Shown: positions 1 to 64,000 of the stretch, one piece after another
Layout of the letters: each line of letters starts with the position of its first letter
Position numbering within the stretch: the stretch's first letter is position 1
The notes under the pieces: model-generated
What the model was told of the DNA's origin: nothing
What the model saw: the letters and a program-made list of their open reading frames with translations, nothing else
Databases searched by the model: none
Translations under genes and position numbers: made by a program
DNA from: Methanothermococcus okinawensis IH1
Lineage (GTDB): Archaea; AGJL01; Methanococci; Methanococcales; Methanococcaceae
Assembly: GCF_000179575.2 (NCBI RefSeq)
Contig: NC_015636.1
Coordinates: 372,001 to 436,000 of the forward strand
Reading direction: 5' to 3'
Length of the DNA: 64,000 nucleotides

Positions 1-2
1 TT

Positions 3-266
3 GGCGGGGATAATTTTATGTGCCCATGCAATGGAATGACTGAAAGCGATTTTATAAACATGTTTAATGATATAGAAGAATCCACAGGTGTTGAATTAAA
101 AGCAGGTATTGGAATTGGAAAAACAGCAGAAGATGCTTCGAATATGGCTGATATTGGATTAGAACTTATAAGGGATGGAAAAACAGAATGTCAAGTATGC
201 ACATTGAACTATGAAAACCACAGTATAAAGAAAAAATCTCCTAAAAATTTTCTATGTCCAATTTAA
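3..266 (+). CDS. gch3: GTP cyclohydrolase III, C-terminal part (5' end outside window)
   Basis: The reading frame is already open at base 3 and starts with [11 protein letters not shown], so the gene begins upstream of the window and the ATG at 18 is internal. GGDNFM and the later [17 protein letters not shown] match my memory of the C-terminal half of archaeal GTP cyclohydrolase III (the MJ0145 family). This enzyme opens the GTP ring to a formylamino-pyrimidine for riboflavin and F420 synthesis. The family has two cyclase-like halves, and GGDNF is the conserved metal and nucleotide motif of the second. Only the last 88 codons are visible. Identification is by family resemblance. Confidence 0.9.
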
Positions 267-325
267 TTGAATGTTAATATATTATAACATTATTCATAAC
301 ATAATTAAAAAATAAAATTGATAAT

Positions 326-1135
326 ATGTGTTTTAATAATCAAAATATATTAAAACTATGTAAAAATAAAAAAGTAGTTCTCGCTCCAATGGCAGGTATT
401 ACAGACGGAAAATTCTGCAAAAACTATAAAGATTTATTTGCCATTGTCACCATTGGTGCATATGATTTGGATAATATCACACAGCTTGCAAGTGAAAAAA
501 TTGTAAAAAGAGGAAGAAAAGAATTTTTGTATAATCTAAATAAATTCGATGAGTTAATAAAAAAGGAAATAAATGATGCAAGAAAAAGCAACGCACTGGT
601 TTCTGTAAATGTTAGATTTAAAGACATAGATAAAGCTTTAAATAATATAAAATCCATTGGAAAATACGCCGACATTCTCGAATTAAATTGCCACTGCCGA
701 CAGCCAGAAATTACACAGCTAAGTATTGGGCAGGAGCTCCTAAAAAAAGAAAATAATATTATTCTAAAAAAATTTTTAGAAAAAATAAAATTAAATATAA
801 ATATTCCTGTTTTTTTAAAAGTAAGGGCAAATTTTGTGCCTGTTAATGAATTAATAAATAATTTAAATAATGTAAGACCTTATTTTAATGGGCTACATAT
901 TGATTGCTTCAATCCGGGCAAAAATTATCCTGATTTAGATTATTTAAAAGAAATAAGATATAATTTTAAAGATAAAATTATCATTGGGAATAATTCTATA
1001 AATTCTATTGAAGATGCAGAAAAAATGTTGAAATATTGTGATTTTGTTTCTGTGGCAAGATGTGTTTTAAAGGGAAATATTGATTGGATATATAAATTGA
1101 ATATCGGAGCTCAGAACATCGGCAGGATATATTAA
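326..1135 (+). CDS. TIM-barrel protein related to tRNA-dihydrouridine synthase
   Basis: A 269-residue protein that opens with an FMN-barrel-like strand, VVLAPMAGITDGKFC (about residues 17-31), the hallmark APMAGxTD of dihydrouridine synthases and NifR3-like proteins. Later pieces, LELNCHCRQPEI and GNNSINSIEDAEKML, fit the barrel strands that hold FMN and phosphate. It is shorter than a full Dus protein (about 310-330 aa) and lacks a clear C-terminal tRNA-binding domain. It resembles the archaeal 'NifR3-related TIM barrel' family, which in methanococci sits beside gch3 as here. The substrate is unknown. ATG is the first in-frame start after gch3. Confidence 0.75.
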   Translation: MCFNNQNILKLCKNKKVVLAPMAGITDGKFCKNYKDLFAIVTIGAYDLDNITQLASEKIVKRGRKEFLYNLNKFDELIKKEINDARKSNALVSVNVRFKDIDKALNNIKSIGKYADILELNCHCRQPEITQLSIGQELLKKENNIILKKFLEKIKLNINIPVFLKVRANFVPVNELINNLNNVRPYFNGLHIDCFNPGKNYPDLDYLKEIRYNFKDKIIIGNNSINSIEDAEKMLKYCDFVSVARCVLKGNIDWIYKLNIGAQNIGRIY

Positions 1136-1168
1136 ATAGATGTGTAGGATGCATCACACAACCGAAAT

Positions 1169-1178
1169 GTTTATATAT
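1169..1178 (+). promoter_or_regulatory. BRE/TATA promoter of the tRNA-Gly pair
   Basis: ACCGAAATG followed by TTTATATATG is the classical methanococcal stable-RNA promoter (BRE plus box A). It lies about 42 bp upstream of the first tRNA-Gly, which leaves room for a short leader. Both tRNA-Gly genes probably share it. Confidence 0.7.
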
Positions 1179-1219
1179 GATAAATCCCTTTGTATAGTTT
1201 GCTCGCATAATGCGAAAAA

Positions 1220-1292
1220 GCGGCCTTGATGTAGCCTGGTATCATACGGCCCTGCCACGGCCGATACCCGGGTTCAAATCCCGGAGGCCGCA
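1220..1292 (+). tRNA. tRNA-Gly(GCC)
   Basis: Cloverleaf read directly: acceptor GCGGCCT pairs with AGGCCGC. The anticodon stem CGGCC/GGCCG closes the loop CTGCCAC (anticodon GCC). The T arm is CCGGG-TTCAAAT-CCCGG and the discriminator is A. CCA is not encoded. It sits 20 bp upstream of a second tRNA-Gly. Confidence 0.95.
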
Positions 1293-1312
1293 TCTCTACA
1301 AATATCTTATGT

Positions 1313-1385
1313 GCGCCAGTGGTGTAGCCTGGTATCACTCTGGCCTTCCAAGCCAGTAACTCGGGTTCAAATCCCGACTGGCGCA
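1313..1385 (+). tRNA. tRNA-Gly(UCC)
   Basis: Acceptor GCGCCAG/CTGGCGC. The anticodon stem CTGGC/GCCAG closes the loop CTTCCAA (anticodon TCC). The T loop is TTCAAAT and the discriminator A. Probably co-transcribed with the preceding tRNA-Gly. Its last 19 bases including ATTT (1370-1388) are repeated at 1483-1501. Confidence 0.95.
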
Positions 1386-1415
1386 TTTACTTAAATATAT
1401 TATTTATACTAATTT

Positions 1416-1480
1416 TTAGGCTCCAAAACGAACGAAGTGAGTTTTGGACTTTGGGTAGCATCCTTTTTAAAGGATGCGTT
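1416..1480 (+). repeat. Modular hairpin element beside tRNA-Gly
   Basis: Two adjacent hairpins. The first has CCAAAAC and GTTTTGG arms around a GAACGAAGTGA loop. The second has GCATCCTTT and AAAGGATGC arms. The pieces TTTAGGCTCCAA and GGGTAGCATC recur, in inverted orientation, at the right end of the larger hairpin cluster at 6110-6330. The GC-richer stems stand out from the AT-rich surroundings. Confidence 0.6.
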
Positions 1481-1482
1481 TG

Positions 1483-1501
1483 AATCCCGACTGGCGCATT
1501 T
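1483..1501 (+). repeat. 19 bp duplicate of the tRNA-Gly(UCC) 3' end
   Basis: The 19 bases AATCCCGACTGGCGCATTT are identical to 1370-1388, the 3' end of tRNA-Gly(UCC) plus its trailer. The hairpin element lies between the two copies. This is what an attachment-site remnant, or a duplication made when the hairpin element inserted, would look like. From here to 1709 I see only AT-rich intergenic DNA. Confidence 0.7.
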
Positions 1502-1709
1502 TATTTTAAAAATATATATTTATTAATTTAGATATATTATTTTAGCTTAATGATATTTTTTAAATGTTATTAAAATCGCAGAGTTAGTATTTTTTATAAA
1601 TATATATCTATTAATTTATATATTTAGTTTATTAAATTAATTATAATTATAATAACCTATATATACATTGCTTTTTAAAAATACATGTATAATATTATTA
1701 TAAAGGGGG

Positions 1710-2537
1710 ATGGTGATGTATAAAAAAATATTATATTCATTTATTTTATTAATAAGTATGATATTATTGATACTTAGTTTTAATACTAACACTAACACCA
1801 ACAAACTTAACCATTCAATTAATACAACTGCTGTTGAAACAATTAATAATATTAGTAATAATATATACAACTGCTCAGGCAATATATCGAATAAATCCAT
1901 TAAACCAATTATTCTTGTCCATGATGTTAGTCCAGCATATTTTGATGATATCAAAAAAATTGTATCAATTATTGATAAATATAATTATAGTAAAAATACA
2001 ATTTTATTTGTAATTCCAGACTTAGAAAACCCGCCTAATGGTGGAAAATGGGATTTGAGAAAAAATAAGGAATTTGTTAATTATCTACACCAATTAGAAA
2101 AAAGAGGATATAAAATTGAGCTCCATGGTTATAAGCACACATATCATGAATTCAATTGTTCAGAAGAGGAAGCCTCTAAAAAACTCCATGATGCAGAAAC
2201 TATAATGTCAGAATGTGGATTTAATAATATGACTTTGTTTCTTCCACCTGCATGGGCATTAAACAATGAATCCACAAAAGTGCTTCTCAATCATAACTAT
2301 ACGATAATACTAACCGATAAACTGATTTATCCTAATAACACCATTGAAAAAATCACAAATAAGGAATATACTTGGTATATTCAAAAAAATATAACTAAAA
2401 TTAAATACAAAGAATATAAAGCGTTATCAGATTACCATAATTCTCAATATCAATTCTATATCTCAGTGCATCCAAAACCTGCATGTTATGGCGGGGGTTT
2501 AGTAGTATTAGATTATTTCTTAAATAAAACAAAATGA
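1710..2537 (+). CDS. DUF2334-like polysaccharide deacetylase-fold protein, membrane-anchored
   Basis: A 275-residue protein with an N-terminal hydrophobic segment (about residues 5-23, a signal or anchor), then a low-complexity Asn/Thr linker. The domain has the NodB-like motifs of DUF2334: IILVHDVSPAYFDD (about 67-80, with the HD metal motif), IELHGYKHTYHEF (HGxxH, about 134-146) and a late ISVHPKP. It probably acts outside the membrane on a polysaccharide or glycan; the substrate is unknown. The gene stands alone. AAAGGGGG directly precedes the ATG at 1710; an ATG two codons later is possible. Confidence 0.7.
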   Translation: MVMYKKILYSFILLISMILLILSFNTNTNTNKLNHSINTTAVETINNISNNIYNCSGNISNKSIKPIILVHDVSPAYFDDIKKIVSIIDKYNYSKNTILFVIPDLENPPNGGKWDLRKNKEFVNYLHQLEKRGYKIELHGYKHTYHEFNCSEEEASKKLHDAETIMSECGFNNMTLFLPPAWALNNESTKVLLNHNYTIILTDKLIYPNNTIEKITNKEYTWYIQKNITKIKYKEYKALSDYHNSQYQFYISVHPKPACYGGGLVVLDYFLNKTK

Positions 2538-2604
2538 TTTAAAATAAATAAAATAATATTTACTTAATATGTATTTTTATTTTATATTTTTTATATTTTT
2601 TATT

Positions 2605-5217
2605 TTATCTATTTTTCTTTTTTTCTCTTTTAACTTTTTTACCTTTTGATTTTACATGATATTTTTTATTATATCTATAAGGATTGGAAATTTTCTCCTT
2701 GAAATCCCTTGCTTCATTTGACATGTTTTTATTATAGATACCTCCTATTCTCTCAATTGCATCCAAAATTTTTATTGTATTTTCAAGGTATGAATATATA
2801 TCTCCTGAATAGGTTTGTAGGTTGAAATTTTCATAGATAATCTTTGAAATCTGCGATGGAGTTTTTCTGTTTATTCTTAGATTTAATACATATTTTGAGA
2901 AATATTTTATTATATCCTCCTCAATCATGCCTTCAAATTCTATTACCCACGGTAAGACCCTATCTCTTAAATCCTTATCGGTTATTTTTGAAATATTTTC
3001 CTTCACAATCTCAAAAGCATCTATAAATCTTGTTGGAATATTCGTATGAATTATTTTTGAAATCTTATTTTTTATACTATTTGGCACATATAAATTTTCA
3101 AAAGGATTTATTAAAGCTATTAAATCCACAAGTTGTTTATTTAAATTAGTTCGAATGAGCTCGGCATCCTTGGGATATAAGAATGATATTGCCGTGGCAT
3201 AACCATATCTTGTAATATTTATTTTGTTGTTATATAGTTTTATCATGCGGTAGTCGTTCAATTTACCAACAATATAATCCAAATCGTGATTTTTCCCAAT
3301 TAATGGAATCTTATTTAATTCGTTTTTATTAATTGATATATTATAATTGTTATTTTTAATATTGTTATTAGTATTATGATTATAATTTTTATTGACTAAT
3401 TTTAAATATTTTGAATATCTTTCAATAGAGCTCACACTTGCAAGTATCTGTTCCATCTCTTCATCCTCATTATATTCCACCATAACATCCTCAGGTTCCG
3501 AGCTCAGTAATTTAAATGCCACTTCATCCTCAGTATTTCCCATCTTGGCATGGTATTTTTTACCAATTTCCACAAGCATATAAGCCTTTCCCATATCATG
3601 CATGCCTTTTCTACCTGCCCTACCGCACATCTGCTGGAATTCTGATGGATTAAGCCAATCCCCACCCATTGCCAAACTTTCAAGAATTACCGTGGATGCT
3701 GGAAAATCCACACCTGCTGCAAGTGCTGCTGTTGTAACTACACACATGATTTTTTGATTTAAAAAATTATCCTCTACCATCCTTCTTCTTTTATATTCCA
3801 TACCTCCATGATAGTAATCGGATTTTATACCCTTTGTATTTAAGAAATTTGAAATATATTCTGCCCTTTTTCTCGAATATGTAAATACCAAACTCTGCCC
3901 TCTAAATCCATATTTTGATTTTGTGTTAAACTCTTTTTTAACGATTTCTTTTATTAAATTTAATTTATTGTACTCATTTTTAGCAAAAATAATATGTCTT
4001 TCAAGTGGAACAGGTCTTCCGTTGTATATTACCACATTTGCATTGAGGTTCTTTGCGAGCTCCTCTGGGTTTCCCACAGTAGCAGATAAATAAATCATCT
4101 GGATATTGTTTTTTATATCGCTTTTCAATATGTTTTTTAAATATCTCAACCTACCAATTAGTCCATCAAGGCGAGCTCCCCTCTCTTCCATATTCAAAGA
4201 ATGAATTTCATCTATTACAACAGTTCCCACATCCCTTAATTTTCCAGACCTGACCAAAAAATCGATACCTTCATAGGTTCCAACAACAATATCGGCATTT
4301 ATATCTGTGTTTATGAGCTCCGATTTATCCTCTGATAACCTTCCCATACCAACTCTTAAACTAACAGTTAGCCCCATTTTTTCATAACGTTCTTTAAATT
4401 CAATATATTTCTGATTTGCTAATGCTACAAGAGGAACTAAAAATAGTAATTTTCCTCTGCCTTCCTTTAAGTTTTTTATACCTGCCAATTCTCCAATAAG
4501 AGTTTTTCCAGAGGATGTTGCAGAGGTAATTATTAAATCCTTTCCATCCAATAAACCCCCTTTAACAGCTAGTGTTTGAACTGGCAGGAGCTCCTTTATG
4601 CCCCTATTTTTTATAATTTTCTTTAATTCATAAGGGATATTTAACTGGTCTATTGTATAATTTTTTATTTTATCCTCTTCGCTACCTGTTAAAATATCAT
4701 ATTTTGTTAATTCAGGATTGTCGAGAGGATTTTTCATAACAAATAAATCTATTACCTTATTTACATCTTTAAATCTTCGTAAAAGTTTTTCTATAAATTC
4801 CTCGTTAATATTCACTTCATGTTTAACTTCTTCCATTGCACAGTCAAAACATATATATTGATTATAAAATTTATATCTGTTATTTTTAGTTAATTCATTG
4901 TATCTTCCCTTTATTAAACAGAATGGGCAGAGTTCTATGTAATTGTATTTAATATTATATTGTTTTAAAAAGTCCTCCAATTTTAATGATTCTTCATCAT
5001 TGTTTAAATAAACCTTTTTAGAGGTTTTTAAGATATTCATCACTTTTGAAGGTTGGATTGGTTTTATATTCCCATCTTTTTCTTCTTTACATTTATATAA
5101 ACTTAATTTAGCGTTAGTTCCCCTCAATGTGCCATAATATTTTATATTATTTATAAGGTCAATTATTTCGAGCTCCTGTTTTTGTTTTTTCTTTTTTAGT
5201 TTTCTTATTATAATCAA
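2605..5217 (-). CDS. Ski2-like superfamily 2 DEAD/DEAH helicase with N-terminal zinc finger
   Basis: An 870-residue helicase. The N-terminus carries a four-Cys finger (CPFC at about 98 and CFDC at about 123). Helicase motifs follow in order: ATSSGKT (Walker A), VVIDEIHS (DEIH box), YLSATVGNPEEL (motif III), LVFTYSRKRAEYI (motif IV) and QMCGRAGRKG (motif VI). A lysine-rich tail ends the protein. It resembles the methanococcal helicase family of MJ1401, of unproven role in DNA or RNA metabolism. The start is TTG at 5217, chosen because GGTGATATC lies just upstream. It is not Hel308, which lacks this finger. Confidence 0.85.
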   Translation of the reverse strand: MIIIRKLKKKKQKQELEIIDLINNIKYYGTLRGTNAKLSLYKCKEEKDGNIKPIQPSKVMNILKTSKKVYLNNDEESLKLEDFLKQYNIKYNYIELCPFCLIKGRYNELTKNNRYKFYNQYICFDCAMEEVKHEVNINEEFIEKLLRRFKDVNKVIDLFVMKNPLDNPELTKYDILTGSEEDKIKNYTIDQLNIPYELKKIIKNRGIKELLPVQTLAVKGGLLDGKDLIITSATSSGKTLIGELAGIKNLKEGRGKLLFLVPLVALANQKYIEFKERYEKMGLTVSLRVGMGRLSEDKSELINTDINADIVVGTYEGIDFLVRSGKLRDVGTVVIDEIHSLNMEERGARLDGLIGRLRYLKNILKSDIKNNIQMIYLSATVGNPEELAKNLNANVVIYNGRPVPLERHIIFAKNEYNKLNLIKEIVKKEFNTKSKYGFRGQSLVFTYSRKRAEYISNFLNTKGIKSDYYHGGMEYKRRRMVEDNFLNQKIMCVVTTAALAAGVDFPASTVILESLAMGGDWLNPSEFQQMCGRAGRKGMHDMGKAYMLVEIGKKYHAKMGNTEDEVAFKLLSSEPEDVMVEYNEDEEMEQILASVSSIERYSKYLKLVNKNYNHNTNNNIKNNNYNISINKNELNKIPLIGKNHDLDYIVGKLNDYRMIKLYNNKINITRYGYATAISFLYPKDAELIRTNLNKQLVDLIALINPFENLYVPNSIKNKISKIIHTNIPTRFIDAFEIVKENISKITDKDLRDRVLPWVIEFEGMIEEDIIKYFSKYVLNLRINRKTPSQISKIIYENFNLQTYSGDIYSYLENTIKILDAIERIGGIYNKNMSNEARDFKEKISNPYRYNKKYHVKSKGKKVKREKKKNR

Positions 5218-5328
5218 GATATCACCGAATTAAATTATATATAAAAAGAATAAATAATATATTTATTAACAATTAGTATTTCATTAAATTATACTTTAAT
5301 TATAATTTATCTTAACTTTGGTGGTTTT

Positions 5329-5523
5329 ATGATAAAAAAAATATACTCCCAAAGAGGACAGATAAGTTTGGAATTTTCTATTCTAATGTTTGCAGGCATA
5401 ACCGCAGCAGTGGTGCTTGGATATTATATGATTAAATCCTCAATAGATGTTAAAAATACAAATATCAATACCATAAACAAAACATCCGATGCTACAATGA
5501 ATGCATTAAAGACTGTGGATTAA
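5329..5523 (+). CDS. Class III signal peptide protein (archaeal type IV pilin-like)
   Basis: A 64-residue protein with a short basic leader and RGQISLEFSIL, the QxSxExxxL class III signal that the EppA-type prepilin peptidase cuts before the Gln. A hydrophobic helix of about 20 residues follows. The mature peptide would be a minor pilin or pilin-like subunit of about 54 residues. GGTGG precedes the ATG. Only 9 bp separate it from the downstream nucleotide kinase-like gene, so the two are probably one operon, though no functional link is evident. Confidence 0.85.
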   Translation: MIKKIYSQRGQISLEFSILMFAGITAAVVLGYYMIKSSIDVKNTNINTINKTSDATMNALKTVD

Positions 5524-5532
5524 GGAGATAAT

Positions 5533-6084
5533 ATGAAGTTAATAGGTATTACAGGAATGCCAGGTTCTGGAAAAAGTGCAGTAATAGATATAGCAAAAAA
5601 ATACAATATGCCAGTAATTTCTATGGGAGATATAGTTCGTCATGAAACTGTGAAAAAGGGGTTGGAATTAAATCCTGAAAATGTGGGAAATACAGCAGTA
5701 GAATTAAGGAAAAAATATGGAAATGAGGCGGTAGCAGTTCCATGTCTCCAATATATTGAAGAAAAATATAACAACGAAGAAATAGTTATTATTGAAGGTA
5801 TAAGAAGTATATATGAAGTTAATTATTTTAGAAAATTCCATCCGTTAATTATTATAGCCATACACTCTTCACCAAAGACCAGATTTAACAGATTAAAATC
5901 AAGAAAAAGAGAAGACGATACATCGGAATGGGATAAATTTGTTGAAAGGGATTTGAGAGAATTGGAGTTTTCCATTGGAAAGGCAATAGCTTTGGCTGAT
6001 TATGTTGTTATTAATGAAGAAGATTACACCACATATTTAAATAATTTAGAAAAGGTATTAAAAATAGCCATTAATGATGATTAA
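5533..6084 (+). CDS. UPF0200-type nucleotide kinase-like P-loop protein
   Basis: A 183-residue protein with Walker A GMPGSGKS at residues 8-15, SMGDIVRHE (an LID/NMP-like region) and IVIIEGIRS as the Walker B-like strand. It resembles the archaeal UPF0200 family (MJ1282-like), often labelled dephospho-CoA kinase-like. The archaeal dephospho-CoA kinase has been assigned to another family, so the substrate is open. AAGGAG precedes the ATG. Confidence 0.75.
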
Positions 6085-6109
6085 TTATCTTGCATTATAT
6101 AAATATGAG

Positions 6110-6330
6110 CTCGGGATTTAAAAGCATCCTTTAAAAATCTCAAAATTCACTTCGTGAATTCGAAGCGAATCCTTTGGATTCGCTGACTTACAAAACCTTG
6201 AAAAGGTTTTGTCAAGTTATACGATGCCGTAGGCAGTAAAAAATCCGTAGGATTTTTTCTGACTTCTCGCTATCGCTCGAAAAAGATGCTACCTAAAATA
6301 ACCTCGCTTCGCTTCGGTTGGAACCTAAAT
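6110..6330. repeat. Cluster of about seven modular hairpins beside tRNA-Arg
   Basis: Successive perfect or near-perfect hairpins: AATTCAC/GTGAATT; GCGAATCC/GGATTCGC; CAAAACC/GGTTTTG; TGCC/GGCA; AAAAAATCC/GGATTTTTT; a short CGCTATCGCTCG unit; and CCGAAGCGAAGCGAGG. The linker CTGACTT occurs twice. Bases 6159-6218 are nearly the same as a stretch inside the transposase at 26723-26780, and the right end matches the element at 1416-1480 in inverted order. No coding potential is seen. The cluster ends 14 bp from tRNA-Arg. Confidence 0.75.
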
Positions 6331-6343
6331 ATATATAAAAATA

Positions 6344-6418
6344 CGAGCCCGGAGGGATTTGAACCCTCGATCCCGGGGTCCGAAGCCCCGTATTCTATCC
6401 AGGCTAAACTACGGGCCC
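6344..6418 (-). tRNA. tRNA-Arg(UCG)
   Basis: On the minus strand the acceptor GGGCCCG pairs with CGGGCTC (one G-T pair). The anticodon stem CGGGG/CCCCG closes the loop CTTCGGA (anticodon TCG). The T arm is GAGGG-TTCAAAT-CCCTC and the discriminator G. The hairpin cluster lies at its 3' side. Confidence 0.93.
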
Positions 6419-6458
6419 TTTATAACAATGGTAAATATTATACCTAATAATATCTTTT

Positions 6459-6524
6459 ATATTACTGTCATGTTATATAAATATGTATTGGATATTACTA
6501 TCATGCTATATAAATATTTATTGG
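6459..6524 (+). repeat. Two tandem 33 bp repeats, each with a TATA-like core
   Basis: ATATTACT-TCATG-TATATAAATAT-TATTGG is repeated head to tail (6459-6491 and 6492-6524) with three mismatches. Each unit holds TATATAAATAT, so the crcB promoter region appears to be duplicated. The second copy ends directly at the crcB ribosome binding site. Confidence 0.75.
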
Positions 6525-6531
6525 TGAAAAT

Positions 6532-6903
6532 TTGAGAGAGCTCTTAATAATAGGTATTGGAGGATTCATAGGAGCAGTATTACGATATATAATAAGCGGT
6601 ATTATTCCAGTTAAATTTGGCATACCAACTGGAACATTGATTGTTAATCTAATAGGAAGTTTTATAATTGGTTTTATTATGTATTCTTCATTAACATTGA
6701 ATATTCCACCAGAATATAGACTTTTAATTGTTACGGGATTCTGTGGAGCATTGACAACATTTTCTACATTTAGTTATGAATCCTTTTCACTACTTGAAAA
6801 TGGATTTATTGTAAAATTTACAATAAATATACTATTAAATGTTTTCGGATGTATTGGAATGGTATATCTTGGAAGAATTGTTTCATTAATGTTATTTAGA
6901 TAA
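6532..6903 (+). CDS. crcB: CrcB/Fluc fluoride exporter
   Basis: A 123-residue protein with four predicted membrane helices. It has the Fluc signatures GGFIGAVLRY (residues 9-18), GTLIVNLIGSF (pore Asn) and GFCGALTTFSTFSYE, which carries the phenylalanines that line the fluoride path. The length is normal for the dual-topology form, which works as a homodimer and exports F-. The start is TTG at 6532, preceded by GGTGAAAAT. I saw no fluoride riboswitch upstream; instead there are two tandem TATA-containing repeats. Confidence 0.93.
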   Translation: MRELLIIGIGGFIGAVLRYIISGIIPVKFGIPTGTLIVNLIGSFIIGFIMYSSLTLNIPPEYRLLIVTGFCGALTTFSTFSYESFSLLENGFIVKFTINILLNVFGCIGMVYLGRIVSLMLFR

Positions 6904-7091
6904 TTTATATATAATAATTATAGTAAAAATCATAGTGAATTTATACATAATAATTTATTATAGCAAATATAATTTTCAATAGATAACCAATGCCAGTAAT
7001 AACCAGCATAATATATATTATTTTAATAGATATGACTCTAATAGGCCCTATTCTAAATTATTTATATATTATTCAATCATAAGGTGATTTT

Positions 7092-7976
7092 TTGAAAATT
7101 AAACCAGAATGTGCGACTTGTATTGTTAGACAAGTAGTAGATGCTGCAAAAGAAGTAAGCGATGATGACAAAGAGCAGTTTAGAATTATAAAATCCTGTT
7201 TGAATATTATAGCAGAAATGTATGGAAGTGAAGCAGTTGCAGCTTGGATGGGCACTACTGTCCATAGGCACTTAAAAAAGGTAAGTAAAAATCCTGACCC
7301 CTATAAAAGATTAAAAGATACTGCAAATGAAATAGCATTAAATTATTTGGAAAAATTAAAAGATGAGTTAAACCTATGCGATAAGAACGACAATGCATTG
7401 GATAGATTAATATGTAAGATTAAATTATCCATAGCAGGTAATGTTATTGATTTTGGACCATACAGCACAGATATGGATATTACTAAAAAAATAGAAGAAA
7501 CACTTAATGGGGAACTAAGAATAAACCATAGTAAAGAATTGTTAAATGATTTAAATGATGCAAATAAGATACTATATATCTGCGACAATGCTGGTGAAGT
7601 GGTATTCGATAAAATATTAATTGAAGAATTAAAAAATTATTGCGAGGTTGTAGTTTCTGTTAAAGGAGCTCCGATATTAAACGATGCCACACTTGAAGAT
7701 GCAAAGGTGGCGGGAATCGATAAAATTGCAAAAGTAATTACAAGCGGAAACGATGCCATAGGTGTAAGATTGGAAGAATCGTCGGAGGAATTCTTGAAAG
7801 AATTTAAAGACGCAGACATAATTATAGCAAAAGGTATGGGCAACTTTGAAAGTTTAACTGAATATGACATTGAACAGCCTATTTATTATATATTTAAAGC
7901 AAAATGCTTGCCTATTGCTGAAATTATAGGTGTTGATGTTGGTGATAATATACTGTTAAAAAATAAAAAAATGTAA
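7092..7976 (+). CDS. DUF89 family metal-dependent damage-control phosphatase (archaeal subfamily)
   Basis: A 294-residue protein. The N-terminal PECATCIVRQ (CxxC) is the archaeal DUF89 hallmark. The central ILYICDNAGEVVFDK (DNAGE, about residues 157-171) holds the metal and phosphate site, VVSVKGAPILNDAT follows, and IIIAKGMGNFESL is the third motif. The family hydrolyses damaged or reactive phosphometabolites; the substrate here is unknown. The start is TTG at 7092 with AAGGTGATT upstream. It stands alone between crcB and purM. Confidence 0.85.
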   Translation: MKIKPECATCIVRQVVDAAKEVSDDDKEQFRIIKSCLNIIAEMYGSEAVAAWMGTTVHRHLKKVSKNPDPYKRLKDTANEIALNYLEKLKDELNLCDKNDNALDRLICKIKLSIAGNVIDFGPYSTDMDITKKIEETLNGELRINHSKELLNDLNDANKILYICDNAGEVVFDKILIEELKNYCEVVVSVKGAPILNDATLEDAKVAGIDKIAKVITSGNDAIGVRLEESSEEFLKEFKDADIIIAKGMGNFESLTEYDIEQPIYYIFKAKCLPIAEIIGVDVGDNILLKNKKM

Positions 7977-8128
7977 AATTATGAATGCTATAAACTATTG
8001 AAAATAAAAAAATAATTAAGATAATAATTAAAATGTAAAATTATAAAAATCATCATAAATTAAACTATAATAATAAATTTTGAATAATTTTTTAAAATCT
8101 AAATAATAATTTAATTATTGGTGAAAAA

Positions 8129-9181
8129 ATGGTATCTTATAAGGATGCAGGAGTAGATATTTATAAAGAAGATAAAATAATAAAAGCATTGATATCTCAA
8201 ATAACATTCAAAAGGAACGATAGTATAAAACCAGCAGAAGAATTAAAAGGACACTATGCCGGGGCAATAGAATTCGGAGATTATTATTTAGTTTTATGCA
8301 CCGACGGAGTAGGTAGTAAGATGATTGTTGCAGAGATGGCAAATAAATTTGATACTGTTCCAATAGATATGATAGCCATGAATGTAAATGATGCTATATG
8401 TATAGGGGCAGAACCTGTGGCACTTGTGGATTATATGGCAGTTGAAGATATAAATGAGGATATCGCAAAACAAATAGGTAAGGGACTAAACGAAGGATTA
8501 AAAGAATCCAATATAAACTTAATTGGTGGAGAAACCGCAACACTTCCAGATATGGTAAAAGGAATAGATATTGCTGGAACGGTGCTTGCCATTGTGAAAA
8601 AGGATGAAATAATATCAGGAAATAATGTAAAAAAAGGAGATGTGATTATAGGGCTTAGAAGCAGTGGCATACATAGTAATGGGTTATCCCTTGCAAGAAA
8701 GGTATTTTTTGACATTGGAAAGATGAATATAAACGACAAATTATCCCATGGAAAAACCATTGCAGAGGAGCTCCTAACTCCAACAAGAATATATGTTAAA
8801 CCAGTTTTAGATATGATTAAAAAGGTGGATGTTAAGGGGTTAGCACATATTACAGGAGGAGGATTTAGGAAGTTAATAAGGTTAAATAAAAATGTAGTTT
8901 ATTTAATTAACAATATTCCCGAACCTCTACCACTATTTAAAGAAATACAAAGGATTGGAAATGTTTCAGACGAGGAAATGTTTAGAACATTCAATATGGG
9001 TATTGGATTTTGTGTGGTAGTTGATAAAGAAGATGCTGAAAAGGTTATTGAAATTGCAAACCATTATAATATTCCAGCTTATATCATTGGAAAAATAGAG
9101 GATGAAGTTGAAGTAAATGGAGAAAAAATAAATAATAAGGTCATCGTTGAATATAAAAACAAAAAAATGATAATGAAATAA
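8129..9181 (+). CDS. purM: Phosphoribosylformylglycinamidine cyclo-ligase (AIR synthetase)
   Basis: A 350-residue protein of the normal PurM length. It converts FGAM and ATP to AIR in purine synthesis. Visible family motifs are SYKDAGVDIYK at the N-terminus, TDGVGSKMIVAE (ATP and Mg site), LIGGETATLPDMV, and the late LAHITGGGFRKL. The start is ATG with GGTGAAAAA upstream. It is monocistronic; the 150 bp upstream are AT-rich with no recognisable structure. Confidence 0.95.
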   Translation: MVSYKDAGVDIYKEDKIIKALISQITFKRNDSIKPAEELKGHYAGAIEFGDYYLVLCTDGVGSKMIVAEMANKFDTVPIDMIAMNVNDAICIGAEPVALVDYMAVEDINEDIAKQIGKGLNEGLKESNINLIGGETATLPDMVKGIDIAGTVLAIVKKDEIISGNNVKKGDVIIGLRSSGIHSNGLSLARKVFFDIGKMNINDKLSHGKTIAEELLTPTRIYVKPVLDMIKKVDVKGLAHITGGGFRKLIRLNKNVVYLINNIPEPLPLFKEIQRIGNVSDEEMFRTFNMGIGFCVVVDKEDAEKVIEIANHYNIPAYIIGKIEDEVEVNGEKINNKVIVEYKNKKMIMK

Positions 9182-9315
9182 TAATCCAAAAATCTCCATA
9201 TTTCATAATATGTTTTATTTAATTTTTTATTTTTAATATTTATTTTTATTTTAACCAAAAATTTTATATATAACTATGTATTATTTAATAAAAGTAAATA
9301 AATTATATATAAATT

Positions 9316-9389
9316 GGGCTGGTAGATCAGACTGGGAGATCGCCGCATTGGCTATGCGGAGGCCGCGGGTTCAAATCCCGCCCAGTCCA
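9316..9389 (+). tRNA. tRNA-Ala(GGC)
   Basis: Acceptor GGGCTGG/CCAGTCC with one G-T pair. The anticodon stem CCGCA/TGCGG closes the loop TTGGCTA (anticodon GGC, with an unusual pyrimidine at position 37). The T arm is GCGGG-TTCAAAT-CCCGC and the discriminator A. CCAAAAATTTTATATATA at about 9255-9272 is a good BRE/TATA promoter 45 bp upstream. Confidence 0.92.
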
Positions 9390-9447
9390 TTTTTATTTTT
9401 AGTGGATATTCATATTTATATATTGTTTTAAAAAAATAAAAATATTA

Positions 9448-10308
9448 TTATAATATCTCTTTTAATGCAGATGGTATTTCTGAAATTTTTCTTACAACAT
9501 GAGCTCCGGCATTTTTTAATGTATTCATTTTACTTTCCGCTGTGCCTACTCCTCTCTCTATAATTGCTCCGGCATGTCCCATCCTCTTACCTTCGGGTGC
9601 TGTTTGTCCTGCAATATATGCTATTACTGGTTTTTTCATTTTTTTAATATATTCTGCTGCTATTTCTTCATTACTTCCTCCTATTTCTCCAATCATTACA
9701 ATAGCATCTGTATCTTTATCATTTTCAAACATTTCAAGTATTTCAACATATCCAAGACCAATAGTTGGGTCTCCCCCTATTCCTACACAGGATGATTGTC
9801 CAAATCCATTACTTATCAATTCATTTGCAATTTCATAGGTTAATGTTCCACTTCTTGAAACCATTCCGATTCTTCCTTCTTTTAAAACTTTCATAGGAAT
9901 AATACCTAATTTCCCAACCTTTGGAGATGCGATTCCTGGGGTATTTGGTCCAATTATTTTAACTCCTTTCTGTTTTGCATAATTTATTATATCCATTGTA
10001 TCATGAACGGGGATATGTTCTGTAATAATTACCACAAGCTCAATACCTGCATCAATTGCCTCATAGGCTGCATCCTTTGCAAATGGTGCTGGAACGAATA
10101 TTACTGATGCGTTTGCACCGTGTTTCTCAACAGTTTCCGCAACTGTATCATATACAGGAATTCCATAAATTTCTTTTCCACCTTTTCCAGGAGTTACTCC
10201 TGCAACTATATTTGTTCCGCATTCAAGCATATTTTTTGTATGGAAACTTCCCTGCTTTCCCGTAATTCCCTGAACTATTGCTCTTGTGTTTTCATCTAAA
10301 AGTATCAA
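9448..10308 (-). CDS. sucD: Succinyl-CoA synthetase (ADP-forming) alpha subunit
   Basis: A 286-residue protein. It has the CoA-binding motif [12 protein letters not shown] near the N-terminus, [23 protein letters not shown], and [11 protein letters not shown], in which the His is the phosphorylated catalytic residue. It pairs with SucB, which is not in this window, to interconvert succinate and succinyl-CoA. In methanococci this belongs to the incomplete reductive TCA route. AGAGGTGAAATTTTG precedes the start region. A separate subunit gene is usual here. Confidence 0.95.
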
Positions 10309-10866
10309 AATTTCACCTCTCTTCTAAGTATATACTAAAAAGTAAAATATAATATAATAAAAATAAAAATAAATAATTAATAATATCATTTAAATCGGTA
10401 AGTTAAATATATATTGCCTCCTATTTTAAATAATTTATTAATAATATGTTGATAGAATTTTAATTTATCTTTTATCTATGATTAATAATTATTATGTCCT
10501 GTTTTTATTTCTCATAAAACTAAAAACCTGAGCTCGGAAAATTACCCATAATACTAATTTAAAAATAATAAATATTAAACATTCCATGACCTGATACTTT
10601 TAAATATCATTTTTATAACATTATATCGTGGATGAGGAACATTATAAAAAATACGGATATATGCCGGTAAATTATAGTAATCAATTACGTTAATTTATAT
10701 AATCAATAAATATAACCATCAAATCTTAAAAACGATTTAAACCTTATTTTACCTCACTAATTAACAACAAACAAAAACAATAACTAAAAAACATAATTAC
10801 ATTTTAAAAAATTGTATTGTTGTTATTGATAATGTCAATATTGTTAATAATATATGGGGAAAAACT
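10309..10866. other. Non-coding scar with possible remnants of an older integration
   Basis: No gene is supported in these 558 bases. Two things stand out. Around 10624-10660, CGTGGATGAGGAACATTATAAAAAATAC looks like a decayed copy of the att region at 11519-11550. At about 10807-10856 the + frame reads CIVVIDNVNIVNN, resembling the C-terminal tail HTVINNANVVNIK of the element's wHTH gene at 21355. Both lie just upstream of the nuclease gene whose partner in the element also follows that wHTH gene. Confidence 0.4.
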
Positions 10867-11391
10867 ATGCTTAAAAAAATATTCAATGGAAGTAAAAAAA
10901 TATACAAAAAATTAACCCTACCTGAGAAAGAATACAGAACATGGATAGCACATCAAAAAGGAGAGGCTTTTGAAAGTTATGTATTAAATCAATTATTTCC
11001 AGAAGAATATTTTGAAATCTTAGATATGACGCACAATTTTGAAACTAATTCAAAAAGGTATGTTAAAAAATCATTAAAACCAGATTTTCTTTTAAAAGAT
11101 AAAAAAACTGGAAAGATTTTTTATGTTGAATGCAAATACAGAAGTAAATTATATCAAGATAAATTTCACTGGGCTAAAAGTAATGAACAATCTAACAGAT
11201 ACAGAACAATAGAAAAAGAAGAAAACATACAAACATATATAGCTATGGGACTTGGAGGAACTCCAGAAAATCCAGATAATATATATTTAATGCCACTAAA
11301 AGAAATAAAATACAACGCTCTTTTTCCAAGTATTTTAAAAAATTGGGAAATTACAAACAAATATGATGTTTTTAAAATTGTCAATCTTTAA
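10867..11391 (+). CDS. PD-(D/E)XK-fold nuclease-like protein
   Basis: A 174-residue protein. KPDFLLKDKKTGKIFYVECK (about residues 75-94) has the D...ExK spacing of a restriction-endonuclease-like active site. GEAFESYV near residue 32 supplies the conserved N-terminal Glu helix. The last 280 bp are almost identical to a frameshifted copy inside the element (22046-22325). The gene lies just outside the left end of that element and may be a relic of an earlier related one. GGGGAAAAACT precedes the ATG. The biological target is unknown; a Holliday-junction or restriction role is possible. Confidence 0.65.
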   Translation: MLKKIFNGSKKIYKKLTLPEKEYRTWIAHQKGEAFESYVLNQLFPEEYFEILDMTHNFETNSKRYVKKSLKPDFLLKDKKTGKIFYVECKYRSKLYQDKFHWAKSNEQSNRYRTIEKEENIQTYIAMGLGGTPENPDNIYLMPLKEIKYNALFPSILKNWEITNKYDVFKIVNL

Positions 11392-11520
11392 AGTAAGTAT
11401 TCTATACCTGAGCTCCGATACTTATAAATACCTTTATAGTTACAGACTTATTTATATATTAATTTATTTAGGTAATTAGCATATAGCATATATAATAACA
11501 GTATAATGACGGTAGTTTCG

Positions 11521-11537
11521 ATGGATGATGAGAGTTA
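11521..11537 (+). repeat. attL: left 17 bp core of the integrated element
   Basis: ATGGATGATGAGAGTTA here is identical to 23829-23845. It contains an ATGATGA box C. To its left GGTAGTT (11511-11517) could pair with AGCTACC (23911-23917) beyond the right copy. This suggests the original uninterrupted host sRNA gene was split here. Confidence 0.75.
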
Positions 11538-11543
11538 TAACAT

Positions 11544-11566
11544 TAAAAATATACCTAAAAGGTATA
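11544..11566 (+). repeat. Left arm repeat of the element
   Basis: A 23 bp sequence identical to 23799-23821, containing the inverted repeat TATACC-TAAAA-GGTATA. It lies 6 bp inside the left core; its twin lies 7 bp inside the right core. It is a likely arm-type binding site for the integrase or the RHH protein. Confidence 0.65.
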
Positions 11567-12041
11567 ATATATGTTTAATACATTACATTATATAAATATT
11601 ACTATTTTAACAATTTTCAAAAAAACGACCTAAAAAGCCTTATTTTTTCAAAGCTTTAAAATCGATTTAAAGCACAATTATAACATTATTACAACAAAAA
11701 AAGCATAAATAAATAAATCAAAAATAAACCTTCTTTTACTTATACTGAAATTTCACAGCTCAACACATTGATAACTATTATTAGCCCTAACGGGCAAGGT
11801 CACAACTAAAAGCTCATAGTAATAATACAACTTAAAAAAGTCAAGATGGCATAGCATAGCTATGCCAATATAAACCGCCTTCGGCGGTAAAGTTTGGGGG
11901 GAGAAAAGAGAAAGTAGACTGGGTTCAGGAGCTCGGTCCCGTAGCATTAACACACATATGTGTGTAAGTAATACTAAAAAATGTGAGCTCTGGCAAAAGA
12001 GTAATAACATATGAAAGGAGAAAAGTTATAAAAAGAGGGGA
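11567..12041. other. Hairpin-rich non-coding left end of the element
   Basis: No gene is supported. Short perfect hairpins line up at about 11780-11960: GCCC-TAAC-GGGC, GGCATAGC...GCTATGCC, CCGCC-TTC-GGCGG and CACACATATGTGTG, interrupted by TTGGGGGGAG and two GAGCTC sites. It is the only long gene-free stretch in the element, so it is the best candidate for a replication origin or a structured RNA. No TATA box or iteron set is clear. Confidence 0.45.
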
Positions 12042-12299
12042 TTATTTCATAAAATCTTTAAGTTTCTTAGGCTTTAATTTACAATATTCCTTATATAATG
12101 CGTCTGCAACACATTTATTTTTGTATGCTGTCTTTTTATTAGATGATTCTTTTGATTTTTTATAAAAACTCTGACTCAGTCTATAAAAATCCAGAGCTTT
12201 TTTTTCGTCAGGTTTTGATTTGGAGAATATACTTTCCTTAACACATGATACAAAATCTGTAAGCCATTTCCTATCATTCCTATCCAAAACTCTTCTCAT
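12042..12299 (-). CDS. Small basic protein, unknown
   Basis: An 85-residue, lysine-rich protein (about a quarter Lys/Arg) with no membrane segment or recognised motif. GAGGTGATTAT precedes the ATG. The ATG lies a few bases after the TGA of the upstream ATPase gene, so it is translated with it as the last gene of the element's minus-strand operon. The charge fits nucleic-acid binding, but nothing more can be said. Confidence 0.6.
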   Translation of the reverse strand: MRRVLDRNDRKWLTDFVSCVKESIFSKSKPDEKKALDFYRLSQSFYKKSKESSNKKTAYKNKCVADALYKEYCKLKPKKLKDFMK

Positions 12300-12303
12300 A
12301 TAA

Positions 12304-12831
12304 TCACCTCATAGACCTAATAAACTCAGAAGCTCTTTTAGCTTTTCTTTTTCTTTCTTTCAGTTTCTGAGCTCTGAAAAATTTTGGAAATCCTTCTTGC
12401 AATAAATCAACTTCAAAAAAAACACCTCCTTCAATAACCAATAAACCAGGAGACAATATATTCAACTCTTTAAACATGGAACGAATATCCTTATCAAACA
12501 ATGATTTACTTGGGGAAGTGGTAATAATCATAGGCAATACCTCTCGTATTTCCTGAATTAATTTTGCAAATTCTCTATTTTTCTTAGAAGAACTATCTCT
12601 TTTATAGAACTTAGTAGCGAAATCATCCAAAAAAATACAATGATAATTACATAAGTCATCAGGTATATCTTCAACATCATAACATATCTTAACCTTAAAG
12701 TTATTACTTATCATCTCGTATGCCATAGCCATCATATGTGTAGTTTTTCCTGAGCCTCTTGCACCAGAAATAATAAAAGAATCATGCTCAGTTTTTTCAA
12801 TATTATATTTTAACCATTCCGAAATTTTCAT
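12304..12831 (-). CDS. P-loop ATPase of the element
   Basis: A 175-residue protein. Walker A GARGSGKTT is at residues 23-31 and Walker B HCIFLDDF at about 68-75. A possible sensor, PMIITTSPS, follows at about 101-109, and the tail is strongly basic. It has only one small RecA/AAA-type core. It is too short for a HerA/FtsK or A32 packaging motor; DnaC-like loaders and virion ATPases of membrane-enclosed archaeal viruses are comparable in size. It lies in an operon with membrane proteins (stop/start overlap with 12828-13097), which favours a virion or membrane role. GGTGAT precedes the ATG. Confidence 0.7.
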   Translation of the reverse strand: MKISEWLKYNIEKTEHDSFIISGARGSGKTTHMMAMAYEMISNNFKVKICYDVEDIPDDLCNYHCIFLDDFATKFYKRDSSSKKNREFAKLIQEIREVLPMIITTSPSKSLFDKDIRSMFKELNILSPGLLVIEGGVFFEVDLLQEGFPKFFRAQKLKERKRKAKRASEFIRSMR

Positions 12832-13097
12832 TTACTATCACCATTCTCCAAACTCTCAACTTCAATAAGACTATACAATTTCCTAAGAACTCCTGGATTA
12901 CTAACTATCTGTATATAATATGGCAACAATTGTGGATTACGATGACATAATCTTGTTAGCCTATTTTTCAACCATTGTTGTTTTATTTCATCTGAAACCT
13001 CAGCTTTTTCCATAACTGATAATAAAAGATTATGGAGCTGGCTCGGATACCTTGGAGGTATTATCGACCTTGCCAACTCCTTCGTATATTCTACCAT
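12828..13097 (-). CDS. Unknown small protein
   Basis: An 89-residue, probably all-helical soluble protein with no recognised motif (MVEYTKELARS at the start, SLENGDSK at the end). The first 68 bp overlap the end of the membrane coiled-coil gene in another frame, with GGTGATGTGA as ribosome binding site inside that gene. Its stop overlaps the ATPase start. Translational coupling makes it likely real and functionally tied to the ATPase. Confidence 0.65.
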   Translation of the reverse strand: MVEYTKELARSIIPPRYPSQLHNLLLSVMEKAEVSDEIKQQWLKNRLTRLCHRNPQLLPYYIQIVSNPGVLRKLYSLIEVESLENGDSK

Positions 13098-14142
13098 TCA
13101 CATCACCTAACATTTTTATAAGTTCTTGCAGTTGCTTATTATCTTCCTCAATAATATCCTCTTCCTCAATTTTTTCTAATTTATCCAGTTCGAATTCACT
13201 AACTTCAGGTTTTAAATCTTTCATATAAATATTTATTAATTTAGAAACAGTTTTAGTAACTTCGCTAGCAAATGCGTTCTTTAATTTCGAATATTCTACA
13301 TACATATTTGAAATCTTCTCATTCATTTCTTTGAAAACATTTGCATTTGTTAGAAATTCTATTTCTGAAAACATATGAACATCAGAAAAAAATATCTTTT
13401 TATTTTCCCAGTCAATTCTATCAACCAACCAAACAATCCCACCATCTTCACCAGTAAAGCTTAAACTTTCTAAGAGCTCATTTTTATAATTTTTAAGTTC
13501 GTTAATTTCATCTTTCAACTGTTCATAACGTTCTCTTGCAGACATATATTCATCTACGATTTTATTATATTCTTTGTAATTAGTTTTTTCTTTTCCAATA
13601 GCTTTTCTGTATGCTTTTTTAATTCTTTTTTTAGTAATTTTTTTAAGGGCTTTGTAATAAAAAATAACCTTCTCTAAATCATCAACAACCTTTTCTTTTG
13701 CTTTTATTTCTGCTTCCAATTCCCTTACTTCTTTAAATAATTTTTCTAATTCTTTAATACTACCTGCAAATTCAATCCTACTAATATATTTCTTTTTCAA
13801 CCCAACTATTTCCCATTCTCCACTTAAAAATAATTTTTTTGGGAAATAGTATGGCGTTATACTTCTTTTTTCTAAATCTACATGAAGAAAAACTAAATAA
13901 TCCACTTTAAAGAAACTTTTAACAAATAAATAAACTGGAAAGAAAAATATAATTGAACCCAATAATATAGAAAATAACCAGAAAGGAGCAAACTTCAAAA
14001 TATAATACAATACAATTAATACAATAGCCACTTTTAAAAATTTCAAAAGAAAAGATTTTAAAGATAAAAATACCTCATACTTCCAATCATACTGATAAGT
14101 AATATTATCAACATTTTTTTTAACTTCTTCCATTATTGCCAC
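13030..14142 (-). CDS. Membrane protein with long coiled coil
   Basis: A 370-residue protein. Residues about 25-75 form two hydrophobic helices (VAIVLIVLYYILKFAPFWLF and the following segment). A long Lys/Glu-rich coiled coil spans about 125-220, then a mixed domain, then an acidic tail with EKIEEEDIIEEDNKQ. It is likely anchored in the membrane with a large cytoplasmic part. No family is recognised. It overlaps the preceding secreted-protein gene by 10 bp and the following gene by 68 bp, so it belongs to the structural/ATPase operon. Confidence 0.7.
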   Translation of the reverse strand: MAIMEEVKKNVDNITYQYDWKYEVFLSLKSFLLKFLKVAIVLIVLYYILKFAPFWLFSILLGSIIFFFPVYLFVKSFFKVDYLVFLHVDLEKRSITPYYFPKKLFLSGEWEIVGLKKKYISRIEFAGSIKELEKLFKEVRELEAEIKAKEKVVDDLEKVIFYYKALKKITKKRIKKAYRKAIGKEKTNYKEYNKIVDEYMSARERYEQLKDEINELKNYKNELLESLSFTGEDGGIVWLVDRIDWENKKIFFSDVHMFSEIEFLTNANVFKEMNEKISNMYVEYSKLKNAFASEVTKTVSKLINIYMKDLKPEVSEFELDKLEKIEEEDIIEEDNKQLQELIKMLGDVNGRIYEGVGKVDNTSKVSEPAP

Positions 14143-14846
14143 CCTGCAAGTATTTCATTCTCCTTTCTCTTTTTTTCTCTTCTAGCGATTAATATAGCAA
14201 GCACCAATGCCAAAATACCACCACTTATGAAATAAACTATTTTCGAAAGTATTAACTGCCCAACTTCAACCTTAGTATATGTTTTCTGTTCTTCATTATA
14301 ATAATCAATATAATCTTGATGTATAACAGTCAAACAGCCTGTGTCAAATATTGTATCATTAGCTGTCTTATTACTATTACAAATTACTCTAAATCTAACC
14401 TTATTTACTTCTCCATTAAAATTAAACTTAAATTTAACATAACTATCGCTAAAATTGTATTCTTTCAAAGTATCATTATTTACATAAACAAATAAAGCTA
14501 AATTTTTATTATTTTTATTAAAAACATCCAAATAAACACTATCGTAAATTATGAAACATTTTTCTTTATATGCTAATGAAATTGAACTATTTTCATGGGC
14601 GGATATAATATGAACATCAAAATCATTACTGGCTTTATAAATCTTCCCATAATTAGTTTTATCCAACAATCTATAATCATATTTTATTGATTTTACATCT
14701 TTAAAAATCGAATATGTTTTATTCTGAATACTTTGAACTGATTCATTTACTATGTTTTTAGTAATATTTCCAGTATTTTCAGCAAAAGCAAATGAGCTCA
14801 TGTATAATAAAAATAAAAATAAAATAAAAATCAAACGCATCCTCAT
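14133..14846 (-). CDS. Type I membrane glycoprotein-like protein
   Basis: A 237-residue protein with a classical signal peptide (RLIFILFLFLLYMSSFAFA, cleavage likely after AFA at about 22). An exposed domain with many N-x-S/T sequons follows, then a C-terminal transmembrane helix (about 205-225) and a short basic tail REKKRK. The topology is that of a spike or receptor-like surface protein. It overlaps the next small membrane gene and the downstream coiled-coil gene. No homologue is recognised. Confidence 0.7.
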   Translation of the reverse strand: MRMRLIFILFLFLLYMSSFAFAENTGNITKNIVNESVQSIQNKTYSIFKDVKSIKYDYRLLDKTNYGKIYKASNDFDVHIISAHENSSISLAYKEKCFIIYDSVYLDVFNKNNKNLALFVYVNNDTLKEYNFSDSYVKFKFNFNGEVNKVRFRVICNSNKTANDTIFDTGCLTVIHQDYIDYYNEEQKTYTKVEVGQLILSKIVYFISGGILALVLAILIARREKKRKENEILAGWQ

Positions 14847-15049
14847 AAAAACACCTTTTTACCTGTATTCCAAACCAAAGCACCCCAACAAAAATCAATA
14901 ATATTACAAAGTAAATCCGAAAGTTCTATCTTAAAACCAAATAAAGAAACCAAATCATGACTTCCTAAAATAGGATACAAAAATAAATTCTTAAACAAAA
15001 TATCTTGTATCCCAAAAAAACCAATAACAAATAATATTATAGTTATCAA
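14843..15049 (-). CDS. Small hydrophobic protein
   Basis: A 68-residue protein with an N-terminal hydrophobic helix and a second weaker one. The start is TTG at 15049; GAGGCGA lies rather far upstream, so the start is uncertain. Its stop overlaps the ATG of the secreted protein downstream. It could be a small membrane component of a particle. Confidence 0.5.
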   Translation of the reverse strand: MITIILFVIGFFGIQDILFKNLFLYPILGSHDLVSLFGFKIELSDLLCNIIDFCWGALVWNTGKKVFL

Positions 15050-15092
15050 TCCCCAATCTCGCCTCTTGAAATATTTTCTTTTTTTTTATAAA

Positions 15093-15359
15093 TCATTCAT
15101 CATCATCTCCCAAAAATTCTCCTATAATTGGAAGTTTTTTACCAAACCAAAGAAGCAAGAGCAAAGTCACCAAAATAACTGCCAAGTACACAATAGGAGC
15201 TCCGATACCAAACTGGCTTGAACTTGAACTAGCAATATCCCAAGTATGGAAATAATAACTAATTGGAGATGTAACCAAATCAAAGAATGATTTTATAATA
15301 TTAATAATGCCCTTCATAATTTCAGAAAAAAAACTCTGAAAATAACTAGTAAAATCCAC
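15093..15359 (-). CDS. Small membrane protein with FGIGAPIV motif
   Basis: An 88-residue protein. The amphipathic N-terminal half is followed by SSSSSQFGIGAPIVYL and a strong transmembrane helix (about 55-75), ending in the acidic EFLGDDDE. The FGIGAPIV motif and the helix after it also occur at the C-terminus of the next gene upstream (15371-16239), so the two are related in their membrane anchors. GAGGTGG precedes GTG at 15359, which I prefer over the GTG three codons earlier. A structural membrane protein of the element is plausible. Confidence 0.65.
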   Translation of the reverse strand: MDFTSYFQSFFSEIMKGIINIIKSFFDLVTSPISYYFHTWDIASSSSSQFGIGAPIVYLAVILVTLLLLLWFGKKLPIIGEFLGDDDE

Positions 15360-15370
15360 AAATACCACCT

Positions 15371-16239
15371 CTATGTAGGTATAACTAAACCTATGATAAA
15401 TCTAATTATTCCATAAACTATCAGTATTATTATTATGTATGCCAAAGTCCATACAATCGGAGCTCCGATACCAAAGCTCTCAGAGACTGAATTTACAATA
15501 TTACATACGGAATTAATACCATCTTTAACAAAATTAATACACGATTGAATAAATTTACTTGGTATGCTCAGCAAAGATTTAACAAATGAACCAATTGCAG
15601 AATCTACAACAGAACTTATTAAATTTTCAATATTATTTTTTGTTATACCAACAGCATTTTTTATTGGAGTTACAACCGCATTAATTACAGATGAACCACT
15701 ATCTCCTGAATCATCACTTCCTGAATCATCATCCCAAGAACTGCCTCCATCATCACTTCCTGAATCATCATCCCAAGAACTGCCTCCATCATCACTTCCT
15801 GAATCATCATCCCAAGAACTGCCTCCATCATCACTTCCTGAATCATCATCCCAAGAACTGCCTCCATCATCACTTCCTGAATCATCATCCCAAGAACTGC
15901 CTCCATCATCACTTCCTGAATCATCACGAGCACCAGCACCGCCACCTCCTGAACCACCAGAAACTGTTGATATTGCATTGCTAACCGTTGAAGCTGCATT
16001 TGAAGCCCAAGAACCAACTGTTGAGACCGCAGAACTTACTGTATTGCTAACCGTTGAAGCTGCATTTGAAGCCCAAGAACCAACTGTTGAGACCGCAGAA
16101 CTTACTGTATTGCTAACCGTTGAAGCAACTGAGCCAATAGTATCAGATATACCACTCACAACAGAACCAAAACTCCAAGCATAACAAGAATTTATAGAAA
16201 TGCATAAAATTAAAAGTAAAGCAAAGATTTTTTATTCAT
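15371..16239 (-). CDS. Secreted low-complexity surface protein with FGIGAPIV anchor; reading frame broken near the start
   Basis: The open frame from GTG 16159 gives 262 residues. Two Ser/Ala/Val repeats of about 24 residues (NTVSSAVSTVGSWASNAAST) come first, then five acidic 11-residue repeats of the type SGSDDGGSSWDD (33 bp units, about 15710-15930). A helical region follows, then FGIGAPIVW with a transmembrane end. Upstream, GGTGATTTA and ATG 16239 start a perfect signal peptide (LLLILCISINSCYA) that enters the long frame only if one A is added to the A6 run at 16228-16233. The full gene is therefore probably 16239-15371 with a 1 nt deficit. Confidence 0.65.
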
Positions 16240-16248
16240 AGCATTAAA

Positions 16249-16623
16249 TCACCTTATCAATTTACCAGATGTGAAGTAATTAAATGATACTACACCAAAG
16301 AAAGCAAAATACCCCATTAAAAACATCAGACAATAGGGGTCTCCTGACAAAGCACCTCCAACAACCGAATTCCCAAACTGAGTATAGTATCCAACAATAG
16401 CTCCTAAGAATCCCCCTAATAGACCAGATACAGATTTTAACCTATTAGTAACAGGAGACACATAAGCAGAAACTCCAAGCATTGAACCAATACTCATTAA
16501 TAATGAGCTCATCCAATCTCCAACCAAATACGAAGACAATATACTAAACACTATTGCCAAAAAATAAGGGATAATATGCCCCAAATCAGAAACTGGATTT
16601 TTATGAATTCTATAATAACCCAT
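16249..16623 (-). CDS. Multi-pass membrane protein of the element
   Basis: A 124-residue protein with about four hydrophobic helices and glycine-rich turns (LLGGFLGAIVGYY, SVVGGALSGDP). GGAGGAGATAAT directly precedes the ATG at 16623; the longer open frame upstream is not used. It lies between the two surface-protein genes. Size and topology resemble matrix or internal membrane proteins of membrane-enclosed archaeal viruses, but no sequence family is recognised. Confidence 0.65.
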   Translation of the reverse strand: MGYYRIHKNPVSDLGHIIPYFLAIVFSILSSYLVGDWMSSLLMSIGSMLGVSAYVSPVTNRLKSVSGLLGGFLGAIVGYYTQFGNSVVGGALSGDPYCLMFLMGYFAFFGVVSFNYFTSGKLIR

Positions 16624-16624
16624 A

Positions 16625-17431
16625 TTATCTCCTCCTTCTATTTCTTCTATTAAATAACTCATCATACCACTCAGAAGGATTAATCCAAGGGGTAGCACAA
16701 AGCCCAACAACCAATAATAATATTCCAGATGCTCCAAGCACGATATTTTTTGTAGTAACAGCATTGATTCCTTTTGTGTCGTATAACTCTAATCTTGCTT
16801 TGTATGTTCTACCAACTGGATTACCATCTTCACAGTTTAACCCATCAACAATTATCTGAACTGTCGAATCATCAGCAGATTTCAATAGAATGTTTGGAGT
16901 CACAGGAATTTCAATTTTATATGCTCCTGTTGCGTTGTCATACTCTTTATTGTAATAACAAATATCCCCACTACTCGTCCTGATGACAACCCTACCTGAA
17001 TTATTTTTAAGAACCCCATCTACTGCATTATAATATACTACGATATTATCAACATTCTTTAAAACAGACCTATTAACATCCCACCTAAAAAATGTCTGAG
17101 TCCCTGAACATGACCCCAATTGATTTTTAGTATCTGTAATTACATAGTCCCATCCACTCATTGAAACAACAGGTAATCCATACCTATATTGACCATTCCA
17201 ATACTCAGCTGATTTGCCAAGTATTGTGCTTGAATTAGTATCTGCACTTGATGCAACTAATGTATTTACACCAACATTACCCGCTGTTTTCATCATATAT
17301 CCAACCCCAGCAGGTAATAAAAGACCAACCACTATAACTACCAAAAAACACAGTGCAGCCGACCTTTTAGCCACTCCAACAGCATGCTTCTTAACTTTAT
17401 AAGAAACACGCTTTAAAGAATATTTACTCAA
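16625..17431 (-). CDS. Membrane-anchored surface protein with two transmembrane segments
   Basis: A 268-residue protein from TTG 17431, chosen for GAGGTGG six bases upstream. A basic N-terminus (KRVSYKVKKHAVGVAKR) leads into a transmembrane helix (about 25-45). A beta-rich extracellular domain with Cys pairs and sequons follows, then a second transmembrane helix (IVLGASGILLLVVGL, about 235-250) and the tail FNRRNRRRR. It could be a spike or envelope protein. The 114 bp to the upstream gene (17432-17546) contain TATA-like AT stretches and could hold the promoter of the structural operon. Confidence 0.65.
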   Translation of the reverse strand: MSKYSLKRVSYKVKKHAVGVAKRSAALCFLVVIVVGLLLPAGVGYMMKTAGNVGVNTLVASSADTNSSTILGKSAEYWNGQYRYGLPVVSMSGWDYVITDTKNQLGSCSGTQTFFRWDVNRSVLKNVDNIVVYYNAVDGVLKNNSGRVVIRTSSGDICYYNKEYDNATGAYKIEIPVTPNILLKSADDSTVQIIVDGLNCEDGNPVGRTYKARLELYDTKGINAVTTKNIVLGASGILLLVVGLCATPWINPSEWYDELFNRRNRRRR

Positions 17432-17546
17432 AATATACCACCTCAAAAAACTTACATAATATACTTTACAAAAAAAAGAATATATAACTATCAAAAACGC
17501 CCTAAATGTCTTAAATGTCCTAAATGTCAAAAAATAAAAAAAGTAA

Positions 17547-17843
17547 TTAAAAATTATTATCCTCAAAAGCAAAATAATCCACATCTTTATATTTAACAGA
17601 AACCAAATAGAACTCATAACCATCCGAGCTTCTAAGAACCCTCAAACACAGATGATTACCTTTTCTCGTTGTTATATTAAAACTAATATTCACAAATTCC
17701 CCTTCATCAATAGACAAAGAATCAACATCAAAATTATTTACAAAATCCTCAGCTTTTTTCTTAACCTTTTGTCTTAAATCATCCCTAACTGTATGACTTA
17801 TAATATCTCTAATCTGAATAGCAGTATTTGGAACTAACAACAT
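17547..17843 (-). CDS. Unknown small protein following the replication-like gene
   Basis: A 98-residue soluble protein from ATG 17843 (MLLVPNTAIQ), starting 4 bp after the stop of the 17848-19134 gene, so probably translated with it. Mixed alpha/beta with an acidic middle; no motif recognised. It is the last gene before the likely promoter gap of the membrane-protein operon. Confidence 0.55.
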   Translation of the reverse strand: MLLVPNTAIQIRDIISHTVRDDLRQKVKKKAEDFVNNFDVDSLSIDEGEFVNISFNITTRKGNHLCLRVLRSSDGYEFYLVSVKYKDVDYFAFEDNNF

Positions 17844-17847
17844 AATA

Positions 17848-19134
17848 TCAAACCTTTTTAAACGATAACAGCATAGATTCATACTCTTTTTGAGAATCCT
17901 CACTACCTAATGTAAATCTCGAATAATCAATCTCATAACCACAATGCTCACAAACATGTTTAAAACACTTATCGGAATACCTCATAATCGAACCACATTT
18001 AGGACATCTATAATATCCTTGAAGTGATAATCTTATCCTCTGAACTGTATCTGACCACCTCCAAAGACCCTTTTTTCCACCCAACTCTTTTTCAAGAGGA
18101 ACTATTAACCTTCGAGACTTTAACCTTTCCCTAAGCCCCTTTGTATGAAAATCAAAAGACAAAACATAAGCCCGACCAAACAAGATAGTCTTTACTAAGT
18201 CCAATGGCAATTTCCACCATTCAGCATAATCCTGAATCACATCCTCACAAGTCAAAGGCAAAGGCTTCAAAGTTTTAAAATCAAATCCAAATAGTCTATA
18301 AGATTGCTCAATTCCATATTTCACTGAATTAACCAAATAATCTACATCACCAGAGAGCCACATTCTTGAAACTTCAGAATTCCAAGTAAATTCATGTCTA
18401 TTAATTCCAGCTCCTTTTTGATAACGTTTCCACTGAATATGAACACTTTTTTTATCTGGTGTGTAATACTCAGTTTGAGTCAAATCACCATAAACTTTAA
18501 GATAATTATGTTTTCTTTCATCAGTTATATGTCGAAACTGAAGAGACTCACAATGTAACCATTCAACACATACCTCAGCAGATTGAACTGATAACCTAAC
18601 CAACTCAGAAATGTCATAACCCCTAAAAATATCAAAAATATCAATACCAAATAATTTTTTTAAGTAATAAACATACTCAATCTTAAAATGCTCAAGTCTA
18701 TCAACAAACAACCTACAAAACTCCCTTAACAAACTATCATTTTCATCTTCAAGAACATCAATGGGCAATACATTATCATCTTTATATGAGTCCTGATAAG
18801 GATTTAAGCCATGCTCCTTCATAAATAACCTATTAACATTAAAATAACCCCTTGCCCTGTAAGGACTTCTTAAAGATATTGATAAAGATGCTATTTCCCT
18901 ACCATCTAATGACTTTTCAATATCATCCTCACTCCAAACCTCAACCGGAACTCGAAAATGAAAATCTCCTCTTTTACCTCTACCCTCCGAAACTCTCTGA
19001 AGAAATTGCGGAAACTCCTCCTTTAATCTCTCATATACCTTCTTATTAAAACTATTACCTAATTTAGAATATAAAAAGGGTATATCCATAGTGAGATACA
19101 CCCTATCTATAACTATTCTCCTCTCAGAGCTCAC
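17848..19134 (-). CDS. Candidate replication initiator with C-terminal zinc ribbon
   Basis: A 428-residue protein, the largest of the element. The central part (about 215-270) has KSVHIQWKRYQKGAGINRHEF, reminiscent of the K-G...R-x-E strand pattern of phage and plasmid replication initiation factors. Residues about 378-402 form a zinc ribbon (CPKCGS...CEHCGY). I do not see a clear HUH pair or a catalytic tyrosine motif, so the initiator assignment rests on size, position and the ribbon. GTG 19134 overlaps the end of the preceding gene, and GGTG lies upstream. Confidence 0.45.
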   Translation of the reverse strand: MSSERRIVIDRVYLTMDIPFLYSKLGNSFNKKVYERLKEEFPQFLQRVSEGRGKRGDFHFRVPVEVWSEDDIEKSLDGREIASLSISLRSPYRARGYFNVNRLFMKEHGLNPYQDSYKDDNVLPIDVLEDENDSLLREFCRLFVDRLEHFKIEYVYYLKKLFGIDIFDIFRGYDISELVRLSVQSAEVCVEWLHCESLQFRHITDERKHNYLKVYGDLTQTEYYTPDKKSVHIQWKRYQKGAGINRHEFTWNSEVSRMWLSGDVDYLVNSVKYGIEQSYRLFGFDFKTLKPLPLTCEDVIQDYAEWWKLPLDLVKTILFGRAYVLSFDFHTKGLRERLKSRRLIVPLEKELGGKKGLWRWSDTVQRIRLSLQGYYRCPKCGSIMRYSDKCFKHVCEHCGYEIDYSRFTLGSEDSQKEYESMLLSFKKV

Positions 19135-19537
19135 CCTTAAACACCTTCAATACATCCTCTTCTGAAACTCCATAATCTTTACCAAGTAATTTTAAAGTTG
19201 TTAAACTTACACCACTAGCTTTAACTTTTTTTAATTCTTCTATCTTATTCAACCTTGCACCCTCATCTATCGAATTTCTAAAATCTTTATTATTATTGTA
19301 TGCCTCAACTATCTTCAATACATCCCAATGAGTCAAATGCAATTCTTTTGATAACTCCCTAGATGGACAGTTAGCATAAGAAGAAATCAAAACATATCCC
19401 GAATTCGCAGGGTCAAATGAATGTATTATTTTAGAAGTATCATCTTTCACAGAACTATGTGGATACGAAACAATCTTACCATAAGACAAGTTAATCCTCA
19501 CTGGCTTAGGTATCTTATCCAAATCAATTAATGCCAC
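19124..19537 (-). CDS. Unknown protein with C-terminal HTH-like module (copy 1)
   Basis: A 137-residue protein. GTG 19537 is preceded by GGAGGTGAATAAA. The last 30 residues (KASGVSLTTLKLLGKDYGVS...VLKVFKGEL) match in pattern the tail of the next gene upstream (RGASESTIRCYAKDLGLS...VDKVLSGGE). Both read like a compact helix-turn-helix (xGxSxxTxK..xKDxGxS). Residues 60-80 (LSKELHLTHWDVLKIVEAY) may be a second HTH. Probably DNA-binding; it overlaps the replication-like gene. Confidence 0.55.
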   Translation of the reverse strand: MALIDLDKIPKPVRINLSYGKIVSYPHSSVKDDTSKIIHSFDPANSGYVLISSYANCPSRELSKELHLTHWDVLKIVEAYNNNKDFRNSIDEGARLNKIEELKKVKASGVSLTTLKLLGKDYGVSEEDVLKVFKGEL

Positions 19538-19538
19538 T

Positions 19539-19958
19539 TTATTCACCTCCTGACAATACTTTATCAACTACATCATCAGACAATCCTAAATCCTTAGCAT
19601 AACACCTTATTGTTGATTCACTTGCTCCTCTCTTTAACATTGATTTTAATTCCCATATTTTGCCATTGGTATATAGACAATCAAAAAACTCCTTAAAACT
19701 CTCATTTACAACCATTGCATCATAGAATTCTTTAAGAATTGAAATTGGAATATTCACAATATAACCCATAGACCCATCTTTTTTCTTGTATGAGTGAACA
19801 CTATCTAAAAATAGCGTTATTCTACCTTCCTTCGAATCATCTGGATAATACTTTCCATCTTCAGCCTTAGACTGACCTCTTTCAATTATCATCTGCACAT
19901 CATTCCTAAACAATTTACCATAAATTACTGCTCTTTTTTCTTTTGCATCATATTTCAT
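19539..19958 (-). CDS. Unknown protein with C-terminal HTH-like module (copy 2)
   Basis: A 139-residue protein, beta-rich in its first half (KRAVIYGKLFRNDVQMII). It ends in the same HTH-like module as the gene just downstream (see 19124-19537). The spacing of 1 bp to that gene and a 4 bp overlap with the upstream gene indicate an operon. The shared tail points to a domain duplicated within the element. Confidence 0.55.
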   Translation of the reverse strand: MKYDAKEKRAVIYGKLFRNDVQMIIERGQSKAEDGKYYPDDSKEGRITLFLDSVHSYKKKDGSMGYIVNIPISILKEFYDAMVVNESFKEFFDCLYTNGKIWELKSMLKRGASESTIRCYAKDLGLSDDVVDKVLSGGE

Positions 19959-20215
19959 GATTCCAACCTCACAACTTGATAATTTCCATTTAAATAAATT
20001 ACTTTAATATAATCTCCCTGTTTCAAATTATTAGTCCTCAACGGAAGAATATATTTATCACGACCATCTGAAACGATGTATTTATATAATGTAACAAACT
20101 TACTACCCAATGGCTCACAGTATATATTATATTCAACAACTTTGATTCTTTCAGGAGCAAAACCTCCAACAACTTTAAACTCTCGAAATATTGCAGATTT
20201 TCTAACTTCTCTCAC
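19955..20215 (-). CDS. Unknown small beta-rich protein
   Basis: An 86-residue protein with alternating hydrophobic strands (KVVGGFAPERIKVVEYNIY, GDYIKVIYLNGNYQVVRL), suggesting a small beta barrel such as an OB or SH3-like fold; this is only a reading of the pattern. GGTGAAAAT is upstream, and it overlaps both neighbours by 4 bp. Confidence 0.5.
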   Translation of the reverse strand: MREVRKSAIFREFKVVGGFAPERIKVVEYNIYCEPLGSKFVTLYKYIVSDGRDKYILPLRTNNLKQGDYIKVIYLNGNYQVVRLES

Positions 20216-20433
20216 ATATTTTCACCTCCAAGAATCAACTGGAAGTGTTTCCGATATAATTGAGTTTTAATATCAACCTTCTTTTTAACTTTTTCAAACT
20301 CTTCTTTTGAAACATTTTTAATTTCACAACCAAAACCATCAAACAAATCTTTCTTTTTTTGGAAATCTATCCTACTCCTTGCACAACCATATGACTCAGG
20401 AACTCCCTGGACCAATACAATATAATATATCAT
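20212..20433 (-). CDS. Unknown small protein
   Basis: A 73-residue protein from ATG 20433, preferred over ATG 20448 because GGTG sits at the right distance. It starts with MIYYIVLVQGVPESYG, followed by a lysine-rich helical half. No family recognised. It is coupled by a 4 bp overlap to the gene downstream. Confidence 0.45.
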   Translation of the reverse strand: MIYYIVLVQGVPESYGCARSRIDFQKKKDLFDGFGCEIKNVSKEEFEKVKKKVDIKTQLYRKHFQLILGGENM

Positions 20434-20444
20434 GGATAACACCT

Positions 20445-20681
20445 TCAATCAATAAATTCAGAGCACAGTTCAATTATAGAAACAATCTTCTCAATTTCAT
20501 TATCTTCAAAACCCCTTAATTTCAAGCTATTAACAAAACTCCTGTAATCCTCAGGATAATAGTATGCATATGAAGCAGTTATTTCATTATCCTCAACTTT
20601 CTCAAACTCAACAAATGGAGCCAAAAAACCACAATCGCTATCAATAATATATTTTATTTTAATCCTTAATTCTGACAACAT
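20445..20681 (-). CDS. Unknown small acidic protein
   Basis: A 78-residue acidic protein (many Glu/Asp, YYYPEDYRSFVNSL) with no membrane segment. Start MLSELRIKIK. It lies in the same minus-strand series and resembles nothing I recognise. Confidence 0.45.
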   Translation of the reverse strand: MLSELRIKIKYIIDSDCGFLAPFVEFEKVEDNEITASYAYYYPEDYRSFVNSLKLRGFEDNEIEKIVSIIELCSEFID

Positions 20682-20691
20682 AATATCACTA

Positions 20692-21024
20692 TCATAACAT
20701 AACTTCAGAGCTCCGACAGGTTAGTATCAAATAATTTTTGAAACATCCTCCATATTTTTCTAAATTTACAAGCTCAAATTTCATATCATTAATTAACTGC
20801 TTATTAATACGCTTAGCCCAATACCTTTCATCATCTAACTTAAAATATGGAGCTTCAAACTCTATTCTAACAGTATTGCCTTCTACTTTAATGTCACTAC
20901 AATTATTATAATCCCACAAATCACTTTTTATATACTCCAAAGCCTTTATTGCTAATTCCCTCTCAAAATCAGAATATACATTTTTAATCACTGCACTTAT
21001 TCTTCTTTTATCTTCACTCAACAT
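20692..21024 (-). CDS. Unknown soluble protein
   Basis: A 110-residue protein from ATG 21024 (MLSEDKRRIS), with GAGGATGAT at a good distance; it begins 1 bp after the stop of the DUF2080-like gene. It contains SDFERELAIKALEYIK (helix) and a strand-rich middle (IKVEGNTVRIEFEAPYF). No family recognised. Confidence 0.5.
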   Translation of the reverse strand: MLSEDKRRISAVIKNVYSDFERELAIKALEYIKSDLWDYNNCSDIKVEGNTVRIEFEAPYFKLDDERYWAKRINKQLINDMKFELVNLEKYGGCFKNYLILTCRSSEVML

Positions 21025-21025
21025 G

Positions 21026-21187
21026 TTAATCATCCTCTTCTTTTTTGCTGTTAAGTTTAATCTTAACTTCATATTCCACTCCAATATATTCTGCTGGAAC
21101 ATATATTGCCCCTGAATTTCCAGACTGCCTAACTATTCCACTCTGAACAAAGTATCTTTCTGATTTTGATTTTCTACCTCTTGCCAT
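21026..21187 (-). CDS. DUF2080-like small DNA-binding protein (AbrB-type hairpin)
   Basis: A 53-residue protein: MARGRKSKSERYFVQSG..., then RQSGNSGAIYVPAEYIGVEY. The GNSG-x-IYVPxEYxG pattern is that of DUF2080 proteins, small AbrB/SpoVT-like proteins found with transposons and plasmids of methanogens. AAAAGGTGAAACT precedes the ATG. It is the first gene of the minus-strand operon and probably its repressor or a partition-type regulator. Confidence 0.7.
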   Translation of the reverse strand: MARGRKSKSERYFVQSGIVRQSGNSGAIYVPAEYIGVEYEVKIKLNSKKEEDD

Positions 21188-21354
21188 AGTTTCACCTTTT
21201 ATATAACGAACTACTTCTAATATTCGCAGTAGTAATTATTGATAAGACAAATATATAAAGCTTTCTATAATCGAATTAATTCAATATATAAAAGTAATAT
21301 TATATATACAAAAAAAATTAATTTAAGAAATAAAATTAATGCAAAAGGGACAAA
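21188..21354. promoter_or_regulatory. Divergent promoter region of the element
   Basis: A 167 bp gap between divergent genes. On the plus strand, TATATAAAAG (about 21280) and TATATATAC (about 21303) are candidate TATA boxes for the wHTH gene. On the minus strand, CTTTATATATTTG (about 21252-21264) serves the DUF2080/replication operon. As the only divergent junction in the element it is probably its main control point. Confidence 0.5.
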
Positions 21355-21720
21355 ATGCTACTAAAAATTCTATCAAGAAAATATACAAAAAAACTCCTTA
21401 ACATGTTAAATGATAAAGGGAGAGTAAGCTATGGAGAACTAGAAAACACTCTAAAAATAAGTAGTAGCACACTATCACAAATACTAAAAGAATTACAAGA
21501 TTATAACTTAATAACCTACAAAAAAGTTGCAGAAAATAAAAGAATACCAAAAAAATATTATTCACTAACTGAAAAAGGAAAAAAGGCACTAATATTTTAC
21601 AAATTAGAACAAGAATTAGAAAAATTAGATGAAAACCAAAATATCATAATAAAATACCAAATAATAAACAGTAAAAATCACACCGTTATCAACAATGCTA
21701 ATGTTGTTAATATAAAATAA
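21355..21720 (+). CDS. Winged-helix transcription regulator of the element
   Basis: A 121-residue protein. GRVSYGELENTLKISSSTLSQILKEL (about 22-47) is a clear HTH, followed by the wing ITYKKVAENKRIPKKYYSLTE and a C-terminal helix, in the manner of PadR/HxlR/ArsR-type regulators. The tail HTVINNANVVNIK resembles a remnant upstream of 10867. It is transcribed away from the main operon, so it probably controls lysogeny or copy number. AAAAGGGACAAA precedes the ATG. Confidence 0.75.
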   Translation: MLLKILSRKYTKKLLNMLNDKGRVSYGELENTLKISSSTLSQILKELQDYNLITYKKVAENKRIPKKYYSLTEKGKKALIFYKLEQELEKLDENQNIIIKYQIINSKNHTVINNANVVNIK

Positions 21721-21722
21721 TC

Positions 21723-22334
21723 GTGGGTGGTATTGTGGGTTTTATAAAGAAAATTATTAATTTAATTTATGGAAATAAAAACAAACAAAAGAAGCCTAAA
21801 ACATACGAAAAAGACGAAAGATTTATTTCTCCAAGAAAAGAATATAATCAATACCACCAAAAGAAAAACGAAAAAACAAAAAAATTGAATCATTTACAAA
21901 AGGAGAAGCTTTTGAAAATTATATTGAAAACAACTTATTTCCAGAAAAATACTTCATTTTATTAAGCAAAACTCACAACTATGAAACAAATAATAAAAGA
22001 TATGTGGAAGATTCTTTAAAGCCTGATTTAAAGTTTAAAGACAAAAAAACTGGAAAGATTTTTTTATGTTGAATGCAAATACAGAAGTAAATTATACCAA
22101 GATAAATTTCACTGGGCTAAAAGTAATGAACAATCTAACAGATACAGAACCATAGAAAAAAAAGAAAACATACAAACATATATTGCCATGGGACTTGGAG
22201 GAACTCCAGAAAATCCAGATAATGTTTATTTAATGCCACTAAATGAAATCAAATACAACGCTCTTTTCCCAAGTGTTTTAAAAAATTGGGAAATTACAAA
22301 CAAATATGATGTTTTTAAAATCATAAATCCTTAA
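21723..22334 (+). pseudogene. Frameshifted copy of the PD-(D/E)XK nuclease
   Basis: GTG 21723 opens a frame that should continue as FTKGEAFENYIENNLFP... and ...SLKPDLKFKDKKTGKIF-YVECKYRSK. Two frame breaks interrupt it: one A too few in the run at 21878-21884, and one T too many in the run at 22059-22065 (T7, where the intact copy at 11120 has T6). The last 280 bp are almost identical to 11108-11385. The end overlaps the integrase gene convergently. Either a decayed gene or sequence errors in homopolymers. Confidence 0.75.
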
Positions 22335-23196
22335 ATATCCGACTCATGGTTTTGTTTAAATCATTTTTCATAGTGTCCCTATCTGGATGCAAATACTTCG
22401 AAGTAATAGCCATGCTAGAATGACCCATAAGTTTAGATAACACTTGCAAATTCATTCCATGCTTACAAGCTAATGTTCCAAATGTATGACGCAATACATG
22501 AGGAGTAACCTTTACAGACAAACCTTTTGAAACTTCTCTTAGATAATCCCTATACTCACAAATATGACCTTCTGAAAGTTTATATCCATTTTTATTAACA
22601 AGCTTATCAGTCTTAGGATTCAACATTTCTCTATGTTTTATATAATTACTCAAAAAAGGATAAAGTTCATCACAAATAAAAACCATTCTATCTTTATTCC
22701 CTTTACCTCCTCTAATATATACCAACCTATCTTCTAAGTGAATATCATTCATTGTAATATTTTTAAACTCCGATATCCTAACTCCAGTCGTTAAAATAAA
22801 CAGAGTATATACATAATAAAGATAATCTTTAATGTTAGAAAGCAAAATATTAACTTCTTCCTCATTAAGAGATATATCTCTCCCGTTATTCTGCAACTTC
22901 AAGGATTTAACATACAACTTTATATTATTTTGAAGAATATATTTATATTCAACACACCAATCTAAAAACCTTGAAACATCCTTTAATCTTTTAACAACTG
23001 TATCTTTTGAAACTTTTGATAAATACGAATTATAAAAAAATATTGCATCATCAACAGTTATATCATCCCAAGACTTATCTGGAAAAAATTCCATGAAAAT
23101 ATGTAAAGAACTTCTATATCTCTTTAAAGTCTCTTTACTCTTTGAAGAATGAAAATCCAAATACTTCCTGACTAATTCTTTAGATACTTCATTCAA
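22321..23196 (-). CDS. int: Tyrosine recombinase / integrase
   Basis: A 291-residue protein. An N-terminal SAM-like core-binding domain (about 1-95) is followed by the catalytic domain with TGVRISE (Arg), GGKGNKDR (Lys), TPHVLRHTFGT (HxxR), LMGHSS (His) and SKYLHP (Tyr nucleophile). All catalytic residues are present, so it looks active. The start is TTG with GAGGTGG upstream. It lies about 630 bp from attR, downstream of the RHH gene in the same operon. It is the XerC/D-like archaeal type, not the SSV type whose gene is split on integration. Confidence 0.92.
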   Translation of the reverse strand: MNEVSKELVRKYLDFHSSKSKETLKRYRSSLHIFMEFFPDKSWDDITVDDAIFFYNSYLSKVSKDTVVKRLKDVSRFLDWCVEYKYILQNNIKLYVKSLKLQNNGRDISLNEEEVNILLSNIKDYLYYVYTLFILTTGVRISEFKNITMNDIHLEDRLVYIRGGKGNKDRMVFICDELYPFLSNYIKHREMLNPKTDKLVNKNGYKLSEGHICEYRDYLREVSKGLSVKVTPHVLRHTFGTLACKHGMNLQVLSKLMGHSSMAITSKYLHPDRDTMKNDLNKTMSRIFKDL

Positions 23197-23208
23197 AATT
23201 CCACCTCT

Positions 23209-23754
23209 TTAATCCTTAGGAATTATCTCATAATTATCATCAACAACGGGCAACATTTCATCACGAAGCTTAAAATAAATATCTCCATCTTCCCCTATTT
23301 TTCTTTCAACCAATGCGTTAAACTCCTTATCACTCTCTATCAACACCCTAAACTCCCTTTGAAGTGAATAATTTTTTTCCAAACCTAAACGATTTACAAA
23401 TTCAGAAAATGACCACCACTTATAAGCATCCTCATTCATCAAATAAATTAATTTTTCTTTTAATTTCAAAACATTATAACTTGAAACTGAATTATACATA
23501 ATTTCTTTTATTTTATCCAACTCAGATGCTGTATTTTCTTGCAAATCATCTGTCTTAACAGTCAAACTATCCAACTTATTACTTACTTCTTCTAAAAGAT
23601 AATTAAACCTATCAACAACATTTCTATTTTCATAGGTAAATCTCATAGCATATCTGACAAAAGAGCTTAAAGTCATGCCAAACTCTCTTGCCATATCTTG
23701 AAATTCTTTCAACTCTTTTTCATCTTTGAATGTTATCTTCCTACCGACAACCAT
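23209..23754 (-). CDS. RHH/coiled-coil DNA-binding protein next to the integrase
   Basis: A 181-residue protein from ATG 23754 (GGTGG upstream). The N-terminus KITFKDEKELKEFQDMAREF...SSFVRYAMRF looks like a ribbon-helix-helix domain (about 5-45). A coiled coil (about 50-90) and a second domain (SFSEFVNRLGLEKNYSLQREF) follow. It is the first gene of the int operon and lies 45 bp from the right arm repeat, so it probably controls integration or excision. Confidence 0.6.
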   Translation of the reverse strand: MVVGRKITFKDEKELKEFQDMAREFGMTLSSFVRYAMRFTYENRNVVDRFNYLLEEVSNKLDSLTVKTDDLQENTASELDKIKEIMYNSVSSYNVLKLKEKLIYLMNEDAYKWWSFSEFVNRLGLEKNYSLQREFRVLIESDKEFNALVERKIGEDGDIYFKLRDEMLPVVDDNYEIIPKD

Positions 23755-23798
23755 ATATACCACCAATAACATTAGTATATAAGTGTAATTAGAACAAC

Positions 23799-23821
23799 TA
23801 AAAATATACCTAAAAGGTATA
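23799..23821 (+). repeat. Right arm repeat of the element
   Basis: Identical in 23 bp to 11544-11566. It contains TATACC-TAAAA-GGTATA, lies 7 bp inside the right core and upstream of the RHH gene, so it could double as an operator for the int operon. Confidence 0.65.
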
Positions 23822-23824
23822 AAA

Positions 23825-23914
23825 AGCTATGGATGATGAGAGTTACCCCCGCTGACTGAGATGTATACATTAATATATCTCAGGATGACGACATCAGCAC
23901 TGTCTGACACAGCT
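23825..23914 (+). ncRNA. C/D box sRNA used as the element's integration site
   Basis: Box C ATGATGA (23833-23839), a 12 nt guide GAGTTACCCCCG, D' CTGA (23852), a 7 bp internal hairpin (CTGAGAT/ATCTCAG), C' ATGACGA (23885), a 12 nt guide CATCAGCACTGT, and D CTGA (23904). The present ends AGCT/AGCT can pair 4 bp. With the host sequence left of attL (GGTAGTT, 11511) and AGCTACC (23911) the original terminal stem would have been 7 bp. The D' guide could base-pair with a GGGGGUAACU segment of archaeal 23S rRNA; this is inference. Confidence 0.7.
23829..23845 (+). repeat. attR: right 17 bp core of the element
   Basis: ATGGATGATGAGAGTTA, identical to 11521-11537. The core covers box C and the first six guide bases of the sRNA, so integration keeps these functional bases and swaps only the 5' terminal stem. 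Confidence 0.75.
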
Positions 23915-23974
23915 ACCATTTATAGGATTATTTTAAATATTTATATTTTCATAAATTTAATATAATGTGATATT

Positions 23975-24733
23975 ATGCTTTATATCGTTGGAATAGGGCC
24001 CGGCAATGAAGATTTTTTTACAAAAGAGGCAGAATCTATTTTAAATAATGTTGATTTAATTGTCTGCTATAAAGGTTATGAAAAATTTATAAAAAGATTT
24101 AATAAGCCAATTTACACATCAGGTATGAGAAAAGAAATTGATAGAACGATTTATGCACTAAATGAAGCAAAGGATAAAGATGTAGCACTTGTATCAAGTG
24201 GAGACGCCACCATCTATGGTATGGCATCATTAGCCTATGAGCTCAGGCAAAAAAATAACATCAATGTTCCCATAAAAGTGATAGGTGGTTTAACATCTGC
24301 AAGCATATGCTCTGCAATATTGGGAGCTCCGTTAAATCATGATTTTTGTGTAATTAGTTTGAGTGATTTACTTACACCATTGGACGTCATCCTAAATAGA
24401 GTTAAATGTGCATTGGAAGGAGATTTTGTTATTGCAGTATATAATCCATTAAGTAAATCAAGAAAAGAACCATTTTTAAAGACTATTGATATTATTAAAA
24501 ATTATGCCGATGAGAGAAAAATAAATTATATTATTGGAATTGTTAAAAATGCTGGAAGAGATTCAGAAGAATATAAATTAACTACAATAAATGATTTAAT
24601 AAATAATTTGGATGAGCATATGTCATACATTGATATGAATACAACATTAATAGTTGGAAATTCAAACACAAAAATAGTAGATAATAAAATGATTACTCCA
24701 AGGGGCTATTTGAATAAATATTTAAAAGATTAA
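23975..24733 (+). CDS. cobJ: (Cobalt-)precorrin-3 C17-methyltransferase
   Basis: A 252-residue protein. It has LYIVGIGPGNEDFF (the GxGPG SAM motif at residues 2-15), VALVSSGDATIYGMA and FVIAVYNPLSKSRKEP, all typical of CbiH/CobJ in cobamide synthesis, here the anaerobic route. It adds a SAM methyl at C17 with ring contraction. It lies alone immediately right of the integrated element. Its last codons (NKYLKD and stop) are within a 39 bp sequence repeated just downstream. Confidence 0.92.
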   Translation: MLYIVGIGPGNEDFFTKEAESILNNVDLIVCYKGYEKFIKRFNKPIYTSGMRKEIDRTIYALNEAKDKDVALVSSGDATIYGMASLAYELRQKNNINVPIKVIGGLTSASICSAILGAPLNHDFCVISLSDLLTPLDVILNRVKCALEGDFVIAVYNPLSKSRKEPFLKTIDIIKNYADERKINYIIGIVKNAGRDSEEYKLTTINDLINNLDEHMSYIDMNTTLIVGNSNTKIVDNKMITPRGYLNKYLKD

Positions 24734-24821
24734 AAATATTTTAAATATCACCAGAAGGTATTTTTCCTTTTCCATTTGAAGTATTTGAATAAATATTTAA
24801 AAGATTAAAAATATTTTAAAT
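24708..24821 (+). repeat. Direct repeat of the cobJ 3' end
   Basis: The 39 or so bases from TATTTGAATAAATATTTAAA to ...AAATATTTTAAAT occur at 24708-24746 and again at about 24782-24821. The first copy contains the cobJ stop codon. The copies are about 75 bp apart, so this is a local duplication of the gene end. Confidence 0.7.
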
Positions 24822-24884
24822 TATACGGTTAATGATTTTAATTTTATTATTATTTTTTATTTTAATTATTAGTTTTATTTTAGG

Positions 24885-24997
24885 GCGGGTCATTTTGTAT
24901 ATTCTTTAAATATCAACACTAAATATTAAAACAAATTTAATCATTTCCATATAAATGAAAATTAAAAAGTTAATGGAAATGAATTATTATGACCCAC
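24885..24997. mobile_element. 113 bp MITE-like repeat, copy 1
   Basis: The ends are GCGGGTCAT and ATGACCCAC (8 of 9 bases inverted). It is 113 bp long, the same length as the copy at 39290-39402, with about 8 differences. It holds an internal inverted repeat CATTTCCAT/ATGGAAATG and no coding frame. No target duplication is obvious. Confidence 0.7.
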
Positions 24998-26432
24998 ACT
25001 ATTTTTATTTTATTTATCTAATTCTAATTCTTTTAACAACAGTCCAGTTATTTTCATCAATTACATGAACTTCTCTTTTGAAAATGTATATACATAGTTA
25101 TTGATATACAAAGACCTTAAAACATCTAATTTATGTTTATCATCTTTTTTCATCGTTATTTTATTATCTTCTATTTTAAACATATATGCATGAGCTCCCA
25201 CAGGTATTACCATTATATGCTTATCTTTATCCCACAAAAATGCATGATGGTTATAAAGGGCAGAAGACCAATATTCTAGAAGTTTGTATTTATCCAACTC
25301 TTTTGGATTATTGTAATCGCTCACATCATATAGCGAGATTTTTAATTTATTATCCTCGTCTTTTCCTATGCCTATAAATTTATTATTTCCTATTGGATGC
25401 AAATATGTAGAATACCCAGGAATTTTTAATTCTCCAAGTAATTTTGGATTTTCTGGGTCTTTTAAGTCTATTACAAGTAAAGGGTCAGTTTCTTTATATG
25501 TAACGATATATACCTTATCTCCATAAACCTAACTGCATATATTCGCTCCCCTTTTTCAATATTGGTAAGTTTTCCCTTTATATTTAGTTCATTATCAAGA
25601 ATATAGATATTGTTAGTAGTTCTATCTCTAAATTTCCAATAGTTTCCTATTGTTGTAGCCACCCTTAAATTGCCGTTGTATTCGTCCATTGCAAATTGAT
25701 TTATCAATCTTCCAGGAACGCTTCCACTTTTAACTTCAAAGGTATTTATGTTTATTTTCATTATTCCTGTTTTTTCAATTCTTCCCAGTGTTCTTCGAGA
25801 TATAACTCATAATCATTATTTATTCTATTCACTAAATTTAGTCTATCTTCATTTGAAAGGGTTTTTAAATAACGCTCCAATATTATTCTAATCTCAACAG
25901 ATTTTGCTTCATCACCAAATATTTTTGAATCTAAAACCTCGTTGATTAAATTGGAAGTATTTTCTGGAAAATACTTATTTGAGTTTTCCTTTAAGAAGTT
26001 AATAAAAAATTTATTTTCATTAGGTCTTAGGTGATATGTGAAATAAATATTTTTTGACATATGTGTGGTGGTTTCATAAGTGCCTGCTGTAGCTATGGTA
26101 TGTGCAATATTGCCGCTATTTATATCGATTGATGATATTATATAGGTTCTATCGAAATTGTTCAATAATGTATCTGGTATTATTGGAATGTAATAGTTAT
26201 TGTAATTTATTTTTACATCATTCCAAATAATTGGATAATTTACAGTCAAATTTTGTATAATTAAATATAATTTTCCATTATAAACCCTAGACTCCACATA
26301 AAAACCATTTAAATCCTTTTCCCATTTTAATATTGGATTTTTTGGATTAGATACATTGTAATTCAGTATTTTATTATACTTATTGTCGATTATTATTAAA
26401 TTGTTGTTGTATAAATATAACTGACAGTGTGA

Positions 26433-27577
26433 TTACGGTATTCCTCTCTTTATTAGTTCTTTACTACACGATTTAACCACTTCATAAAATGATAAACCAT
26501 ATTTATGGCTTAAATATTCTATGCAATTTGAAACTATTGCTAAAAATCTAATAAACCCTATATTACTATTTTTAGATGTTAAATAGTTCCCTTCAATTTT
26601 TAAAACTGATTTATCCCTTTGATGCTTTTCTTCTATCATAGGTCTCTTGATATATTCCCCTATTATATTTTCTGCCTTCTTTTTATGGTCTATACATACC
26701 AAATACTTGGGTTCCTCCTGGTTTCGAAGCGAATCTGAAAGATTCGCTGACTTACAAAAACCCCTTGGGTTTTTGTTAAGTTTCATTAGCACTGCAACGA
26801 TTTTAACCCTACCTACATTAGGGATATTAACCACTTTATGATATAGTTTAACTTCTGTTTCGTTAATTGTCCTTAATTTAAACTTATTTTCTTCCAAATC
26901 CTTCTTAAATAGTTTTTCTATTTGGACTTTCTTACCAAAATACTCAACTATGATGTTTTTCTTAATTTTCCCAATGTAACATAGACCCAATTTCTTAGAC
27001 TCCTTCATAACATCCTTTGTAGTTATAAAAGCGTCTCCTATTACCGTCCTGATATCGGTGTTGGATAAGAACCCAAGAATATCTATAAATATATTTGTAG
27101 ATTTTTTGTTTAAAGGTTTTGTTGTAGTATAAATTGAGTATATCCCTTTTTATTATGATAAATACAGCAATTTATTTGTTCTTGATATAATTTTCTATGT
27201 TCTTCGATGTAATTATATCTAATAATACATCCATAAACCTTTTCACTCCATCTCCTTATGAATGTTGAATCAATTATTGCAGTGAATTTAAACCTTTTAT
27301 CATTCAAGATATCGGGAAGGCTTGCTAATTGGTTATATACGCAAATCTCATTTTTTGATAGTTTTTGAATGTTTTTGATGATGGTAGTTCTGTGGATTTT
27401 TGAAATACTCTCTGAAAATGCTTTAATGGTCTTTATTGGGGTTAGCACTCTAACCTGTGCAAACCTGGATAACTCATCTGAACAGTTAAATCCTAAACTA
27501 TTTATAGAATTAGTGAGTACATTATTAAGTGTTTCTAACCTGTTATCACTAAACTTTTTTATTTGAGTATATTGCTT
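26433..27577 (-). pseudogene. IS4-like DDE transposase, frameshifted
   Basis: The open frame from 27577 has no good start codon above GTG 27448. AIIDSTFIRRW holds the first Asp, TVIGDAFITT the second, and YIKRPMIEEKHQRDK fits the Y(2)R(3)E(6)K signature of IS4-type transposases. A frame break at the T5 run 27147-27151 (AAAAAGGG on the coding strand) needs one more base, or a -1 ribosomal slip at AAA AAG. An in-frame hairpin insertion (26723-26780) adds about 20 residues between the second Asp and the YREK motif. Probably inactive. Confidence 0.75.
26723..26780. repeat. Modular hairpin element inserted in the transposase frame
   Basis: GCGAATC/GATTCGC and ACAAAAACCC/GGGTTTTTGT hairpins joined by CTGACTT. 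The stems and linker match 6159-6218 while the loops differ. The reading frame stays open through it, giving NKNPRGFCKSANLSDSLRN in the transposase. This resembles the palindromic elements known to sit within Rickettsia genes. Confidence 0.75.
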
Positions 27578-28306
27578 TTAACTATTTTTATTTTTTGATG
27601 TTAAGGTTGATATCGTTAAATCACACTATCAGAAATATAAATTTCCTCCATGTGAAATATTTTTAATAATATCTGCTGATTCTGGTGGAAGGGCATTTAA
27701 TATATATGATTCTCTACTTCCATAGGATAATAATATTTGGTGCTGTATCTTACAATAGGATATCTTTCTGGTGAATAATAGATATAATTTCCATTGGTTT
27801 TTACTATATCTGCCTCATCTATGCCTTTTACCTGCACATTGGTTTCAGAATATCTATTCGCACTATTGGAATTTGAAATAGCCTCTGTTGTAGATAAAGC
27901 TTTTATTTCTCCTCTCGATGAAGTGCTAAAACCACCAATCATATTTGGATATCCATAACTATAACTATGGTCTGTTGATTTATTAATAAATTCCTTAAAT
28001 GTGGTTTCATTTGCTGGAACCATCTTAAATTCGCTATTAATTGTAGTATTATTCATTGCATTTCCGTTTTCATTATTACTATTGTATACACACACCCACA
28101 AAATACTACTAAGCATATAAATATACCAATTAAAATAGGGGCTCCCTTCATAACACCACCAAATATTTATTGATATAAATTTAAGTTAATCCCACCACCA
28201 TATGCATACAATATATAGTATAAAGTATTATAAATAAATAAGTCTTATAAATAACTATTATTAACCTTATTATTACTAAATTATTACTAAATCTTATTAT
28301 TATTAA

Positions 28307-29266
<960 letters not shown>

Positions 29267-29313
29267 TATATCTTTTATATGTTCATTTAATTAATTTTAT
29301 TATTTCTATTCCT

Positions 29314-30054
29314 TTAAAGCATACCTAAATATTTGTGCATCTGTGAGGTGCAAATTACATTGTCTTTTAGATGAGCTCCGCACAATTCCATAATATCTAA
29401 TAACTTCTTATTGGTAGGTGTGGTTTTTATATTTAAACATGAGCTCACTGGTTGTATGCATAGCATAATATCCCCAATATCCGATAAATCCTTTGCAATA
29501 TTTTCTACAACCTTTGGATTTGTATTTCCCATGATTACTACCTTTGCATATACATCAGAACCTAAATCATACAATTTTTTTATAGATTTTAACTCGTTTT
29601 TATAAAGTTTAGTATAAGTTTCAATATCCATATTAACAAAATGTTCTAAAAGCTTTATATCTATTGAAGCATAGTCAAAAAAGGTTATTCTATCTGGATA
29701 CATACCGTTGCTTTCCAAATGAGTTTTATAACCTAAATTATGAAGGATTTTGGAATATTCTTTTATTTTATCTGCATATAACAAAGGTTCTCCCCCTGTA
29801 AATGATATTGCAAACAAATCAGGGGTTTTTAATTTGTTTATAACATCGATTAATTTATCATTATCATTTATATCGTCATATTCCTTAAACTCCCCACTTC
29901 CGGGAATCTCTTCAACCCTACATATCAGGTTATCTTTTACATGTTCATCACAATATATACAGTTCAGAGGGCATCCCTTAAATCTAACAAAAATATATCT
30001 TCTTCCAATAAACTTTCCTTCCCCCATTATAGATGAAAATATCTCACTAATCAA
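29314..30054 (-). CDS. queE: 7-carboxy-7-deazaguanine synthase homologue (radical SAM)
   Basis: A 246-residue protein. IFSSIMGEGKFIGRRYIFVR and CPLNCIYCD (CxxxCxxC for the 4Fe-4S cluster) fit QueE, as does FTGGEPLLY (SAM-binding GGE). QueE makes the deazaguanine ring for archaeosine in tRNA. The length is near the family norm. The ribosome binding site is AGCGGTGATTTTTTG, so the true start may be TTG just upstream of ATG 30054. Monocistronic and convergent with thrB. Confidence 0.88.
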   Translation of the reverse strand: MISEIFSSIMGEGKFIGRRYIFVRFKGCPLNCIYCDEHVKDNLICRVEEIPGSGEFKEYDDINDNDKLIDVINKLKTPDLFAISFTGGEPLLYADKIKEYSKILHNLGYKTHLESNGMYPDRITFFDYASIDIKLLEHFVNMDIETYTKLYKNELKSIKKLYDLGSDVYAKVVIMGNTNPKVVENIAKDLSDIGDIMLCIQPVSSCLNIKTTPTNKKLLDIMELCGAHLKDNVICTSQMHKYLGML

Positions 30055-30308
30055 AAAATCACCGCTTATATTTTAAATTTCTTAAAATTAACTTTTCAAA
30101 ATATATATTATTATATTATTATGCTAATTTGGATATTTTTTATATTATTTTTTTATAGTTTATAACATAGTATTAATTTCAATAGATGGCATATATATTA
30201 TTGTTTTAAATAATGAACAATAGATATATTTATATACTATAAAAACAAGTTATACTTAACCATAAATATGGTGAATAAATAAATATATTTTTAACTTAGG
30301 TGAATAAA

Positions 30309-30524
30309 ATGGTTTTTGGCGAATACAGACAAAATGAAAGAAATGTTCCTGTTGTTGAAGGAAAAGAATATGATGTAACAATTGAAGATGTAGGAAGAGG
30401 GGGTGACGGAATAGCAAGAATCGAAGGATTCGTTATTTTCGTCCCTAACACTACAAAAGGAGAAACACTCACAGTTAAAATCACATCAGTAAAACAAAAA
30501 TTTGCTTTTGCTGAAAGATTATAA
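30309..30524 (+). CDS. TRAM domain protein (RNA-binding)
   Basis: A 71-residue protein from ATG 30309, with AGGTGAATAAA upstream (so the GTG at 30300 is part of the binding-site region). It is essentially one TRAM domain: EGKEYDVTIEDVGRGGDGIA and GFVIFVPNTTKGETLTVKIT. Stand-alone TRAM proteins of methanogens act as RNA chaperones in a cold-shock-like role. Monocistronic. Confidence 0.92.
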   Translation: MVFGEYRQNERNVPVVEGKEYDVTIEDVGRGGDGIARIEGFVIFVPNTTKGETLTVKITSVKQKFAFAERL

Positions 30525-30645
30525 TTCTCTTATTCTATTTTTTATTTTTTTATTATTTAATCGATATATCTAAATTAATAACTTATAGCTGCAAACATAA
30601 ATTATATAATATCAAAAAACTTAATAATTATAAAATATAAAATAA

Positions 30646-30705
30646 GGCATCAGTTTTTTATAATTTTCTCATCATTATCAGCCGGGGATAACATCATCAT
30701 CTGCC
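30646..30705 (-). ncRNA. C/D box sRNA with guide matching the 23S peptidyl-transferase centre
   Basis: Minus strand: stem GGCA/TGCC, box C ATGATGA (30700-30694), a 12 nt guide TGTTATCCCCGG, D' CTGA (30681-30678), C' ATGATGA (30675-30669), an AT-rich D guide and D CTGA (30653-30650). All four boxes are canonical. The D' guide is the perfect complement of CCGGGGAUAACA, a near-universal stretch of domain V of 23S rRNA. It would direct 2'-O-methylation of the third base of GGG (rule: fifth pair from D'). Confidence 0.8.
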
Positions 30706-30762
30706 TTTTTATTAAAGTATATCTTTATAATATAAAATCTATTATATTAAATATTAATTAAA

Positions 30763-31293
30763 TTAATTTGGAATATAGTTATCAAGAACATTTAGAATAT
30801 CTTTTACCAATTTTCTTTCACTAACTGAATCAATTTCACCATTTGAACTAACAACAATATATAGTTTAACATTATTTTTAACAATAGGTATTATATATCT
30901 ATGTCCATCTTCGCATTTAATAGCTACTTTTAATAAATTACTATTTAGTGATTTATCGATATTTTGAAATAATGCACTGTATTGAGCAGAGTCCTCATCG
31001 GGGTCTTTAAGTGTAGATATAATAGGCAAACCTTCCTCATTAGCTATGGTTATATCCGATACATTATTTTCAAAAGCTATTTCCATTAAATCATATTTGT
31101 CAGATAATTTTTTATTATTAAAATCCACAGTATGTTTTTTTAGTTCAAGCAAACCGTTTATAATTTCATTTTCAAGTTCTTCTTTTTGTTTAGATTCCTG
31201 CTTATATTTTTCCACCTTATTTAATTCCCAGACTAAAAACGTAGTGGTAAATCCTAAAATTAATGCCACGATAAATATATATATGAGTTCCAT
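30763..31293 (-). CDS. Membrane-anchored roadblock-like protein
   Basis: A 176-residue protein from ATG 31293 (GGTG upstream). One N-terminal transmembrane helix (about 2-22) is followed by a short coiled coil and a cytoplasmic domain with VSDITIANEEGLPIIST, the typical strand-turn of roadblock/LC7 domains. Such domains usually bind small GTPases. It directly follows the 31308-32543 gene (14 bp gap), so the two probably work together at the membrane. The roadblock call is by pattern only. Confidence 0.55.
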   Translation of the reverse strand: MELIYIFIVALILGFTTTFLVWELNKVEKYKQESKQKEELENEIINGLLELKKHTVDFNNKKLSDKYDLMEIAFENNVSDITIANEEGLPIISTLKDPDEDSAQYSALFQNIDKSLNSNLLKVAIKCEDGHRYIIPIVKNNVKLYIVVSSNGEIDSVSERKLVKDILNVLDNYIPN

Positions 31294-31307
31294 AAAATAC
31301 ACCGCCC

Positions 31308-32543
31308 TTACAGTAATTCAATAGATACTTTTGAATCCATATTTATAATATAATTGTTTAATATATTATATATCCCATCCTTTATATACTGCACATTCAC
31401 ATCCTTTTTAATAAGTCCAAATTTCTTTTTAGGTTTTAATTTAATTTTACAATTACAGATATATCCTTGATTGTATTCCACTGAAATATCTATTAAAAAA
31501 TCTTGAATGTCTTCTTGATTTTTTAAGAATTCTGAGATTTTCTCATTTATCTCGTTCTCAATATTTTTTAATTCATATGCATCGGGAACTACAACATTCT
31601 GAATAATATTATCTATTGTATCATCACTTGGTGCATTTATTCCCAGTTTTTTTAGAAGTTCTTCTTTATTTAAAGGTTCATTATCTTTTTCTTCATTATC
31701 CTTATTAGTAGGGCTTATTTCTTTCTTTTCAGATAATTTATATATAAACTCATCTAAATCTTCCCCATTTGACTCATTTTTATTTTCATCCTTTGAACTG
31801 TCTTCTTTTAATTTACTATGTGGATAATACTCTGTTAATATATTTATTTTTTCAATATTATACTCATATATATCTATAACCACATCTGAATCATTTAATA
31901 ATTCTTTAATAAAATCACATGCACAATTTCCAAATAATACTCCATTGTTATCCTCATAATAAGCTAAAATGGGCTCTTTGTTGTGGTATATTATATGAGC
32001 TCTTTTAAATTTACCATCACTATCTTTTTTAAATACATCCAATAATCTATAATCTTCTAAATATTCTTTGTATTCTTCACATCCTCCTGTTATTCCCATT
32101 TTTAAAGGTTTTCCAGAAGGGATATTTAATACTATTTTTTGATATTTGCATAATACATCTTTATCCATATCCCTAAATATTTTTTCTTCTACTTTTGGTT
32201 CTACTTTTGGTTCTGGTTTATTCAAAAACATTTCTTTAAACAAATCTTTCATAAGTTTTAATTTATCTAAATCATATTGATAAAGTTCTACAATGCAGTT
32301 ATTATTTTTTTTCATTTCTTCAATATATTCAATTGCCCTGTTTCCAAATAACTCGGTATTGTTATAGCTGTAATAATAACCCACAGGCATACTATTTTCC
32401 AAAAAAATATAACCCTCTTCAAAACCATAATCCCTTTTTATTGATAATCTTAGATATCCATTAAAATTCTGTAAGTTTTTAGTTAATTCTTCACAATTTT
32501 TACCCATTTTTACAAAGGTTCCTTCGATAATATTGGTACTCAT
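31308..32543 (-). CDS. Unknown protein with duplicated N-terminal domain (DUF2226-like)
   Basis: A 411-residue protein. Two N-terminal units share the pattern of a basic start, ...MPVGYYYSYNNTELFGNRAIEYIEEM (about 50-75) and ...EPILAYYEDNNGVLFGNCACDFIKEL (about 190-215), each followed by an 'ELYQYDLDKL'/'DIYEYNIEKI' strand. An acidic linker and a C-terminal alpha/beta domain follow. It may belong to the archaeal DUF2226 group; I am unsure. No enzyme motif is visible. It is the first gene of the pair with the roadblock-like protein. Confidence 0.5.
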   Translation of the reverse strand: MSTNIIEGTFVKMGKNCEELTKNLQNFNGYLRLSIKRDYGFEEGYIFLENSMPVGYYYSYNNTELFGNRAIEYIEEMKKNNNCIVELYQYDLDKLKLMKDLFKEMFLNKPEPKVEPKVEEKIFRDMDKDVLCKYQKIVLNIPSGKPLKMGITGGCEEYKEYLEDYRLLDVFKKDSDGKFKRAHIIYHNKEPILAYYEDNNGVLFGNCACDFIKELLNDSDVVIDIYEYNIEKINILTEYYPHSKLKEDSSKDENKNESNGEDLDEFIYKLSEKKEISPTNKDNEEKDNEPLNKEELLKKLGINAPSDDTIDNIIQNVVVPDAYELKNIENEINEKISEFLKNQEDIQDFLIDISVEYNQGYICNCKIKLKPKKKFGLIKKDVNVQYIKDGIYNILNNYIINMDSKVSIELL

Positions 32544-32654
32544 TTTAATCCCCTATTCTGCTAAAAATAAGATATTTAAAAAATATTTAAAAAAATTAAA
32601 ATGTATAAAATATATATCCAATTCAATTTAATAATAATTAATAATATTAACATC

Positions 32655-33434
32655 TCATTGAATATTTAACCTCTTGTATATATTATAACCTATCAACCCT
32701 GCAAATATTCCAGCACCAAAACCGTTATCCATATTTACTACTGCAAGTCCAGGAGTACAGGAGTGAAGCATTGTAAGAAGAGGAGTTTCTTTTATACCAT
32801 ATCCTGTTGAGGTTGGAACTCCAATAACTGGAACATCTACAAGAGATGATACTACCGAGGGCAGAGCTCCTTCCATTCCTGCAATTACAATTATGCAATA
32901 TACATCCTCATCTACCATTTTTTTTAAAGGCTTTGTAATTCTATGTATGCCTGCAATTCCAACATCATAAGCCGTTAAAACATCACATCCCATGATTTTT
33001 GCCGCTTCTTTTGCCTCTTCAGCCACAGGTATGTCAGATGTTCCTGCTGTAATTATTCCAATCTTTCCAATACTTTTTATTTTATAATTCTTTTTTGTAA
33101 GAGCTATTGTTTTTGCTATGTTATTAATTCCAATATTGTAATATTTATCGATATCTTTTATATTATTTAACGATTTCATTACTCCTTCAATATCATTTAC
33201 TCTTGTTGCAAGTGCTGTGCCATTATCTTCTGCAAGTTTAAAAAGAATATTTGCAATATCCTCTGTTTCTTTTCCTTTTCCATATACTACTTCTGGAACT
33301 CCTGTTCTATTTTTCCTGTTAAAATCCAAATTATATAGCTTCTCTACTTCATCAAGATAAAATAATTTTAATTTTTTTTCTGCTTCATTTAAACTTAATT
33401 CTCCATTTCTAAATTTTGTAAGAATCTCTCTCAT
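32655..33434 (-). CDS. larB: LarB-type nickel pincer cofactor biosynthesis protein
   Basis: A 259-residue protein from ATG 33434. The open frame extends further but GTGATATT fits this start. A helical N-terminus (GELSLNEAEKKL) is followed by GVPEVVYGKGK and a PurE-like core: GIITAGTSDIPVAEEA, AYDVGIAGIHRI, VIAGMEGALPSVVSSL and GVPTSTGYG. LarB carboxylates and hydrolyses nicotinate adenine dinucleotide to make the pyridinium precursor of the Ni-pincer cofactor of lactate racemase-like enzymes. No larC or larE lies in this window. Confidence 0.9.
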   Translation of the reverse strand: MREILTKFRNGELSLNEAEKKLKLFYLDEVEKLYNLDFNRKNRTGVPEVVYGKGKETEDIANILFKLAEDNGTALATRVNDIEGVMKSLNNIKDIDKYYNIGINNIAKTIALTKKNYKIKSIGKIGIITAGTSDIPVAEEAKEAAKIMGCDVLTAYDVGIAGIHRITKPLKKMVDEDVYCIIVIAGMEGALPSVVSSLVDVPVIGVPTSTGYGIKETPLLTMLHSCTPGLAVVNMDNGFGAGIFAGLIGYNIYKRLNIQ

Positions 33435-33531
33435 AATATCACATAATCTATAATATAACCATAAAACAATAACAATATAATAATATAATATTCTATGATA
33501 TGCAATAAATAAACTGCCAATACAAAAATAT

Positions 33532-34335
33532 TTAACACAAATCCTTAACTTTTTTCCATGGAATGTTATTTTTTTCAAAGAATTCAATATATCTTTTTCT
33601 GTCTTCACTGTTGAGACCTTTCCAATCAAATAATATATAATCAAATTTCTGTTTAGTGCATATTTGTTTAAGCATATTCTCAGAAATTTTGGCATATTTT
33701 GGAACAATATATCCTACATAACATTTATTTAACAATACCAATTTAGTGAATCTCGGGGCATAATGTCCTCCACCGAATCCAATAACTTTATCCAAATTTT
33801 CATAATTGCGACTTTTAATGGATATTATACTATCCATAACAGATTTTGCCATTATTTCCCCAGCTTTCTCAATTGCCCATTCTTTTTCGGAGCTCCCAAT
33901 TTCAACAAATACCGACGGGACATTTAAATCAGTAGGTCCATGATGAACAGCTTCAAAGGATATTTCAAAATTATTAAGCTCTTTCTCATTTAATTTGTGT
34001 TTATAAATATTTTTAAGCAAAATAGAATTTAAAACTGCATCACAGGGGCATACCTCTTCAATATTACCGCCATGTGAATTATCTTTGGTTAAATTTCCAG
34101 ATGTATGGACGGTAAATGTTGGTCTTTTGCTTTCACTTCTATGCCTTGATAGAAATATATAATAACTGTAATCATGATTATTAGGAATATCTTTTTGTGA
34201 GAGCTCGGTGAGATTTTTATCAGTTTCAAAAAAGTATATATCTTTTTCCAATTCCTGTAAATTTAATTTATTTAGATTGTTTTTGATATTCATTCCTGCC
34301 AAATCCTTTGTGGAGTATATCAATAGGTATTTCAT
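33532..34335 (-). CDS. dtdA: D-aminoacyl-tRNA deacylase, archaeal type (DTD2)
   Basis: A 267-residue protein from ATG 34335 (GTGATAAC upstream). [38 protein letters not shown] and [13 protein letters not shown] are the family hallmarks, with histidines that probably hold metal. It removes D-amino acids, and products of aldehyde damage, from tRNA. It lies upstream of larB on the same strand, 98 bp away. Confidence 0.92.
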
Positions 34336-34400
34336 GTTATCACAATTTTGCAATATATCTTTAATTTACTTACTATTAATATTTACATAGATATAGATAA

Positions 34401-35093
34401 TTAAACCAATTTATGAATTATGAGCTTTAAAAGTATTTTAAATCCAGTAATGATATTTGTTCCCCTAGCCATAGAGTATTCTGTATATATAGTTTTTATA
34501 GGAACTTCCTTAAATTTCAAATTATTTCTTTTTATTAAAACAATAAATTCAGAAGAAACCTCATATTTATTACTTTTTAACTGTTTTATTATTGTTTTTG
34601 CAGCATTCGTTGAAAATGCCCTTAAACCACTTTGACTATCTGTGACAAAATGTCCCCCCATCAAGTATGTTAAAAAATTCAGCCCTAAATTTCCTATTCT
34701 TTTTATTTTTGGCATATTTCTTAGTTCATTTTCATCCATTAGTCTGCTTCCAATTACAACATCATAATTTTCATCCAGAATAGGTTTTGCAACCTTTTCA
34801 ATGTCTTTTGGGTCATGCTGTCCATCGGCATCAAATGTAACAATTACCTTTGGATTATATTCCAATGCACATTTTAATCCAGTTCCCAGAGCTCCGCCCA
34901 AACCCCTGTTTATAATATGTCTGCAAACAATAACCCCCTCTTCTTTTGCTATGTTGTAGGTGTTATCTTTACTTCCATCATCTACAACAATTATATTTTT
35001 ATAGCCTTCACTCTTCAATTTTTTTAAAGTATTGCCTATCATTTTTTCTTCATTGTATGCTGGAATCACCACATATACATTATTTTTGTCCAT
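34401..35093 (-). CDS. Family 2 glycosyltransferase (dolichol-phosphate sugar synthase-like)
   Basis: A 230-residue protein. YVVIPAYNEEKMIGNTLKKL and IVVDDGSKDNT bind the nucleotide sugar, VIVTFDADGQHDPKDI carries the DxD metal motif, and DSQSGLRAFS is the acceptor motif of dolichol-phosphate mannose/glucose synthases. No C-terminal membrane helices are seen, so it is the soluble-domain type. Likely role: lipid-linked sugar for N-glycosylation. GGGGATAGC precedes the ATG. Confidence 0.88.
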   Translation of the reverse strand: MDKNNVYVVIPAYNEEKMIGNTLKKLKSEGYKNIIVVDDGSKDNTYNIAKEEGVIVCRHIINRGLGGALGTGLKCALEYNPKVIVTFDADGQHDPKDIEKVAKPILDENYDVVIGSRLMDENELRNMPKIKRIGNLGLNFLTYLMGGHFVTDSQSGLRAFSTNAAKTIIKQLKSNKYEVSSEFIVLIKRNNLKFKEVPIKTIYTEYSMARGTNIITGFKILLKLIIHKLV

Positions 35094-35262
35094 GCTATCC
35101 CCTGCTATATGATTAAATAAAAAATATGAAAAATAATTATTTATTTTACAAAAGCATGAAAAATGCTAAAATATTACTCGCATGTATAGTAGATGGTGTT
35201 GATGGATGAGAGATAAAAAATCTTAAAGTTTTTCTTTTAAAATATCTTCTTTTCTAAAAATT

Positions 35263-35447
35263 TTATATTATTTTAAAATAACTCTTAGTCTCCTCATCGT
35301 CAAAGTTTGCTAAAATCCTCACAGTTCCATCTTCATAATTATAAATTACTCCATCAATCCCTAAACCTCTTCCAATATCTTCTATTCTATCCCTAAACCA
35401 AACATGCTGAACTTTTCCATATATTTTAACTCATAAGTTGCTACCAT
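35263..35447 (-). pseudogene. Acylphosphatase-like gene, frameshifted and short
   Basis: ATG 35447 (GGTGGGTATT upstream) opens MVATYE, then a one-base shift gives [20 protein letters not shown] and [12 protein letters not shown], an acylphosphatase pattern (KVQxVxFR loop and DGTV strand). The frame ends after about 60 residues against about 90 in the family. The break is near 35428-35440 and would be cured by one added base. Probably a remnant. Confidence 0.6.
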
Positions 35448-35667
35448 AATACCCACCAGTCTAACATCTCTAAAAGCATATTTAATTTTTATTGCGTACT
35501 CATTTATAGTTATTATAATTTTAATTATCATTTATTAGTTATCATTTTATTTATTTTTTATACTATTTTAATTTTTTATTTTATTTTTATTTTATTTTTT
35601 ATTTTATTTGGTTTTAATTATAATTTTTTATTATTATTTTATTTTTTATCTTTTTTATTTAATTTTC

Positions 35668-37632
35668 TTAAAATCCAAGAAGTTTTCCAATATTATACAC
35701 AATAATACCAACCACCGTAGCAAGAGAAAGGTTGTATGTTATAGCGAATAAAGTCCATTTTAAACTTCTTGTTTCTGCATATTGAGTAGCCACTGTTGCC
35801 AAACATGGAATATAAAGAACCGATACAAGTGTGAAAACAAATGCCTTTAATGGTGTTAATGCTGTGCTTATATGCCCCCCATAAACAATATTCATTGTGG
35901 ATACTACGAGCTCCTTTGCTACAATTCCAAACATTAAAGAAACAGCCCCTCTCCAATCAATGCCCATCCATAAGGTAATATGCTCCAATATCTTGCCTAT
36001 AACAATTCCATAACTATTATTAATACTTGGATAATTCAGTAGCCAGTAAAATAAAAGAGAACCTGCCACAATAACTGTTCCCGCTTTTTTTAAGAATTCT
36101 TTGCTTCTTTCCCATGTTATTTTTAAAATATTTTTCCAGTCAGGCGTTCTATACGGTGGCAATTCAAATATAAAATCCTCAGATTCTCCTTTTATTATTA
36201 ATTTACTCAGGAGATATGAGACTATACCCAACAGCATAAATACGATTGCCAATATCCCGAGGGTAAATAAAGCGGTATATTGTGAAAAAAATGCCGAAGC
36301 CATAAATCCTATTATAACAAATCTTGCCGAGCAGGGAACAAGCGGAGCTACAAGTAAAGTAATAAGTCTCTCTTTATGACTTGACATAAATCTTGTAGCC
36401 ATTAATCCGGGAACATTACACCCAAAACTTATTATAAATGGAATAAATGCCTTCCCACCAAGTCCTATTTTAGACATTATACCATTCATAAGAGCTGCCA
36501 CTCTTGATAAATATCCGCAATCTTCCAGTATTGCAAGAGAAAACATGATTAATAATATTTGCGGAAAGAATTCCAACACTGCACCAACCCCTGACAATGC
36601 ACCATCCACTATAAATCCAGCATATATTGGGGGAAGTATCTTTGTTAAATAATCGCCAACATATCCAAAGAATATATCGATATAATTGGAGAAAAAATCA
36701 CCAATTCCAAATACAAAACTGTACATTAAATACATGATAATTCCAAAAATTACAAAGCCATAAAAGGGATGGAGTATTATTGTATCGATATCCTCATGCA
36801 GTTGGCTATCAGTCATTATATCCTTTAAAATTTCGTCAGATTTCTGATACCTCTGTTCAACAACATAACTCTCAACATCATGTTTTATATTATTTTCAAT
36901 ATCATCCTTTATATTTTTTACAAATGTTAATAATTCGTTAAATGCTTTAAATTCTTCCAAAACCTCGGGGTCTCCTTCAAGCAAGGATATTGCAAGCCAT
37001 CTTTTTGGAACAGATTTGAATTTATCACTTAATTTTAAATCCTTATACGAATCTATTTTTTCAACAATTTTTTCAATTGCATCCTCCAAAAGTTTGGAAT
37101 ATGTAATTTTGCAAGGTTTTTTAGGTTTATATTCATAAATTTCTTTTTTCAGCTCATCTATTCCTACATTATACCTTCCAGACATTTTTATAACTGGTAA
37201 TCCCCCTAATCTTTCACTTAGCTTTTTTTCATCCACGGTTATTCCATATTTTTCAGCCTCATCTATAAGGTTTAAACATAATATTGGTGATTTCCCGAGC
37301 TCTATAAGTTGTAGTGTTAAATATAAATTCCTGTTAATATTTGGAGTATCAATTACATCCACAATTATAGCATCCTCATTTTCAAGTATAAAATCTCTGG
37401 CTATCTTCTGGTCTATGGAATTAGACATTAATGAATATATTCCAGGTAAATCCACTACTTTAAATTCTTTATTGTTGTATTTTAACAAACCTTCCTTTTT
37501 TTCAACAGTCACCCCTGGCCAGTTCCCTATTTCCTGCCTCATCCCAGTTAATGAGTTAAATAATGTAGTTTTTCCAACATTTGGCTGACCTGTTAATGCC
37601 ACTATTCGTTTATTGCCATCAGCATTGCCCAT
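35668..37632 (-). CDS. feoB: Ferrous iron transporter FeoB
   Basis: A 654-residue protein. The N-terminal G domain has GQPNVGKTTLFN (G1, residues 15-26), NWPGVTVEKKEG (G2), VDLPGIYSL (G3) and NLIDEAEKYG (G4). A helical spacer (about 165-285) and about eight to ten membrane helices with Gate motifs follow (GCNVPGLMATR, PCSARFVI, ELVVSTMNIVYG). It takes up Fe2+. GGTGGTG precedes the ATG. It is the last gene of an operon with feoA and a small Cys protein. Confidence 0.95.
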   Translation of the reverse strand: MGNADGNKRIVALTGQPNVGKTTLFNSLTGMRQEIGNWPGVTVEKKEGLLKYNNKEFKVVDLPGIYSLMSNSIDQKIARDFILENEDAIIVDVIDTPNINRNLYLTLQLIELGKSPILCLNLIDEAEKYGITVDEKKLSERLGGLPVIKMSGRYNVGIDELKKEIYEYKPKKPCKITYSKLLEDAIEKIVEKIDSYKDLKLSDKFKSVPKRWLAISLLEGDPEVLEEFKAFNELLTFVKNIKDDIENNIKHDVESYVVEQRYQKSDEILKDIMTDSQLHEDIDTIILHPFYGFVIFGIIMYLMYSFVFGIGDFFSNYIDIFFGYVGDYLTKILPPIYAGFIVDGALSGVGAVLEFFPQILLIMFSLAILEDCGYLSRVAALMNGIMSKIGLGGKAFIPFIISFGCNVPGLMATRFMSSHKERLITLLVAPLVPCSARFVIIGFMASAFFSQYTALFTLGILAIVFMLLGIVSYLLSKLIIKGESEDFIFELPPYRTPDWKNILKITWERSKEFLKKAGTVIVAGSLLFYWLLNYPSINNSYGIVIGKILEHITLWMGIDWRGAVSLMFGIVAKELVVSTMNIVYGGHISTALTPLKAFVFTLVSVLYIPCLATVATQYAETRSLKWTLFAITYNLSLATVVGIIVYNIGKLLGF

Positions 37633-37688
37633 ATTTGCACCACCATCTATTTATTCATTTGTTTAATTTCGTTTTTATATTTATTCTC

Positions 37689-37883
37689 TTATTCTCTTTT
37701 TTTATGATATTTTAGATATGTTTCGCATCTGTCTTTATTTAAACAGAAGCAACATGATTGTTTAATAAAATATTTTAATATATAATTAAAAGGTTTTTTA
37801 ACGATATCAATGGATTTGCTTTTTTTGAATGGTTTATGATTTTCTAAACCATTTATTTTAGTTTCTAATTTATCATTATTCAT
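37689..37883 (-). CDS. Small cysteine-rich protein between feoA and feoB
   Basis: A 64-residue basic protein ending with CCFCLNKDRCETYLKYHKK (about 44-62), a four-Cys patch that could hold an Fe-S cluster or a metal. It lies between feoA and feoB on the same strand, in the place where other organisms have FeoC or another small accessory protein, but the sequence is not FeoC-like. AAGGGACAAT precedes the ATG. Confidence 0.6.
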   Translation of the reverse strand: MNNDKLETKINGLENHKPFKKSKSIDIVKKPFNYILKYFIKQSCCFCLNKDRCETYLKYHKKRE

Positions 37884-37973
37884 ATTGTCCCTTACATTTT
37901 ATTTAATTTAAAATGTTTAATTATAATTAAAAATTGATGTAATATAAGATTAATTAAGTAATATGGATATGTA

Positions 37974-38180
37974 TTATTCCACAAGTATAGCATCAGCCAT
38001 GCCTCTCCCTATCGCCATTTTACAATTTCCTATCCTTATAAGAAGTGGTCCTCTTTTGTTTGAAGATATCACCGTTATTTTGGAACCTGGAATTATACCG
38101 AGCTCGTGAAATTTATTGCAAGGTCTTATTATTTTTACAACAGTATATGTACCAGGGTTTTTATTTGAAAGACTTTCCAT
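37974..38180 (-). CDS. feoA: FeoA SH3-like iron transport accessory protein
   Basis: A 68-residue protein of the normal FeoA length. FHELGIIPGSKITVIS (the L-x-x-LGI-x-PG motif) and GPLLIRIGNCKMAIGRGMADAILV form the small SH3-like barrel that interacts with FeoB at the membrane. It is the first gene of the feo operon. The ATG at 38180 is preceded by GGTGATTAA. Confidence 0.92.
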   Translation of the reverse strand: MESLSNKNPGTYTVVKIIRPCNKFHELGIIPGSKITVISSNKRGPLLIRIGNCKMAIGRGMADAILVE

Positions 38181-38310
38181 TTAATCACCAGCATACAGAA
38201 TTATTAAGAAGAATACCTATAAAAATTAAACTAAATAAATTAAATTAAAATAATCAAATAATATGAATGCAATATATACTATTAAAATATATTAAAATAT
38301 ATTTAATTAT

Positions 38311-39021
38311 TTACTTACTTAATATCTTGACCTTTTTAGGACTTCCAACAAGAATTTTATCTACTTTTGTGAATATTCCATTTTCTACAACCCCAGGAAT
38401 ACTATTCAATTCTTTTTCAGTTTCTTCTGGGTTTTTTAAATCGATGAATACATCTATAATCATATTTCCATTATCTGTAATTACAGGACCCATTTTTCTA
38501 TCGGCCATCCTTATTGAGGGTGCAGCATTTCTTTTTAATAATTCATTTAAAACAGTGGAATATGCAATAGGCAAAACTTCCAATGGGACTGGTGTTTTAT
38601 CACCCAATGAATCTACAATCTTATTTTCATCTACCATAACTACAAATTCCTTTGCACAATAGTCTATTATTTTTTCTAGTGTGTGACAACCTCCGCCCCC
38701 TTTTATAAGGCAGAGTGATTTCTTATCTACTTCATCAGCACCATCAATGGCAATATCTATTTCTCCATATTCATCAAGTGAAACCAATGGAATACCATAT
38801 TGAATAGCTAACATCCTAGATTCAAAAGATGTAGGTATTCCAAATACACTTAATTCCTCTTCTGCCACTCTTCTTCCTAACTCATCTATAAACAGATTTG
38901 CAGTAGTGCCTGAACCAAGACCTACAATCATGCCATCCTTTACAAGATTAGCGGCTTCTTTTGCTACCCTAAATTTTGCGTTTTCCACATTTGATGATGA
39001 TTTTAAACTACTTTTTGCCAT
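38311..39021 (-). CDS. rpiA: Ribose-5-phosphate isomerase A
   Basis: A 236-residue protein. DGMIVGLGSGTTANLFID (the phosphate-binding GxGSGT loop, about 33-50), IDIAIDGADEVDKK and CLIKGGGGCHTLEKII are the RpiA motifs, with the catalytic Asp and Lys present. It interconverts ribose-5-phosphate and ribulose-5-phosphate. GGAGGAAAATT precedes the ATG. Confidence 0.95.
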   Translation of the reverse strand: MAKSSLKSSSNVENAKFRVAKEAANLVKDGMIVGLGSGTTANLFIDELGRRVAEEELSVFGIPTSFESRMLAIQYGIPLVSLDEYGEIDIAIDGADEVDKKSLCLIKGGGGCHTLEKIIDYCAKEFVVMVDENKIVDSLGDKTPVPLEVLPIAYSTVLNELLKRNAAPSIRMADRKMGPVITDNGNMIIDVFIDLKNPEETEKELNSIPGVVENGIFTKVDKILVGSPKKVKILSK

Positions 39022-39422
39022 AATTTTCCTCCGTTGTTATTTAGTAATAATCATACAAGATATAATTTTATTTATTTTTAACTATATTCATAATTTAATA
39101 ATTTTTTTGAAAAATATAATATATAAATATATACCAAATATAAACTAATTATAAAATTAATTACTGTAAAAAAGAAAAAGTTATAAAATTATCATATAAA
39201 CTCTAAAATTAAAAAAGGAGATTAATATAATTTTTATATTTAGTTAGTTATGCTATTTATAATTTTATAATTTATTTAAATATTATATGGTGGGTCATTT
39301 TGCATTTTCTTTAAATATCAACACTAAATATTAAAACAAATTTAATCGTTCCTATATAAATGAAAATTAAAAAGGTAATGGAAACGAATTATTATGACCC
39401 ACGCTAATTTATTTGAATATTA
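39022..39422. other. Intergenic region with the second MITE-like copy
   Basis: Apart from the 113 bp repeat at 39290-39402, this 400 bp gap is plain AT-rich DNA. TATA-like stretches around 39110-39130 could be the rpiA promoter. No gene or RNA is seen. Confidence 0.5.
39290..39402. mobile_element. 113 bp MITE-like repeat, copy 2
   Basis: Perfect 9 bp terminal inverted repeats GTGGGTCAT/ATGACCCAC. Same length and about 93 percent identical to 24885-24997. One difference pair is compensatory in the internal stem (A-T in copy 1, G-C in copy 2). It has no coding frame and ends 20 bp from the hisF stop codon. Confidence 0.72.
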
Positions 39423-40247
39423 TTATAATCTAACAGGAATATTCTTTTTTAATAAATATTCTTTTATCTCTTGGATAGTATATTCCCTATAATGCAATAT
39501 TGAAGCCATTAGTGCTGCATCTGCCTTTCCATATTCAAATGCATCATAGACATGTTCAAGAGCTCCGCAACCTCCACTTGCTATTACTGGAAGTTTTACA
39601 CTTGCGGATACGGATTTTGTTAATGGGATATCATAACCATTTTTTGTTCCATCTGCATCCATACTGGTTAATAGTATCTCTCCTGCACCGAGCTCCTCCA
39701 CTTCTTTACTCCAATTTATAGCATCAATACCAGTTCCCTTTCTACCACCGTATATATAAACTTCAAACCAGCAGTATTTATTATCAATCTTTATAATATT
39801 TTTATCCCCCAATTCTTTGGATTCAAGTTTATCCTTATCTATGTAGTTTCTCTTTACATCGATGGCAACAACCACACACTGAGAACCGAATATTTCACTG
39901 GCATTCTTGATAAGTTCTGGATTTTTAACCGCAGCAGTGTTTATCGATATCTTATCAGCTCCTGCTCTAAGTATTTTTCTAAAATCATCAACGGTTCTTA
40001 TACCTCCACCAACAGTTAAGGGGATAAATACCTGCTCTGCGGTCCTTTCAACTAAATCAATCAATATATCCCTTTTTTCATAAGATGCCGTAATGTCCAA
40101 AAATACGAGCTCATCTGCACCTTGTTCATTGTATATTTTTGAGAGCTCTACTGGGTCACCAGCATCCTTCAACTCAACAAAATTTGTTCCTTTTACAACT
40201 CTTCCTTCCTTTATATCTAAACATGGAATAATTCTTTTTGTTAGCAC
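39423..40247 (-). CDS. hisF: Imidazole glycerol phosphate synthase cyclase subunit
   Basis: A 274-residue TIM barrel: [17 protein letters not shown] at the N-terminus (catalytic Asp), [41 protein letters not shown] (second catalytic Asp) and [13 protein letters not shown]. It closes the imidazole ring in histidine synthesis with HisH, which is not here. The start is GTG 40247 with GGTGAAATA upstream. Confidence 0.96.
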
Positions 40248-40349
40248 CTATTTCACCATTTATATTAATCAAATTTTTATAAATAATAAGTTATTCATAA
40301 TAATTTATTCAATTATTTTAATTATTTTAATTAAATATTAGCATTATCC

Positions 40350-41135
40350 TTAAAATTTATCTATATCTTTACCATTGTTCTCATCCTTTCCAATAATTGA
40401 ACCCCTAAATTCCTTTGCTATTTTTAGAGCCCTTAGTGTAGCCAAATCTTTTTCTATATATGATTCAGTTAGCTCATCCGCCAAAAAACTTAGCTCTTTA
40501 CTAAATGATGATTTTTTTTCCACAATTGGAACTCCATCCAACCATTGATATTCAACTTTTTTATCATATGGAATAATGGCCACGACATTATCCAATATTC
40601 CCTCAAAATCCACAATGCCCCTGTCCTTATTTACAATAATACCAACAATTTCAATACTAAGAGCATTTAATAATTCAATAGTTTTTAGGGTATTTGCAAT
40701 TCCCGGAATGCTGTCCTCTGCCACTATTATTATTTTGTTAAATATGTTCTCACTGGAAAATAGCAGATTATTTTCGGTTATATTAGGAGGTAAATCTAGT
40801 ATAACTACATCATAGTTTTCATCTGCGAATTTTATAACATCTAAAAATTTTTTCTGGTCCATATCTGTATTAAAGGCATTTGGGGTTGTATCACAAGCAA
40901 TAATGGATAAATTATTGTATTCATGAATAATATCATTCAAACCACATTCTCCATCAAGATATGTATTTAATGTATTAGGCTCATTTTCGAGTCCAAATAA
41001 CAATGCACCAGTTCCTCCATATACATCACAGTCTATATATATAGTTTTTATCCTATCGCTAATATAATATGCCATATTTGCAGCAATGGTGGTTTTTCCA
41101 GTCCCTCCTTGGATATTATAAAATCCTAATTTCAT
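40350..41135 (-). CDS. MinD/ParA-like ATPase with altered Walker A
   Basis: A 261-residue protein. Walker A reads NIQGGTGKTTIAANMAYY (residues 7-24). Most MinD/ParA proteins have KGGxGKT, but the first signature Lys is Gln here, which could change dimerisation-dependent catalysis. YDVVILDLPPNI is the Walker B/A' region. The C-terminal amphipathic tail of true MinD is not evident. It is transcribed just after the secreted protein 41184-43403 (48 bp gap), suggesting a surface-localisation or assembly role. Confidence 0.8.
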   Translation of the reverse strand: MKLGFYNIQGGTGKTTIAANMAYYISDRIKTIYIDCDVYGGTGALLFGLENEPNTLNTYLDGECGLNDIIHEYNNLSIIACDTTPNAFNTDMDQKKFLDVIKFADENYDVVILDLPPNITENNLLFSSENIFNKIIIVAEDSIPGIANTLKTIELLNALSIEIVGIIVNKDRGIVDFEGILDNVVAIIPYDKKVEYQWLDGVPIVEKKSSFSKELSFLADELTESYIEKDLATLRALKIAKEFRGSIIGKDENNGKDIDKF

Positions 41136-41183
41136 AAAATCACCTATCCAGATATATTAATTTAGATATTATTAAGTTATAAC

Positions 41184-43403
41184 TTAATTCAAATTTATTA
41201 CTGAGCTCCCATTAGTGTATATTATAATTTTGTTTAAATTTCTATTATATTCTTCTATGGACATTTTATTATTGAATGATGATATATTCAATCCCTTTTT
41301 GTAAATGGTTATTTTTACAGGTTTATTTGATTTTACAATTACATCGCTATTATTTCTGTTATTCACTGTTTTTATATCACTATGTAAGTAGTTATCTGCC
41401 CAATCTGCATAATTCTTAAATGAACAAATCCAAGTATAGTTGTCTTTTAAGGCATATATCTTGTCAGTATCATATTTTACAATATCTGCTACATATACTC
41501 CAAATTCTTCATCCTTTGGAGGAATATAGTATTCATCTATATGATGCATGCCGTATATTTCGTTGTTGGTCAATCCAGGAACTTTTATTATAGATATATT
41601 ATCTTCTTCTGAGAATCCTTTATAATCTGGAATTACAACATAATTTAATTTATTCTTTATATCGAGTTTCCACGATAGGTTATCATTATCTCTTCCAAAT
41701 ACTGCATCAACCAAGTTCTTATCGTTGGAGGTAAGCAATAATCCATTGACACCTTCACTCACTGCATAACCGTAATTTTTAACAAACCAGTGATTAAAAT
41801 ATTTATATTTATCATTCATTGCAGAATCTTCTGAGGGCAATACAGGTTTTCCTTCATAATACCAATTACTTGTATATTTATTATTATCATTCCAATGAGG
41901 TTCATTCTCATCATAGTGGTAATATTTATTATTGGATTTTGTCCCCTTTTCCCAATATCCTACCTCATCGGTGCCTTTGTAATTTATAGTTTCTGGATAA
42001 TAACCATCTGCGGGGTCATTTTTAAAGGTTTCGGGAGCTTTATCCACATAAATTATAGGATAATAACTCATTGCCAATACATCTAAATGCTTAATATTGT
42101 AATTATTTTTGATATTTGAAGGGACATAATATGTATGGTGATATTCGCCCTGATACCATTTTTTAAACCAGTAATCATTTAACAATGTGTCTAATTCATC
42201 CTTATCAGGATTTTCTTCTTTAATTACCTTTAAATTTTCTGAACCTGTGGATATATAGGTTAGATTTGCATTTAAAATATTGCATATACCTTTTAATGTT
42301 TTTATTTTTTTATTAATTATGGAATCATCTCTTAAATCAACTTTTATTTTTCTTCCTGCAACATCTACTACATAATCTCCATTTTTATCGGGAACTGCTT
42401 TTTGAACCACCACTCCATTTATAAGGACATGTTTGTAATAAGGAGGAGCTTTATTTATATAAACAAATGTTCCATTATTTTCTGAAACATAATGTCCTAT
42501 AAAATCCAATATAGATTTATCATTTTTAGATATTGGATGAGTAATTAAGATTTTTTTATTTTTTATTTCAAATATGCCTTTTTCTCCATCCAATAATCTT
42601 GTGCTTATATTATATACTTTTTCTTCGTTAGGAGGATTTGCAGGAGGGTTGTATATAAGAGCTCCGTCATCATCCATATATAAATATTTTTTTGGATAAA
42701 TAATAAATACATTATTTCTACTTATGTAGGCGTAGTTATAATAATCTGGCACATATTTTGGGCTTTCGTATATTAATTTATATTCTCCATTATTGTCGTT
42801 GTTGGTATTGTAGCTATTATTGTTATTATTATAATTATCATTATTTTCATATTTTGAATATACATATATGAGAGCTCCGGTGTTGTCCCTATAAACATAT
42901 TTTTCTGGATATATCACACATACATTATTTTTGGATATATATGCATATCCATCCAAATCAGGTAATTTAGATGGAATATATTGTTTTTCAGGAGTTATAT
43001 GTTCTATTTTATATTTGGAATTATTGAATTCTTTTGGCGTGCTATATATGAGAGCTCCGCTATTATCTCTATAAACATATTTTTTTGGATATATGGTAAA
43101 TATGTTATTCTTGTTTAGATAGGTGTAATTTCCATAATCAGGTATCTTATCAGGTTCAACCTCTGTGATATTTAACTCATACAATATCCAATTTTTAGGA
43201 TTTTTAATAAAATCATCATCCATATAAAACAACACTATATTGGAATTAGAAAGATAATTATCTAATTCACTTTTATCATGAATACTTGAAAGTGGAACAA
43301 ATTCAATAGGTATCGTTGATGACCATTTATACTCCAAGGCATACCCCGCATTTATCAATAAAAATATCATGCAAAGAAGTAGGCTAAAATATTTTAGCTT
43401 CAT
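41184..43403 (-). CDS. Large secreted protein with internal repeats
   Basis: A 739-residue protein with a signal peptide (LKYFSLLLCMIFLLINAGYA, about 3-22). Three units of about 45-60 residues share the pattern PD-x-x-x-Y-x-Y-[IL]-[SN]-[KR]-N-N-[VI]-x-x-IYP-x-KY-[VL]-Y-x-D-x-x-GALIY (about residues 82-245), separated by Asn-rich linkers. The rest is beta-rich with many sequons. There is no clear C-terminal membrane anchor. Function unknown; a surface or extracellular protein that may work with the MinD-like ATPase next to it. GGTGATTTA precedes the ATG. Confidence 0.6.
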   Translation of the reverse strand: MKLKYFSLLLCMIFLLINAGYALEYKWSSTIPIEFVPLSSIHDKSELDNYLSNSNIVLFYMDDDFIKNPKNWILYELNITEVEPDKIPDYGNYTYLNKNNIFTIYPKKYVYRDNSGALIYSTPKEFNNSKYKIEHITPEKQYIPSKLPDLDGYAYISKNNVCVIYPEKYVYRDNTGALIYVYSKYENNDNYNNNNNSYNTNNDNNGEYKLIYESPKYVPDYYNYAYISRNNVFIIYPKKYLYMDDDGALIYNPPANPPNEEKVYNISTRLLDGEKGIFEIKNKKILITHPISKNDKSILDFIGHYVSENNGTFVYINKAPPYYKHVLINGVVVQKAVPDKNGDYVVDVAGRKIKVDLRDDSIINKKIKTLKGICNILNANLTYISTGSENLKVIKEENPDKDELDTLLNDYWFKKWYQGEYHHTYYVPSNIKNNYNIKHLDVLAMSYYPIIYVDKAPETFKNDPADGYYPETINYKGTDEVGYWEKGTKSNNKYYHYDENEPHWNDNNKYTSNWYYEGKPVLPSEDSAMNDKYKYFNHWFVKNYGYAVSEGVNGLLLTSNDKNLVDAVFGRDNDNLSWKLDIKNKLNYVVIPDYKGFSEEDNISIIKVPGLTNNEIYGMHHIDEYYIPPKDEEFGVYVADIVKYDTDKIYALKDNYTWICSFKNYADWADNYLHSDIKTVNNRNNSDVIVKSNKPVKITIYKKGLNISSFNNKMSIEEYNRNLNKIIIYTNGSSVINLN

Positions 43404-43610
43404 TAAATCACCCGTTTATTTGATTGGCTATCTATATTAATTGCTTGCCCACAAATAAAATATTGTTGATAAACCTACATAAACAATTACATGCTCATAT
43501 ACGCTAGCATCTTTAAATAATACTATCAAATACTATATTTAGGTTATATAGTCTTATTATTGATTTTAATTTATATTGCTAATTATATTAAGTTATCTAT
43601 TGGGAACATT

Positions 43611-46139
43611 ATGAGAAAGATAATGTATTATATAATCTTTATGGGGCTTCTTATTAACAGCATTCAGGGTATATATGGGAATGATATTGAAATATCTAAC
43701 ATTTGGGAGTCAAATACGCTTGTAAATCTAAATAATGGATATGGGAAATACTATATTGATGTAGATATTTCTCCCAGTATTTATGTTACAGTTATTAATC
43801 ATGACTCATATCAGCATAATATTATACTAAACATTAAATCTGATGAAGAAACACCATCATGGCAATCACCAATAACACCCATAACCCCGAATTCAAAAAA
43901 AGGTAAGGTAATATGTGCAAAATTAAAATTTAAAGAAAGTGGGTTCCATAAAGTCTATATATCCATATTGGATGAAAATAAAAAAATATTGGCATCTAAA
44001 ACAGCAACAGTATATGTGGCTAATCCAATTGATATTGAGTATATATCATGTAGTGATTCATACATTAATAAATCCAACCCAAATATTGAAATATGTAATT
44101 CTCCATGGTTTAAAATTGGTTTAAAAAATAACAAATATTCCCAATCAGATTATGTTGTTAAAACATGGATTGCAGTAGTATCCAAAGATTATACCAAAGA
44201 TGCAAGTAAAAATAAAAATGATGCGGGAGTTTTATATTACGGCGAAAATGATAGCAAATTAGTATATGTTCCAAAAGGTGGTGAATCCGAAGTATCATTT
44301 AAAATTCCACCAATATCTCAAAATGATGATGAATTAAAAATTCAAGTTCATACCAGTATAATGGGGGTTCATGATTACGCAGATGGTCCTGCAAATACCA
44401 AAATAAAAGGGAGTAGCAATTCAAATATAGCGGTATATTCTCGCAATATATCCAATAAAATATTTTTTTACCCAATAATTTTGAAGAACTTTGAAGTGGT
44501 TACTAAACTTAATAAATCTACTGTGAATATATTAAAAAAATATTATAGAGATTCAAATATTAAAGATGATGAATTAGAAACGATGATTGACCACTATAAT
44601 TACTACTCCAATTATAATGATATACCCAGGGCATATTTAAAAACTGAGCCTTATTTGGCAATTGTTAAATTAACCTTAAAAAATAGATATAATAACATAG
44701 CTTCTGGAACTATATCTATTAAAAACGACATGCATTCCACTACTAAATATATAAATATGAGTGGGTTTGAAACTAGGGAAGTTTATATGCCTTGTTATAT
44801 TAATTACAGTGGAAATAAACAAATAAACATTACAATATGTTCAGCTGGGTGCTATAACTATATTGAAACTAAAAATCTTGATATATCACCTAAAAAAATC
44901 CCCATTGTAATAATAAAAAATATCACATACTCGTATGATACCAATAATTACATAATGCACAACAATTATGCGGATGTATTGGTTGGAAGGACATATATAA
45001 TGAAAGTAACTTTGGTAAATAATTATAACAAAACGCTCTCTGGGAATATATCTATTAAATCCAAATTCAAAAAGGTTGCAGATTATTATCCTTCGGAAAC
45101 ACCATTTACATTAGGAGCTCGTGCTGAAAAAATATATTATATACCAATACGATTCAATAGGGGGGCTAATGGGGACTTACAATTTACTATAAAAACGAAT
45201 AATGCACTAGCAGAATTTTCTAAAACTATTCATTTTAATGCACATAATGTAAAAGCTGAGTTATACTATAATGACACACTCAATCCTAAAATTGCTGTTG
45301 CCAACGAGAATCCTGTGTTTAAACAGCACCCTGTGGCAGGATGTTATAATACATTTACAGCTAAATTGGATAATCCATTAAATGAAAAAATTAAATGTTT
45401 AACTTGGGTTAAGGTTGTAAGGGGTGATGGGCATGTGAATATTACCAGTCCAAAAAAAATTATATATATCCCACCAAAGGGGTTTAAAACTGTTAATTTT
45501 AAAATTAAATTTAACGAAGGATTTAATGGTCATATTTTGTTATATGCAATACCCACAATAAACTACAATGAAAATATTTCTAATACCACTCCTCTTATTG
45601 TTAAAACAATTGATGTAGTAGCTCCATTGTCTATATCAAATCTAACCTACAATAATTCCTTAGTTCATGCAGAAATAGTTTCTAATTCTTCCAATGAATT
45701 TCCCGTAAGTATACAGTATAATTATTGGATTGAATTAATTAAAAACAACGTATCTATATTTAAAACTAAAACACATACTGAAATCATAACTCCACGGGGA
45801 ATTAATCATATCCATCTAAAATTAAAAAAATTGGATAATGGAAATTATACTTTAAAGCTTTATGTTGAGATACCTAAGTTTATTAAAGACAATGGAATGT
45901 ATCGCCCAATGATTTTAGAAAAAAGTGAAAATATTATTGAAAATGGAATTCACAAAAACAATACGGGCATTACACAAACTCCAATATCCGATATTAACAA
46001 TAGCGTAGATACTCATTCGATATCAGGAATATTTAACCATTCAATTCCTAAAAATGAGAATAATACAACTGTTAAAAAAATAAGTTTATTCAATACTATC
46101 TACTCATTTATTAAAAATTTAATATCTACGGTTTTTTAG
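43611..46139 (+). CDS. Large secreted protein with Ig-like/CARDB-type domains
   Basis: An 842-residue protein from ATG 43611, with signal peptide MYYIIFMGLLINSIQGIYG. The upstream TTG at 43560 is less likely. Several beta-sandwich units are suggested by recurring 'V-x-L-x-N-x-Y-N-[NK]-x-x-[SA]-G-x-[IL]-x-I' patterns (LKNRYNNIASGTISIK, LVNNYNKTLSGNISIK), typical of CARDB or archaeal surface adhesin domains. It is rich in sequons. The C-terminus has one weak hydrophobic helix. It diverges from the 41184-43403 gene, so the two surface proteins share a control region of about 200 bp. Confidence 0.55.
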   Translation: MRKIMYYIIFMGLLINSIQGIYGNDIEISNIWESNTLVNLNNGYGKYYIDVDISPSIYVTVINHDSYQHNIILNIKSDEETPSWQSPITPITPNSKKGKVICAKLKFKESGFHKVYISILDENKKILASKTATVYVANPIDIEYISCSDSYINKSNPNIEICNSPWFKIGLKNNKYSQSDYVVKTWIAVVSKDYTKDASKNKNDAGVLYYGENDSKLVYVPKGGESEVSFKIPPISQNDDELKIQVHTSIMGVHDYADGPANTKIKGSSNSNIAVYSRNISNKIFFYPIILKNFEVVTKLNKSTVNILKKYYRDSNIKDDELETMIDHYNYYSNYNDIPRAYLKTEPYLAIVKLTLKNRYNNIASGTISIKNDMHSTTKYINMSGFETREVYMPCYINYSGNKQINITICSAGCYNYIETKNLDISPKKIPIVIIKNITYSYDTNNYIMHNNYADVLVGRTYIMKVTLVNNYNKTLSGNISIKSKFKKVADYYPSETPFTLGARAEKIYYIPIRFNRGANGDLQFTIKTNNALAEFSKTIHFNAHNVKAELYYNDTLNPKIAVANENPVFKQHPVAGCYNTFTAKLDNPLNEKIKCLTWVKVVRGDGHVNITSPKKIIYIPPKGFKTVNFKIKFNEGFNGHILLYAIPTINYNENISNTTPLIVKTIDVVAPLSISNLTYNNSLVHAEIVSNSSNEFPVSIQYNYWIELIKNNVSIFKTKTHTEIITPRGINHIHLKLKKLDNGNYTLKLYVEIPKFIKDNGMYRPMILEKSENIIENGIHKNNTGITQTPISDINNSVDTHSISGIFNHSIPKNENNTTVKKISLFNTIYSFIKNLISTVF

Positions 46140-46297
46140 TAGTCTGATATTTCTTTAATTTATCAATAACTTTACTCAAAATTATATATTAAATTATTAT
46201 CGGTTTATAACATCGGACATTAACCTATGTGATAATAATAGCAACACTAAATAATTACAACATTATTAAGAAAATAACATGTTTCAGGTGTGGTGAC

Positions 46298-46630
46298 ATG
46301 ATAGCAAAAGATATGATATTTATCAATCCTACAATATTAAGGTCATTAAATAAAAGCAAATTAAGAAAAAAAATATTATTTTTCTTATATAAAATACACC
46401 CACAAGGAGTATATCTTTCAGAGCTCTCAAGATGGGTGAACTCAGACCCAAGTAATGTGCTGGGTTGCTTAAAAGGAATGGGGACTCGATATAATGGAAG
46501 TTATTCACTAATTGAAATGGGGCTTGTTGAATGTATAGATGAAGCAGGCATGAAAATCTATGTAATAACAAGATATGGTAAAAATATTGTTGAATATCTA
46601 AAAGATTATGATTCAATTGATAGATGGTGA
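46298..46630 (+). CDS. Winged-helix transcription regulator
   Basis: A 110-residue protein from ATG 46298 (GTGTGGTGAC upstream). LRKKILFFLYKIHPQGVYLSELSRWVNSDPSNVLGCLKGM (about 20-60) is a clear HTH, followed by the wing GLVECIDEAGMKIYVIT and a helix. It resembles methanogen regulators with an archaea-specific 'PQGVYLSEL' motif. It is 4 bp from the next gene, a methyltransferase, so the two are one operon. Confidence 0.7.
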   Translation: MIAKDMIFINPTILRSLNKSKLRKKILFFLYKIHPQGVYLSELSRWVNSDPSNVLGCLKGMGTRYNGSYSLIEMGLVECIDEAGMKIYVITRYGKNIVEYLKDYDSIDRW

Positions 46631-46634
46631 TATT

Positions 46635-47683
46635 ATGGGTATTAATTTTAATTACCGAATACAAAATATAGTTGGTAGAAGTAGCTATGAATATGAATAT
46701 GAAATAGACGATATAAATACGGCTCTTAAATCCATGGATTTTACTATAAAATATCTTAGCAATGAGTTACTTGTAGCGTTTTTTAAGCAGGGCATGGATT
46801 TTGGAATATATGGTGTGATTGACAAATACAACCCAAAAATAAATAAGGTAAATTCACTTTTAGGTTATCCAAATAATGATTTTTTAAATGATTATATAAA
46901 AACTGCCCTAAAATTAGAGATAATTCATCAAGATGAAGATGGCAATTTAAAATTAAATAGGGATAAAAAATAATTATAGAGCATCCAGAATATGACAAAT
47001 TTATGGAAGACTATTCTATAAACTATGACCATATGACTAAGTTATCTAAATATGCTCTTATAGGATATAATCATCCAAAAATATTGCTTGATTTTATAGC
47101 AGATGCCGATATTTGGGATATAATATTAAATACCTCATACTTAAAATCATGCCGAAATATTGCTGCGGAATATTTGGGACTAGAAAATGGTGATTACATA
47201 TTGGATGTAGGTTGTGGTTCTCGCTCCCCTGAATTTTATATATCTAAAATATTCCCCAAGGGTAGATATACAGGCATAGATATATCGAAAAATTTACTGA
47301 AAATAGCTGAAATAAGGACTAAAAGATGGGATAATGGTAGTGTGCTATTAAAACATATGGATTTTCACGATGCAATAATTAAAAATAAATATGATTATGT
47401 TATATGTACATATATGTTAAAATATGTTTCATCACCAAAAACATTCCTAAAAAAGATGATGGATGCTCTGCGTTCAGGGGGTAAATTATTTATTGCAGTG
47501 GAATTCTTTAAAGACACCGTTTCTGACATAAATGTTGAATTGTTTGAGTTCTACAATAGATTAAACAAATTTTTTAAAAACTACCATTCGAAAAAAGAAA
47601 TATTGGATACCTTGGAATCTATGGGTTATGATTTTAAACATACCTCTCTAAGTAACGGAATTTTAGTAATTGAAAAAATATAA
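46635..47683 (+). CDS. SAM-dependent methyltransferase with extra N-terminal domain (one frame break)
   Basis: ATG 46635 (GGTGAT upstream) opens a 113-residue N-terminal domain ending GNLKLNRDKK-stop. One added A in the A6 run 46965-46970 joins it to IIIEHPEYDKFMEDYSINYD and the methyltransferase. The latter has DYILDVGCGSRSPEFYI (SAM motif I), GRYTGIDISKNLLK (motif II) and YDYVICTYMLKY (motif post I). Without the repair the methyltransferase half could start at ATG 47003. The substrate is unknown. It belongs to the operon of the upstream wHTH gene. Confidence 0.7.
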
Positions 47684-47893
47684 TTAAAATCTTATATTCC
47701 ACATTTTTTCTATTTTTATATTAAGTTATTTTTTAAGCATTAATATTAATAATTATAGCTTTTTTATTATGTCTATCCTTATATAACCCATACTGTTATG
47801 ATTGCACTAAAAATATTTATATGAATTTAAACCACATAATAATATATAATAAATTTAAATACAAAAATTATATTAGTTGATATAGGTGTGATT

Positions 47894-48922
47894 ATGAAAA
47901 TTTCAGTATACGGTGCAGGAAACCAAAATCTATATGTGAATAAATTAAATCTACCTAAAAATTATGGAGGAGAACCTCCATACGGTGGTAGCAGAATGGC
48001 TATGGAGTTTGCAGAAGCTGGACATGATGTTATACTTTCAGAACCTAACAAAAATATATTAACGGAGGAGATGTGGAAGAAAGTTGAAGAATCAGGGGTT
48101 AAAGTAGTTTCAGATGATATTGAAGCTGCAAAACATGGTGAAATATGTATATTTTTTACACCTTTTGGAAAAAGAACCATTGAAATAGCAAAGAATATAC
48201 TTCCTCATCTTCCTGAAAATGGTATTATAGCAAATACATGCACGATATCCCCTGTTGTTTTATACACTGCACTTGAAGTGCAACTTAGAACTAAGAGAAA
48301 AGATGTAGGTATATCCTCAATGCATCCTGCCGCTGTTCCTGGAACTCCACAACATAATCATTATGTAATAAGTGGAATTTCAACAGATGGAAAACATTAT
48401 GCCACTGAGGAACAGATTAAAAAATGTGTTGAACTTGCAGAAAGTGCCAATAAAAAAGCTTATGTGGTACCTGCTGATGTTTCATCCACTGTTGCAGATA
48501 TGGGTTCTCTTGTAACTGCCGTTGCATTAGCCGGTGTTTTAGATTATTATAGTGTAGGTATAGACATTATGGGAGCTCCTGAAAAAATGATTGAACAGCA
48601 GATTATTATGACGCTCCAAACAATGGCTTCACTTGTGGAAACCTCAGGAGTTAAAGGACTCTTAAAAGCCATAAATCCTGAATTAATAGTTAGAAGTGCT
48701 TCATCTATGCATCTAAGAAAAGAACAGAAAGATTTAGATGAAGCATTAAATATATTGAATAATTTGAACGAAAAATTATTGAGAGAATCTCAAAATGCAG
48801 CGGTAAATCCAACAACTCTTGTTGCAGCTCAGGCACTTGTGAAAGAAATTAGAACATTGATTGGAGGAGCTGCGGCAAATGGGGCAATTAAAAGGAGCAT
48901 GAAAAAATTATTCACAGATTAG
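47894..48922 (+). CDS. HmdII-type paralogue of H2-forming methylene-H4MPT dehydrogenase
   Basis: A 342-residue protein from ATG 47894 (AGGTGTGATT). KISVYGAGNQNLYVNKLNLP, GGEPPYGGSRMAMEFAEAGHDV and NTCTISPVVLYTA (the Cys that ligates FeGP iron) match the HmdII group rather than catalytic Hmd, as I remember it. Characterised HmdII binds the FeGP cofactor but lacks clear dehydrogenase activity, and is proposed to sense H2 or cofactor and bind tRNA or synthetases. It is followed after 7 bp by a small GTPase gene. Confidence 0.88.
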   Translation: MKISVYGAGNQNLYVNKLNLPKNYGGEPPYGGSRMAMEFAEAGHDVILSEPNKNILTEEMWKKVEESGVKVVSDDIEAAKHGEICIFFTPFGKRTIEIAKNILPHLPENGIIANTCTISPVVLYTALEVQLRTKRKDVGISSMHPAAVPGTPQHNHYVISGISTDGKHYATEEQIKKCVELAESANKKAYVVPADVSSTVADMGSLVTAVALAGVLDYYSVGIDIMGAPEKMIEQQIIMTLQTMASLVETSGVKGLLKAINPELIVRSASSMHLRKEQKDLDEALNILNNLNEKLLRESQNAAVNPTTLVAAQALVKEIRTLIGGAAANGAIKRSMKKLFTD

Positions 48923-48929
48923 GGGTATT

Positions 48930-49421
48930 ATGAAAGAAATAAAAAAAGAAATAAAAATTGTTGTAATGGGTTCAGAAGATGTGGGTAAAACTACATTAAT
49001 GGAAAATTTCATTGGACATATAGGTAAAGTGGAGCATAACGGAACTACTGTGGCAATAGATTATGGAAATATAATAATAAATGGAAAAAAACTACATTTA
49101 TTTGGCACTCCTGGACAAGAACGGTTTGAATTCATGAGGGAATTAACATTAAATGGGGTGGATTATGTATTGCTTGTTTTAGATGCCACTACTGGATTAA
49201 AAAATCTTGATAAAAAAATAATTGATAAATTATGTTCCAAAAAAATACCCTATGTTATATTCATAAATAAAACAGATGGTGCCACTGAAAAAGAACTTGA
49301 AAAATTAAAAAAAGAAATTGAAATTTTATGCAATAATTATTGCTATATTATCGAAGGTTCAGCACTAAACAATAAAGGTTTTGATGAATTAAAAAATGTT
49401 TTAGCCAATCTTGATGCATAG
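48930..49421 (+). CDS. Ras-like small GTPase
   Basis: A 163-residue protein. IKIVVMGSEDVGKTTLMENF holds G1 (GSEDVGKTT), LFGTPGQERFEFM holds G3 with FGTPGQ as in Arf/MglA relatives, and FINKTD is G4. G5 is probably IIEGSALN. It lies between an HmdII gene and a roadblock gene, so a GTPase/roadblock pair is likely. AGGGGTATT precedes the ATG. Confidence 0.87.
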   Translation: MKEIKKEIKIVVMGSEDVGKTTLMENFIGHIGKVEHNGTTVAIDYGNIIINGKKLHLFGTPGQERFEFMRELTLNGVDYVLLVLDATTGLKNLDKKIIDKLCSKKIPYVIFINKTDGATEKELEKLKKEIEILCNNYCYIIEGSALNNKGFDELKNVLANLDA

Positions 49422-49561
49422 AATAAAATGTAAAAGGGAGTAAAAAGATTAATATATAAAGATATACAATATATTATGTAATATTAAATGTATAATAATA
49501 TTAAGCTAAGTTATGAATTAATCATAAAATATATATAAATTGGAATATATATTTTTAAATA

Positions 49562-49575
49562 ATGGAGTACTCCAT
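49562..49575. promoter_or_regulatory. 14 bp perfect palindrome upstream of the roadblock gene
   Basis: ATGGAGTACTCCAT lies 20 bp before the roadblock start and just downstream of an AT-rich TATATATTTTTAAATA stretch. The position suits an operator at the transcription start. Confidence 0.5.
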
Positions 49576-49595
49576 AAAAACTTAAAGGTGAAATC

Positions 49596-49940
49596 ATGAT
49601 AGACAGAATATTGTCAGACTTAAACAAAACCGAAGGTATAAAAGGCTCAATGGTTGTAGGTAAGGATGGACTTGTAATTGCATCTCAAATACCCTCAGGC
49701 ATAGATATAGAATTAATTGGTGCTATGGCATCAGCAGCCTATGGTTCTGCTGAAAGAACAGCATCAGAGATAAATCAAGGAGCTCTACAACAGATGATGA
49801 TTGAAGGGGAATATGGGAAAACATTAATGACTGATGCAGGGGAAGGTATTTTAGTTGTTTTAACTGATGCCAAAGTAAATTTAGGTTTGATTAGGATAGC
49901 CATGAAGAGAAGCACTGAAAAGGTTAAAAGTGCATTATAA
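49596..49940 (+). CDS. Roadblock/LC7 domain protein
   Basis: A 114-residue single-domain protein: [37 protein letters not shown] and [20 protein letters not shown] are standard roadblock motifs. Roadblock proteins dimerise and act as regulators or platforms for Ras-like GTPases; the GTPase gene is 174 bp upstream. AAAGGTGAAATC precedes the ATG. Confidence 0.92.
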
Positions 49941-50098
49941 TAACATTTTTTATTATTTTTACTTTTTATTTCCTATTTTACCTATTCAATAAAAATTAAT
50001 TTATTTATTTTATATTACATAATTTATATTTAATAAAAAGTTTTATTATTATAACCTATCAATTATTATACCCTATTAAAAATAAAGAGGGGGAGCTC

Positions 50099-51640
50099 AT
50101 GTATTCCATTCACAAAGAAATTAGAGTACCATTTAAAGATGGTATGGAAATTGCAAGAGAATTAAAAAGTAAAATAAAAAATCCATCACTGACCATATTA
50201 TTAACATCCATCGCTGACAAAGAGGATATAGAAGAATTAATAAATGGGTTAAAAACACAAATGGATGTTAGTAATTTAATAGGTTGCACCACAGCAGGAG
50301 AATTTTCAAAGAAAGGATATATCAATCAAAATGGTGTTTTATTGATAGCCTTTGACGAAACCTGTAAGGTAGCAATAGGGCATAAAAAAGTTGAGGGAAA
50401 TCCAATAAATGTTGGCACTTCCTTAGCGGAAGATATAAAAGAAAAATTAAAAATTAAATACCCAAAGATAAACATAGACGAAAAATTTTTAGGATTTGTA
50501 TTTCATGATTGGAATGCAGATAATGAAGATGGCATTATAAATGGTTTAGCGGAAAGGCTTTCATTCCCCATTATTGGGGGAACTGCAGGTGATAATTTAA
50601 AATTCAATAGAACATATCAAATATACCAGGATAAGGTATTATCAGGCCATGTTTTATTGGGTGTAATCTCTCATAGAAAAAGATTTGAAATATTGTATGG
50701 TCATGGATATGAACCAACAGAATGTTATGCAAGAATAACAAAGGCCAAAGGAAAGAAAATTTATGAACTAGATGGAAAACCAGCATATAAAGTATATCGA
50801 GAAATGATAAGCAAAATTTCAGGAATCCCTGAGGAACACCTTATAAAATATACTCCTCATGATTTTAAAAATCTTGATTTTACAATATTATATCCTTTGG
50901 GAGTTCAAGATGCCTATGGGAATTATAGAATTTTATTTTTAAATAATGTAGATAATGACTATCTTGAATTCAAACATGGGGTAAATGAAGGGGCATTCTT
51001 AATTCTAATGAAAACAACTCCTGAAAAAACTATAAATTCATTACATCAAGAGATTTCTAAACTAAAAAATTTCAAGAAACCGTTTATATTTATTGCTGAA
51101 TGTATATGTAGGGAATTTATAAAAAATCCACAATATAGTAGTGAATTAGTTTCAAAAGATTTTAAAAAATTATTTATTAATAATAAATCATACAATTCGA
51201 ATAATAAAAATATTATAAATAATTGCATAGGATTTCTGAGTTATGGAGAAAGCATTGTAAAAGATATTTTAAGATTTCACAACACTTTAACATTTGTTGG
51301 AGTAGCCTTTGATTTAGAAGGTGATGAGGATAATATTAACTGGAAAAAAGCCTTGCGATATTTTGAATTTTCTGAGGATGAGGTCAGTATCATATCTGAG
51401 TTAATAAATTCAAGGCTAAGTGCTAGGGAATTGTTGAATAGATTGGATATTTCCCAAACAAAATTATATGGTACATTGAATCATTTGGAGGAGAAAGGAA
51501 TAATAAAATCTGATGGCAAAAAACCAAAAACATACTATATAGGCAATATAAAAGAAATTTTGGAAAAGAAACATATCGAACTGGAAAGCCAGCACAGATT
51601 TAAAAAAGAGAAAAGGGAATATATATTATCTATGTTGTAA
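50099..51640 (+). CDS. FIST-domain sensor with C-terminal winged helix
   Basis: A 513-residue protein. FIST_N (about 1-200) is shown by LIGCTTAGEFSKKGY and FPIIGGTAGDNLKFNRTYQIY. FIST_C (about 210-400) is shown by KIYELDGKPAYKVYREMI and PFIFIAECICREFI. The tail (about 435-495), LINSRLSARELLNRLDISQTKLYGTLNHLEEKG, is a winged helix. FIST domains are thought to bind small ligands such as amino acids, and fusing one to a DNA-binding domain gives a one-component regulator. GGGGGAGCTC precedes the ATG. Confidence 0.85.
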   Translation: MYSIHKEIRVPFKDGMEIARELKSKIKNPSLTILLTSIADKEDIEELINGLKTQMDVSNLIGCTTAGEFSKKGYINQNGVLLIAFDETCKVAIGHKKVEGNPINVGTSLAEDIKEKLKIKYPKINIDEKFLGFVFHDWNADNEDGIINGLAERLSFPIIGGTAGDNLKFNRTYQIYQDKVLSGHVLLGVISHRKRFEILYGHGYEPTECYARITKAKGKKIYELDGKPAYKVYREMISKISGIPEEHLIKYTPHDFKNLDFTILYPLGVQDAYGNYRILFLNNVDNDYLEFKHGVNEGAFLILMKTTPEKTINSLHQEISKLKNFKKPFIFIAECICREFIKNPQYSSELVSKDFKKLFINNKSYNSNNKNIINNCIGFLSYGESIVKDILRFHNTLTFVGVAFDLEGDEDNINWKKALRYFEFSEDEVSIISELINSRLSARELLNRLDISQTKLYGTLNHLEEKGIIKSDGKKPKTYYIGNIKEILEKKHIELESQHRFKKEKREYILSML

Positions 51641-51909
51641 TATTATTTGATGTATATTGACTATTTTTATTATTTTTGAAATAAAAAAAATAGAAAAGTA
51701 TATATATGTAATACTATATAATTAAATACCGGGTGGCATGTATTTTAATTCCAGAGAATATGTTAATATATGACATTAAGTAGTATAATGAGTTAATTAA
51801 TAGGGAGGGTTAATTTAAATATTTAGGGATAATAATTTACTAGTCCCACTAATTATTTTTTTAATTAATAATATATGACGGGGATTAAAATTCTACAAAT
51901 GAGGATATT
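51641..51909. other. Intergenic region upstream of the V4R gene
   Basis: A 269 bp AT-rich gap. It holds a few GC-richer words (CCGGGTGGCATG at about 51729, GACGGGGATTAAAATTC near 51880) but no hairpin, RNA or gene that I can support. Confidence 0.4.
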
Positions 51910-52373
51910 ATGAAAAGACTAAGGGATTACTTAGAACTGAGTTTTGAAGAGATATATACCGTAGATAGACCTACATTAGGAAGGAATGCAGATGTTTCAT
52001 TGATTAGAGCACTCATACTTTCAATTATACGATATCTAGGATTTAATGCGGCATCCAAGTTATATCATGCAGGAATGTATTTTGGAGGAGAGCTCGGGGT
52101 TAGTTCAATAGATGATATGAAAGAAATTTTTAAGGAATTAGGTATTGGAATTATAAACATAGTTAGCACAGAACCGATGGTAATTAGGATTGAAGAATGT
52201 GTTGAATGCTCAGGACTACCCAATATAGGTAAGCCTGTATGTTATTTTGATGCAGGAGTTATAGCAGGATGTTTAGAAGGCATACTTGGCAGTGAAGTTA
52301 AAGTTGTAGAAAAAAATGCTGTGCTATGGGGGATGACTATTGCGAATTTGAGGTATATACATTACCAAATTAA
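51910..52373 (+). CDS. V4R domain protein (frame break near the C-terminus)
   Basis: About 155 residues. SIIRYLGFNAASKLYHAGMY and the V4R core VIRIEECVECSGLPNIGKPVCYFDAGVIAGCLE are clear. The observed frame ends oddly (MTIANLRYIHYQIKYCKIIL, stop 52395). Adding one A to the A7 run 52310-52316 gives VVEKKCCAMGDDYCEFEV, the expected V4R ending with its Cys ligands, and a stop at 52373. V4R domains bind small hydrophobic ligands or metals and often act in regulators. GAGGATATT precedes the ATG. Confidence 0.8.
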
Positions 52374-52457
52374 ATATTGTAAAATAATATTGTAGAATAG
52401 CAACTAAATAATAAATTTGAAGAATTATTATAAAAACAGTTTATTGATATTTTTTAA

Positions 52458-53427
52458 TTACATTATTATTCTGATACTTGATACAACATCATTAAAGTCA
52501 TCCTCAGAAATAGTTAATACATCCATCTTTTTTATTTCAATAACTATACCATGTTTTAGTATTCTCTCATATATAGGACATTTAGTAATTATGGATTTTC
52601 CATTATCGAGTTTTATAACAGTATTTATATTTTTAGATATTTCTTTTGGATTTTTATGTTCTAAAAATACACATACTCCTTCATTATCCTTAAAATATGC
52701 ATTTTCAAATTCTTCCTTTAATATATTGGAGAATTTAACACATCTCTTATAGGTATTTTTTGCTTTAAGGGTTTCTTCCTTCATTAAACCGTAAATATTT
52801 GGAACCTTGTATGTTTTTAACAGATTTTTTAAATCATTCATCTTGTTTTTTTCTGTCAATTTCTCCTTTATTTCATCGCTTATTCCAATGAATCCTCCAT
52901 ATTCGCAATTTACTATTTTCGGAGCTCCGGTTGAACAAACTACCATATCACCGTATCCACAATCTCCACCAATACCTCCTGAAATATCCTCTACAAATAT
53001 AACCTCGTTTTCCTCACAGATTTTTTTTATTTCTTTTATTGGTTGATGTGCCAAATATCCTGCAAGGGTTGTTAAAAATAATGCCGATATATCGTTTTTT
53101 TAATTTCATCATTTAGCATATCTGTATCCACAATACCGTTGTTTGTTCGGAGCTCTACAATATTGAAATTAAACATTTTTGGATAGTTCATGAAACCTTT
53201 CCATCCACCCATATTTGGAACAAAAATATTATTATTGTGTTTTGAAGATGGATTTAAAATATTATATAGTATATTTGAAGCAACATATATTCCAGCATTT
53301 CCTGAGGGAAGAATAGATATATTTTTTTATAATAAATTAAATCATTTAAGGCACATTTTAACTCTTCTATATTTCCCTCAACATTTAATCTACCTTCTAA
53401 ACATGGTTTTCTATGCGGAATAATCAT
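52458..53427 (-). pseudogene. PLP-dependent aminotransferase-fold protein with two frame breaks
   Basis: ATG 53427 (GGTGATTTA upstream) starts RKPCLEGRLNVEGNIEEL. Adding one A at 53322-53328 (T7 on the plus strand) and one at 53095-53101 joins it to [48 protein letters not shown] and [26 protein letters not shown] has the Schiff-base Lys context of DegT/DnrJ/EryC1-like enzymes. The repaired length is about 323 residues. Function unknown. Either decayed or a sequence-error case. Confidence 0.7.
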
Positions 53428-53581
53428 TAAATCACCGTTATATTTTATTACTTTTATTTCTTATTATTTTTAATTAATTATGCTATTTTATCTTTATTTT
53501 TTAGTTATTTCTTAATTATTTTATCCTTATTGCTATTTACTGCTTTATTTTGCCATTTTACCCTATTTCATAATATTTACT

Positions 53582-53606
53582 ATACCTCATACATTTTTAA
53601 AGGTAT
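53582..53606. promoter_or_regulatory. Inverted repeat upstream of the LysR gene
   Basis: ATACCT-N13-AGGTAT, overlapping CATAC-N10-GTATG, about 95 bp upstream of the LysR-type gene. LysR proteins commonly bind such interrupted T-N11-A dyads and autoregulate. Confidence 0.4.
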
Positions 53607-53701
53607 GCCATAACTATATATATTAGTTTTTTTAATAATACTTATAATATTTTGGATAGGTTTTAAGTAATAATTAAAATTTAACATAATTTGGTGATTA
53701 C

Positions 53702-54589
53702 ATGGACCCAAAAATAAGTTATTTCAAAACATTTATATCTGCTACGAAAACAAAAAGTTTTTCAAAAGCTGCAAAAAAATTAGGAGTTACCCAAGGAACT
53801 GTAAGTAATCATATATCAGCTCTTGAAAAGTATTTTGATGCCCAATTATTTTTAAGAACGCCAGAAGGTGTGGATTTAACTCCTGAGGGAAAGATATTAT
53901 ATGAAAAAGCTGAAAAAATATTAGACCATATAAACGATGCAAAACAATATATGAGAATACTTCACGAACATCCTGAGGGCATTGTAAGGATTGCTGCAAG
54001 CACAACGCCAGGAGAACATTTACTACCCAGCATTATAAGTGAATATAAAAAAGAATTTAAGGATGTAGATTTCAATATAGAGATAACAGACTCAGAAAAG
54101 TGTTTTAAACTACTCGAAACAGGTGCAGTAGATATTATTGCAGTTGGAAACATTTATGATAAAAGTTATGAAAATGTAGTCATAGGTAAGGATAGGTTAG
54201 TATTGATAGTGCCACCAAACCATCATTTAGCAAAAAAAGGCGTGGCAAAACTCTCAGATATTTTAAAAGAAGATTATATAGATAGGGAAGCTGGTTCAGG
54301 AACACGAGAGATATTGATGAAGGCATTAATGGATAAAGGTTATTCAATGATGGATTTACACATAATAATGAGTTTAGGTAGCCATTCTTCAATAATTACT
54401 GCGGTTTCAGAAGGATATGGTGTAAGTATAGTATCAGAAATCCCAGCAAAAAAAGCTGCAGAAGCAGGACTGGTAAAAATCGTTCCAATTGAAGATTTAG
54501 ACTTAACAAGATATTTATATCTGGTTAAAGGTAGAAAACCAAGAAACCCTAGTGCTGTAAAATCTTTTTGGGATTTTGTAAATAAATAA
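53702..54589 (+). CDS. LysR family transcription regulator
   Basis: A 295-residue protein. The N-terminal wHTH FISATKTKSFSKAAKKLGVTQGTVSNHISALEKYF (about 11-45) and LFLRTPEGVDLTPEGK are classical LysR. The periplasmic-binding-like effector domain follows (VRIAASTTPGEHLLPSII, DREAGSGTREIL). The length is normal. Effector unknown. Interrupted dyads upstream suggest autoregulation. It is divergent from the broken PLP gene, a possible original target. Confidence 0.93.
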   Translation: MDPKISYFKTFISATKTKSFSKAAKKLGVTQGTVSNHISALEKYFDAQLFLRTPEGVDLTPEGKILYEKAEKILDHINDAKQYMRILHEHPEGIVRIAASTTPGEHLLPSIISEYKKEFKDVDFNIEITDSEKCFKLLETGAVDIIAVGNIYDKSYENVVIGKDRLVLIVPPNHHLAKKGVAKLSDILKEDYIDREAGSGTREILMKALMDKGYSMMDLHIIMSLGSHSSIITAVSEGYGVSIVSEIPAKKAAEAGLVKIVPIEDLDLTRYLYLVKGRKPRNPSAVKSFWDFVNK

Positions 54590-54847
54590 AAAATATGAAA
54601 TAAAAGATAAAATATATAATATATAATAAAAATTAAAAATTAAATCGATTTATATTTATAATATAAAACATAAATAGTTACTTAATTATTTTTTTATTAT
54701 CGTAAAATTATATTTTAGTTTTTTTAACACATATATCAAAAAATATAACGATATATAAATGGATAATGAATAATAATGTTTAATAACCTTACATAAGATA
54801 TTAAATTACATTAAATAATATATAATATTTTAGAATATGGTGAAATA

Positions 54848-55591
54848 ATGTTTAAAGCCACAATTAATGCTAAGGATTTTAAAAAAATTATAGATGCAAC
54901 AAGTAATTTAGTAGATGAAATTTGTTTTGAGGTGGATGAAAATGGCATAAAAGCCAACGCCATGGACCCATCTCATGTTGCATTGGTAAGTGTAAATATT
55001 CCAAAGGATACCTTTGAAGAATATATTTCCGATGTCCATGATATAGGAGTTGATTTAGAAGCCCTTAAAAAAATAATGGGACGAGCAAAATCTAATGAAA
55101 AGCTCACATTGGAGTTAGATGAAGAAAAAAATAAATTAAACCTTATTCTTAAAAATGACGCTGTAAGGAAATTTTCAGTTTCACTTTATGATGTGAGCTC
55201 TACAAATCTTAAAGTTCCCGACATAGAATATCCCAATGAAGTAATGATTAAAGCAGGTGCATTTGTAGAAGCTTTAAAAGATGCGGAATTAGTAAATGAC
55301 CATGTTTCTTTAAAAATAAGTGAAGATGGTAAGTTTATAATATTCTCAAAAGGAGATATAAACCAGAGCGAGACCATATATGATAACAACAGTGAATCCA
55401 TATTGGATTTAAAAATTACAGAATCTTCAAAGAGCACATTTAATTTAGCTTATTTAAAAGATATTACAAAGGCTACATCATCAGATGACATTTTGCATAT
55501 ATATCTTGGTTCCGATATGCCTGTAAAAATAGAATATAATATAGGAAACGCAAAAATACTATTCCTCCTTGCTCCAAGGATAGAGACATAA
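54848..55591 (+). CDS. pcn: DNA polymerase sliding clamp (PCNA)
   Basis: A 247-residue protein of normal PCNA length: [22 protein letters not shown] (about 30-51), the interdomain region, and the C-terminal [23 protein letters not shown], which is the conserved end with its binding groove. The homotrimeric clamp for replicative polymerases. It leads the conserved order pcn, gins51, rpl44e, rps27e. TGGTGAAATA precedes the ATG. Confidence 0.97.
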
Positions 55592-55717
55592 AAATATTTT
55601 TTAATTATTTTATTTTTACATGTTATTTATATCATACTATTTATATTATTTTTACATATCATATATCTCTATATATTACATATTTTTATATTTTTTATTA
55701 TAACCATGTGTGAAACC

Positions 55718-56398
55718 ATGTATAAAAAAATAATGAATACATTTTTTAATGAACTAAAAAGCAATGATTTATTAAAATTATCAGATGATTTCTACAAAAA
55801 TGTTAAGGAGTATCTAAAAAATTTAGAACATGATAAATACAATAATAAAACAGAACTTGAACGAATAAAATATTATATTAAAGAATTAAGAAAATTAAGA
55901 TTATACAAAGCGTTTTTCGGAAACAGGCATAATCTTCTTGAAGAGGAAAAGGAGCTCCTAAAATTAATTGAAGACATAGAATATTATGACGATTTTAAAA
56001 ATAGTATGAAAGATAAAAAGGAGCTCCTATTAAAAAATAGTAATATTATTGACAGCTACGATAACTATAATTACAATAACCAGAATATCCAAAATATTCA
56101 GGATAAACCACAGGAAGATAATAATAAATCACAAAAACATATATGTATAAATCAAGAACCAATATCTTCAAAACCAAAACCTATAAATACTCAGAATGAT
56201 ATTGATATTGTAAGAGTAATTACAAGGTTCCCAGAATTTACAGATGGGAAATTTACTTATGTATTGAATAAAAACGATATAATCACATTAAATAAAAAAT
56301 TTTCTAAAATTCTGGAAAAACACAATATAATTAGAAAAATAAATGGTGAATATTATGAAGATGAAAAAGAAGGTAAAAAGATATTGTCCATACTGTAA
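55718..56398 (+). CDS. GINS complex subunit (Gins51-like)
   Basis: About 226 residues from ATG 55718 (ATG 55706 is also possible). The helical N-terminal half ([30 protein letters not shown]) and the C-terminal beta domain ([23 protein letters not shown]...[12 protein letters not shown]) fit archaeal Gins51. The Asn-rich linker between them (about 110-160) is low-complexity. The place between pcn and rpl44e is the usual one in methanococci. The end overlaps the rpl44e start by 44 bp. Confidence 0.8.
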
Positions 56399-56636
56399 AA
56401 AACATACAATTCATACAGTAGAAAGAGCAAAAAAGAGAAAAGCAAGTGAATTAACATGGGGTCAAAGACAGTTTAGAAGAGTCACTGCTGGGTATGGAGG
56501 TTATCCAAGACCTTTACCAAGTGGAGCTAAACCTGTTAAGAAATTGGATTTAAGATACAAATGTTCAGAATGCGGAAAAATGCATGAAAGAAGCAACGGT
56601 GGATTTAGAGCAAGAATCCTTGAATTGATAGAATAA
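56355..56636 (+). CDS. rpl44e: Ribosomal protein L44e
   Basis: A 93-residue protein from ATG 56355 (GGTGAATATT upstream, so the earlier ATG at 56343 is not used). [19 protein letters not shown] and [13 protein letters not shown] form the zinc site, and [20 protein letters not shown] is the L44e core. It starts inside the gins51 gene and is translated with it and rps27e. Confidence 0.97.
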
Positions 56637-56743
56637 TTAAAAATATTTATATTTATCTCTATCTATTTATATCTATAATTTATTAAATATAATTGCATAT
56701 CATTTATTAATTTTAATATTTTAATTTAATTAGAGGTGAAATA

Positions 56744-56929
56744 ATGGCATTAGTGCAAAAACCAAGAAGTAGGTTTTTAAGAATCCAGTGTCCAGATTGC
56801 GGAACAGAACAGATAATATTTGGATGTCCAGCAACAGTTGTAAAATGCATAACATGCGGGAAAACCCTTGCTGAACCAAAAGCTTCAAAAGGATTAATTA
56901 AAGCAAAAATATTAGAAGTTTTAGAATAA
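56744..56929 (+). CDS. rps27e: Ribosomal protein S27e
   Basis: A 61-residue protein with a four-Cys zinc finger [20 protein letters not shown]...C, the S27e signature. GAGGTGAAATA precedes the ATG. Last gene of the pcn/gins/rpl44e cluster, after a 107 bp gap. Confidence 0.97.
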
Positions 56930-57043
56930 AATTTATATATTTTTTTAGGTTATGCAATATACATAACTTTTTATTTTTATCCTTATTATTTTTTTAATGC
57001 TGAATTTAAAAATATTTTACGAAAAAAAAGAAATTTTAAAATA

Positions 57044-57283
57044 TCATTTTATATAATCTTCTAATTCTTTTTTTACCTCTTCAACAGTGGGTATTTTTCC
57101 TTCAAATACTACTAAATCATCAAAAGCTATACCAGGAGTTACGAAAATCCATTCAGATATTTCATTTATATCGCTAACTTTTACAACCTCGGCATCAATA
57201 CCCAATTCTTCAACAGCTTTTTTTACATTTTCATAAGTTTCATTACATTTTGGACATCCTGTTCCAAATACTCTAATCAACAT
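57044..57283 (-). CDS. Small thioredoxin/glutaredoxin-like redox protein
   Basis: A 79-residue protein: RVFGTGCPKCNETYENVKKAVEELG (CPKC at 10-13) and FVTPGIAFDDLVVFEGKIPT give the thioredoxin-like pattern with cis-Pro at TPG. It is the compact form common in methanogens. It lies 89 bp downstream of a permease gene on the same strand, an arrangement often seen with permeases of this family. GGTGATATGAATG precedes the start region. Confidence 0.88.
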   Translation of the reverse strand: MLIRVFGTGCPKCNETYENVKKAVEELGIDAEVVKVSDINEISEWIFVTPGIAFDDLVVFEGKIPTVEEVKKELEDYIK

Positions 57284-57371
57284 TCATATCACCATTTTTA
57301 AATACATATAATATAATTTTTATCAATCGATATACTACAATAGTATATTTATATTTAAAGAGTATGGAATT

Positions 57372-58460
57372 TTACAAGACTATTCCAGTAATTACTCCTG
57401 CAATAGTTGAAAATACTACCACAATTCCAAGATAGGTTAATGCTTTTTTAGAACCCAATATTCTTGAAATTGTGAGAACTGTTGGAATACTGAGGCTTGG
57501 ACCTGCAATAAGTAATGCCATTGCTGGACCAACCCCCATACCAAGCTCCATCAGTGACTTTATAATCGGAACCTCGGTGAGTGTTGCAAAATACATGAGA
57601 GCTCCTATAAATGATGCAATAAAGTTTGCCATTATAGTGTTTCCACCGACATACTGACTAACATACTCTGGTGGAACAAATGCCTTTATTATACCCGCAA
57701 CTGCTACACCAAATATTAACAGCGGGAACACGATTTTACCAAGAGTAAATGTTTCTTTAAACCATGCCTTTGTTTCCTCAGATTTAAACCATTTTTTAAC
57801 AGATATTGCTAAAATAACCACCAATATTGCAGTTAATATATGTTTGATTAAAATTCCCCCATAGACTGGGATACTAAGTACAGGTATCAACTTTGGTGAG
57901 GCCGTTATTATTAACAGCATGGCAAGCTGTATAAGGAAGAATATTATGGTTTGATATCCCGGTCTGTTTGATATATGCTCTGCCTTTCCAATTCTGAAAT
58001 TTCTCTTTTTTTCATCTGATTTGAAGATAAATGCCATCAATAACCCAATTAATATGGACATTATTATTGCAAAAAATGCCCTTGTAAATCCAATATCCCA
58101 TCCAAGAAGTGCCGCAGAATAAAATATGGCAAGCACATTTATAGCAGGTCCTGAGAATAAAAATGTTGTAGCAGGGCCTATTCCTGCACCTCTTCGATAT
58201 ATTCCTGCAAATAACGGAAGAATTGTGCATGAACACACTGCGAGAAGGCATCCACTCACAGATGATACCATATATGATATATATTTTGGAGTTTCTGGTC
58301 CAAAATATTTTATTATAAAATTTTTATTTATCATGGAAGATATGCCCCCTGCCATAAAAAACGCTATTATAAGAGCTATAGTTCTATTTATATTTAGGTA
58401 ATCCACAAGTGTTTGAATTCCCACATTTGTTGCATGGGATAATATTCCAACTATGTCCAT
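57372..58460 (-). CDS. Permease of the DUF318/ArsP-like family
   Basis: A 362-residue protein from ATG 58460 (the second of two adjacent ATGs, better spaced from AGGTG). About eight to nine membrane helices. The family motif is VSGCLLAVCSCTILPLFAGIYRRGAGIGPATTFLFSGPA (about 50-88, with CSC), repeated more weakly near the C-terminus (LAIAGPS-like LLIAGPSLSIPTVL). Members export organo-arsenicals or unknown substrates. The start overlaps the stop of a small zinc-ribbon gene upstream, and a redox protein follows. Confidence 0.85.
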   Translation of the reverse strand: MDIVGILSHATNVGIQTLVDYLNINRTIALIIAFFMAGGISSMINKNFIIKYFGPETPKYISYMVSSVSGCLLAVCSCTILPLFAGIYRRGAGIGPATTFLFSGPAINVLAIFYSAALLGWDIGFTRAFFAIIMSILIGLLMAFIFKSDEKKRNFRIGKAEHISNRPGYQTIIFFLIQLAMLLIITASPKLIPVLSIPVYGGILIKHILTAILVVILAISVKKWFKSEETKAWFKETFTLGKIVFPLLIFGVAVAGIIKAFVPPEYVSQYVGGNTIMANFIASFIGALMYFATLTEVPIIKSLMELGMGVGPAMALLIAGPSLSIPTVLTISRILGSKKALTYLGIVVVFSTIAGVITGIVL

Positions 58461-58627
58461 CATTTCACCTTTCTTCTACCTTTCAGAGCTCCTATATCAT
58501 AGGTCATTTTTTCACCACAATTTGGACAATTTGGCAAAGGCACCTCAGAAGCCATACAGGGGCATACATCCACTTCATACCTTATCCTTTTACCACAATT
58601 TGGACATATTAAATTCCATATAATCAT
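58460..58627 (-). CDS. Small two-ribbon zinc protein
   Basis: A 55-residue protein: MIIWNLICPNCGKRIRYEVD, then CPCMA, and LPNCPNCGEKMTYD. It has eight cysteines in CPNC/CPC/CPNC groups. GGCGATATT precedes the ATG. The TGA overlaps the ATGATG of the permease, so the two are coupled. Possibly a metal sensor, chaperone or regulator for the permease; no family recognised. Confidence 0.75.
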   Translation of the reverse strand: MIIWNLICPNCGKRIRYEVDVCPCMASEVPLPNCPNCGEKMTYDIGALKGRRKVK

Positions 58628-58814
58628 AATATCGCCTCTATACCTTATTTATTAAATAAAGTAATATATTATTATATTTATACCTTTCGATTAATTAATA
58701 AATTGGAATATACTTTAAAAATAAATAAATATATAAATATATTGATTAAAATATAAAATTCTATAAATCTATATAACTAAAATATGAATATAATTGAATA
58801 TAATTAAAAAATAG

Positions 58815-59213
58815 TTAATTTTTAAAAACCTTAACTATTCCTTTATTTCCATCAATTAAAACCCTATCGCCAGTTTTTATATTACTTATGTCGATATTAT
58901 CTACCATTGGAATTTTTCCAAGTATTGCACCAGTGGCTACAATTGGTTCGCATTCCTTGTTTATTATGCCTTTTAAAATACCTTTTTTTGCAAGCCCGTA
59001 TATCACATAAGAACCCACAGTGCTTCCTTTACCTGTTGGAAAAACAAATATTTTATCCCTTATACTTTGTCCGTATAATTCATTTTCCTTATCGGTGATG
59101 ATACCGTCCTCATTTACACCACCTAAAAACGATATTGGAGCTTTTGAAACAATAACCTCAGCTTCAACCTGTCCCTTTGATATACTTCTTCCCTTTAATT
59201 CAATAACTTCCAT
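58815..59213 (-). CDS. Phosphomevalonate dehydratase small subunit (aconitase X swivel domain)
   Basis: A 132-residue protein. KGRSISKGQVEAEVIVSKAPISFLGGV at the N-terminus, FVFPTGKGSTVGSYVIYGL and VATGAILGKIPMVDN are the DUF126 motifs. With the large AcnX subunit, not in this window, it dehydrates mevalonate-5-phosphate in the archaeal mevalonate pathway for isoprenoid lipids. AGGTGAAATT precedes the ATG. Confidence 0.92.
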   Translation of the reverse strand: MEVIELKGRSISKGQVEAEVIVSKAPISFLGGVNEDGIITDKENELYGQSIRDKIFVFPTGKGSTVGSYVIYGLAKKGILKGIINKECEPIVATGAILGKIPMVDNIDISNIKTGDRVLIDGNKGIVKVFKN

Positions 59214-59321
59214 AATTTCACCTATAACGATATATAATGTATCGTATAAAATATAAAAACCACTTACTTATAATATTATTGCAGTTATAATTTATTATAT
59301 TATTTATAAATAGGTGAGCCC

Positions 59322-59498
59322 ATGGTAAAGGATGTAGATTTATTGGATAATGAATTATGTAAATGGACCATTATTGATTTGGATGAGTTGAAAACAAAAA
59401 AGGTTCAATGCAAAAACTGTGGATATGTGTTTAACTGCGTTGGTAAAAGAATATTATGTCCAAAATGCAAAACGATTTTTGAAGTGAAAAATAGATAA
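59322..59498 (+). CDS. Small zinc-ribbon protein
   Basis: A 58-residue protein: MVKDVDLLDNELCKWTII..., then KVQCKNCGYVFNCVGKRILC and CPKCKTIF, with two CxxC knuckles about 20 residues apart. TAGGTGAGCCC precedes the ATG at 59322. Monocistronic, between the dehydratase subunit and the selD SECIS. No further family assignment. Confidence 0.72.
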   Translation: MVKDVDLLDNELCKWTIIDLDELKTKKVQCKNCGYVFNCVGKRILCPKCKTIFEVKNR

Positions 59499-59560
59499 AA
59501 AAATATAATCAAATATAAACTAAAAATAAAATAGAGAGATATAATATATAAAATAAAAAA

Positions 59561-59590
59561 AGCACTCCTCCTAAAAAGGTTCGGAATGCC
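59561..59590 (-). promoter_or_regulatory. Archaeal SECIS element of selD (3' UTR)
   Basis: Minus strand: stem GGCATTCC paired with GGAGTGCT (G-T pairs allowed), the internal loop GAA opposite A, then CCT-loop-AGG. This is the GAA/A architecture of archaeal SECIS hairpins, placed 14 bp after the selD stop. It recruits the Sec insertion machinery for the UGA at 60595-60597. Confidence 0.9.
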
Positions 59591-59604
59591 TATAACTAAA
59601 TCCC

Positions 59605-60681
59605 TTAAACCTCTAAAATTTTCGCATCTTTACTTAAATAAGCCTTCCCAACACCGCTTGATTTTTTAACCTTCCCAACTTCAAATGCATAACATCCATG
59701 TTTATGAAGTTTTTCCATTAAATCCTGAGCATATTCTGATTCTGTGGAAATAAACAATCCACCAGCAGTCTCAGCACCATATCCTTTTAACAGGGCATGT
59801 CCAAATAATGGGGCTAATTCACCAATTCCTTTAATTATTGGAAGTGTATTAATTTCAATTTCAACAGAGCTCTGTTCTGCCATCTCATTGCCATGTCCTA
59901 AAATACCAAAACCTGTAATATCAGTCATGGCATGGGCTATTTTTTTACCAATCTCTTCTTCAAGTTCTCGAAGTGCTAAAAGTGGTTTTCTATTGGATGA
60001 AGTCATCAATTCAATAGCTTTATTTATTATCTTATCTTTTTCCGATTTTTCAATATCTATTAAATCTTCATATTCAGGACTTATTCGTGATAATGCCATT
60101 GCCGTTTGAGTGCCAAGTGGTTTTGTTAGTATTAGGGTATCTCCTTCCTTTGCATTACTTTTCGTTAAAACATCTTCTTTCTTTCCAACTCCTGTTACAG
60201 TACCACCTATTAAAGGCCATGGATTTAAAATTGTGTGTCCGCCTATAATGGTTGTTTCATTTTCTCTGCAAAAGTCTTGGAATCCCCGCAATATTTCTTT
60301 TGGAATTTCTATTGGAAGGGTTTCTGGAATGCCCATAATTACCAATACACCTATTACATCCAATAGCCCCATGGCGTATATATCACTCGTGGAATTACAT
60401 GCTGCAATCTTTCCCTGCAAATAGGGGTCATCAACTATTGGTGTAAATACATCGACGGTTTTTGCTATTGCCATATTGTTTCTGATAATTACTGCGGCAT
60501 CATCACCTAATCCGACATAGGCTTTTTTTAAATCATCTTCTGATACAATTCCTTTTACTAAAAATTCTAATTCGGTGTTGGGAAGTTTGCATGCTCATCC
60601 GTGAAGTTTAACCATTTCAGTGAGTTTTATATTGGTTATATCTTTTTTTGATGGATTATTTATTTTATTCATTTTTTCCAT
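59605..60681 (-). CDS. selD: Selenophosphate synthetase, itself a selenoprotein (in-frame UGA)
   Basis: A 358-residue product from ATG 60681 (GGTGATATA). An automatic call would start at 60474 because the active-site codon 29 is TGA: KLHG-U-ACKLP, where SelD enzymes have Cys or Sec. Next come GLGDDAAVI (ATP site), TPIVDDPYLQGKIAACNSTSD and DITGFGILGHG. The reaction is selenide plus ATP to selenophosphate, the Se donor for Sec-tRNA. A SECIS hairpin follows the stop codon. The genome must therefore encode the whole Sec system. Confidence 0.95.
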
Positions 60682-60861
60682 TATATCACCATAATGATTT
60701 TATAATTATTATAAATATATACTTCGTTATATGGCATCATCAAAAATATTTATAATAATATATATTTAATAATCATTAATTTATAACTAATATAATTTAT
60801 AGATATTTATTTAAAAATTTAATATATGATTAATGATATTAATTTTTTTAATAGTGATATT

Positions 60862-61314
60862 ATGATAAACATTCCAAATTACAAAAATATAAATGCTAAA
60901 ACTGTTGTTTTTGATTTAAACGGCACTCTTGCAGAAGATGGAATAGTAGATTATGAAACAAAGAAGCTCCTACATAAATTGAATAAAATGTATAATATAG
61001 TTGTGCTAACAGCAGACACATTTGGAACTATAAAAAAGGAATTTGAAGGATATGATGATATAACTATTGAAATAATAAAAAATACCGAAGAAAAAATGAA
61101 TAAAGCAAAAAAATATACCCCGTATATAGGAATAGGCAATGGAAACAATGATGTAGAAATGCTAAAAAATGCTGAACTTGGAATAGCAGTAATTGGAAAA
61201 GAAGGTTGCAGTGTTAAAGCCTTGTTATCTTCAGATATTGTTGTAAATGATATAAAAGATGCTATAAATCTACTGTTAAATGAAAAAAGGCTGATAGCAA
61301 CACTTAGAAAGTAA
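60862..61314 (+). CDS. HAD-superfamily hydrolase, soluble P-type ATPase-like
   Basis: A 150-residue protein from ATG 60862 (GTGATATT upstream). AKTVVFDLNGTLAEDG (D-x-N-G-T, motif I), IVVLTADTFGTIKKEF (motif II) and PYIGIGNGNNDVEMLKNAELGIAV (motif IV) resemble the catalytic unit of P-type ATPases without the membrane part. The substrate is unknown. Note Asn in place of the usual second Asp of DxD, as is normal in this subgroup. Confidence 0.82.
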   Translation: MINIPNYKNINAKTVVFDLNGTLAEDGIVDYETKKLLHKLNKMYNIVVLTADTFGTIKKEFEGYDDITIEIIKNTEEKMNKAKKYTPYIGIGNGNNDVEMLKNAELGIAVIGKEGCSVKALLSSDIVVNDIKDAINLLLNEKRLIATLRK

Positions 61315-61399
61315 AAAAATTATATGGTATAAAAAATTTTCTGTTATAAAATTAATACAATATCTTAAATATCATAATATATGTATAAAATATCAGATG

Positions 61400-61996
61400 T
61401 TATTCCTCATCGGGTTTCTTTTTGTCCCTCGGCATACAGATGAGCTCCCTTAGTTCGATATTAAAGAAGTTGTTTAAATTCGCAGGTTTAATTACTACTG
61501 CTGTATCGGCTCCTCTGCTTCTTCCACCTATCGCTATTACTTCGTTTTTTGTTTTAATTAATCCAGCATCTGCTGCCATTAATGTAATTTCATAGCAAAC
61601 CTTTAATCCATGACCAAATGTTCTAAGTGTGTGGGCAATTATCTCAACAGGATATGCTCCTCCAAACTTATTGGATATTGCCCTTTCAACACCACTTAAT
61701 GCATGAGCTCCCATAAATACCTTTGCTCCTCTTTCCCTTAATTCATTCATGGTTTCTTCACTCATGGTAATTACATCCTCTCCATGGAATCCTTGGTGAT
61801 ATGAAATTACAACCACATTCAAATCGAGATTTTCAATTTCCACCATATCCAATAGCTTTTTTGCCGTATCCCCGTAGGATGATGCCACAACAATATCTTT
61901 TATATGTAACTCCTTGGCTCTTTCAATGGCTAATTTTAAAGTTTCTTCTGTGTTCTGAGCTCCTGCCTTTTCAAAGTATGTAATTGCTTTTTCTAT
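61400..61996 (-). CDS. Pyruvate-kinase C-terminal-domain-like protein; apparent ATA start
   Basis: About 198 residues. The family fold is shown by [50 protein letters not shown] and [17 protein letters not shown], as in stand-alone PK_C proteins of archaea. There is no ATG, GTG or TTG at the expected N-terminus: GGTGATATC is followed by ATA GAA AAA GCA, and an in-frame stop lies 5 codons above. ATA 61996 therefore seems to be the start, unless translation begins much further in. Function unknown. Confidence 0.75.
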
Positions 61997-62110
61997 GATA
62001 TCACCTTTATTTTAGTTTTTAGTTTTAATTTATTTATATAGTCTATTTTATATTTTATTATTACTTTTATTATTATTTTAAATTTTTATTATTTTATTTT
62101 ATTAATTTTT

Positions 62111-63055
62111 TTATTTATTCTTTGATTTCAAAGGATACTTCATAAAATCCTCAGCAATAGTAATATTAAGATTATTATTTTCCGCATTAAGACTATTAAC
62201 CTCATTTATATAATCATCCATTTTGTCATCATACCTTGCTGATATATGTGTAAGTATGAGCTCCGTAACTCCCGCGATTTTTGCAATATTCACAGCATCC
62301 CCTATTGTTGAATGCATGGTTTCTAAGGCATTATCTTTTTTAGAACTATCAAAAGTAGCCTCATGAATTAATATATTACAACCCAATGATTTTAAAAATT
62401 CTCCAAAGTCTTCAAGTGGTGTTGTGTCTCCACTGTATCCTATGCAAATACCTTTTTTTGGTGGAAGAAGAACATCTTCGGGATATATTATTTTTCCATT
62501 CTTTATTTTTATGGGATATCCATCCTTTAATCTTTTCAAATTTGGACCCACTTCTACGCCCAACTCGATGGCTTTTTTTAAATTTAACTGTGGTTTTTTC
62601 TTTTCTCTAAAAATATATCCTACGGTTGGAACTGAATGATTCATCGGATAGCTATATATCTCGTATTTTTCAGTGTCTTTTATTTTCATCGGATTTTTAG
62701 TGGATAACTCATAAACTTTTATATTAAAATTTATTGAATGATATCCTATTTTTAAAATATTCTCAATAGTTTCCTTTGTTTCAGGAGGTCCATATATATT
62801 AATCGGTTCAGTTCTTCCGTTAAATCCTATTGATTGGAGAAGTCCAGGAAGTCCTAAAATATGGTCTCCATGAAGATGAGTAATGAATATATTATTTATT
62901 TTCATAGGAGATATATCGGTATATATCATCTGCCTCTGAGCTCCTTCACCACAGTCGAATAATAATATTTCTCCATCAAATTTAAGGCCTATTGATGAAT
63001 GGTTCCTATTCTTTGTAGGAACAGCTGCCCCAGTTCCTAAAAAAACAATTTTCAT
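62111..63055 (-). CDS. rnz: Ribonuclease Z (tRNA 3' endonuclease)
   Basis: A 314-residue protein. [20 protein letters not shown] at the N-terminus, [16 protein letters not shown] (HxHxDH metal motif, about 59-74), CIGYSGDT and LIHEATFD, with a final ILTHISARY. It cuts the 3' trailer of tRNA precursors, which is needed here because the tRNA genes do not encode CCA. AGTGAGATACT precedes the ATG. Confidence 0.95.
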
Positions 63056-63140
63056 AGTATCTCACTTTATCAATAATATATAATTAAGCGATATATAATA
63101 AAAGTAATATTTTTTATTTTTATTTATTTTTATTTTTTAT

Positions 63141-63533
63141 TTAAAGCATTTCCTTAACAATATTCTCCAAATCTTCTTCATTAACTTCATCAATCCATTT
63201 CTTAACTTCATTACACCATTTTTCCATGGTGCATTTTATAATTTCTTTTACTTCTGAAAAAGGAATTGCTTCGTATTTATAAAAATACCCTCCTTCTTTA
63301 AGATTTATCTGTTTTCTTTTTACAAGACCTGCATTTACCAAGTTTTGAACTGCTCTTTGAACAGTGCTTCTATCTCTGTTAAGTAATTCTGCTATATCAT
63401 TAACATTCGATGCACCTTTTTTTAACAGTGAGAAATATACTGCCACATCAAATGTCTTAATACCAAACATACAACACATTATACTCTCCAATGTAAATGT
63501 AGAACAGGGTGTTTTAATCATCAATTTAGCCAC
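63141..63533 (-). CDS. Winged-helix transcription regulator (MarR/TrmB-like)
   Basis: A 130-residue protein from GTG 63533 (GGTGATAAT upstream). An N-terminal Cys-containing part (CSTF...CCMFGIKTFDVAVYFSLL) is followed by the HTH SNVNDIAELLNRDRSTVQRAVQNLVNAGLVKRK (about 42-74) and the wing. The C-terminal helix KCTMEKWCNEVKKWIDEV may dimerise. The cysteines could make it redox- or metal-sensitive, which is only a guess. Convergent to nothing nearby; the target is unknown. Confidence 0.78.
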   Translation of the reverse strand: MAKLMIKTPCSTFTLESIMCCMFGIKTFDVAVYFSLLKKGASNVNDIAELLNRDRSTVQRAVQNLVNAGLVKRKQINLKEGGYFYKYEAIPFSEVKEIIKCTMEKWCNEVKKWIDEVNEEDLENIVKEML

Positions 63534-63769
63534 ATTATCACCATGATATATTATACCTATTATCTTTAATTTAGATAAAAATTTACATATATTATTTTTT
63601 ATATATTATCTTCATATATGATGTAAAAAATATATTAATATTGTAATGTAAAAATGATAAAATATGATATATAATATAAATAGTATATAATAATATAAAT
63701 AATATAATACAGCATAACTAATAGTGCAATATAGTAATATATGCTATAAATTGTAATTTGGGGAAAACC

Positions 63770-64000
63770 ATGAAAGTAAAAGAAGCTATGAACCCTATGG
63801 TATATAAAATAAGTAAAAACGAATCATTATATAAGGCATTTAAATTAATGAAGGATAAAGGAATTAAAAGAATTTTTGTGGAAGATAATGGTAAAAGCGG
63901 TAAAATTATAGGTGTTATAAGTTATAGGGATTTGGTAAATATAATAATGAATAAAAGCATATCTGAATTACTAAATATAAATGGCAAAATTGGAAATATT
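63770..64000 (+). CDS. CBS-domain protein, N-terminal part (3' end outside window)
   Basis: Begins MKVKEAMNPMVYKISKNESL, then AFKLMKDKGIKRIFVED and IIGVISYRDLVNII, a complete first CBS motif. The frame is open at the window end. Probably a tandem CBS protein that senses adenine nucleotides; any partner domain is not visible. GGGGAAAACC precedes the ATG. Confidence 0.9.
   Translation, partial: MKVKEAMNPMVYKISKNESLYKAFKLMKDKGIKRIFVEDNGKSGKIIGVISYRDLVNIIMNKSISELLNINGKIGNI

Follow-up and report, generated by a model that had tools for sequence, protein, structure and literature searches.

The hairpin cluster at 6110-6330 of the window (the whole stretch of 64,000 nucleotides analysed here, i.e., positions 372001-436000 of the larger of the two contigs, 1,662,525 and 14,930 bp, of the Methanothermococcus okinawensis genome) is an A-B unit that resides at a tRNA-Arg gene and carries module C and further modules nested within the loop of its hairpin B. 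As the best explanation, to which we give an even chance, two kinds of non-autonomous mobile elements are suggested, the first (the A-B unit) being inserted by tail priming and the second (modules C and D) with a 2-bp duplication. The original prediction, made from the sequence alone, had described modular hairpins joined by conserved linkers at 6110-6330, 1416-1480 and 26723-26780, and its interpretation was supported and sharpened by the work described here. At all three sites coordinates and words match the sequence: CTGACTT is present twice within 6110-6330, the linker GATGCTAC locates to 6285-6292 and GTAGCATC to the inside of the 1416 site, and the third word, TTTAGGTTCCAA, is the reverse complement of 6318-6329 with the variant TTTAGGCTCCAA at 1416. 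The recurring grammar holds insofar as 1416 and 26723 each share one module with the 6110 cluster, but the modules differ and none is common to 1416 and 26723. Likewise, the conserved linkers turned out to be of mixed origin, some being element termini and some duplicated target DNA. Compared with dinucleotide shuffles, folding was strong for 6112-6250 (z = -5.5) and 26720-26785 (z = -5.7), with 0 of 200 shuffles as good in either case, and weaker for 1405-1500 (z = -2.3), while 6230-6335 taken alone was not significant (z = -0.4), its outer stem pairing with 6121-6129.

The A-B unit comprises about 75 nt and two hairpins, following the formula TTAGGTTCC - hairpin A - TTTTGATG - hairpin B. In the orientation of the tRNA gene, a simple unit consists of TTTTTAGGYTCC and hairpin A, then CTTTTGATG or CTTTGGGTA and hairpin B, and finally a repeat of the host gene end. 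The simple unit of the window resides on the plus strand, where its host, tRNA-Gly(TCC), was identified by ARAGORN at 1312-1386 with its 3' end (1365-1388) constituting the target copy T1. The left end TTTTTAGGCTCC was located by sequence to 1413-1424, hairpin A (CCAAAAC...GTTTTGG) by folding, alignment and sequence to 1423-1447 and hairpin B (GCATCC...GGATGC) by folding and alignment to 1458-1477, the hit of covariance model R1 covering 1410-1487 (E 7e-19). Directly after hairpin B the tRNA-Gly 3' end GTTCAAATCCCGACTGGCGCATTT recurs as GTTTGAATCCCGACTGGCGCATTT, the target copy T2 (1478-1501), 22 of its 24 positions being identical and both changes (C>T, A>G) falling within the 7-nt tail. Hence the element runs past 1480, where the original prediction had ended it, and this near-exact repeat is its key feature. 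Within the alignment of 79 matches, double changes were found at 13 of the 16 stem pairs and 99.5% of the cells are paired; the alignment was fitted to the model and so favours pairing, yet not by this margin, as slid controls were 41-52% paired. Changes in these stems amount to 225 double versus 4 single ones, and as RNA helices normally pass through G.U, the near absence of such intermediates points to DNA hairpins or to palindrome correction. As a further variant of the unit, a third hairpin (CGAAATCTTTGATTTCG...) was observed between A and B at loci of M. okinawensis and of genome G029.

A genome-wide search for further copies, which the original prediction had set as its own test, was carried out with the window cluster as BLAST query and returned 47 matches at E <= 10, some 25 of which had an E value under 0.01. 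The matches include two more copies that are nearly complete (identities of 94% and 90%), a shorter one and numerous partial ones. The covariance model that had been proposed alongside was made from nine simple A-B units (R1) and gave 19 hits in M. okinawensis, the copy numbers stated being those of these searches. Extending the model search to the phylum brought up the same 36 genomes. In total, hits were obtained in 22 of the 36 Methanococcales genomes and in five of five genera, where single weak hits near E = 0.01 may be chance; 39 were counted in G035 (presumably Methanotorris igneus), 12 in G004 (presumably Methanocaldococcus jannaschii), and 15 each in G001 and G029. The proposed single class of small palindromic repeats therefore stands as to small hairpin repeats with copies in all five genera, but has to be divided into two mobile families plus composites. 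Rfam holds no family for these elements, the search returning tRNAs, CRISPR repeats and one sub-threshold chance match; no description of the A-B unit or of module C was found in the open-access papers searched, a body that leaves out most subscription papers, which renders the term undescribed, used in the original prediction, likely to be correct. Viral contigs, phages and plasmids gave no match. In a Methanococcus genome (G020) the copies inspected are B-only and tandem, with about 70 bp of the gene start repeated. Several A-B units of G035 were observed at the ends of CRISPR arrays, where they repeat part of the CRISPR repeat, and G005 and G010 have in common a pair of inverted A-B units that are separated by about 100 bp and lie next to a tRNA gene.

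The link to tRNA genes, the mapping of which had been proposed as well, is strong. In M. okinawensis, 10 of the 16 A-B loci (including two, Arg and Leu-GAG, added from BLAST) lie directly 3' of a tRNA gene, i.e., within 120 bp and on the same strand, versus 0.13% expected, and 10 of the 37 tRNA genes possess a unit. Local repeats of the tRNA end similar to that of tRNA-Gly were identified at Thr, Met, Val, Ser, Leu and Arg. Downstream of the tRNA-Ser gene three identical 132-bp units are arranged in tandem, each with the tRNA 3' end, a recent expansion that could differ among strains. Outside tRNA genes, repeated targets include two gene 3' ends (that of atpD and, in G029, that of hisF), the beginning of an rsmA-like gene and, in G035, CRISPR repeats. 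The duplication varies in length from about 20 to 100 bp. When the flanks of 87 A-B elements were compared with a null of mismatched flank pairs, repeats exceeded the 95% null in 54 and the 99% null in 37, the 33 elements with no clear duplication being either decayed or the product of a different outcome. T1 often stops a few nucleotides before the left end of the unit, with a filler of 0-19 nt in between.

The suspected mobility was confirmed by the comparison of filled and empty sites at orthologous genes. At atpD, element and repeat are present in M. okinawensis only and the gene end is single-copy in 10 relatives; at hisF the element is restricted to G029, the gene end being single-copy in M. 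okinawensis and nine others. G029 carries a unit at tRNA-Pro and at tRNA-Glu, two sites where M. okinawensis has none, while tRNA-Gly(GCC) is filled in G029 and in M. okinawensis the unit sits at the neighbouring tRNA-Gly(TCC). Therefore, A-B units insert, and the repeat arrives with the insertion.

In the 49 elements whose repeat could be read, the right target copy begins exactly at the base of hairpin B, as T1 and T2 disagree in 65-84% at positions before the hairpin B end and in 12% at position 0. From here, positions 0-6 of the target follow the motif N T T N R A A, with R at +4 in 28 and A at +6 in 27 of the 31 distinct cases; this motif corresponds to the T-loop GTTCRAA in tRNAs and is represented by GTTGAAA, AATCAGA and the like in other targets. 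T2 was found to be changed against T1 chiefly at +3 to +5. The tail changes of the 31 distinct target/tail pairs comprise 30 C>T or A>G versus 6 T>C or G>A (p 7e-5), whereas beyond the tail the same change classes are balanced (17:16; Fisher p 0.009 for tail versus further along), and leaving aside indel cases the tail counts are 23 versus 2, plus five A>T or A>C and one C>G. When Watson-Crick and wobble pairs are considered, 93% of the tail positions are able to pair with the target strand, versus 65% for shuffled tails, and position 0 of the tail equals the local target in 96% versus 32% for shuffled pairs, by which a fixed, element-borne 7-nt terminus was rejected. Tails are G/T-rich and end in RA. 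The idea that the tail lengthens hairpin B by pairing with the TTTT upstream was considered by eye and discarded, being inconsistent among variants.

The tail GTTTGAA is common to nearly all simple units at GTTCAAA tRNAs in M. okinawensis and G029, the exception being tRNA-Ser (GTTCAAA), and this suggests that elements take their tail along when they move. Deamination of an exposed strand would give the same signature of C>T and A>G, but the shared tail makes this less likely. For insertions outside tRNA genes nearly all tails differ, hence no fixed guide is seen there and a diverse pool or error-prone copying must be assumed. Lagging-strand polarity around the origin, addressed by a circular two-arc test in six genomes (p = 0.04, 0.36, 0.90, 0.96, 0.98 and 1.0), was not supported, and therefore no strand specificity is claimed for A-B insertion.

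The composite cluster locates to the minus strand. Its host, tRNA-Arg(TCG), was identified by ARAGORN at 6344-6418, with the 3' end as T1, followed by the left end TTTAGGTTCC (6320-6329, from sequence), a partly decayed hairpin A (AACC...GGTT; 6300-6319, from sequence; R1 hit 6250-6334, E 2e-4) and, by comparison of copies and sequence, the 5' arm of hairpin B (GGTAGCATC; 6285-6293). Within the B loop reside module F (CGAGCGATAGCGAG; 6266-6279), which together with module E was the first insertion, E-F occurring alone in G029 C63; module D (about 40 nt, two hairpins, TC duplication; 6223-6262, by comparison of copies); module C (the 55-bp double hairpin with its AA duplication; 6162-6217, by folding and alignment, and absent at tRNA-Leu(GAG)); and module E (AATTCACGAAGTGAATT; 6144-6160, by comparison of copies and sequence). 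The 3' arm of hairpin B (GGATGC; 6124-6129) and the decayed target copy T2 of tRNA-Arg (TTTTAAATCCCGAG; 6110-6123), both assigned from sequence and comparison of copies, complete the cluster. The recombination-assembled look pointed out in the original prediction is due to nested insertions, of which partial intermediates exist: G029 C63 is a hairpin B with E-F in its loop and no module D, tRNA-Leu(GAG) adds D, and both D and C are present in the window copy, in two other M. okinawensis copies and in two copies of a genome we take to be M. aeolicus. At a CRISPR-side locus D is found alone in M. aeolicus and is absent at the M. okinawensis counterpart. The window cluster would thus have been formed by insertion of A-B at tRNA-Arg, with E-F, D and C subsequently inserting one into another in the B loop.

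Module C, a 55-bp double hairpin of the form CTTGAC...GTAAGTCAG...CTTCG, inserts with a 2-bp duplication, adding 57 bp net, and hence keeps the reading frame. In leuS of G029 exactly 57 bp, corresponding to 19 residues, were added between AA and AA; LeuS is free of module C in the other Methanococcales genomes with a match, M. okinawensis being empty at the DNA level. The site at 26723-26780 of the window (minus strand; sequence and folding) is a module C in frame within a transposase ORF (26433-27008, minus strand), where it encodes LNKNPRGFCKSANLSDSLRN. The respective IS is present in seven copies in M. okinawensis, and its homologues in G034 and G001 are empty. In G034 this transposase has 66 matches, mostly broken pieces, which represent a decayed IS burst. 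Module C was further identified inside an O-methyltransferase gene of G004 and G034, and it is read in the same frame each time, yielding the peptide L[DN][KE]N..xF.KSAN..[DN]SLR. Double changes occur at 9 of its 23 stem pairs, 98.6% of the cells are paired, and all letters but the first of its linker AAGTCAG are invariant. Module D, as a two-hairpin module of about 40 nt with a 2-bp duplication, is similar to module C. Outside of Methanococcales, isolated matches to the module C pattern were obtained in a Bacteroidales MAG and in two haloarchaea; all three are probably chance. Genome G033 possesses long hairpin chains with common linkers (GAGTC, TCGA) and stems with a conserved one- or two-base bulge, which look like a burst of module C relatives.

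Based on these findings, we infer a mechanism for A-B insertion in which the unit would move as a single-stranded molecule that ends in hairpin B followed by a 3' tail, G/T-rich and about 7 nt long. This tail may anneal to one strand of a T-loop-like target (NTTNRAA), G.T or G.U wobble pairs included, and would then be extended by a polymerase. The upstream strand would be synthesised past the site and joined to the 5' end of A-B, whereby 20-100 bp of the target would come to lie on both sides, the enzyme being presumably supplied in trans. Such tail priming accounts for a right junction that is fixed, for the wobble changes, for repeats of variable length and for survival at gene ends. tRNA genes would be hit most since every T-loop carries GTTCRAA and since the tRNA 3' end is rebuilt once the duplication exceeds about 18 bp; insertions at gene termini would be accounted for in the same way. 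To our knowledge, the pattern of A-B insertion matches no known mobile element. We tentatively suggest, with less than even confidence, a new mode of transposition in which a 3' tail finds T-loop-like sites by wobble pairing and primes insertion while the gene end is regenerated; host replication and repair enzymes may suffice for it.

Part of the same evidence would also be expected if hairpins merely provoked replication slippage or template switching, i.e., if at a stalled fork the nascent strand gained hairpin sequence and re-annealed upstream, with no dedicated mobility involved. The variable duplication length, the filler at the left junction and the perfect stems almost free of G.U, which palindrome correction would leave behind, are in line with this idea, as are the tandem arrays at tRNA-Ser and at tRNA-Ile of M. 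aeolicus. However, unguided slippage is not expected to deliver one and the same unit every time, in a constant orientation relative to the repeat and with its right junction at the hairpin B base at one motif, and unequal recombination that follows insertion accounts well for the arrays, so that slippage is considered rather doubtful. Unlikely, too, is that the elements are the non-autonomous kin of a transposon (ssDNA/HUH, tyrosine-recombinase or DDE) that was lost or has yet to be discovered, with a loose, wide stagger giving the duplication and the changed 7 nt being the element terminus. The structured ends with a conserved bulge (module C), the REP-like behaviour and the presence/absence polymorphism agree with such a relationship, but terminal inverted repeats are absent, the Y1 transposase (PF01797), found in control genomes, is absent from the M. 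okinawensis genome, and an element-borne terminus fails to explain why position 0 of the tail equals the local target. We know of no DDE enzymes making duplications of about 20-100 bp, and HUH elements, as far as we know, make none.

SINE-like retroposition by target-primed reverse transcription would typically give variable long duplications, and the C>T and A>G changes could then be traces of C-to-U and A-to-I conversion by RNA editing or deamination (e.g., inosine at tRNA position 57), as +3, +4 and +5 are T-loop positions 56-58. This route is deemed very improbable, as no reverse transcriptase match (PF00078) was obtained in 35 of the 36 Methanococcales genomes, M. okinawensis included, the A-B stems are free of G.U pairs, the same base changes occur at protein genes, and the shared tail GTTTGAA fits inheritance better than repeated independent editing. 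The sole reverse transcriptase match among the 36 genomes locates to G033:C1:26095-26718, within an open frame of 1116 aa. Ordinary functional structures 3' of tRNA genes, such as transcription terminators or RNA regulators, would account for the TTTT after hairpin A, for the position and for the paired changes that keep the stems; yet most tRNA genes do without them, orthologous tRNAs differ in their presence, the elements also reside at gene starts and (module C) inside coding frames, and a terminator needs no duplicated gene end, hence a functional role of this kind is highly improbable and, as a sufficient explanation, ruled out by the insertion evidence. That plasmids or viruses integrated at the 3' ends of tRNA genes and left these elements as remnants, with the repeats as att sites, has a next to negligible probability, since, although such repeats are classic for archaeal integration and the T-loop is a common crossover, the same unit of about 75 nt lies between the repeats at many different tRNAs, the repeats often continue past the tRNA for tens of bp of local sequence, plasmids, phages and viral contigs gave no match, and A-B units at atpD, hisF and other protein-gene ends rule integrase scars out as a general explanation.

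Tail priming remaining the preferred reading, the elements can be set against known systems. Being small, non-coding, hairpin-forming, non-autonomous and multi-copy, A-B units resemble REP/BIME, ERIC, RUP and NEMIS repeats (review PMC10969869); in the passages of this review that were consulted, no MITE from Methanococcales is listed. They differ from REP/BIME and MITE-like repeats, as no terminal inverted repeats, no 2-9 bp duplication and no REP-associated Y1 transposase in the genome were found. The A-B ends (TTAGGTTCC and GTTGC + tail) are not inverted repeats, the hairpins being internal; a short duplication of fixed length is seen for modules C and D (2 bp) and not for A-B, and none of the copies inspected was a larger A-B version with an ORF. 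The variable-length duplication is a feature A-B shares with retroposons and SINEs, whose reverse transcriptase has no counterpart in M. okinawensis. The E. coli tyrT distal repeats are 178 bp long and carry 19 bp of the tRNA-Tyr 3' end. Like these, A-B arrays consist of tandem units downstream of a tRNA gene, each with a copy of the tRNA 3' end, but the tyrT repeats are confined to one locus and have no hairpin family, whereas A-B units occur at many tRNAs and at protein genes with locus-specific repeats. With SSV-type integrase elements and casposons A-B units share the targeting and duplication of tRNA 3' ends, but they are too short for an integrase or Cas1 gene, their duplication is variable and protein genes are targeted, too.

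Module C behaves like the Rickettsia palindromic elements (RPE; as summarised in PMC10969869), being a small palindrome that resides in frame in unrelated genes, is read in one frame with a common peptide and is missing from the LeuS orthologs. The likeness is one of behaviour. Module C has 55-57 bp instead of about 150 bp, is a double hairpin, has an archaeal host and inserts in other repeats as well. In having two hairpins and a conserved linker, and in being mobile, nested, intergenic and genic, it is also similar to the mitochondrial double-hairpin elements and repetitive hairpin-forming elements (e.g., PMC2800124, PMC5910586). This is a resemblance only, with module C residing on an archaeal chromosome and not in an organelle. 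For the mitochondrial elements we know of no long target duplications at a T-loop motif as found for A-B. Small mobile hairpins are thus a known kind, while long duplications that arise at T-loop-like sites and involve a wobble-paired tail are, to our present knowledge, new.

Little is known of small mobile repeats in archaea, and the A-B family spans Methanococcales, including the genome taken to be that of the model archaeon M. jannaschii. The hairpin elements give a concrete origin for tRNA 3'-end fragments beside archaeal tRNA genes, for repeated gene ends and for short additional peptides within conserved enzymes, LeuS being an example. As an archaeal counterpart to the mitochondrial double-hairpin elements and the RPEs, they suggest that selfish hairpins arise repeatedly. 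If tail-guided insertion holds true, DNA would be inserted without excision of a long element, the target would be picked by base pairing and the gene that is hit would be regenerated, which could be useful.

Follow-up and report, generated by a model that had tools for sequence, protein, structure and literature searches.

An integrated element that carries its own tyrosine integrase very probably uses box C of a C/D box sRNA gene as its attachment site (attB), equips the gene with a new front end and stacks serially at the same place. The element was found in the window, that is, the whole stretch of 64,000 nucleotides analysed here (G000:C2:372001-436000), in a genome of 1.68 Mb. An initial annotation had proposed the C/D sRNA gene as the attachment site, and the same was observed for related integrases in other genomes and at a second sRNA gene. 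At the level of sequence, comparison between genomes establishes the att repeats, the empty and filled sites, the single integrase clade, the two sRNA targets and the serial occupation.

Core repeats and att anatomy

Two identical 17-bp copies of ATGGATGATGAGAGTTA on the + strand, the attL core at 11521-11537 and the attR core at 23829-23845, delimit an integrated element of 12,291 bp (11538-23828, strand undefined). The attR copy contains box C and the initial guide bases of the sRNA and is directly preceded by AGCT. A 17-bp core with box C and the first guide bases at both ends had been reported in the initial annotation; it was confirmed as an exact repeat whose 14-bp heart, GATGATGAGAGTTA, has no exact match in the genome beyond those two core copies. 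No tRNA gene adjoins the att sites in the window or at sibling sites, the nearest one being separated from attL by about 2.1 kb, on the left, and from attR by more than 14 kb.

Arm repeats were also observed on the + strand at 6 bp from the core (11544-11567 and 23799-23822). They are copies of the 24-bp direct repeat TAAAAATATACCTAAAAGGTATAA, which would lie 6 bp on either side of the core in the reconstructed attP, with a chance expectation of 0.01 matches. This repeat holds an internal palindrome and, in the same way, AT-rich palindromes flank both sides in the two elements at the second sRNA gene. Repeats and palindromes have the appearance of arm sites that would be bound either by the integrase or by the product of the neighbouring partner gene, and arm repeats and partner protein may take part in directionality. 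The element is probably able to excise, and the predicted circle junction is AAAAAGCT-core-TAACATTAAA.

A direct repeat, taken on its own, would also fit the target-site duplication of a transposon, and short repeats can be suspected to arise by chance in AT-rich DNA. Both versions were rejected and are given next to no credence because an intact tyrosine integrase adjoins the repeat, the arm repeats are symmetric about the core, unrelated elements have an identical core position and the empty site contains a single copy.

The C/D box sRNA gene

The rebuilt C/D box sRNA gene is located at 23825-23917 on the + strand and was identified by its boxes, its conservation and the target of its D' guide in 23S rRNA. 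Box C (ATGATGA, 23833-23839) is followed by the guide GAGTTACCCCCG and box D' (CTGA, 23852-23855); after a D'-C' spacer that consists of a 28-nt hairpin, box C' (GATGACGA, 23884-23891) is followed by the guide CATCAGCACTGT and box D (CTGA, 23904-23907). This corresponds to the canonical order of C, D', C' and D with two guides described in the initial annotation. The gene was found with a query rebuilt from the two flanks in 22 of the order's 36 genomes and in each of its five genera, and this conservation of the box and guide architecture excludes a chance C/D layout.

In a box alignment of the window with 20 relatives, box C (ATGATGA), AGTTACCCCC, D' CTGA, a GATGA-type C', the second guide and D CTGA are near-universal, and the D'-C' spacer is variable, being only a few nucleotides long in some genomes and a long hairpin in others. 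In several genera the terminal stems covary, as in ACCTG/CAGGT (G027), GCGTC/GACGC (G005) and GTAGTC/GGCTAC (G026), and are short in other genera. Paired changes were also found in the spacer hairpin between G019/G020 and G021.

The D' guide forms 11 Watson-Crick base pairs with positions 1987-1997 of the 23S rRNA of the same genome and, by the N+5 rule, 2'-O-methylation is therefore predicted at position 1991, which we take to be in the stem of helix 69 in E. coli numbering. Helices 68, 69 and 71 of 23S rRNA are known methylation hotspots (PMC4644070); the same paper, which makes use of small-RNA reads from M. maripaludis C5, reports 7 C/D sRNAs. For the second (D) guide, neither rRNA nor tRNA yielded a convincing target, and no Rfam family scored above threshold for this sRNA. 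By its box order and its rRNA-complementary guide, the gene is an archaeal box C/D sRNA gene.

An integrase clade at guide-RNA genes

The integrase gene (22321-23196, - strand) encodes a XerC-like tyrosine integrase of 291 aa (PF00589, E 1.8e-28) with intact catalytic residues, the R, K, H-x-x-R, H and Y being invariant in the alignment. Direct att repeats at both ends, an unsplit integrase gene and an empty attB in relatives correspond to a tyrosine-recombinase integrative element of type II (intact integrase). In a survey of 36 genomes of the order, which are all those available for the phylum, 12 such integrases including that of the window were found in seven genomes. Eight of them, spread over six genomes, adjoin C/D sRNA genes: six are at the gene occupied in the window, hereafter sRNA1 (window, G017, G019, G020 and two in G021), and two at a second sRNA gene (G015 and G017), which reads ATGATGATTGTCATCCCTG-CTGA...ATGATGAATACAGGGTTA-CTGA. 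The seven relatives of the window protein at sRNA genes are 47-54% identical to it. On a tree, all eight are grouped in a single clade (93/89; recovered in 96% of bootstrap trees), and equal clustering was obtained in none of 500 shuffles.

Next to the remaining four integrases (34-38% identity), pattern search found no C/D gene and no convincing direct repeat was detected, the best lead being found in G016, where a repeat of 13 bp lies immediately 5' to an RqcH-like gene. Beyond the order, no close relative was found in IMG/VR with the integrase alone or with the clade alignment, and the sRNA sequence was likewise without match there. Plasmid and phage collections contained no close integrase, with best matches at or below about 31% identity. 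In GTDB contigs, from which the order of the window seems to be absent, no close relative was found either and matches were mainly from Thermoplasmata, at or below about 33%.

The five att cores that could be resolved all cover box C and share positions -4 to +9 around it, which makes box C the common recombination site in two guide genes. The integrase would be the enzyme that catalyses recombination at these sites. One may wonder whether it reads a DNA motif that overlaps box C, the sRNA gene being merely a conserved safe address and its nature as an RNA gene irrelevant. Tyrosine integrases do bind DNA, GATGATGA is shared between both targets, and such a motif is compatible with the favoured explanation, of which it describes the mechanism. 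Nevertheless, all eight members of the clade are at C/D sRNA genes, for which chance would account in about 2.6% of cases per integrase (20 genes per genome, within 1.1 kb), and GATGATGA is found outside C/D sRNA genes too, so that a role of the motif alone is considered very unlikely. The use of guide-RNA genes through their box C is retained as the preferred reading.

Empty and occupied sites in relatives

The initial annotation had suggested looking for the empty site in relatives, and syntenic empty sites were indeed found, the comparisons resting on syntenic relatives that belong to other species. At sRNA1 of G017, the 17-bp repeat CGTTGTATGATGACAGT is present in two copies 17.2 kb apart, and 94 of 99 bases of the displaced left flank are identical to the empty site of G016 (95%, alignment score 170), versus a score of 47 for the element-side flank. 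The second sRNA gene is empty in G016 and G018; a 27-kb element in G015 is bounded there by att repeats of 19 bp, and a 32-kb element in G017 by repeats of 16 bp.

Other sites are more decayed or multiply occupied. G020 contains a 33-kb element with a decayed attL. In G021, a tandem junction was found in which ATATGGATGATGACAG is joined to ATATC, and the stack is composed of a remnant of the integrase and partner gene, then a full 34.6-kb element. G019 seems to retain only a remnant of the integrase and partner gene, since the genes on its left are common to G021 and chromosomal-looking; the attL of this remnant was not found.

A probable older element beneath the present one

On the left of the occupied site, the host gene at 9448-10323 (- strand), identified by eye as succinate-CoA ligase alpha subunit-like, is found beside the sRNA in empty-site relatives, with homologues 77-82% identical near the sRNA and cbiH in G033, G015 and G016. 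On the right, a cbiH-like gene (tetrapyrrole methylase; 23975-24733, + strand) adjoins the sRNA in relatives. The gene order in empty-site relatives is accordingly left host gene, sRNA, cbiH, with one extra small gene between them in G033.

The initial annotation regarded GGTAGTT (11511-11517), at the left of attL, as host sequence whose pairing with AGCTACC (23911-23917) would allow the uninterrupted gene to be rebuilt. The two sequences are complementary and can pair, but GGTAG/CTACC does not rebuild the original gene, of which the ancestral 5' end is found at 10594-10638. GGTAGTT was therefore rejected as the ancestral host 5' end: the promoter and 5' end of relatives align to this segment and not to 11440-11545. 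The promoter and 5' flank of G029, the closest relative, align to 10594-10638 with a score of 45 versus a shuffle maximum of 29 (0 of 300 shuffles for the flank alone), and those of G033 also align there. Against 11440-11545, the sRNA flank of G029 and G033 alone performed no better than shuffles, and the 5' flank of G029 gave no alignment to the sequence beside attL or attR. The segment at 10594-10638 (+ strand) thus appears to be a fossil, now decayed, of the promoter and 5' end that the ancestral sRNA gene possessed; its box C now reads GATGAGGA.

The 0.9 kb between this fossil and attL (10639-11520, strand undefined) is probably what remains of an older element belonging to the same family. 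It contains a nuclease-like gene (10867-11391, + strand; weak TnsA/PDDEXK matches) that is 45-54% identical to genes in the sRNA-targeting elements of G015, G017, G020 and G021. At its right end, the displaced 5' flank CGGTAGTTTCG (11510-11520, + strand) is unlike the flank of the gene in relatives. GGTAGTTTCG was most likely donated by the older element, because the ancestral 5' end aligns to 10594-10638 and a nuclease gene of the family lies between. The most economical reading is that an older element of the same family was inserted first, gave CGGTAGTTTCG as 5' flank, lost its integrase and decayed. With such an element underneath, GGTAGTT would not be the ancestral 5' end, and the sRNA gene has most likely been re-fronted twice. 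Tyrosine recombinases are known to build arrays by using a single att site repeatedly (PMC6563490).

The rebuilt 5' end

A replacement 5' end donated by the element had been proposed in the initial annotation and is supported here, as it is for related integrases elsewhere and at the second sRNA gene. In the window, the element-derived flank and the host 3' end can form a short stem, AGCTATG/CACAGCT, with one mismatch. Upstream of it, a BRE/TATA-like site, CGACAACCATATATA (23745-23759, + strand), is the candidate promoter of the rebuilt sRNA and is supplied by the element. It was the top + strand site when the 100 bp of element sequence before box C were scanned with a matrix made from the tRNA promoters of this genome, and its score of 15.0 falls inside the range of real tRNA promoters. 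The promoter motifs of tRNA genes in this genome mostly start 41-66 nt ahead of the mature tRNA 5' end. The predicted start is about 50 nt before box C, so that removal of a leader would be needed. The promoter-like site also shares DNA with the beginning of the oppositely oriented partner gene and may therefore be coincidental. The element end may act as a promoter, and the rebuilt sRNA would be transcribed with an element-derived 5' end. The element-side flank at sRNA1 of G017 is similar to the sRNA 5' region of G015, so that the promoter and 5' module brought by this element are host-like.

Alternatively, with the sRNA gene still as the att site, its rebuilt copy might be silent, the host tolerating the loss of function. 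To our knowledge, no transcript of this sRNA has been described; the sRNA is single-copy, and its terminal stem is less stable with the element-derived flank (-5.5 kcal/mol) than with the displaced one (-9.5 kcal/mol). On the contrary, the stems of G029 and G033, which are empty sites, are weaker still than the element-derived stem of the window, and a tRNA-promoter-like site is present in the element end. Moreover, boxes and guides are complete in every filled site examined, old ones included, and the displaced halves are decayed, a pattern that speaks for the rebuilt gene as the functional copy. A silent copy is for these reasons judged improbable, and a rebuilt gene that still works is favoured.

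Gene content of the element

Up to nine proteins of the window element are common to larger sibling elements. This set includes a P-loop ATPase (12304-12831, - strand), a 428-aa Zn-ribbon protein (17848-19134, - strand; 32-62% identity in sibling elements), small proteins, a winged-helix protein, the integrase and its partner. The predicted model of the 428-aa protein (pLDDT 73) was matched at E ~1e-4 to 4cij, a rolling-circle initiator. The TM-scores were low, and the match is a faint indication that the protein might have this function. The winged-helix regulator is encoded at 21355-21720 (+ strand). The partner gene upstream of the integrase (23209-23772, - strand) encodes a putative ribbon-helix-helix DNA-binding protein, recognized by eye and without Pfam domain. 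Its homologues adjoin every sRNA-targeting integrase except that at sRNA1 of G017, where a shorter, unrelated-looking ORF is found. This same G017 element has a type I-B-like CRISPR-Cas operon aboard. The G017 element at the second sRNA gene contains T26-6p-type domains of the pT26-2 plasmid family, which is marked by seven shared core genes; no such domain was detected among the window element proteins scanned.

Proposed mechanism and significance

A circular element would recombine its attP core, through its XerC-like tyrosine integrase, with the box C region of a C/D guide-RNA gene. After integration, the old promoter and 5' end would be found on the far side of the element, and its right end would bring a candidate promoter, a fresh 5' flank and a box C identical to the old one, which would keep the two guides and all the boxes contiguous. 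A gene rebuilt in this way would be targetable again and elements could therefore stack. In the window, the older element would have come first and decayed to 0.9 kb, and the 12.3-kb element would then have been inserted on its right.

These observations add a target class, on which a whole integrase clade is found at no fewer than two guide genes (at least two sRNA targets). They also suggest that some att sites labelled as intergenic, or elements without detectable limits, may conceal sRNA genes. A broader proposal, which we put forward only tentatively and hold for somewhat less than evenly probable, is that an integrase lineage has specialised on the box C of guide RNAs and is able to switch between sRNA genes, its integrations swapping promoters and 5' modules between strains and driving guide-RNA evolution and regulation in archaea. 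Each integration gives an rRNA-modification guide a different promoter and 5' end, and this natural system therefore allows a direct test of what such changes do to 23S methylation.

Comparison with known systems

No archaeal C/D sRNA was named as an integration target in the literature searched, which left most subscription journals outside its scope, and one paper stated that mobile features of C/D sRNA genes were still to be discovered. C/D sRNA targets thus appear new within that literature; the initial annotation had regarded such a target as unusual.

Several known systems are nevertheless close. The pTN3-like archaeal integrases use the 5' half of tRNA genes as attB, with a promoter supplied by the element (PMC8371274). 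In both cases, the 5' part of a structured RNA gene serves as attB and is rebuilt by the element, with expression from the element side, which for the present elements is a prediction, but here the target is a C/D guide RNA instead of a tRNA and the integrase gene is not split by att. Members of the pT26-2 family in Methanococcales have XerC/SNJ2-like type II integrases and att sites of at least 50 bp at the 3' ends of tRNA-Ser or tRNA-Leu genes, and some members in M. maripaludis have undetectable limits (PMC6972569). A XerC-like integrase, an intact gene beside att and the host order are shared with this family, whereas the att sites described here measure 16-19 bp and are located in C/D sRNA genes, not at tRNA 3' ends. 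Finally, the tRNA and tmRNA genomic islands of the Islander type (PMC4383910) are likewise integrated site-specifically in RNA genes, restore them and leave a displaced fragment, but the target of the present elements is a 2'-O-methylation guide RNA cut at box C. For tRNA and tmRNA genes, integration followed by restoration of the structured RNA gene is a classical principle, and it is the target class that differs here.

Cargo of the sRNA-associated elements

The 17.2-kb element found at sRNA1 of G017, a genome of the order Methanococcales in which the same C/D box sRNA gene is occupied as in the window, carries a type I-B-like CRISPR-Cas operon. This operon (locus L045, G017:C1:727000-746999, at 6896-15524) encodes Cas6b, Cas3, Cas5, Cas7, a TM1802-type Cas8, Cas1 and Cas4. 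In the window element, two membrane proteins of 91 aa and 262 aa (window 15093-16159) share the motif FGIGAPIV, and the larger one also contains GSDDGGSSWDD repeats. These two proteins may be structural components of a virus-like particle.

Integrase arrangements and target sites

In another genome of the order, a single sRNA is accompanied by two integrases in tandem (G021:C4:107380-143883, loci L043 and L044). The sRNA gene is adjoined by a full 34.6-kb element, behind which lies a remnant made of an integrase and its partner gene. A more distantly related member of the integrase family (38%) adjoins an RqcH-like gene in G016 (G016:C2, locus L048). A 13-bp repeat, TTTGGAAGAGATA, is located directly 5' of the start codon of this gene (L048 ~15760-15773) and a second copy is found 9.3 kb away. 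The RqcH-like gene is a possible different target type for the integrase family.

A relative of the second target sRNA was also observed in the genome of the window (G000:C2:569839-569852; loci L004 and L081). Both share the first guide (AGTCATCCCTG CTGA), and the site of the relative appears unoccupied.

Variation at the 5' end of the sRNA

G015 has no element at sRNA1, the 5' flank of which (L056 ~9010-9109) is closer to the element-donated flank of G017 (element end, L045) than to the empty site of G016. It looks as though lineages swap 5' modules. The sRNA of the g2 genus carries an additional 5' hairpin that separates box C from the terminal stem GGTAGC/GCTACC (L045, L055, L056, L057). 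The arms of this hairpin vary in sequence by species yet appear complementary within each.

Follow-up and report, generated by a model that had tools for sequence, protein, structure and literature searches.

A dispersed double-hairpin element read in frame within a transposase gene of Methanothermococcus okinawensis, with relatives across the Methanococcales

Palindromic repeats with coding potential, fused into protein genes, were described in Methanocaldococcus jannaschii by Suyama, Lathe and Bork (2005), as cited in passages of PMC2229807 and PMC2996958. In-frame palindromic inserts are also known in Rickettsia and Wolbachia, and a passage of PMC2229807 gives the Rickettsia palindromic elements (RPE) a size of 105–146 nt. 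Allomyces and other mitochondria have double-hairpin elements, which share with the elements described below the two adjacent hairpins, the lack of a target duplication and a distribution both genic and intergenic (PMC2800124). The REP, BIME and REPIN sequences of bacteria are likewise hairpin units that form doublets and arrays, and they are mobilised by a Y1 (RAYT) transposase. To our knowledge, the coding palindromes of Rickettsia have been recognised since 2000 with no known way of moving, and we know of no enzyme that mobilises the RPE or the Wolbachia palindromes. We take the repeats of Suyama and colleagues to be the group named MJRE, and one of the genomes used here, G028, is presumably the match to M. 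jannaschii.

We analysed a window of 64,000 nt of the M. okinawensis IH1 genome (NC_015636.1, positions 372,001 to 436,000) and searched 36 genomes of the order Methanococcales for relatives of an element found in it; a search at phylum level covered the same 36. The elements are a short dispersed DNA family of ∼45–57 nt, built of two adjacent hairpins and present in at least 22 of the 36 genomes. We distinguish family 1 (TTAGAY...GA, ∼47 nt, covariance model R1) from family 2 (CTTRAC...CTTCGA, 57 nt), which was given its own model, R2, because R1 scores the window insert at only 9.4 bits. The MJRE come from the same order and resemble these elements as palindromic dispersed repeats with some copies in frame in coding genes. 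The present families may include the MJRE. R1 has 14 matches in G028, and an O-methyltransferase gene of that genome holds a family-2 copy in frame. Three things described below are absent from the passages that cite Suyama 2005: the carriage by an insertion sequence (IS), the existence of empty sites, and copies in leuS and mtnA of other genera.

The RPE and the Wolbachia palindromes are also dispersed palindromic DNA found between genes and in frame in conserved genes, but their sequences are different and their hosts are bacteria. Moreover, the RPE form one long stem-loop of 105–146 nt with terminal inverted repeats, and neither that length nor such repeats is found in our double hairpins of 57 nt and ∼47 nt. 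The Allomyces mitochondrial elements differ from ours in sequence and genome. The REP, BIME and REPIN sequences differ in being bacterial and in depending on the Y1 family, which is absent from this genome. A classical MITE, with terminal inverted repeats and a target-site duplication, is at odds with the clean, duplication-free insertions in the IS, in mtnA, in leuS and in the nested locus L174.

The window element belongs to family 2 and occupies positions 26,724–26,780 on the reverse strand, in frame in a transposase gene; read in the transposase sense, it is CTTAACAAAAACCCAAGGGGTTTTTGTAAGTCAGCGAATCTTTCAGATTCGCTTCGA, with the ends CTTRAC...CTTCGA. Fold and covariation define two hairpins on that strand, both with three-base loops: hairpin 1 (26,751–26,780), CTT(a)ACAAAAACCC / AAG / GGGTTTTTGTAAG, with a bulged purine after CTT, and hairpin 2 (26,724–26,750), TCAGCGAATCT / TTC / AGATTCGCT..TCGA. 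The folding z-score of the element is −5.9 as RNA and −7.7 as DNA. A second family-2 element lies on the reverse strand at 6,160–6,216, in an intergenic hairpin array that adjoins a tRNA gene and occurs three times in the genome; beside it in the same array is a degenerate double hairpin of family-1 type (6,225–6,262, reverse strand, 19.6 bits). The two family-2 elements are 78% identical over 60 nt (E = 5e-7 for the whole genome), and the pattern GATTCGCTGACTTACAAAA has 2 matches versus 0.01 expected, so the match is far above chance. R2 scores the two loci at 86.2 and 80.0 bits (E ∼1e-19 and 4e-18), both sequences being part of its training set, and a strict hairpin-pair scan of the window returned these two loci only. 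An Rfam 15 search with 15 loci found no curated structured-RNA family, only tRNAs and a sub-threshold HgcC match. The sequence-only reading of this DNA had thus picked out a real element and a genuine sister match, whose limits we correct from 26,723–26,780 and from 6,159–6,218, respectively; its "about 20 foreign residues" are 19 (NKNPRGFCKSANLSDSLRN or similar), read through in the protein and missing from two related transposases.

Other repeats were noticed in the window. At 1,313–1,520, and also at L031, L036, L046 and L047, tRNA genes adjoin hairpin-bearing segments, behind which the 3′ end of the tRNA is repeated (for example, ...GTTTGAATCCCGACTGGCGCA after the tRNA at 1,313); L047 has three 132-bp tandem copies. 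Integration of a tiny element at tRNA 3′ ends might leave such an arrangement. Near-identical 39-bp tandem repeats lie at 15,666–15,965, and a 300-bp direct repeat, 91% identical, links 11,091–11,390 to 22,034–22,333, ∼10.9 kb apart.

The transposase gene is part of an IS of 1212 bp (26,421–27,632, reverse strand; ends CTGAYAGTGTGATT), one of seven genomic copies that are ∼99% alike and all carry the 57-nt stretch; one further transposase locus was also obtained. The window copy is flanked by the 8-bp direct repeat AAATATAA (26,413–26,420 on the left, 27,633–27,640 on the right), and among the seven copies checked, two of them with left ends not located, this is the only one with a clear direct repeat. 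The C-terminal part of the transposase is encoded by an ORF of 238 codons (26,436–27,149, reverse strand) that runs through the insert, and all seven copies keep this frame open. The N-terminal part lies in another frame (27,113–27,577, reverse strand), probably joined by a −1 frameshift. The split over two frames (26,436–27,577 in the window) is seen in most copies and in the relatives L061 and L072, and an A-run lies at the frame overlap (A AAA AAG in L061); together these features suggest programmed −1 frameshifting. Transposase family scores were weak only, for IS701/IS4. Judging from its position upstream of the RPMIEEKHQRDKS block, the insert plausibly falls between the DDE motifs. The window IS copy splits a beta-propeller protein gene (25,061–28,116), with PF09826 in the ORFs on both sides, and the gene remnants flanking the IS also contain frame breaks.

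Related IS copies that lack the insert occur in G014 (host family f1, another genus) and G023 (host family f2). Empty sites at L060, L061, L072, L077, L081 and L085 have the junction GAA^AAT and no duplication. The empty form of this IS segment is 43 nt long and the filled form 100 nt, a clean gain of 57 nt or 19 codons: ATGGAA^AATCAG stands against ATGAAA-[57 nt]-AACCAG with no bases duplicated or lost, and the protein alignment has a gap of exactly 19 residues in both related transposases. The 57-nt stretch is an insertion and no original part of the transposase, because other genomes hold empty copies of the same IS. The claim of an in-frame insertion is upheld by the net gain over the empty sites and by the open C-terminal frame in 7/7 copies. 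Comparison with uninserted IS copies, which the sequence-only reading had proposed, yielded the exact junction without target duplication, and the outcome that would have refuted it, every copy of the IS family carrying the stretch as an original part of the protein, is contradicted by the relatives in two other genomes.

Two readings would do without an insertion that is translated. The 19 residues might be an ancestral transposase loop lost in the relatives, as their presence in all seven copies of this genome would allow; yet the relatives, which come from two genomes belonging to two families, share one empty site, and the stretch is a member of a dispersed family whose copies, with the same ends, lie in leuS, a methyltransferase gene and intergenic arrays. 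Such a loop is scarcely credible. Alternatively, the stretch could be removed from the transcript as an archaeal tRNA-type intron and never translated, a structured insert within a coding gene being what that reading expects. We consider it very improbable, since in three different genes the family-2 insert has no stop codon and a length divisible by three, and since frame-breaking 47-nt copies occur in IS copies, some with further stop codons. A translated insertion remains our reading of the window locus.

Across the order, family 1 has matches in 22/36 genomes (R1, E up to 0.1): 58 in G012, 44 in G014, 43 in G016, 37 in G003 and 23 in G010; genomes of the other family have up to 14, and this genome has 5. 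Family 2 is present in this genome and in G003, G010, G012, G014 and G028, and each model matches some members of the other family. Among 57 distinct family-1 sequences, 98.2% of cells pair and 12 of 17 pairs change on both sides, with a covariation of 0.460 versus 0.154 shuffled in an alignment fitted to the model, which favours the score. These values point to strong compensatory change in the family-1 stems. In family 2 (ten sequences), 99.2% of cells are paired and both sides change in 9 of 24 pairs; covariation is 0.270 versus 0.114 shuffled under a structure drawn by hand from the same sequences.

The elements also lie in conserved genes. In the congener G003, leuS (leucyl-tRNA synthetase) contains a clean, in-frame 57-nt family-2 insertion at ATGAAA^AAT; 33 other Methanococcales genomes match both flanks without the insert. 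It encodes KLDKNSSSFCKSANSKNSLRN, close to the transposase insert KLNKNPRGFCKSANLSDSLRN. Two species, G028 and G014, have in-frame family-2 inserts in an O-methyltransferase (LDENSSSFRKSANPSDSLR and LDENSKSFRKSANPKDSLR). In G010, mtnA carries a clean, in-frame 48-nt family-1 insertion that 33 orthologues in other genomes lack, at a site that is a variable stretch of the MtnA alignment. Other family-1 copies sit inside the open frames for an ATPase_2 protein, a CobN/Mg-chelatase, a polyferredoxin and an AcsV-like protein. Strand and frame agree among the three family-2 coding cases, an agreement that is only suggestive because four of the six frames are open by inspection. In intact host genes with aligned empty sites, the inserts are multiples of three, whereas other insertions into IS copies break the frame.

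Such a frame-breaking insertion was found in the same IS. Six IS copies found in G014 and two found in G025 hold another double hairpin, TTAGACGAAATGC...GTAAGCGA (47 nt), which lies ∼8 nt further on than the 57-nt site and breaks the frame. The IS was thus hit independently at almost one spot; L085 has a third site. The parallel drawn earlier with Rickettsia holds for behaviour, with copies in frame in leuS, mtnA and other conserved genes, but in-frame insertion is no rule, as the 47-nt sister in the IS of two genomes breaks the frame. A different IS-like gene in G016 (L191) holds two identical 47-nt family-1 elements 437 nt apart, and the same flanks are present in G031 (L089, L097), a genome of another family. 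This distribution suggests that elements may travel between genera on insertion sequences.

Several loci bear signs of mobility. At L174 one element is nested in the stem of another, and its removal leaves there an ordinary-element sequence such as L157. L163 and L189 are direct tandem copies, which join exactly, and the base before the left end is A in 39/43 distinct sites. An IS605-like transposon of G014 has an element directly behind its left-end hairpin, and its counterpart in G029 is empty. Double hairpins inside or directly after the left-end hairpins of IS605-like transposons were also seen in G010 (L181, L182, L214). Such left-end hairpins may be a favoured target. A search of the 36 genomes with PF01797 yielded no candidate mobilising enzyme: this Y1 transposase family is present in 5/36 genomes and was not found in this genome (G000), in G012 (58 element matches) or in G016 (43).

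We put at about 0.85 the probability that the best overall explanation is correct, namely that a dispersed double-hairpin element inserted in the transposase gene and was then multiplied by the IS. A family-2 copy, 57 nt or 19 codons with no stop in the used frame, entered between GAA and AAT, neither duplicating nor deleting target bases. The downstream frame of the two-frame transposase was kept because the insert is a multiple of three and its frame is open, and the IS, as its distribution shows, then multiplied and took the element along. Seven near-identical copies carry the insert and this genome has no uninserted sister copy, so that we presume from these copies that the inserted transposase still works. 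Counting against the explanation are the need of the transposase protein for a frameshift between its two frames, the clear direct repeat at one IS copy only, and the lack of a Y1 transposase as candidate mobilising enzyme in this genome. The sequence-only reading had proposed that the element can move and be spread by the IS. The second part stands, because all seven IS copies carry the insert. The elements behave as selfish or neutral palindromic inserts and probably move on their own.

For the copying step itself, our leading candidate, held tentatively and at odds well below even, is single-strand insertion of a hairpin-shaped copy by an HUH-type or similar nuclease. We favour this route because of the lack of target duplication, the A before the left end, the GA right end, the exact tandem joins and the hairpins at both ends; the absence of PF01797 from this genome and from two of the richest counts against it. 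A rival reading derives the elements, as non-autonomous forms, from an IS200/IS605-type (Y1) transposon, in the manner of REPs, REPINs and palindrome-associated elements (PATE). The lack of target duplication, the hairpins, the tandem joining, the constant base next to the left end and the constant right end agree with such an origin, as do elements close to Y1 genes (G014, G010) and to a Y1 fragment (G003). However, the G014 element is an insertion into the left end of its IS605-like transposon, empty in G029, and not that end itself; the hairpins at the IS605-like left ends of G014, G029 and G010 are different ones and do not resemble those of the elements; the hairpin tips vary freely; and two of the most element-rich genomes lack Y1. 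We therefore think this derivation unlikely. The main rival of the HUH-type route is spread via an RNA copy, or replication slippage with template switching, as suggested for the Allomyces mitochondrial double-hairpin elements, where the lack of duplications led to the proposal of an RNA route (PMC2800124). It would account for the missing target duplication, the nested and tandem insertions and the joint change of both stem sides, but constant ends and an A favoured at the left junction speak for a defined cut, and we regard it as doubtful too. An HUH-type or similar nuclease thus stays our provisional choice.

Taken together, the locus is a real archaeal case of coding palindromes, as the sequence-only reading had proposed, but an earlier one had been published for M. 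jannaschii (Suyama 2005, cited in passages of PMC2229807 and PMC2996958). The new points are that the families, with their exact ends and empty sites, span the order, that an IS carries an element, and that copies lie in a tRNA-synthetase gene and in mtnA. It is conceivable, though we would wager against it, that the Methanococcales possess mobile double-hairpin coding elements whose movement takes an undescribed route and leaves no target duplication, whose fold persists as the hairpin tips change on both sides at once, and which use IS as vehicles within a genome and between genera. With exact ends, empty sites, a target preference, a carrier IS and a culturable archaeal order, the copying of such elements becomes a testable question. 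The IS case provides a route by which another mobile element can disperse them, and the leuS and mtnA copies indicate that conserved enzymes tolerate, and may evolve by, inserts of 16–19 residues.
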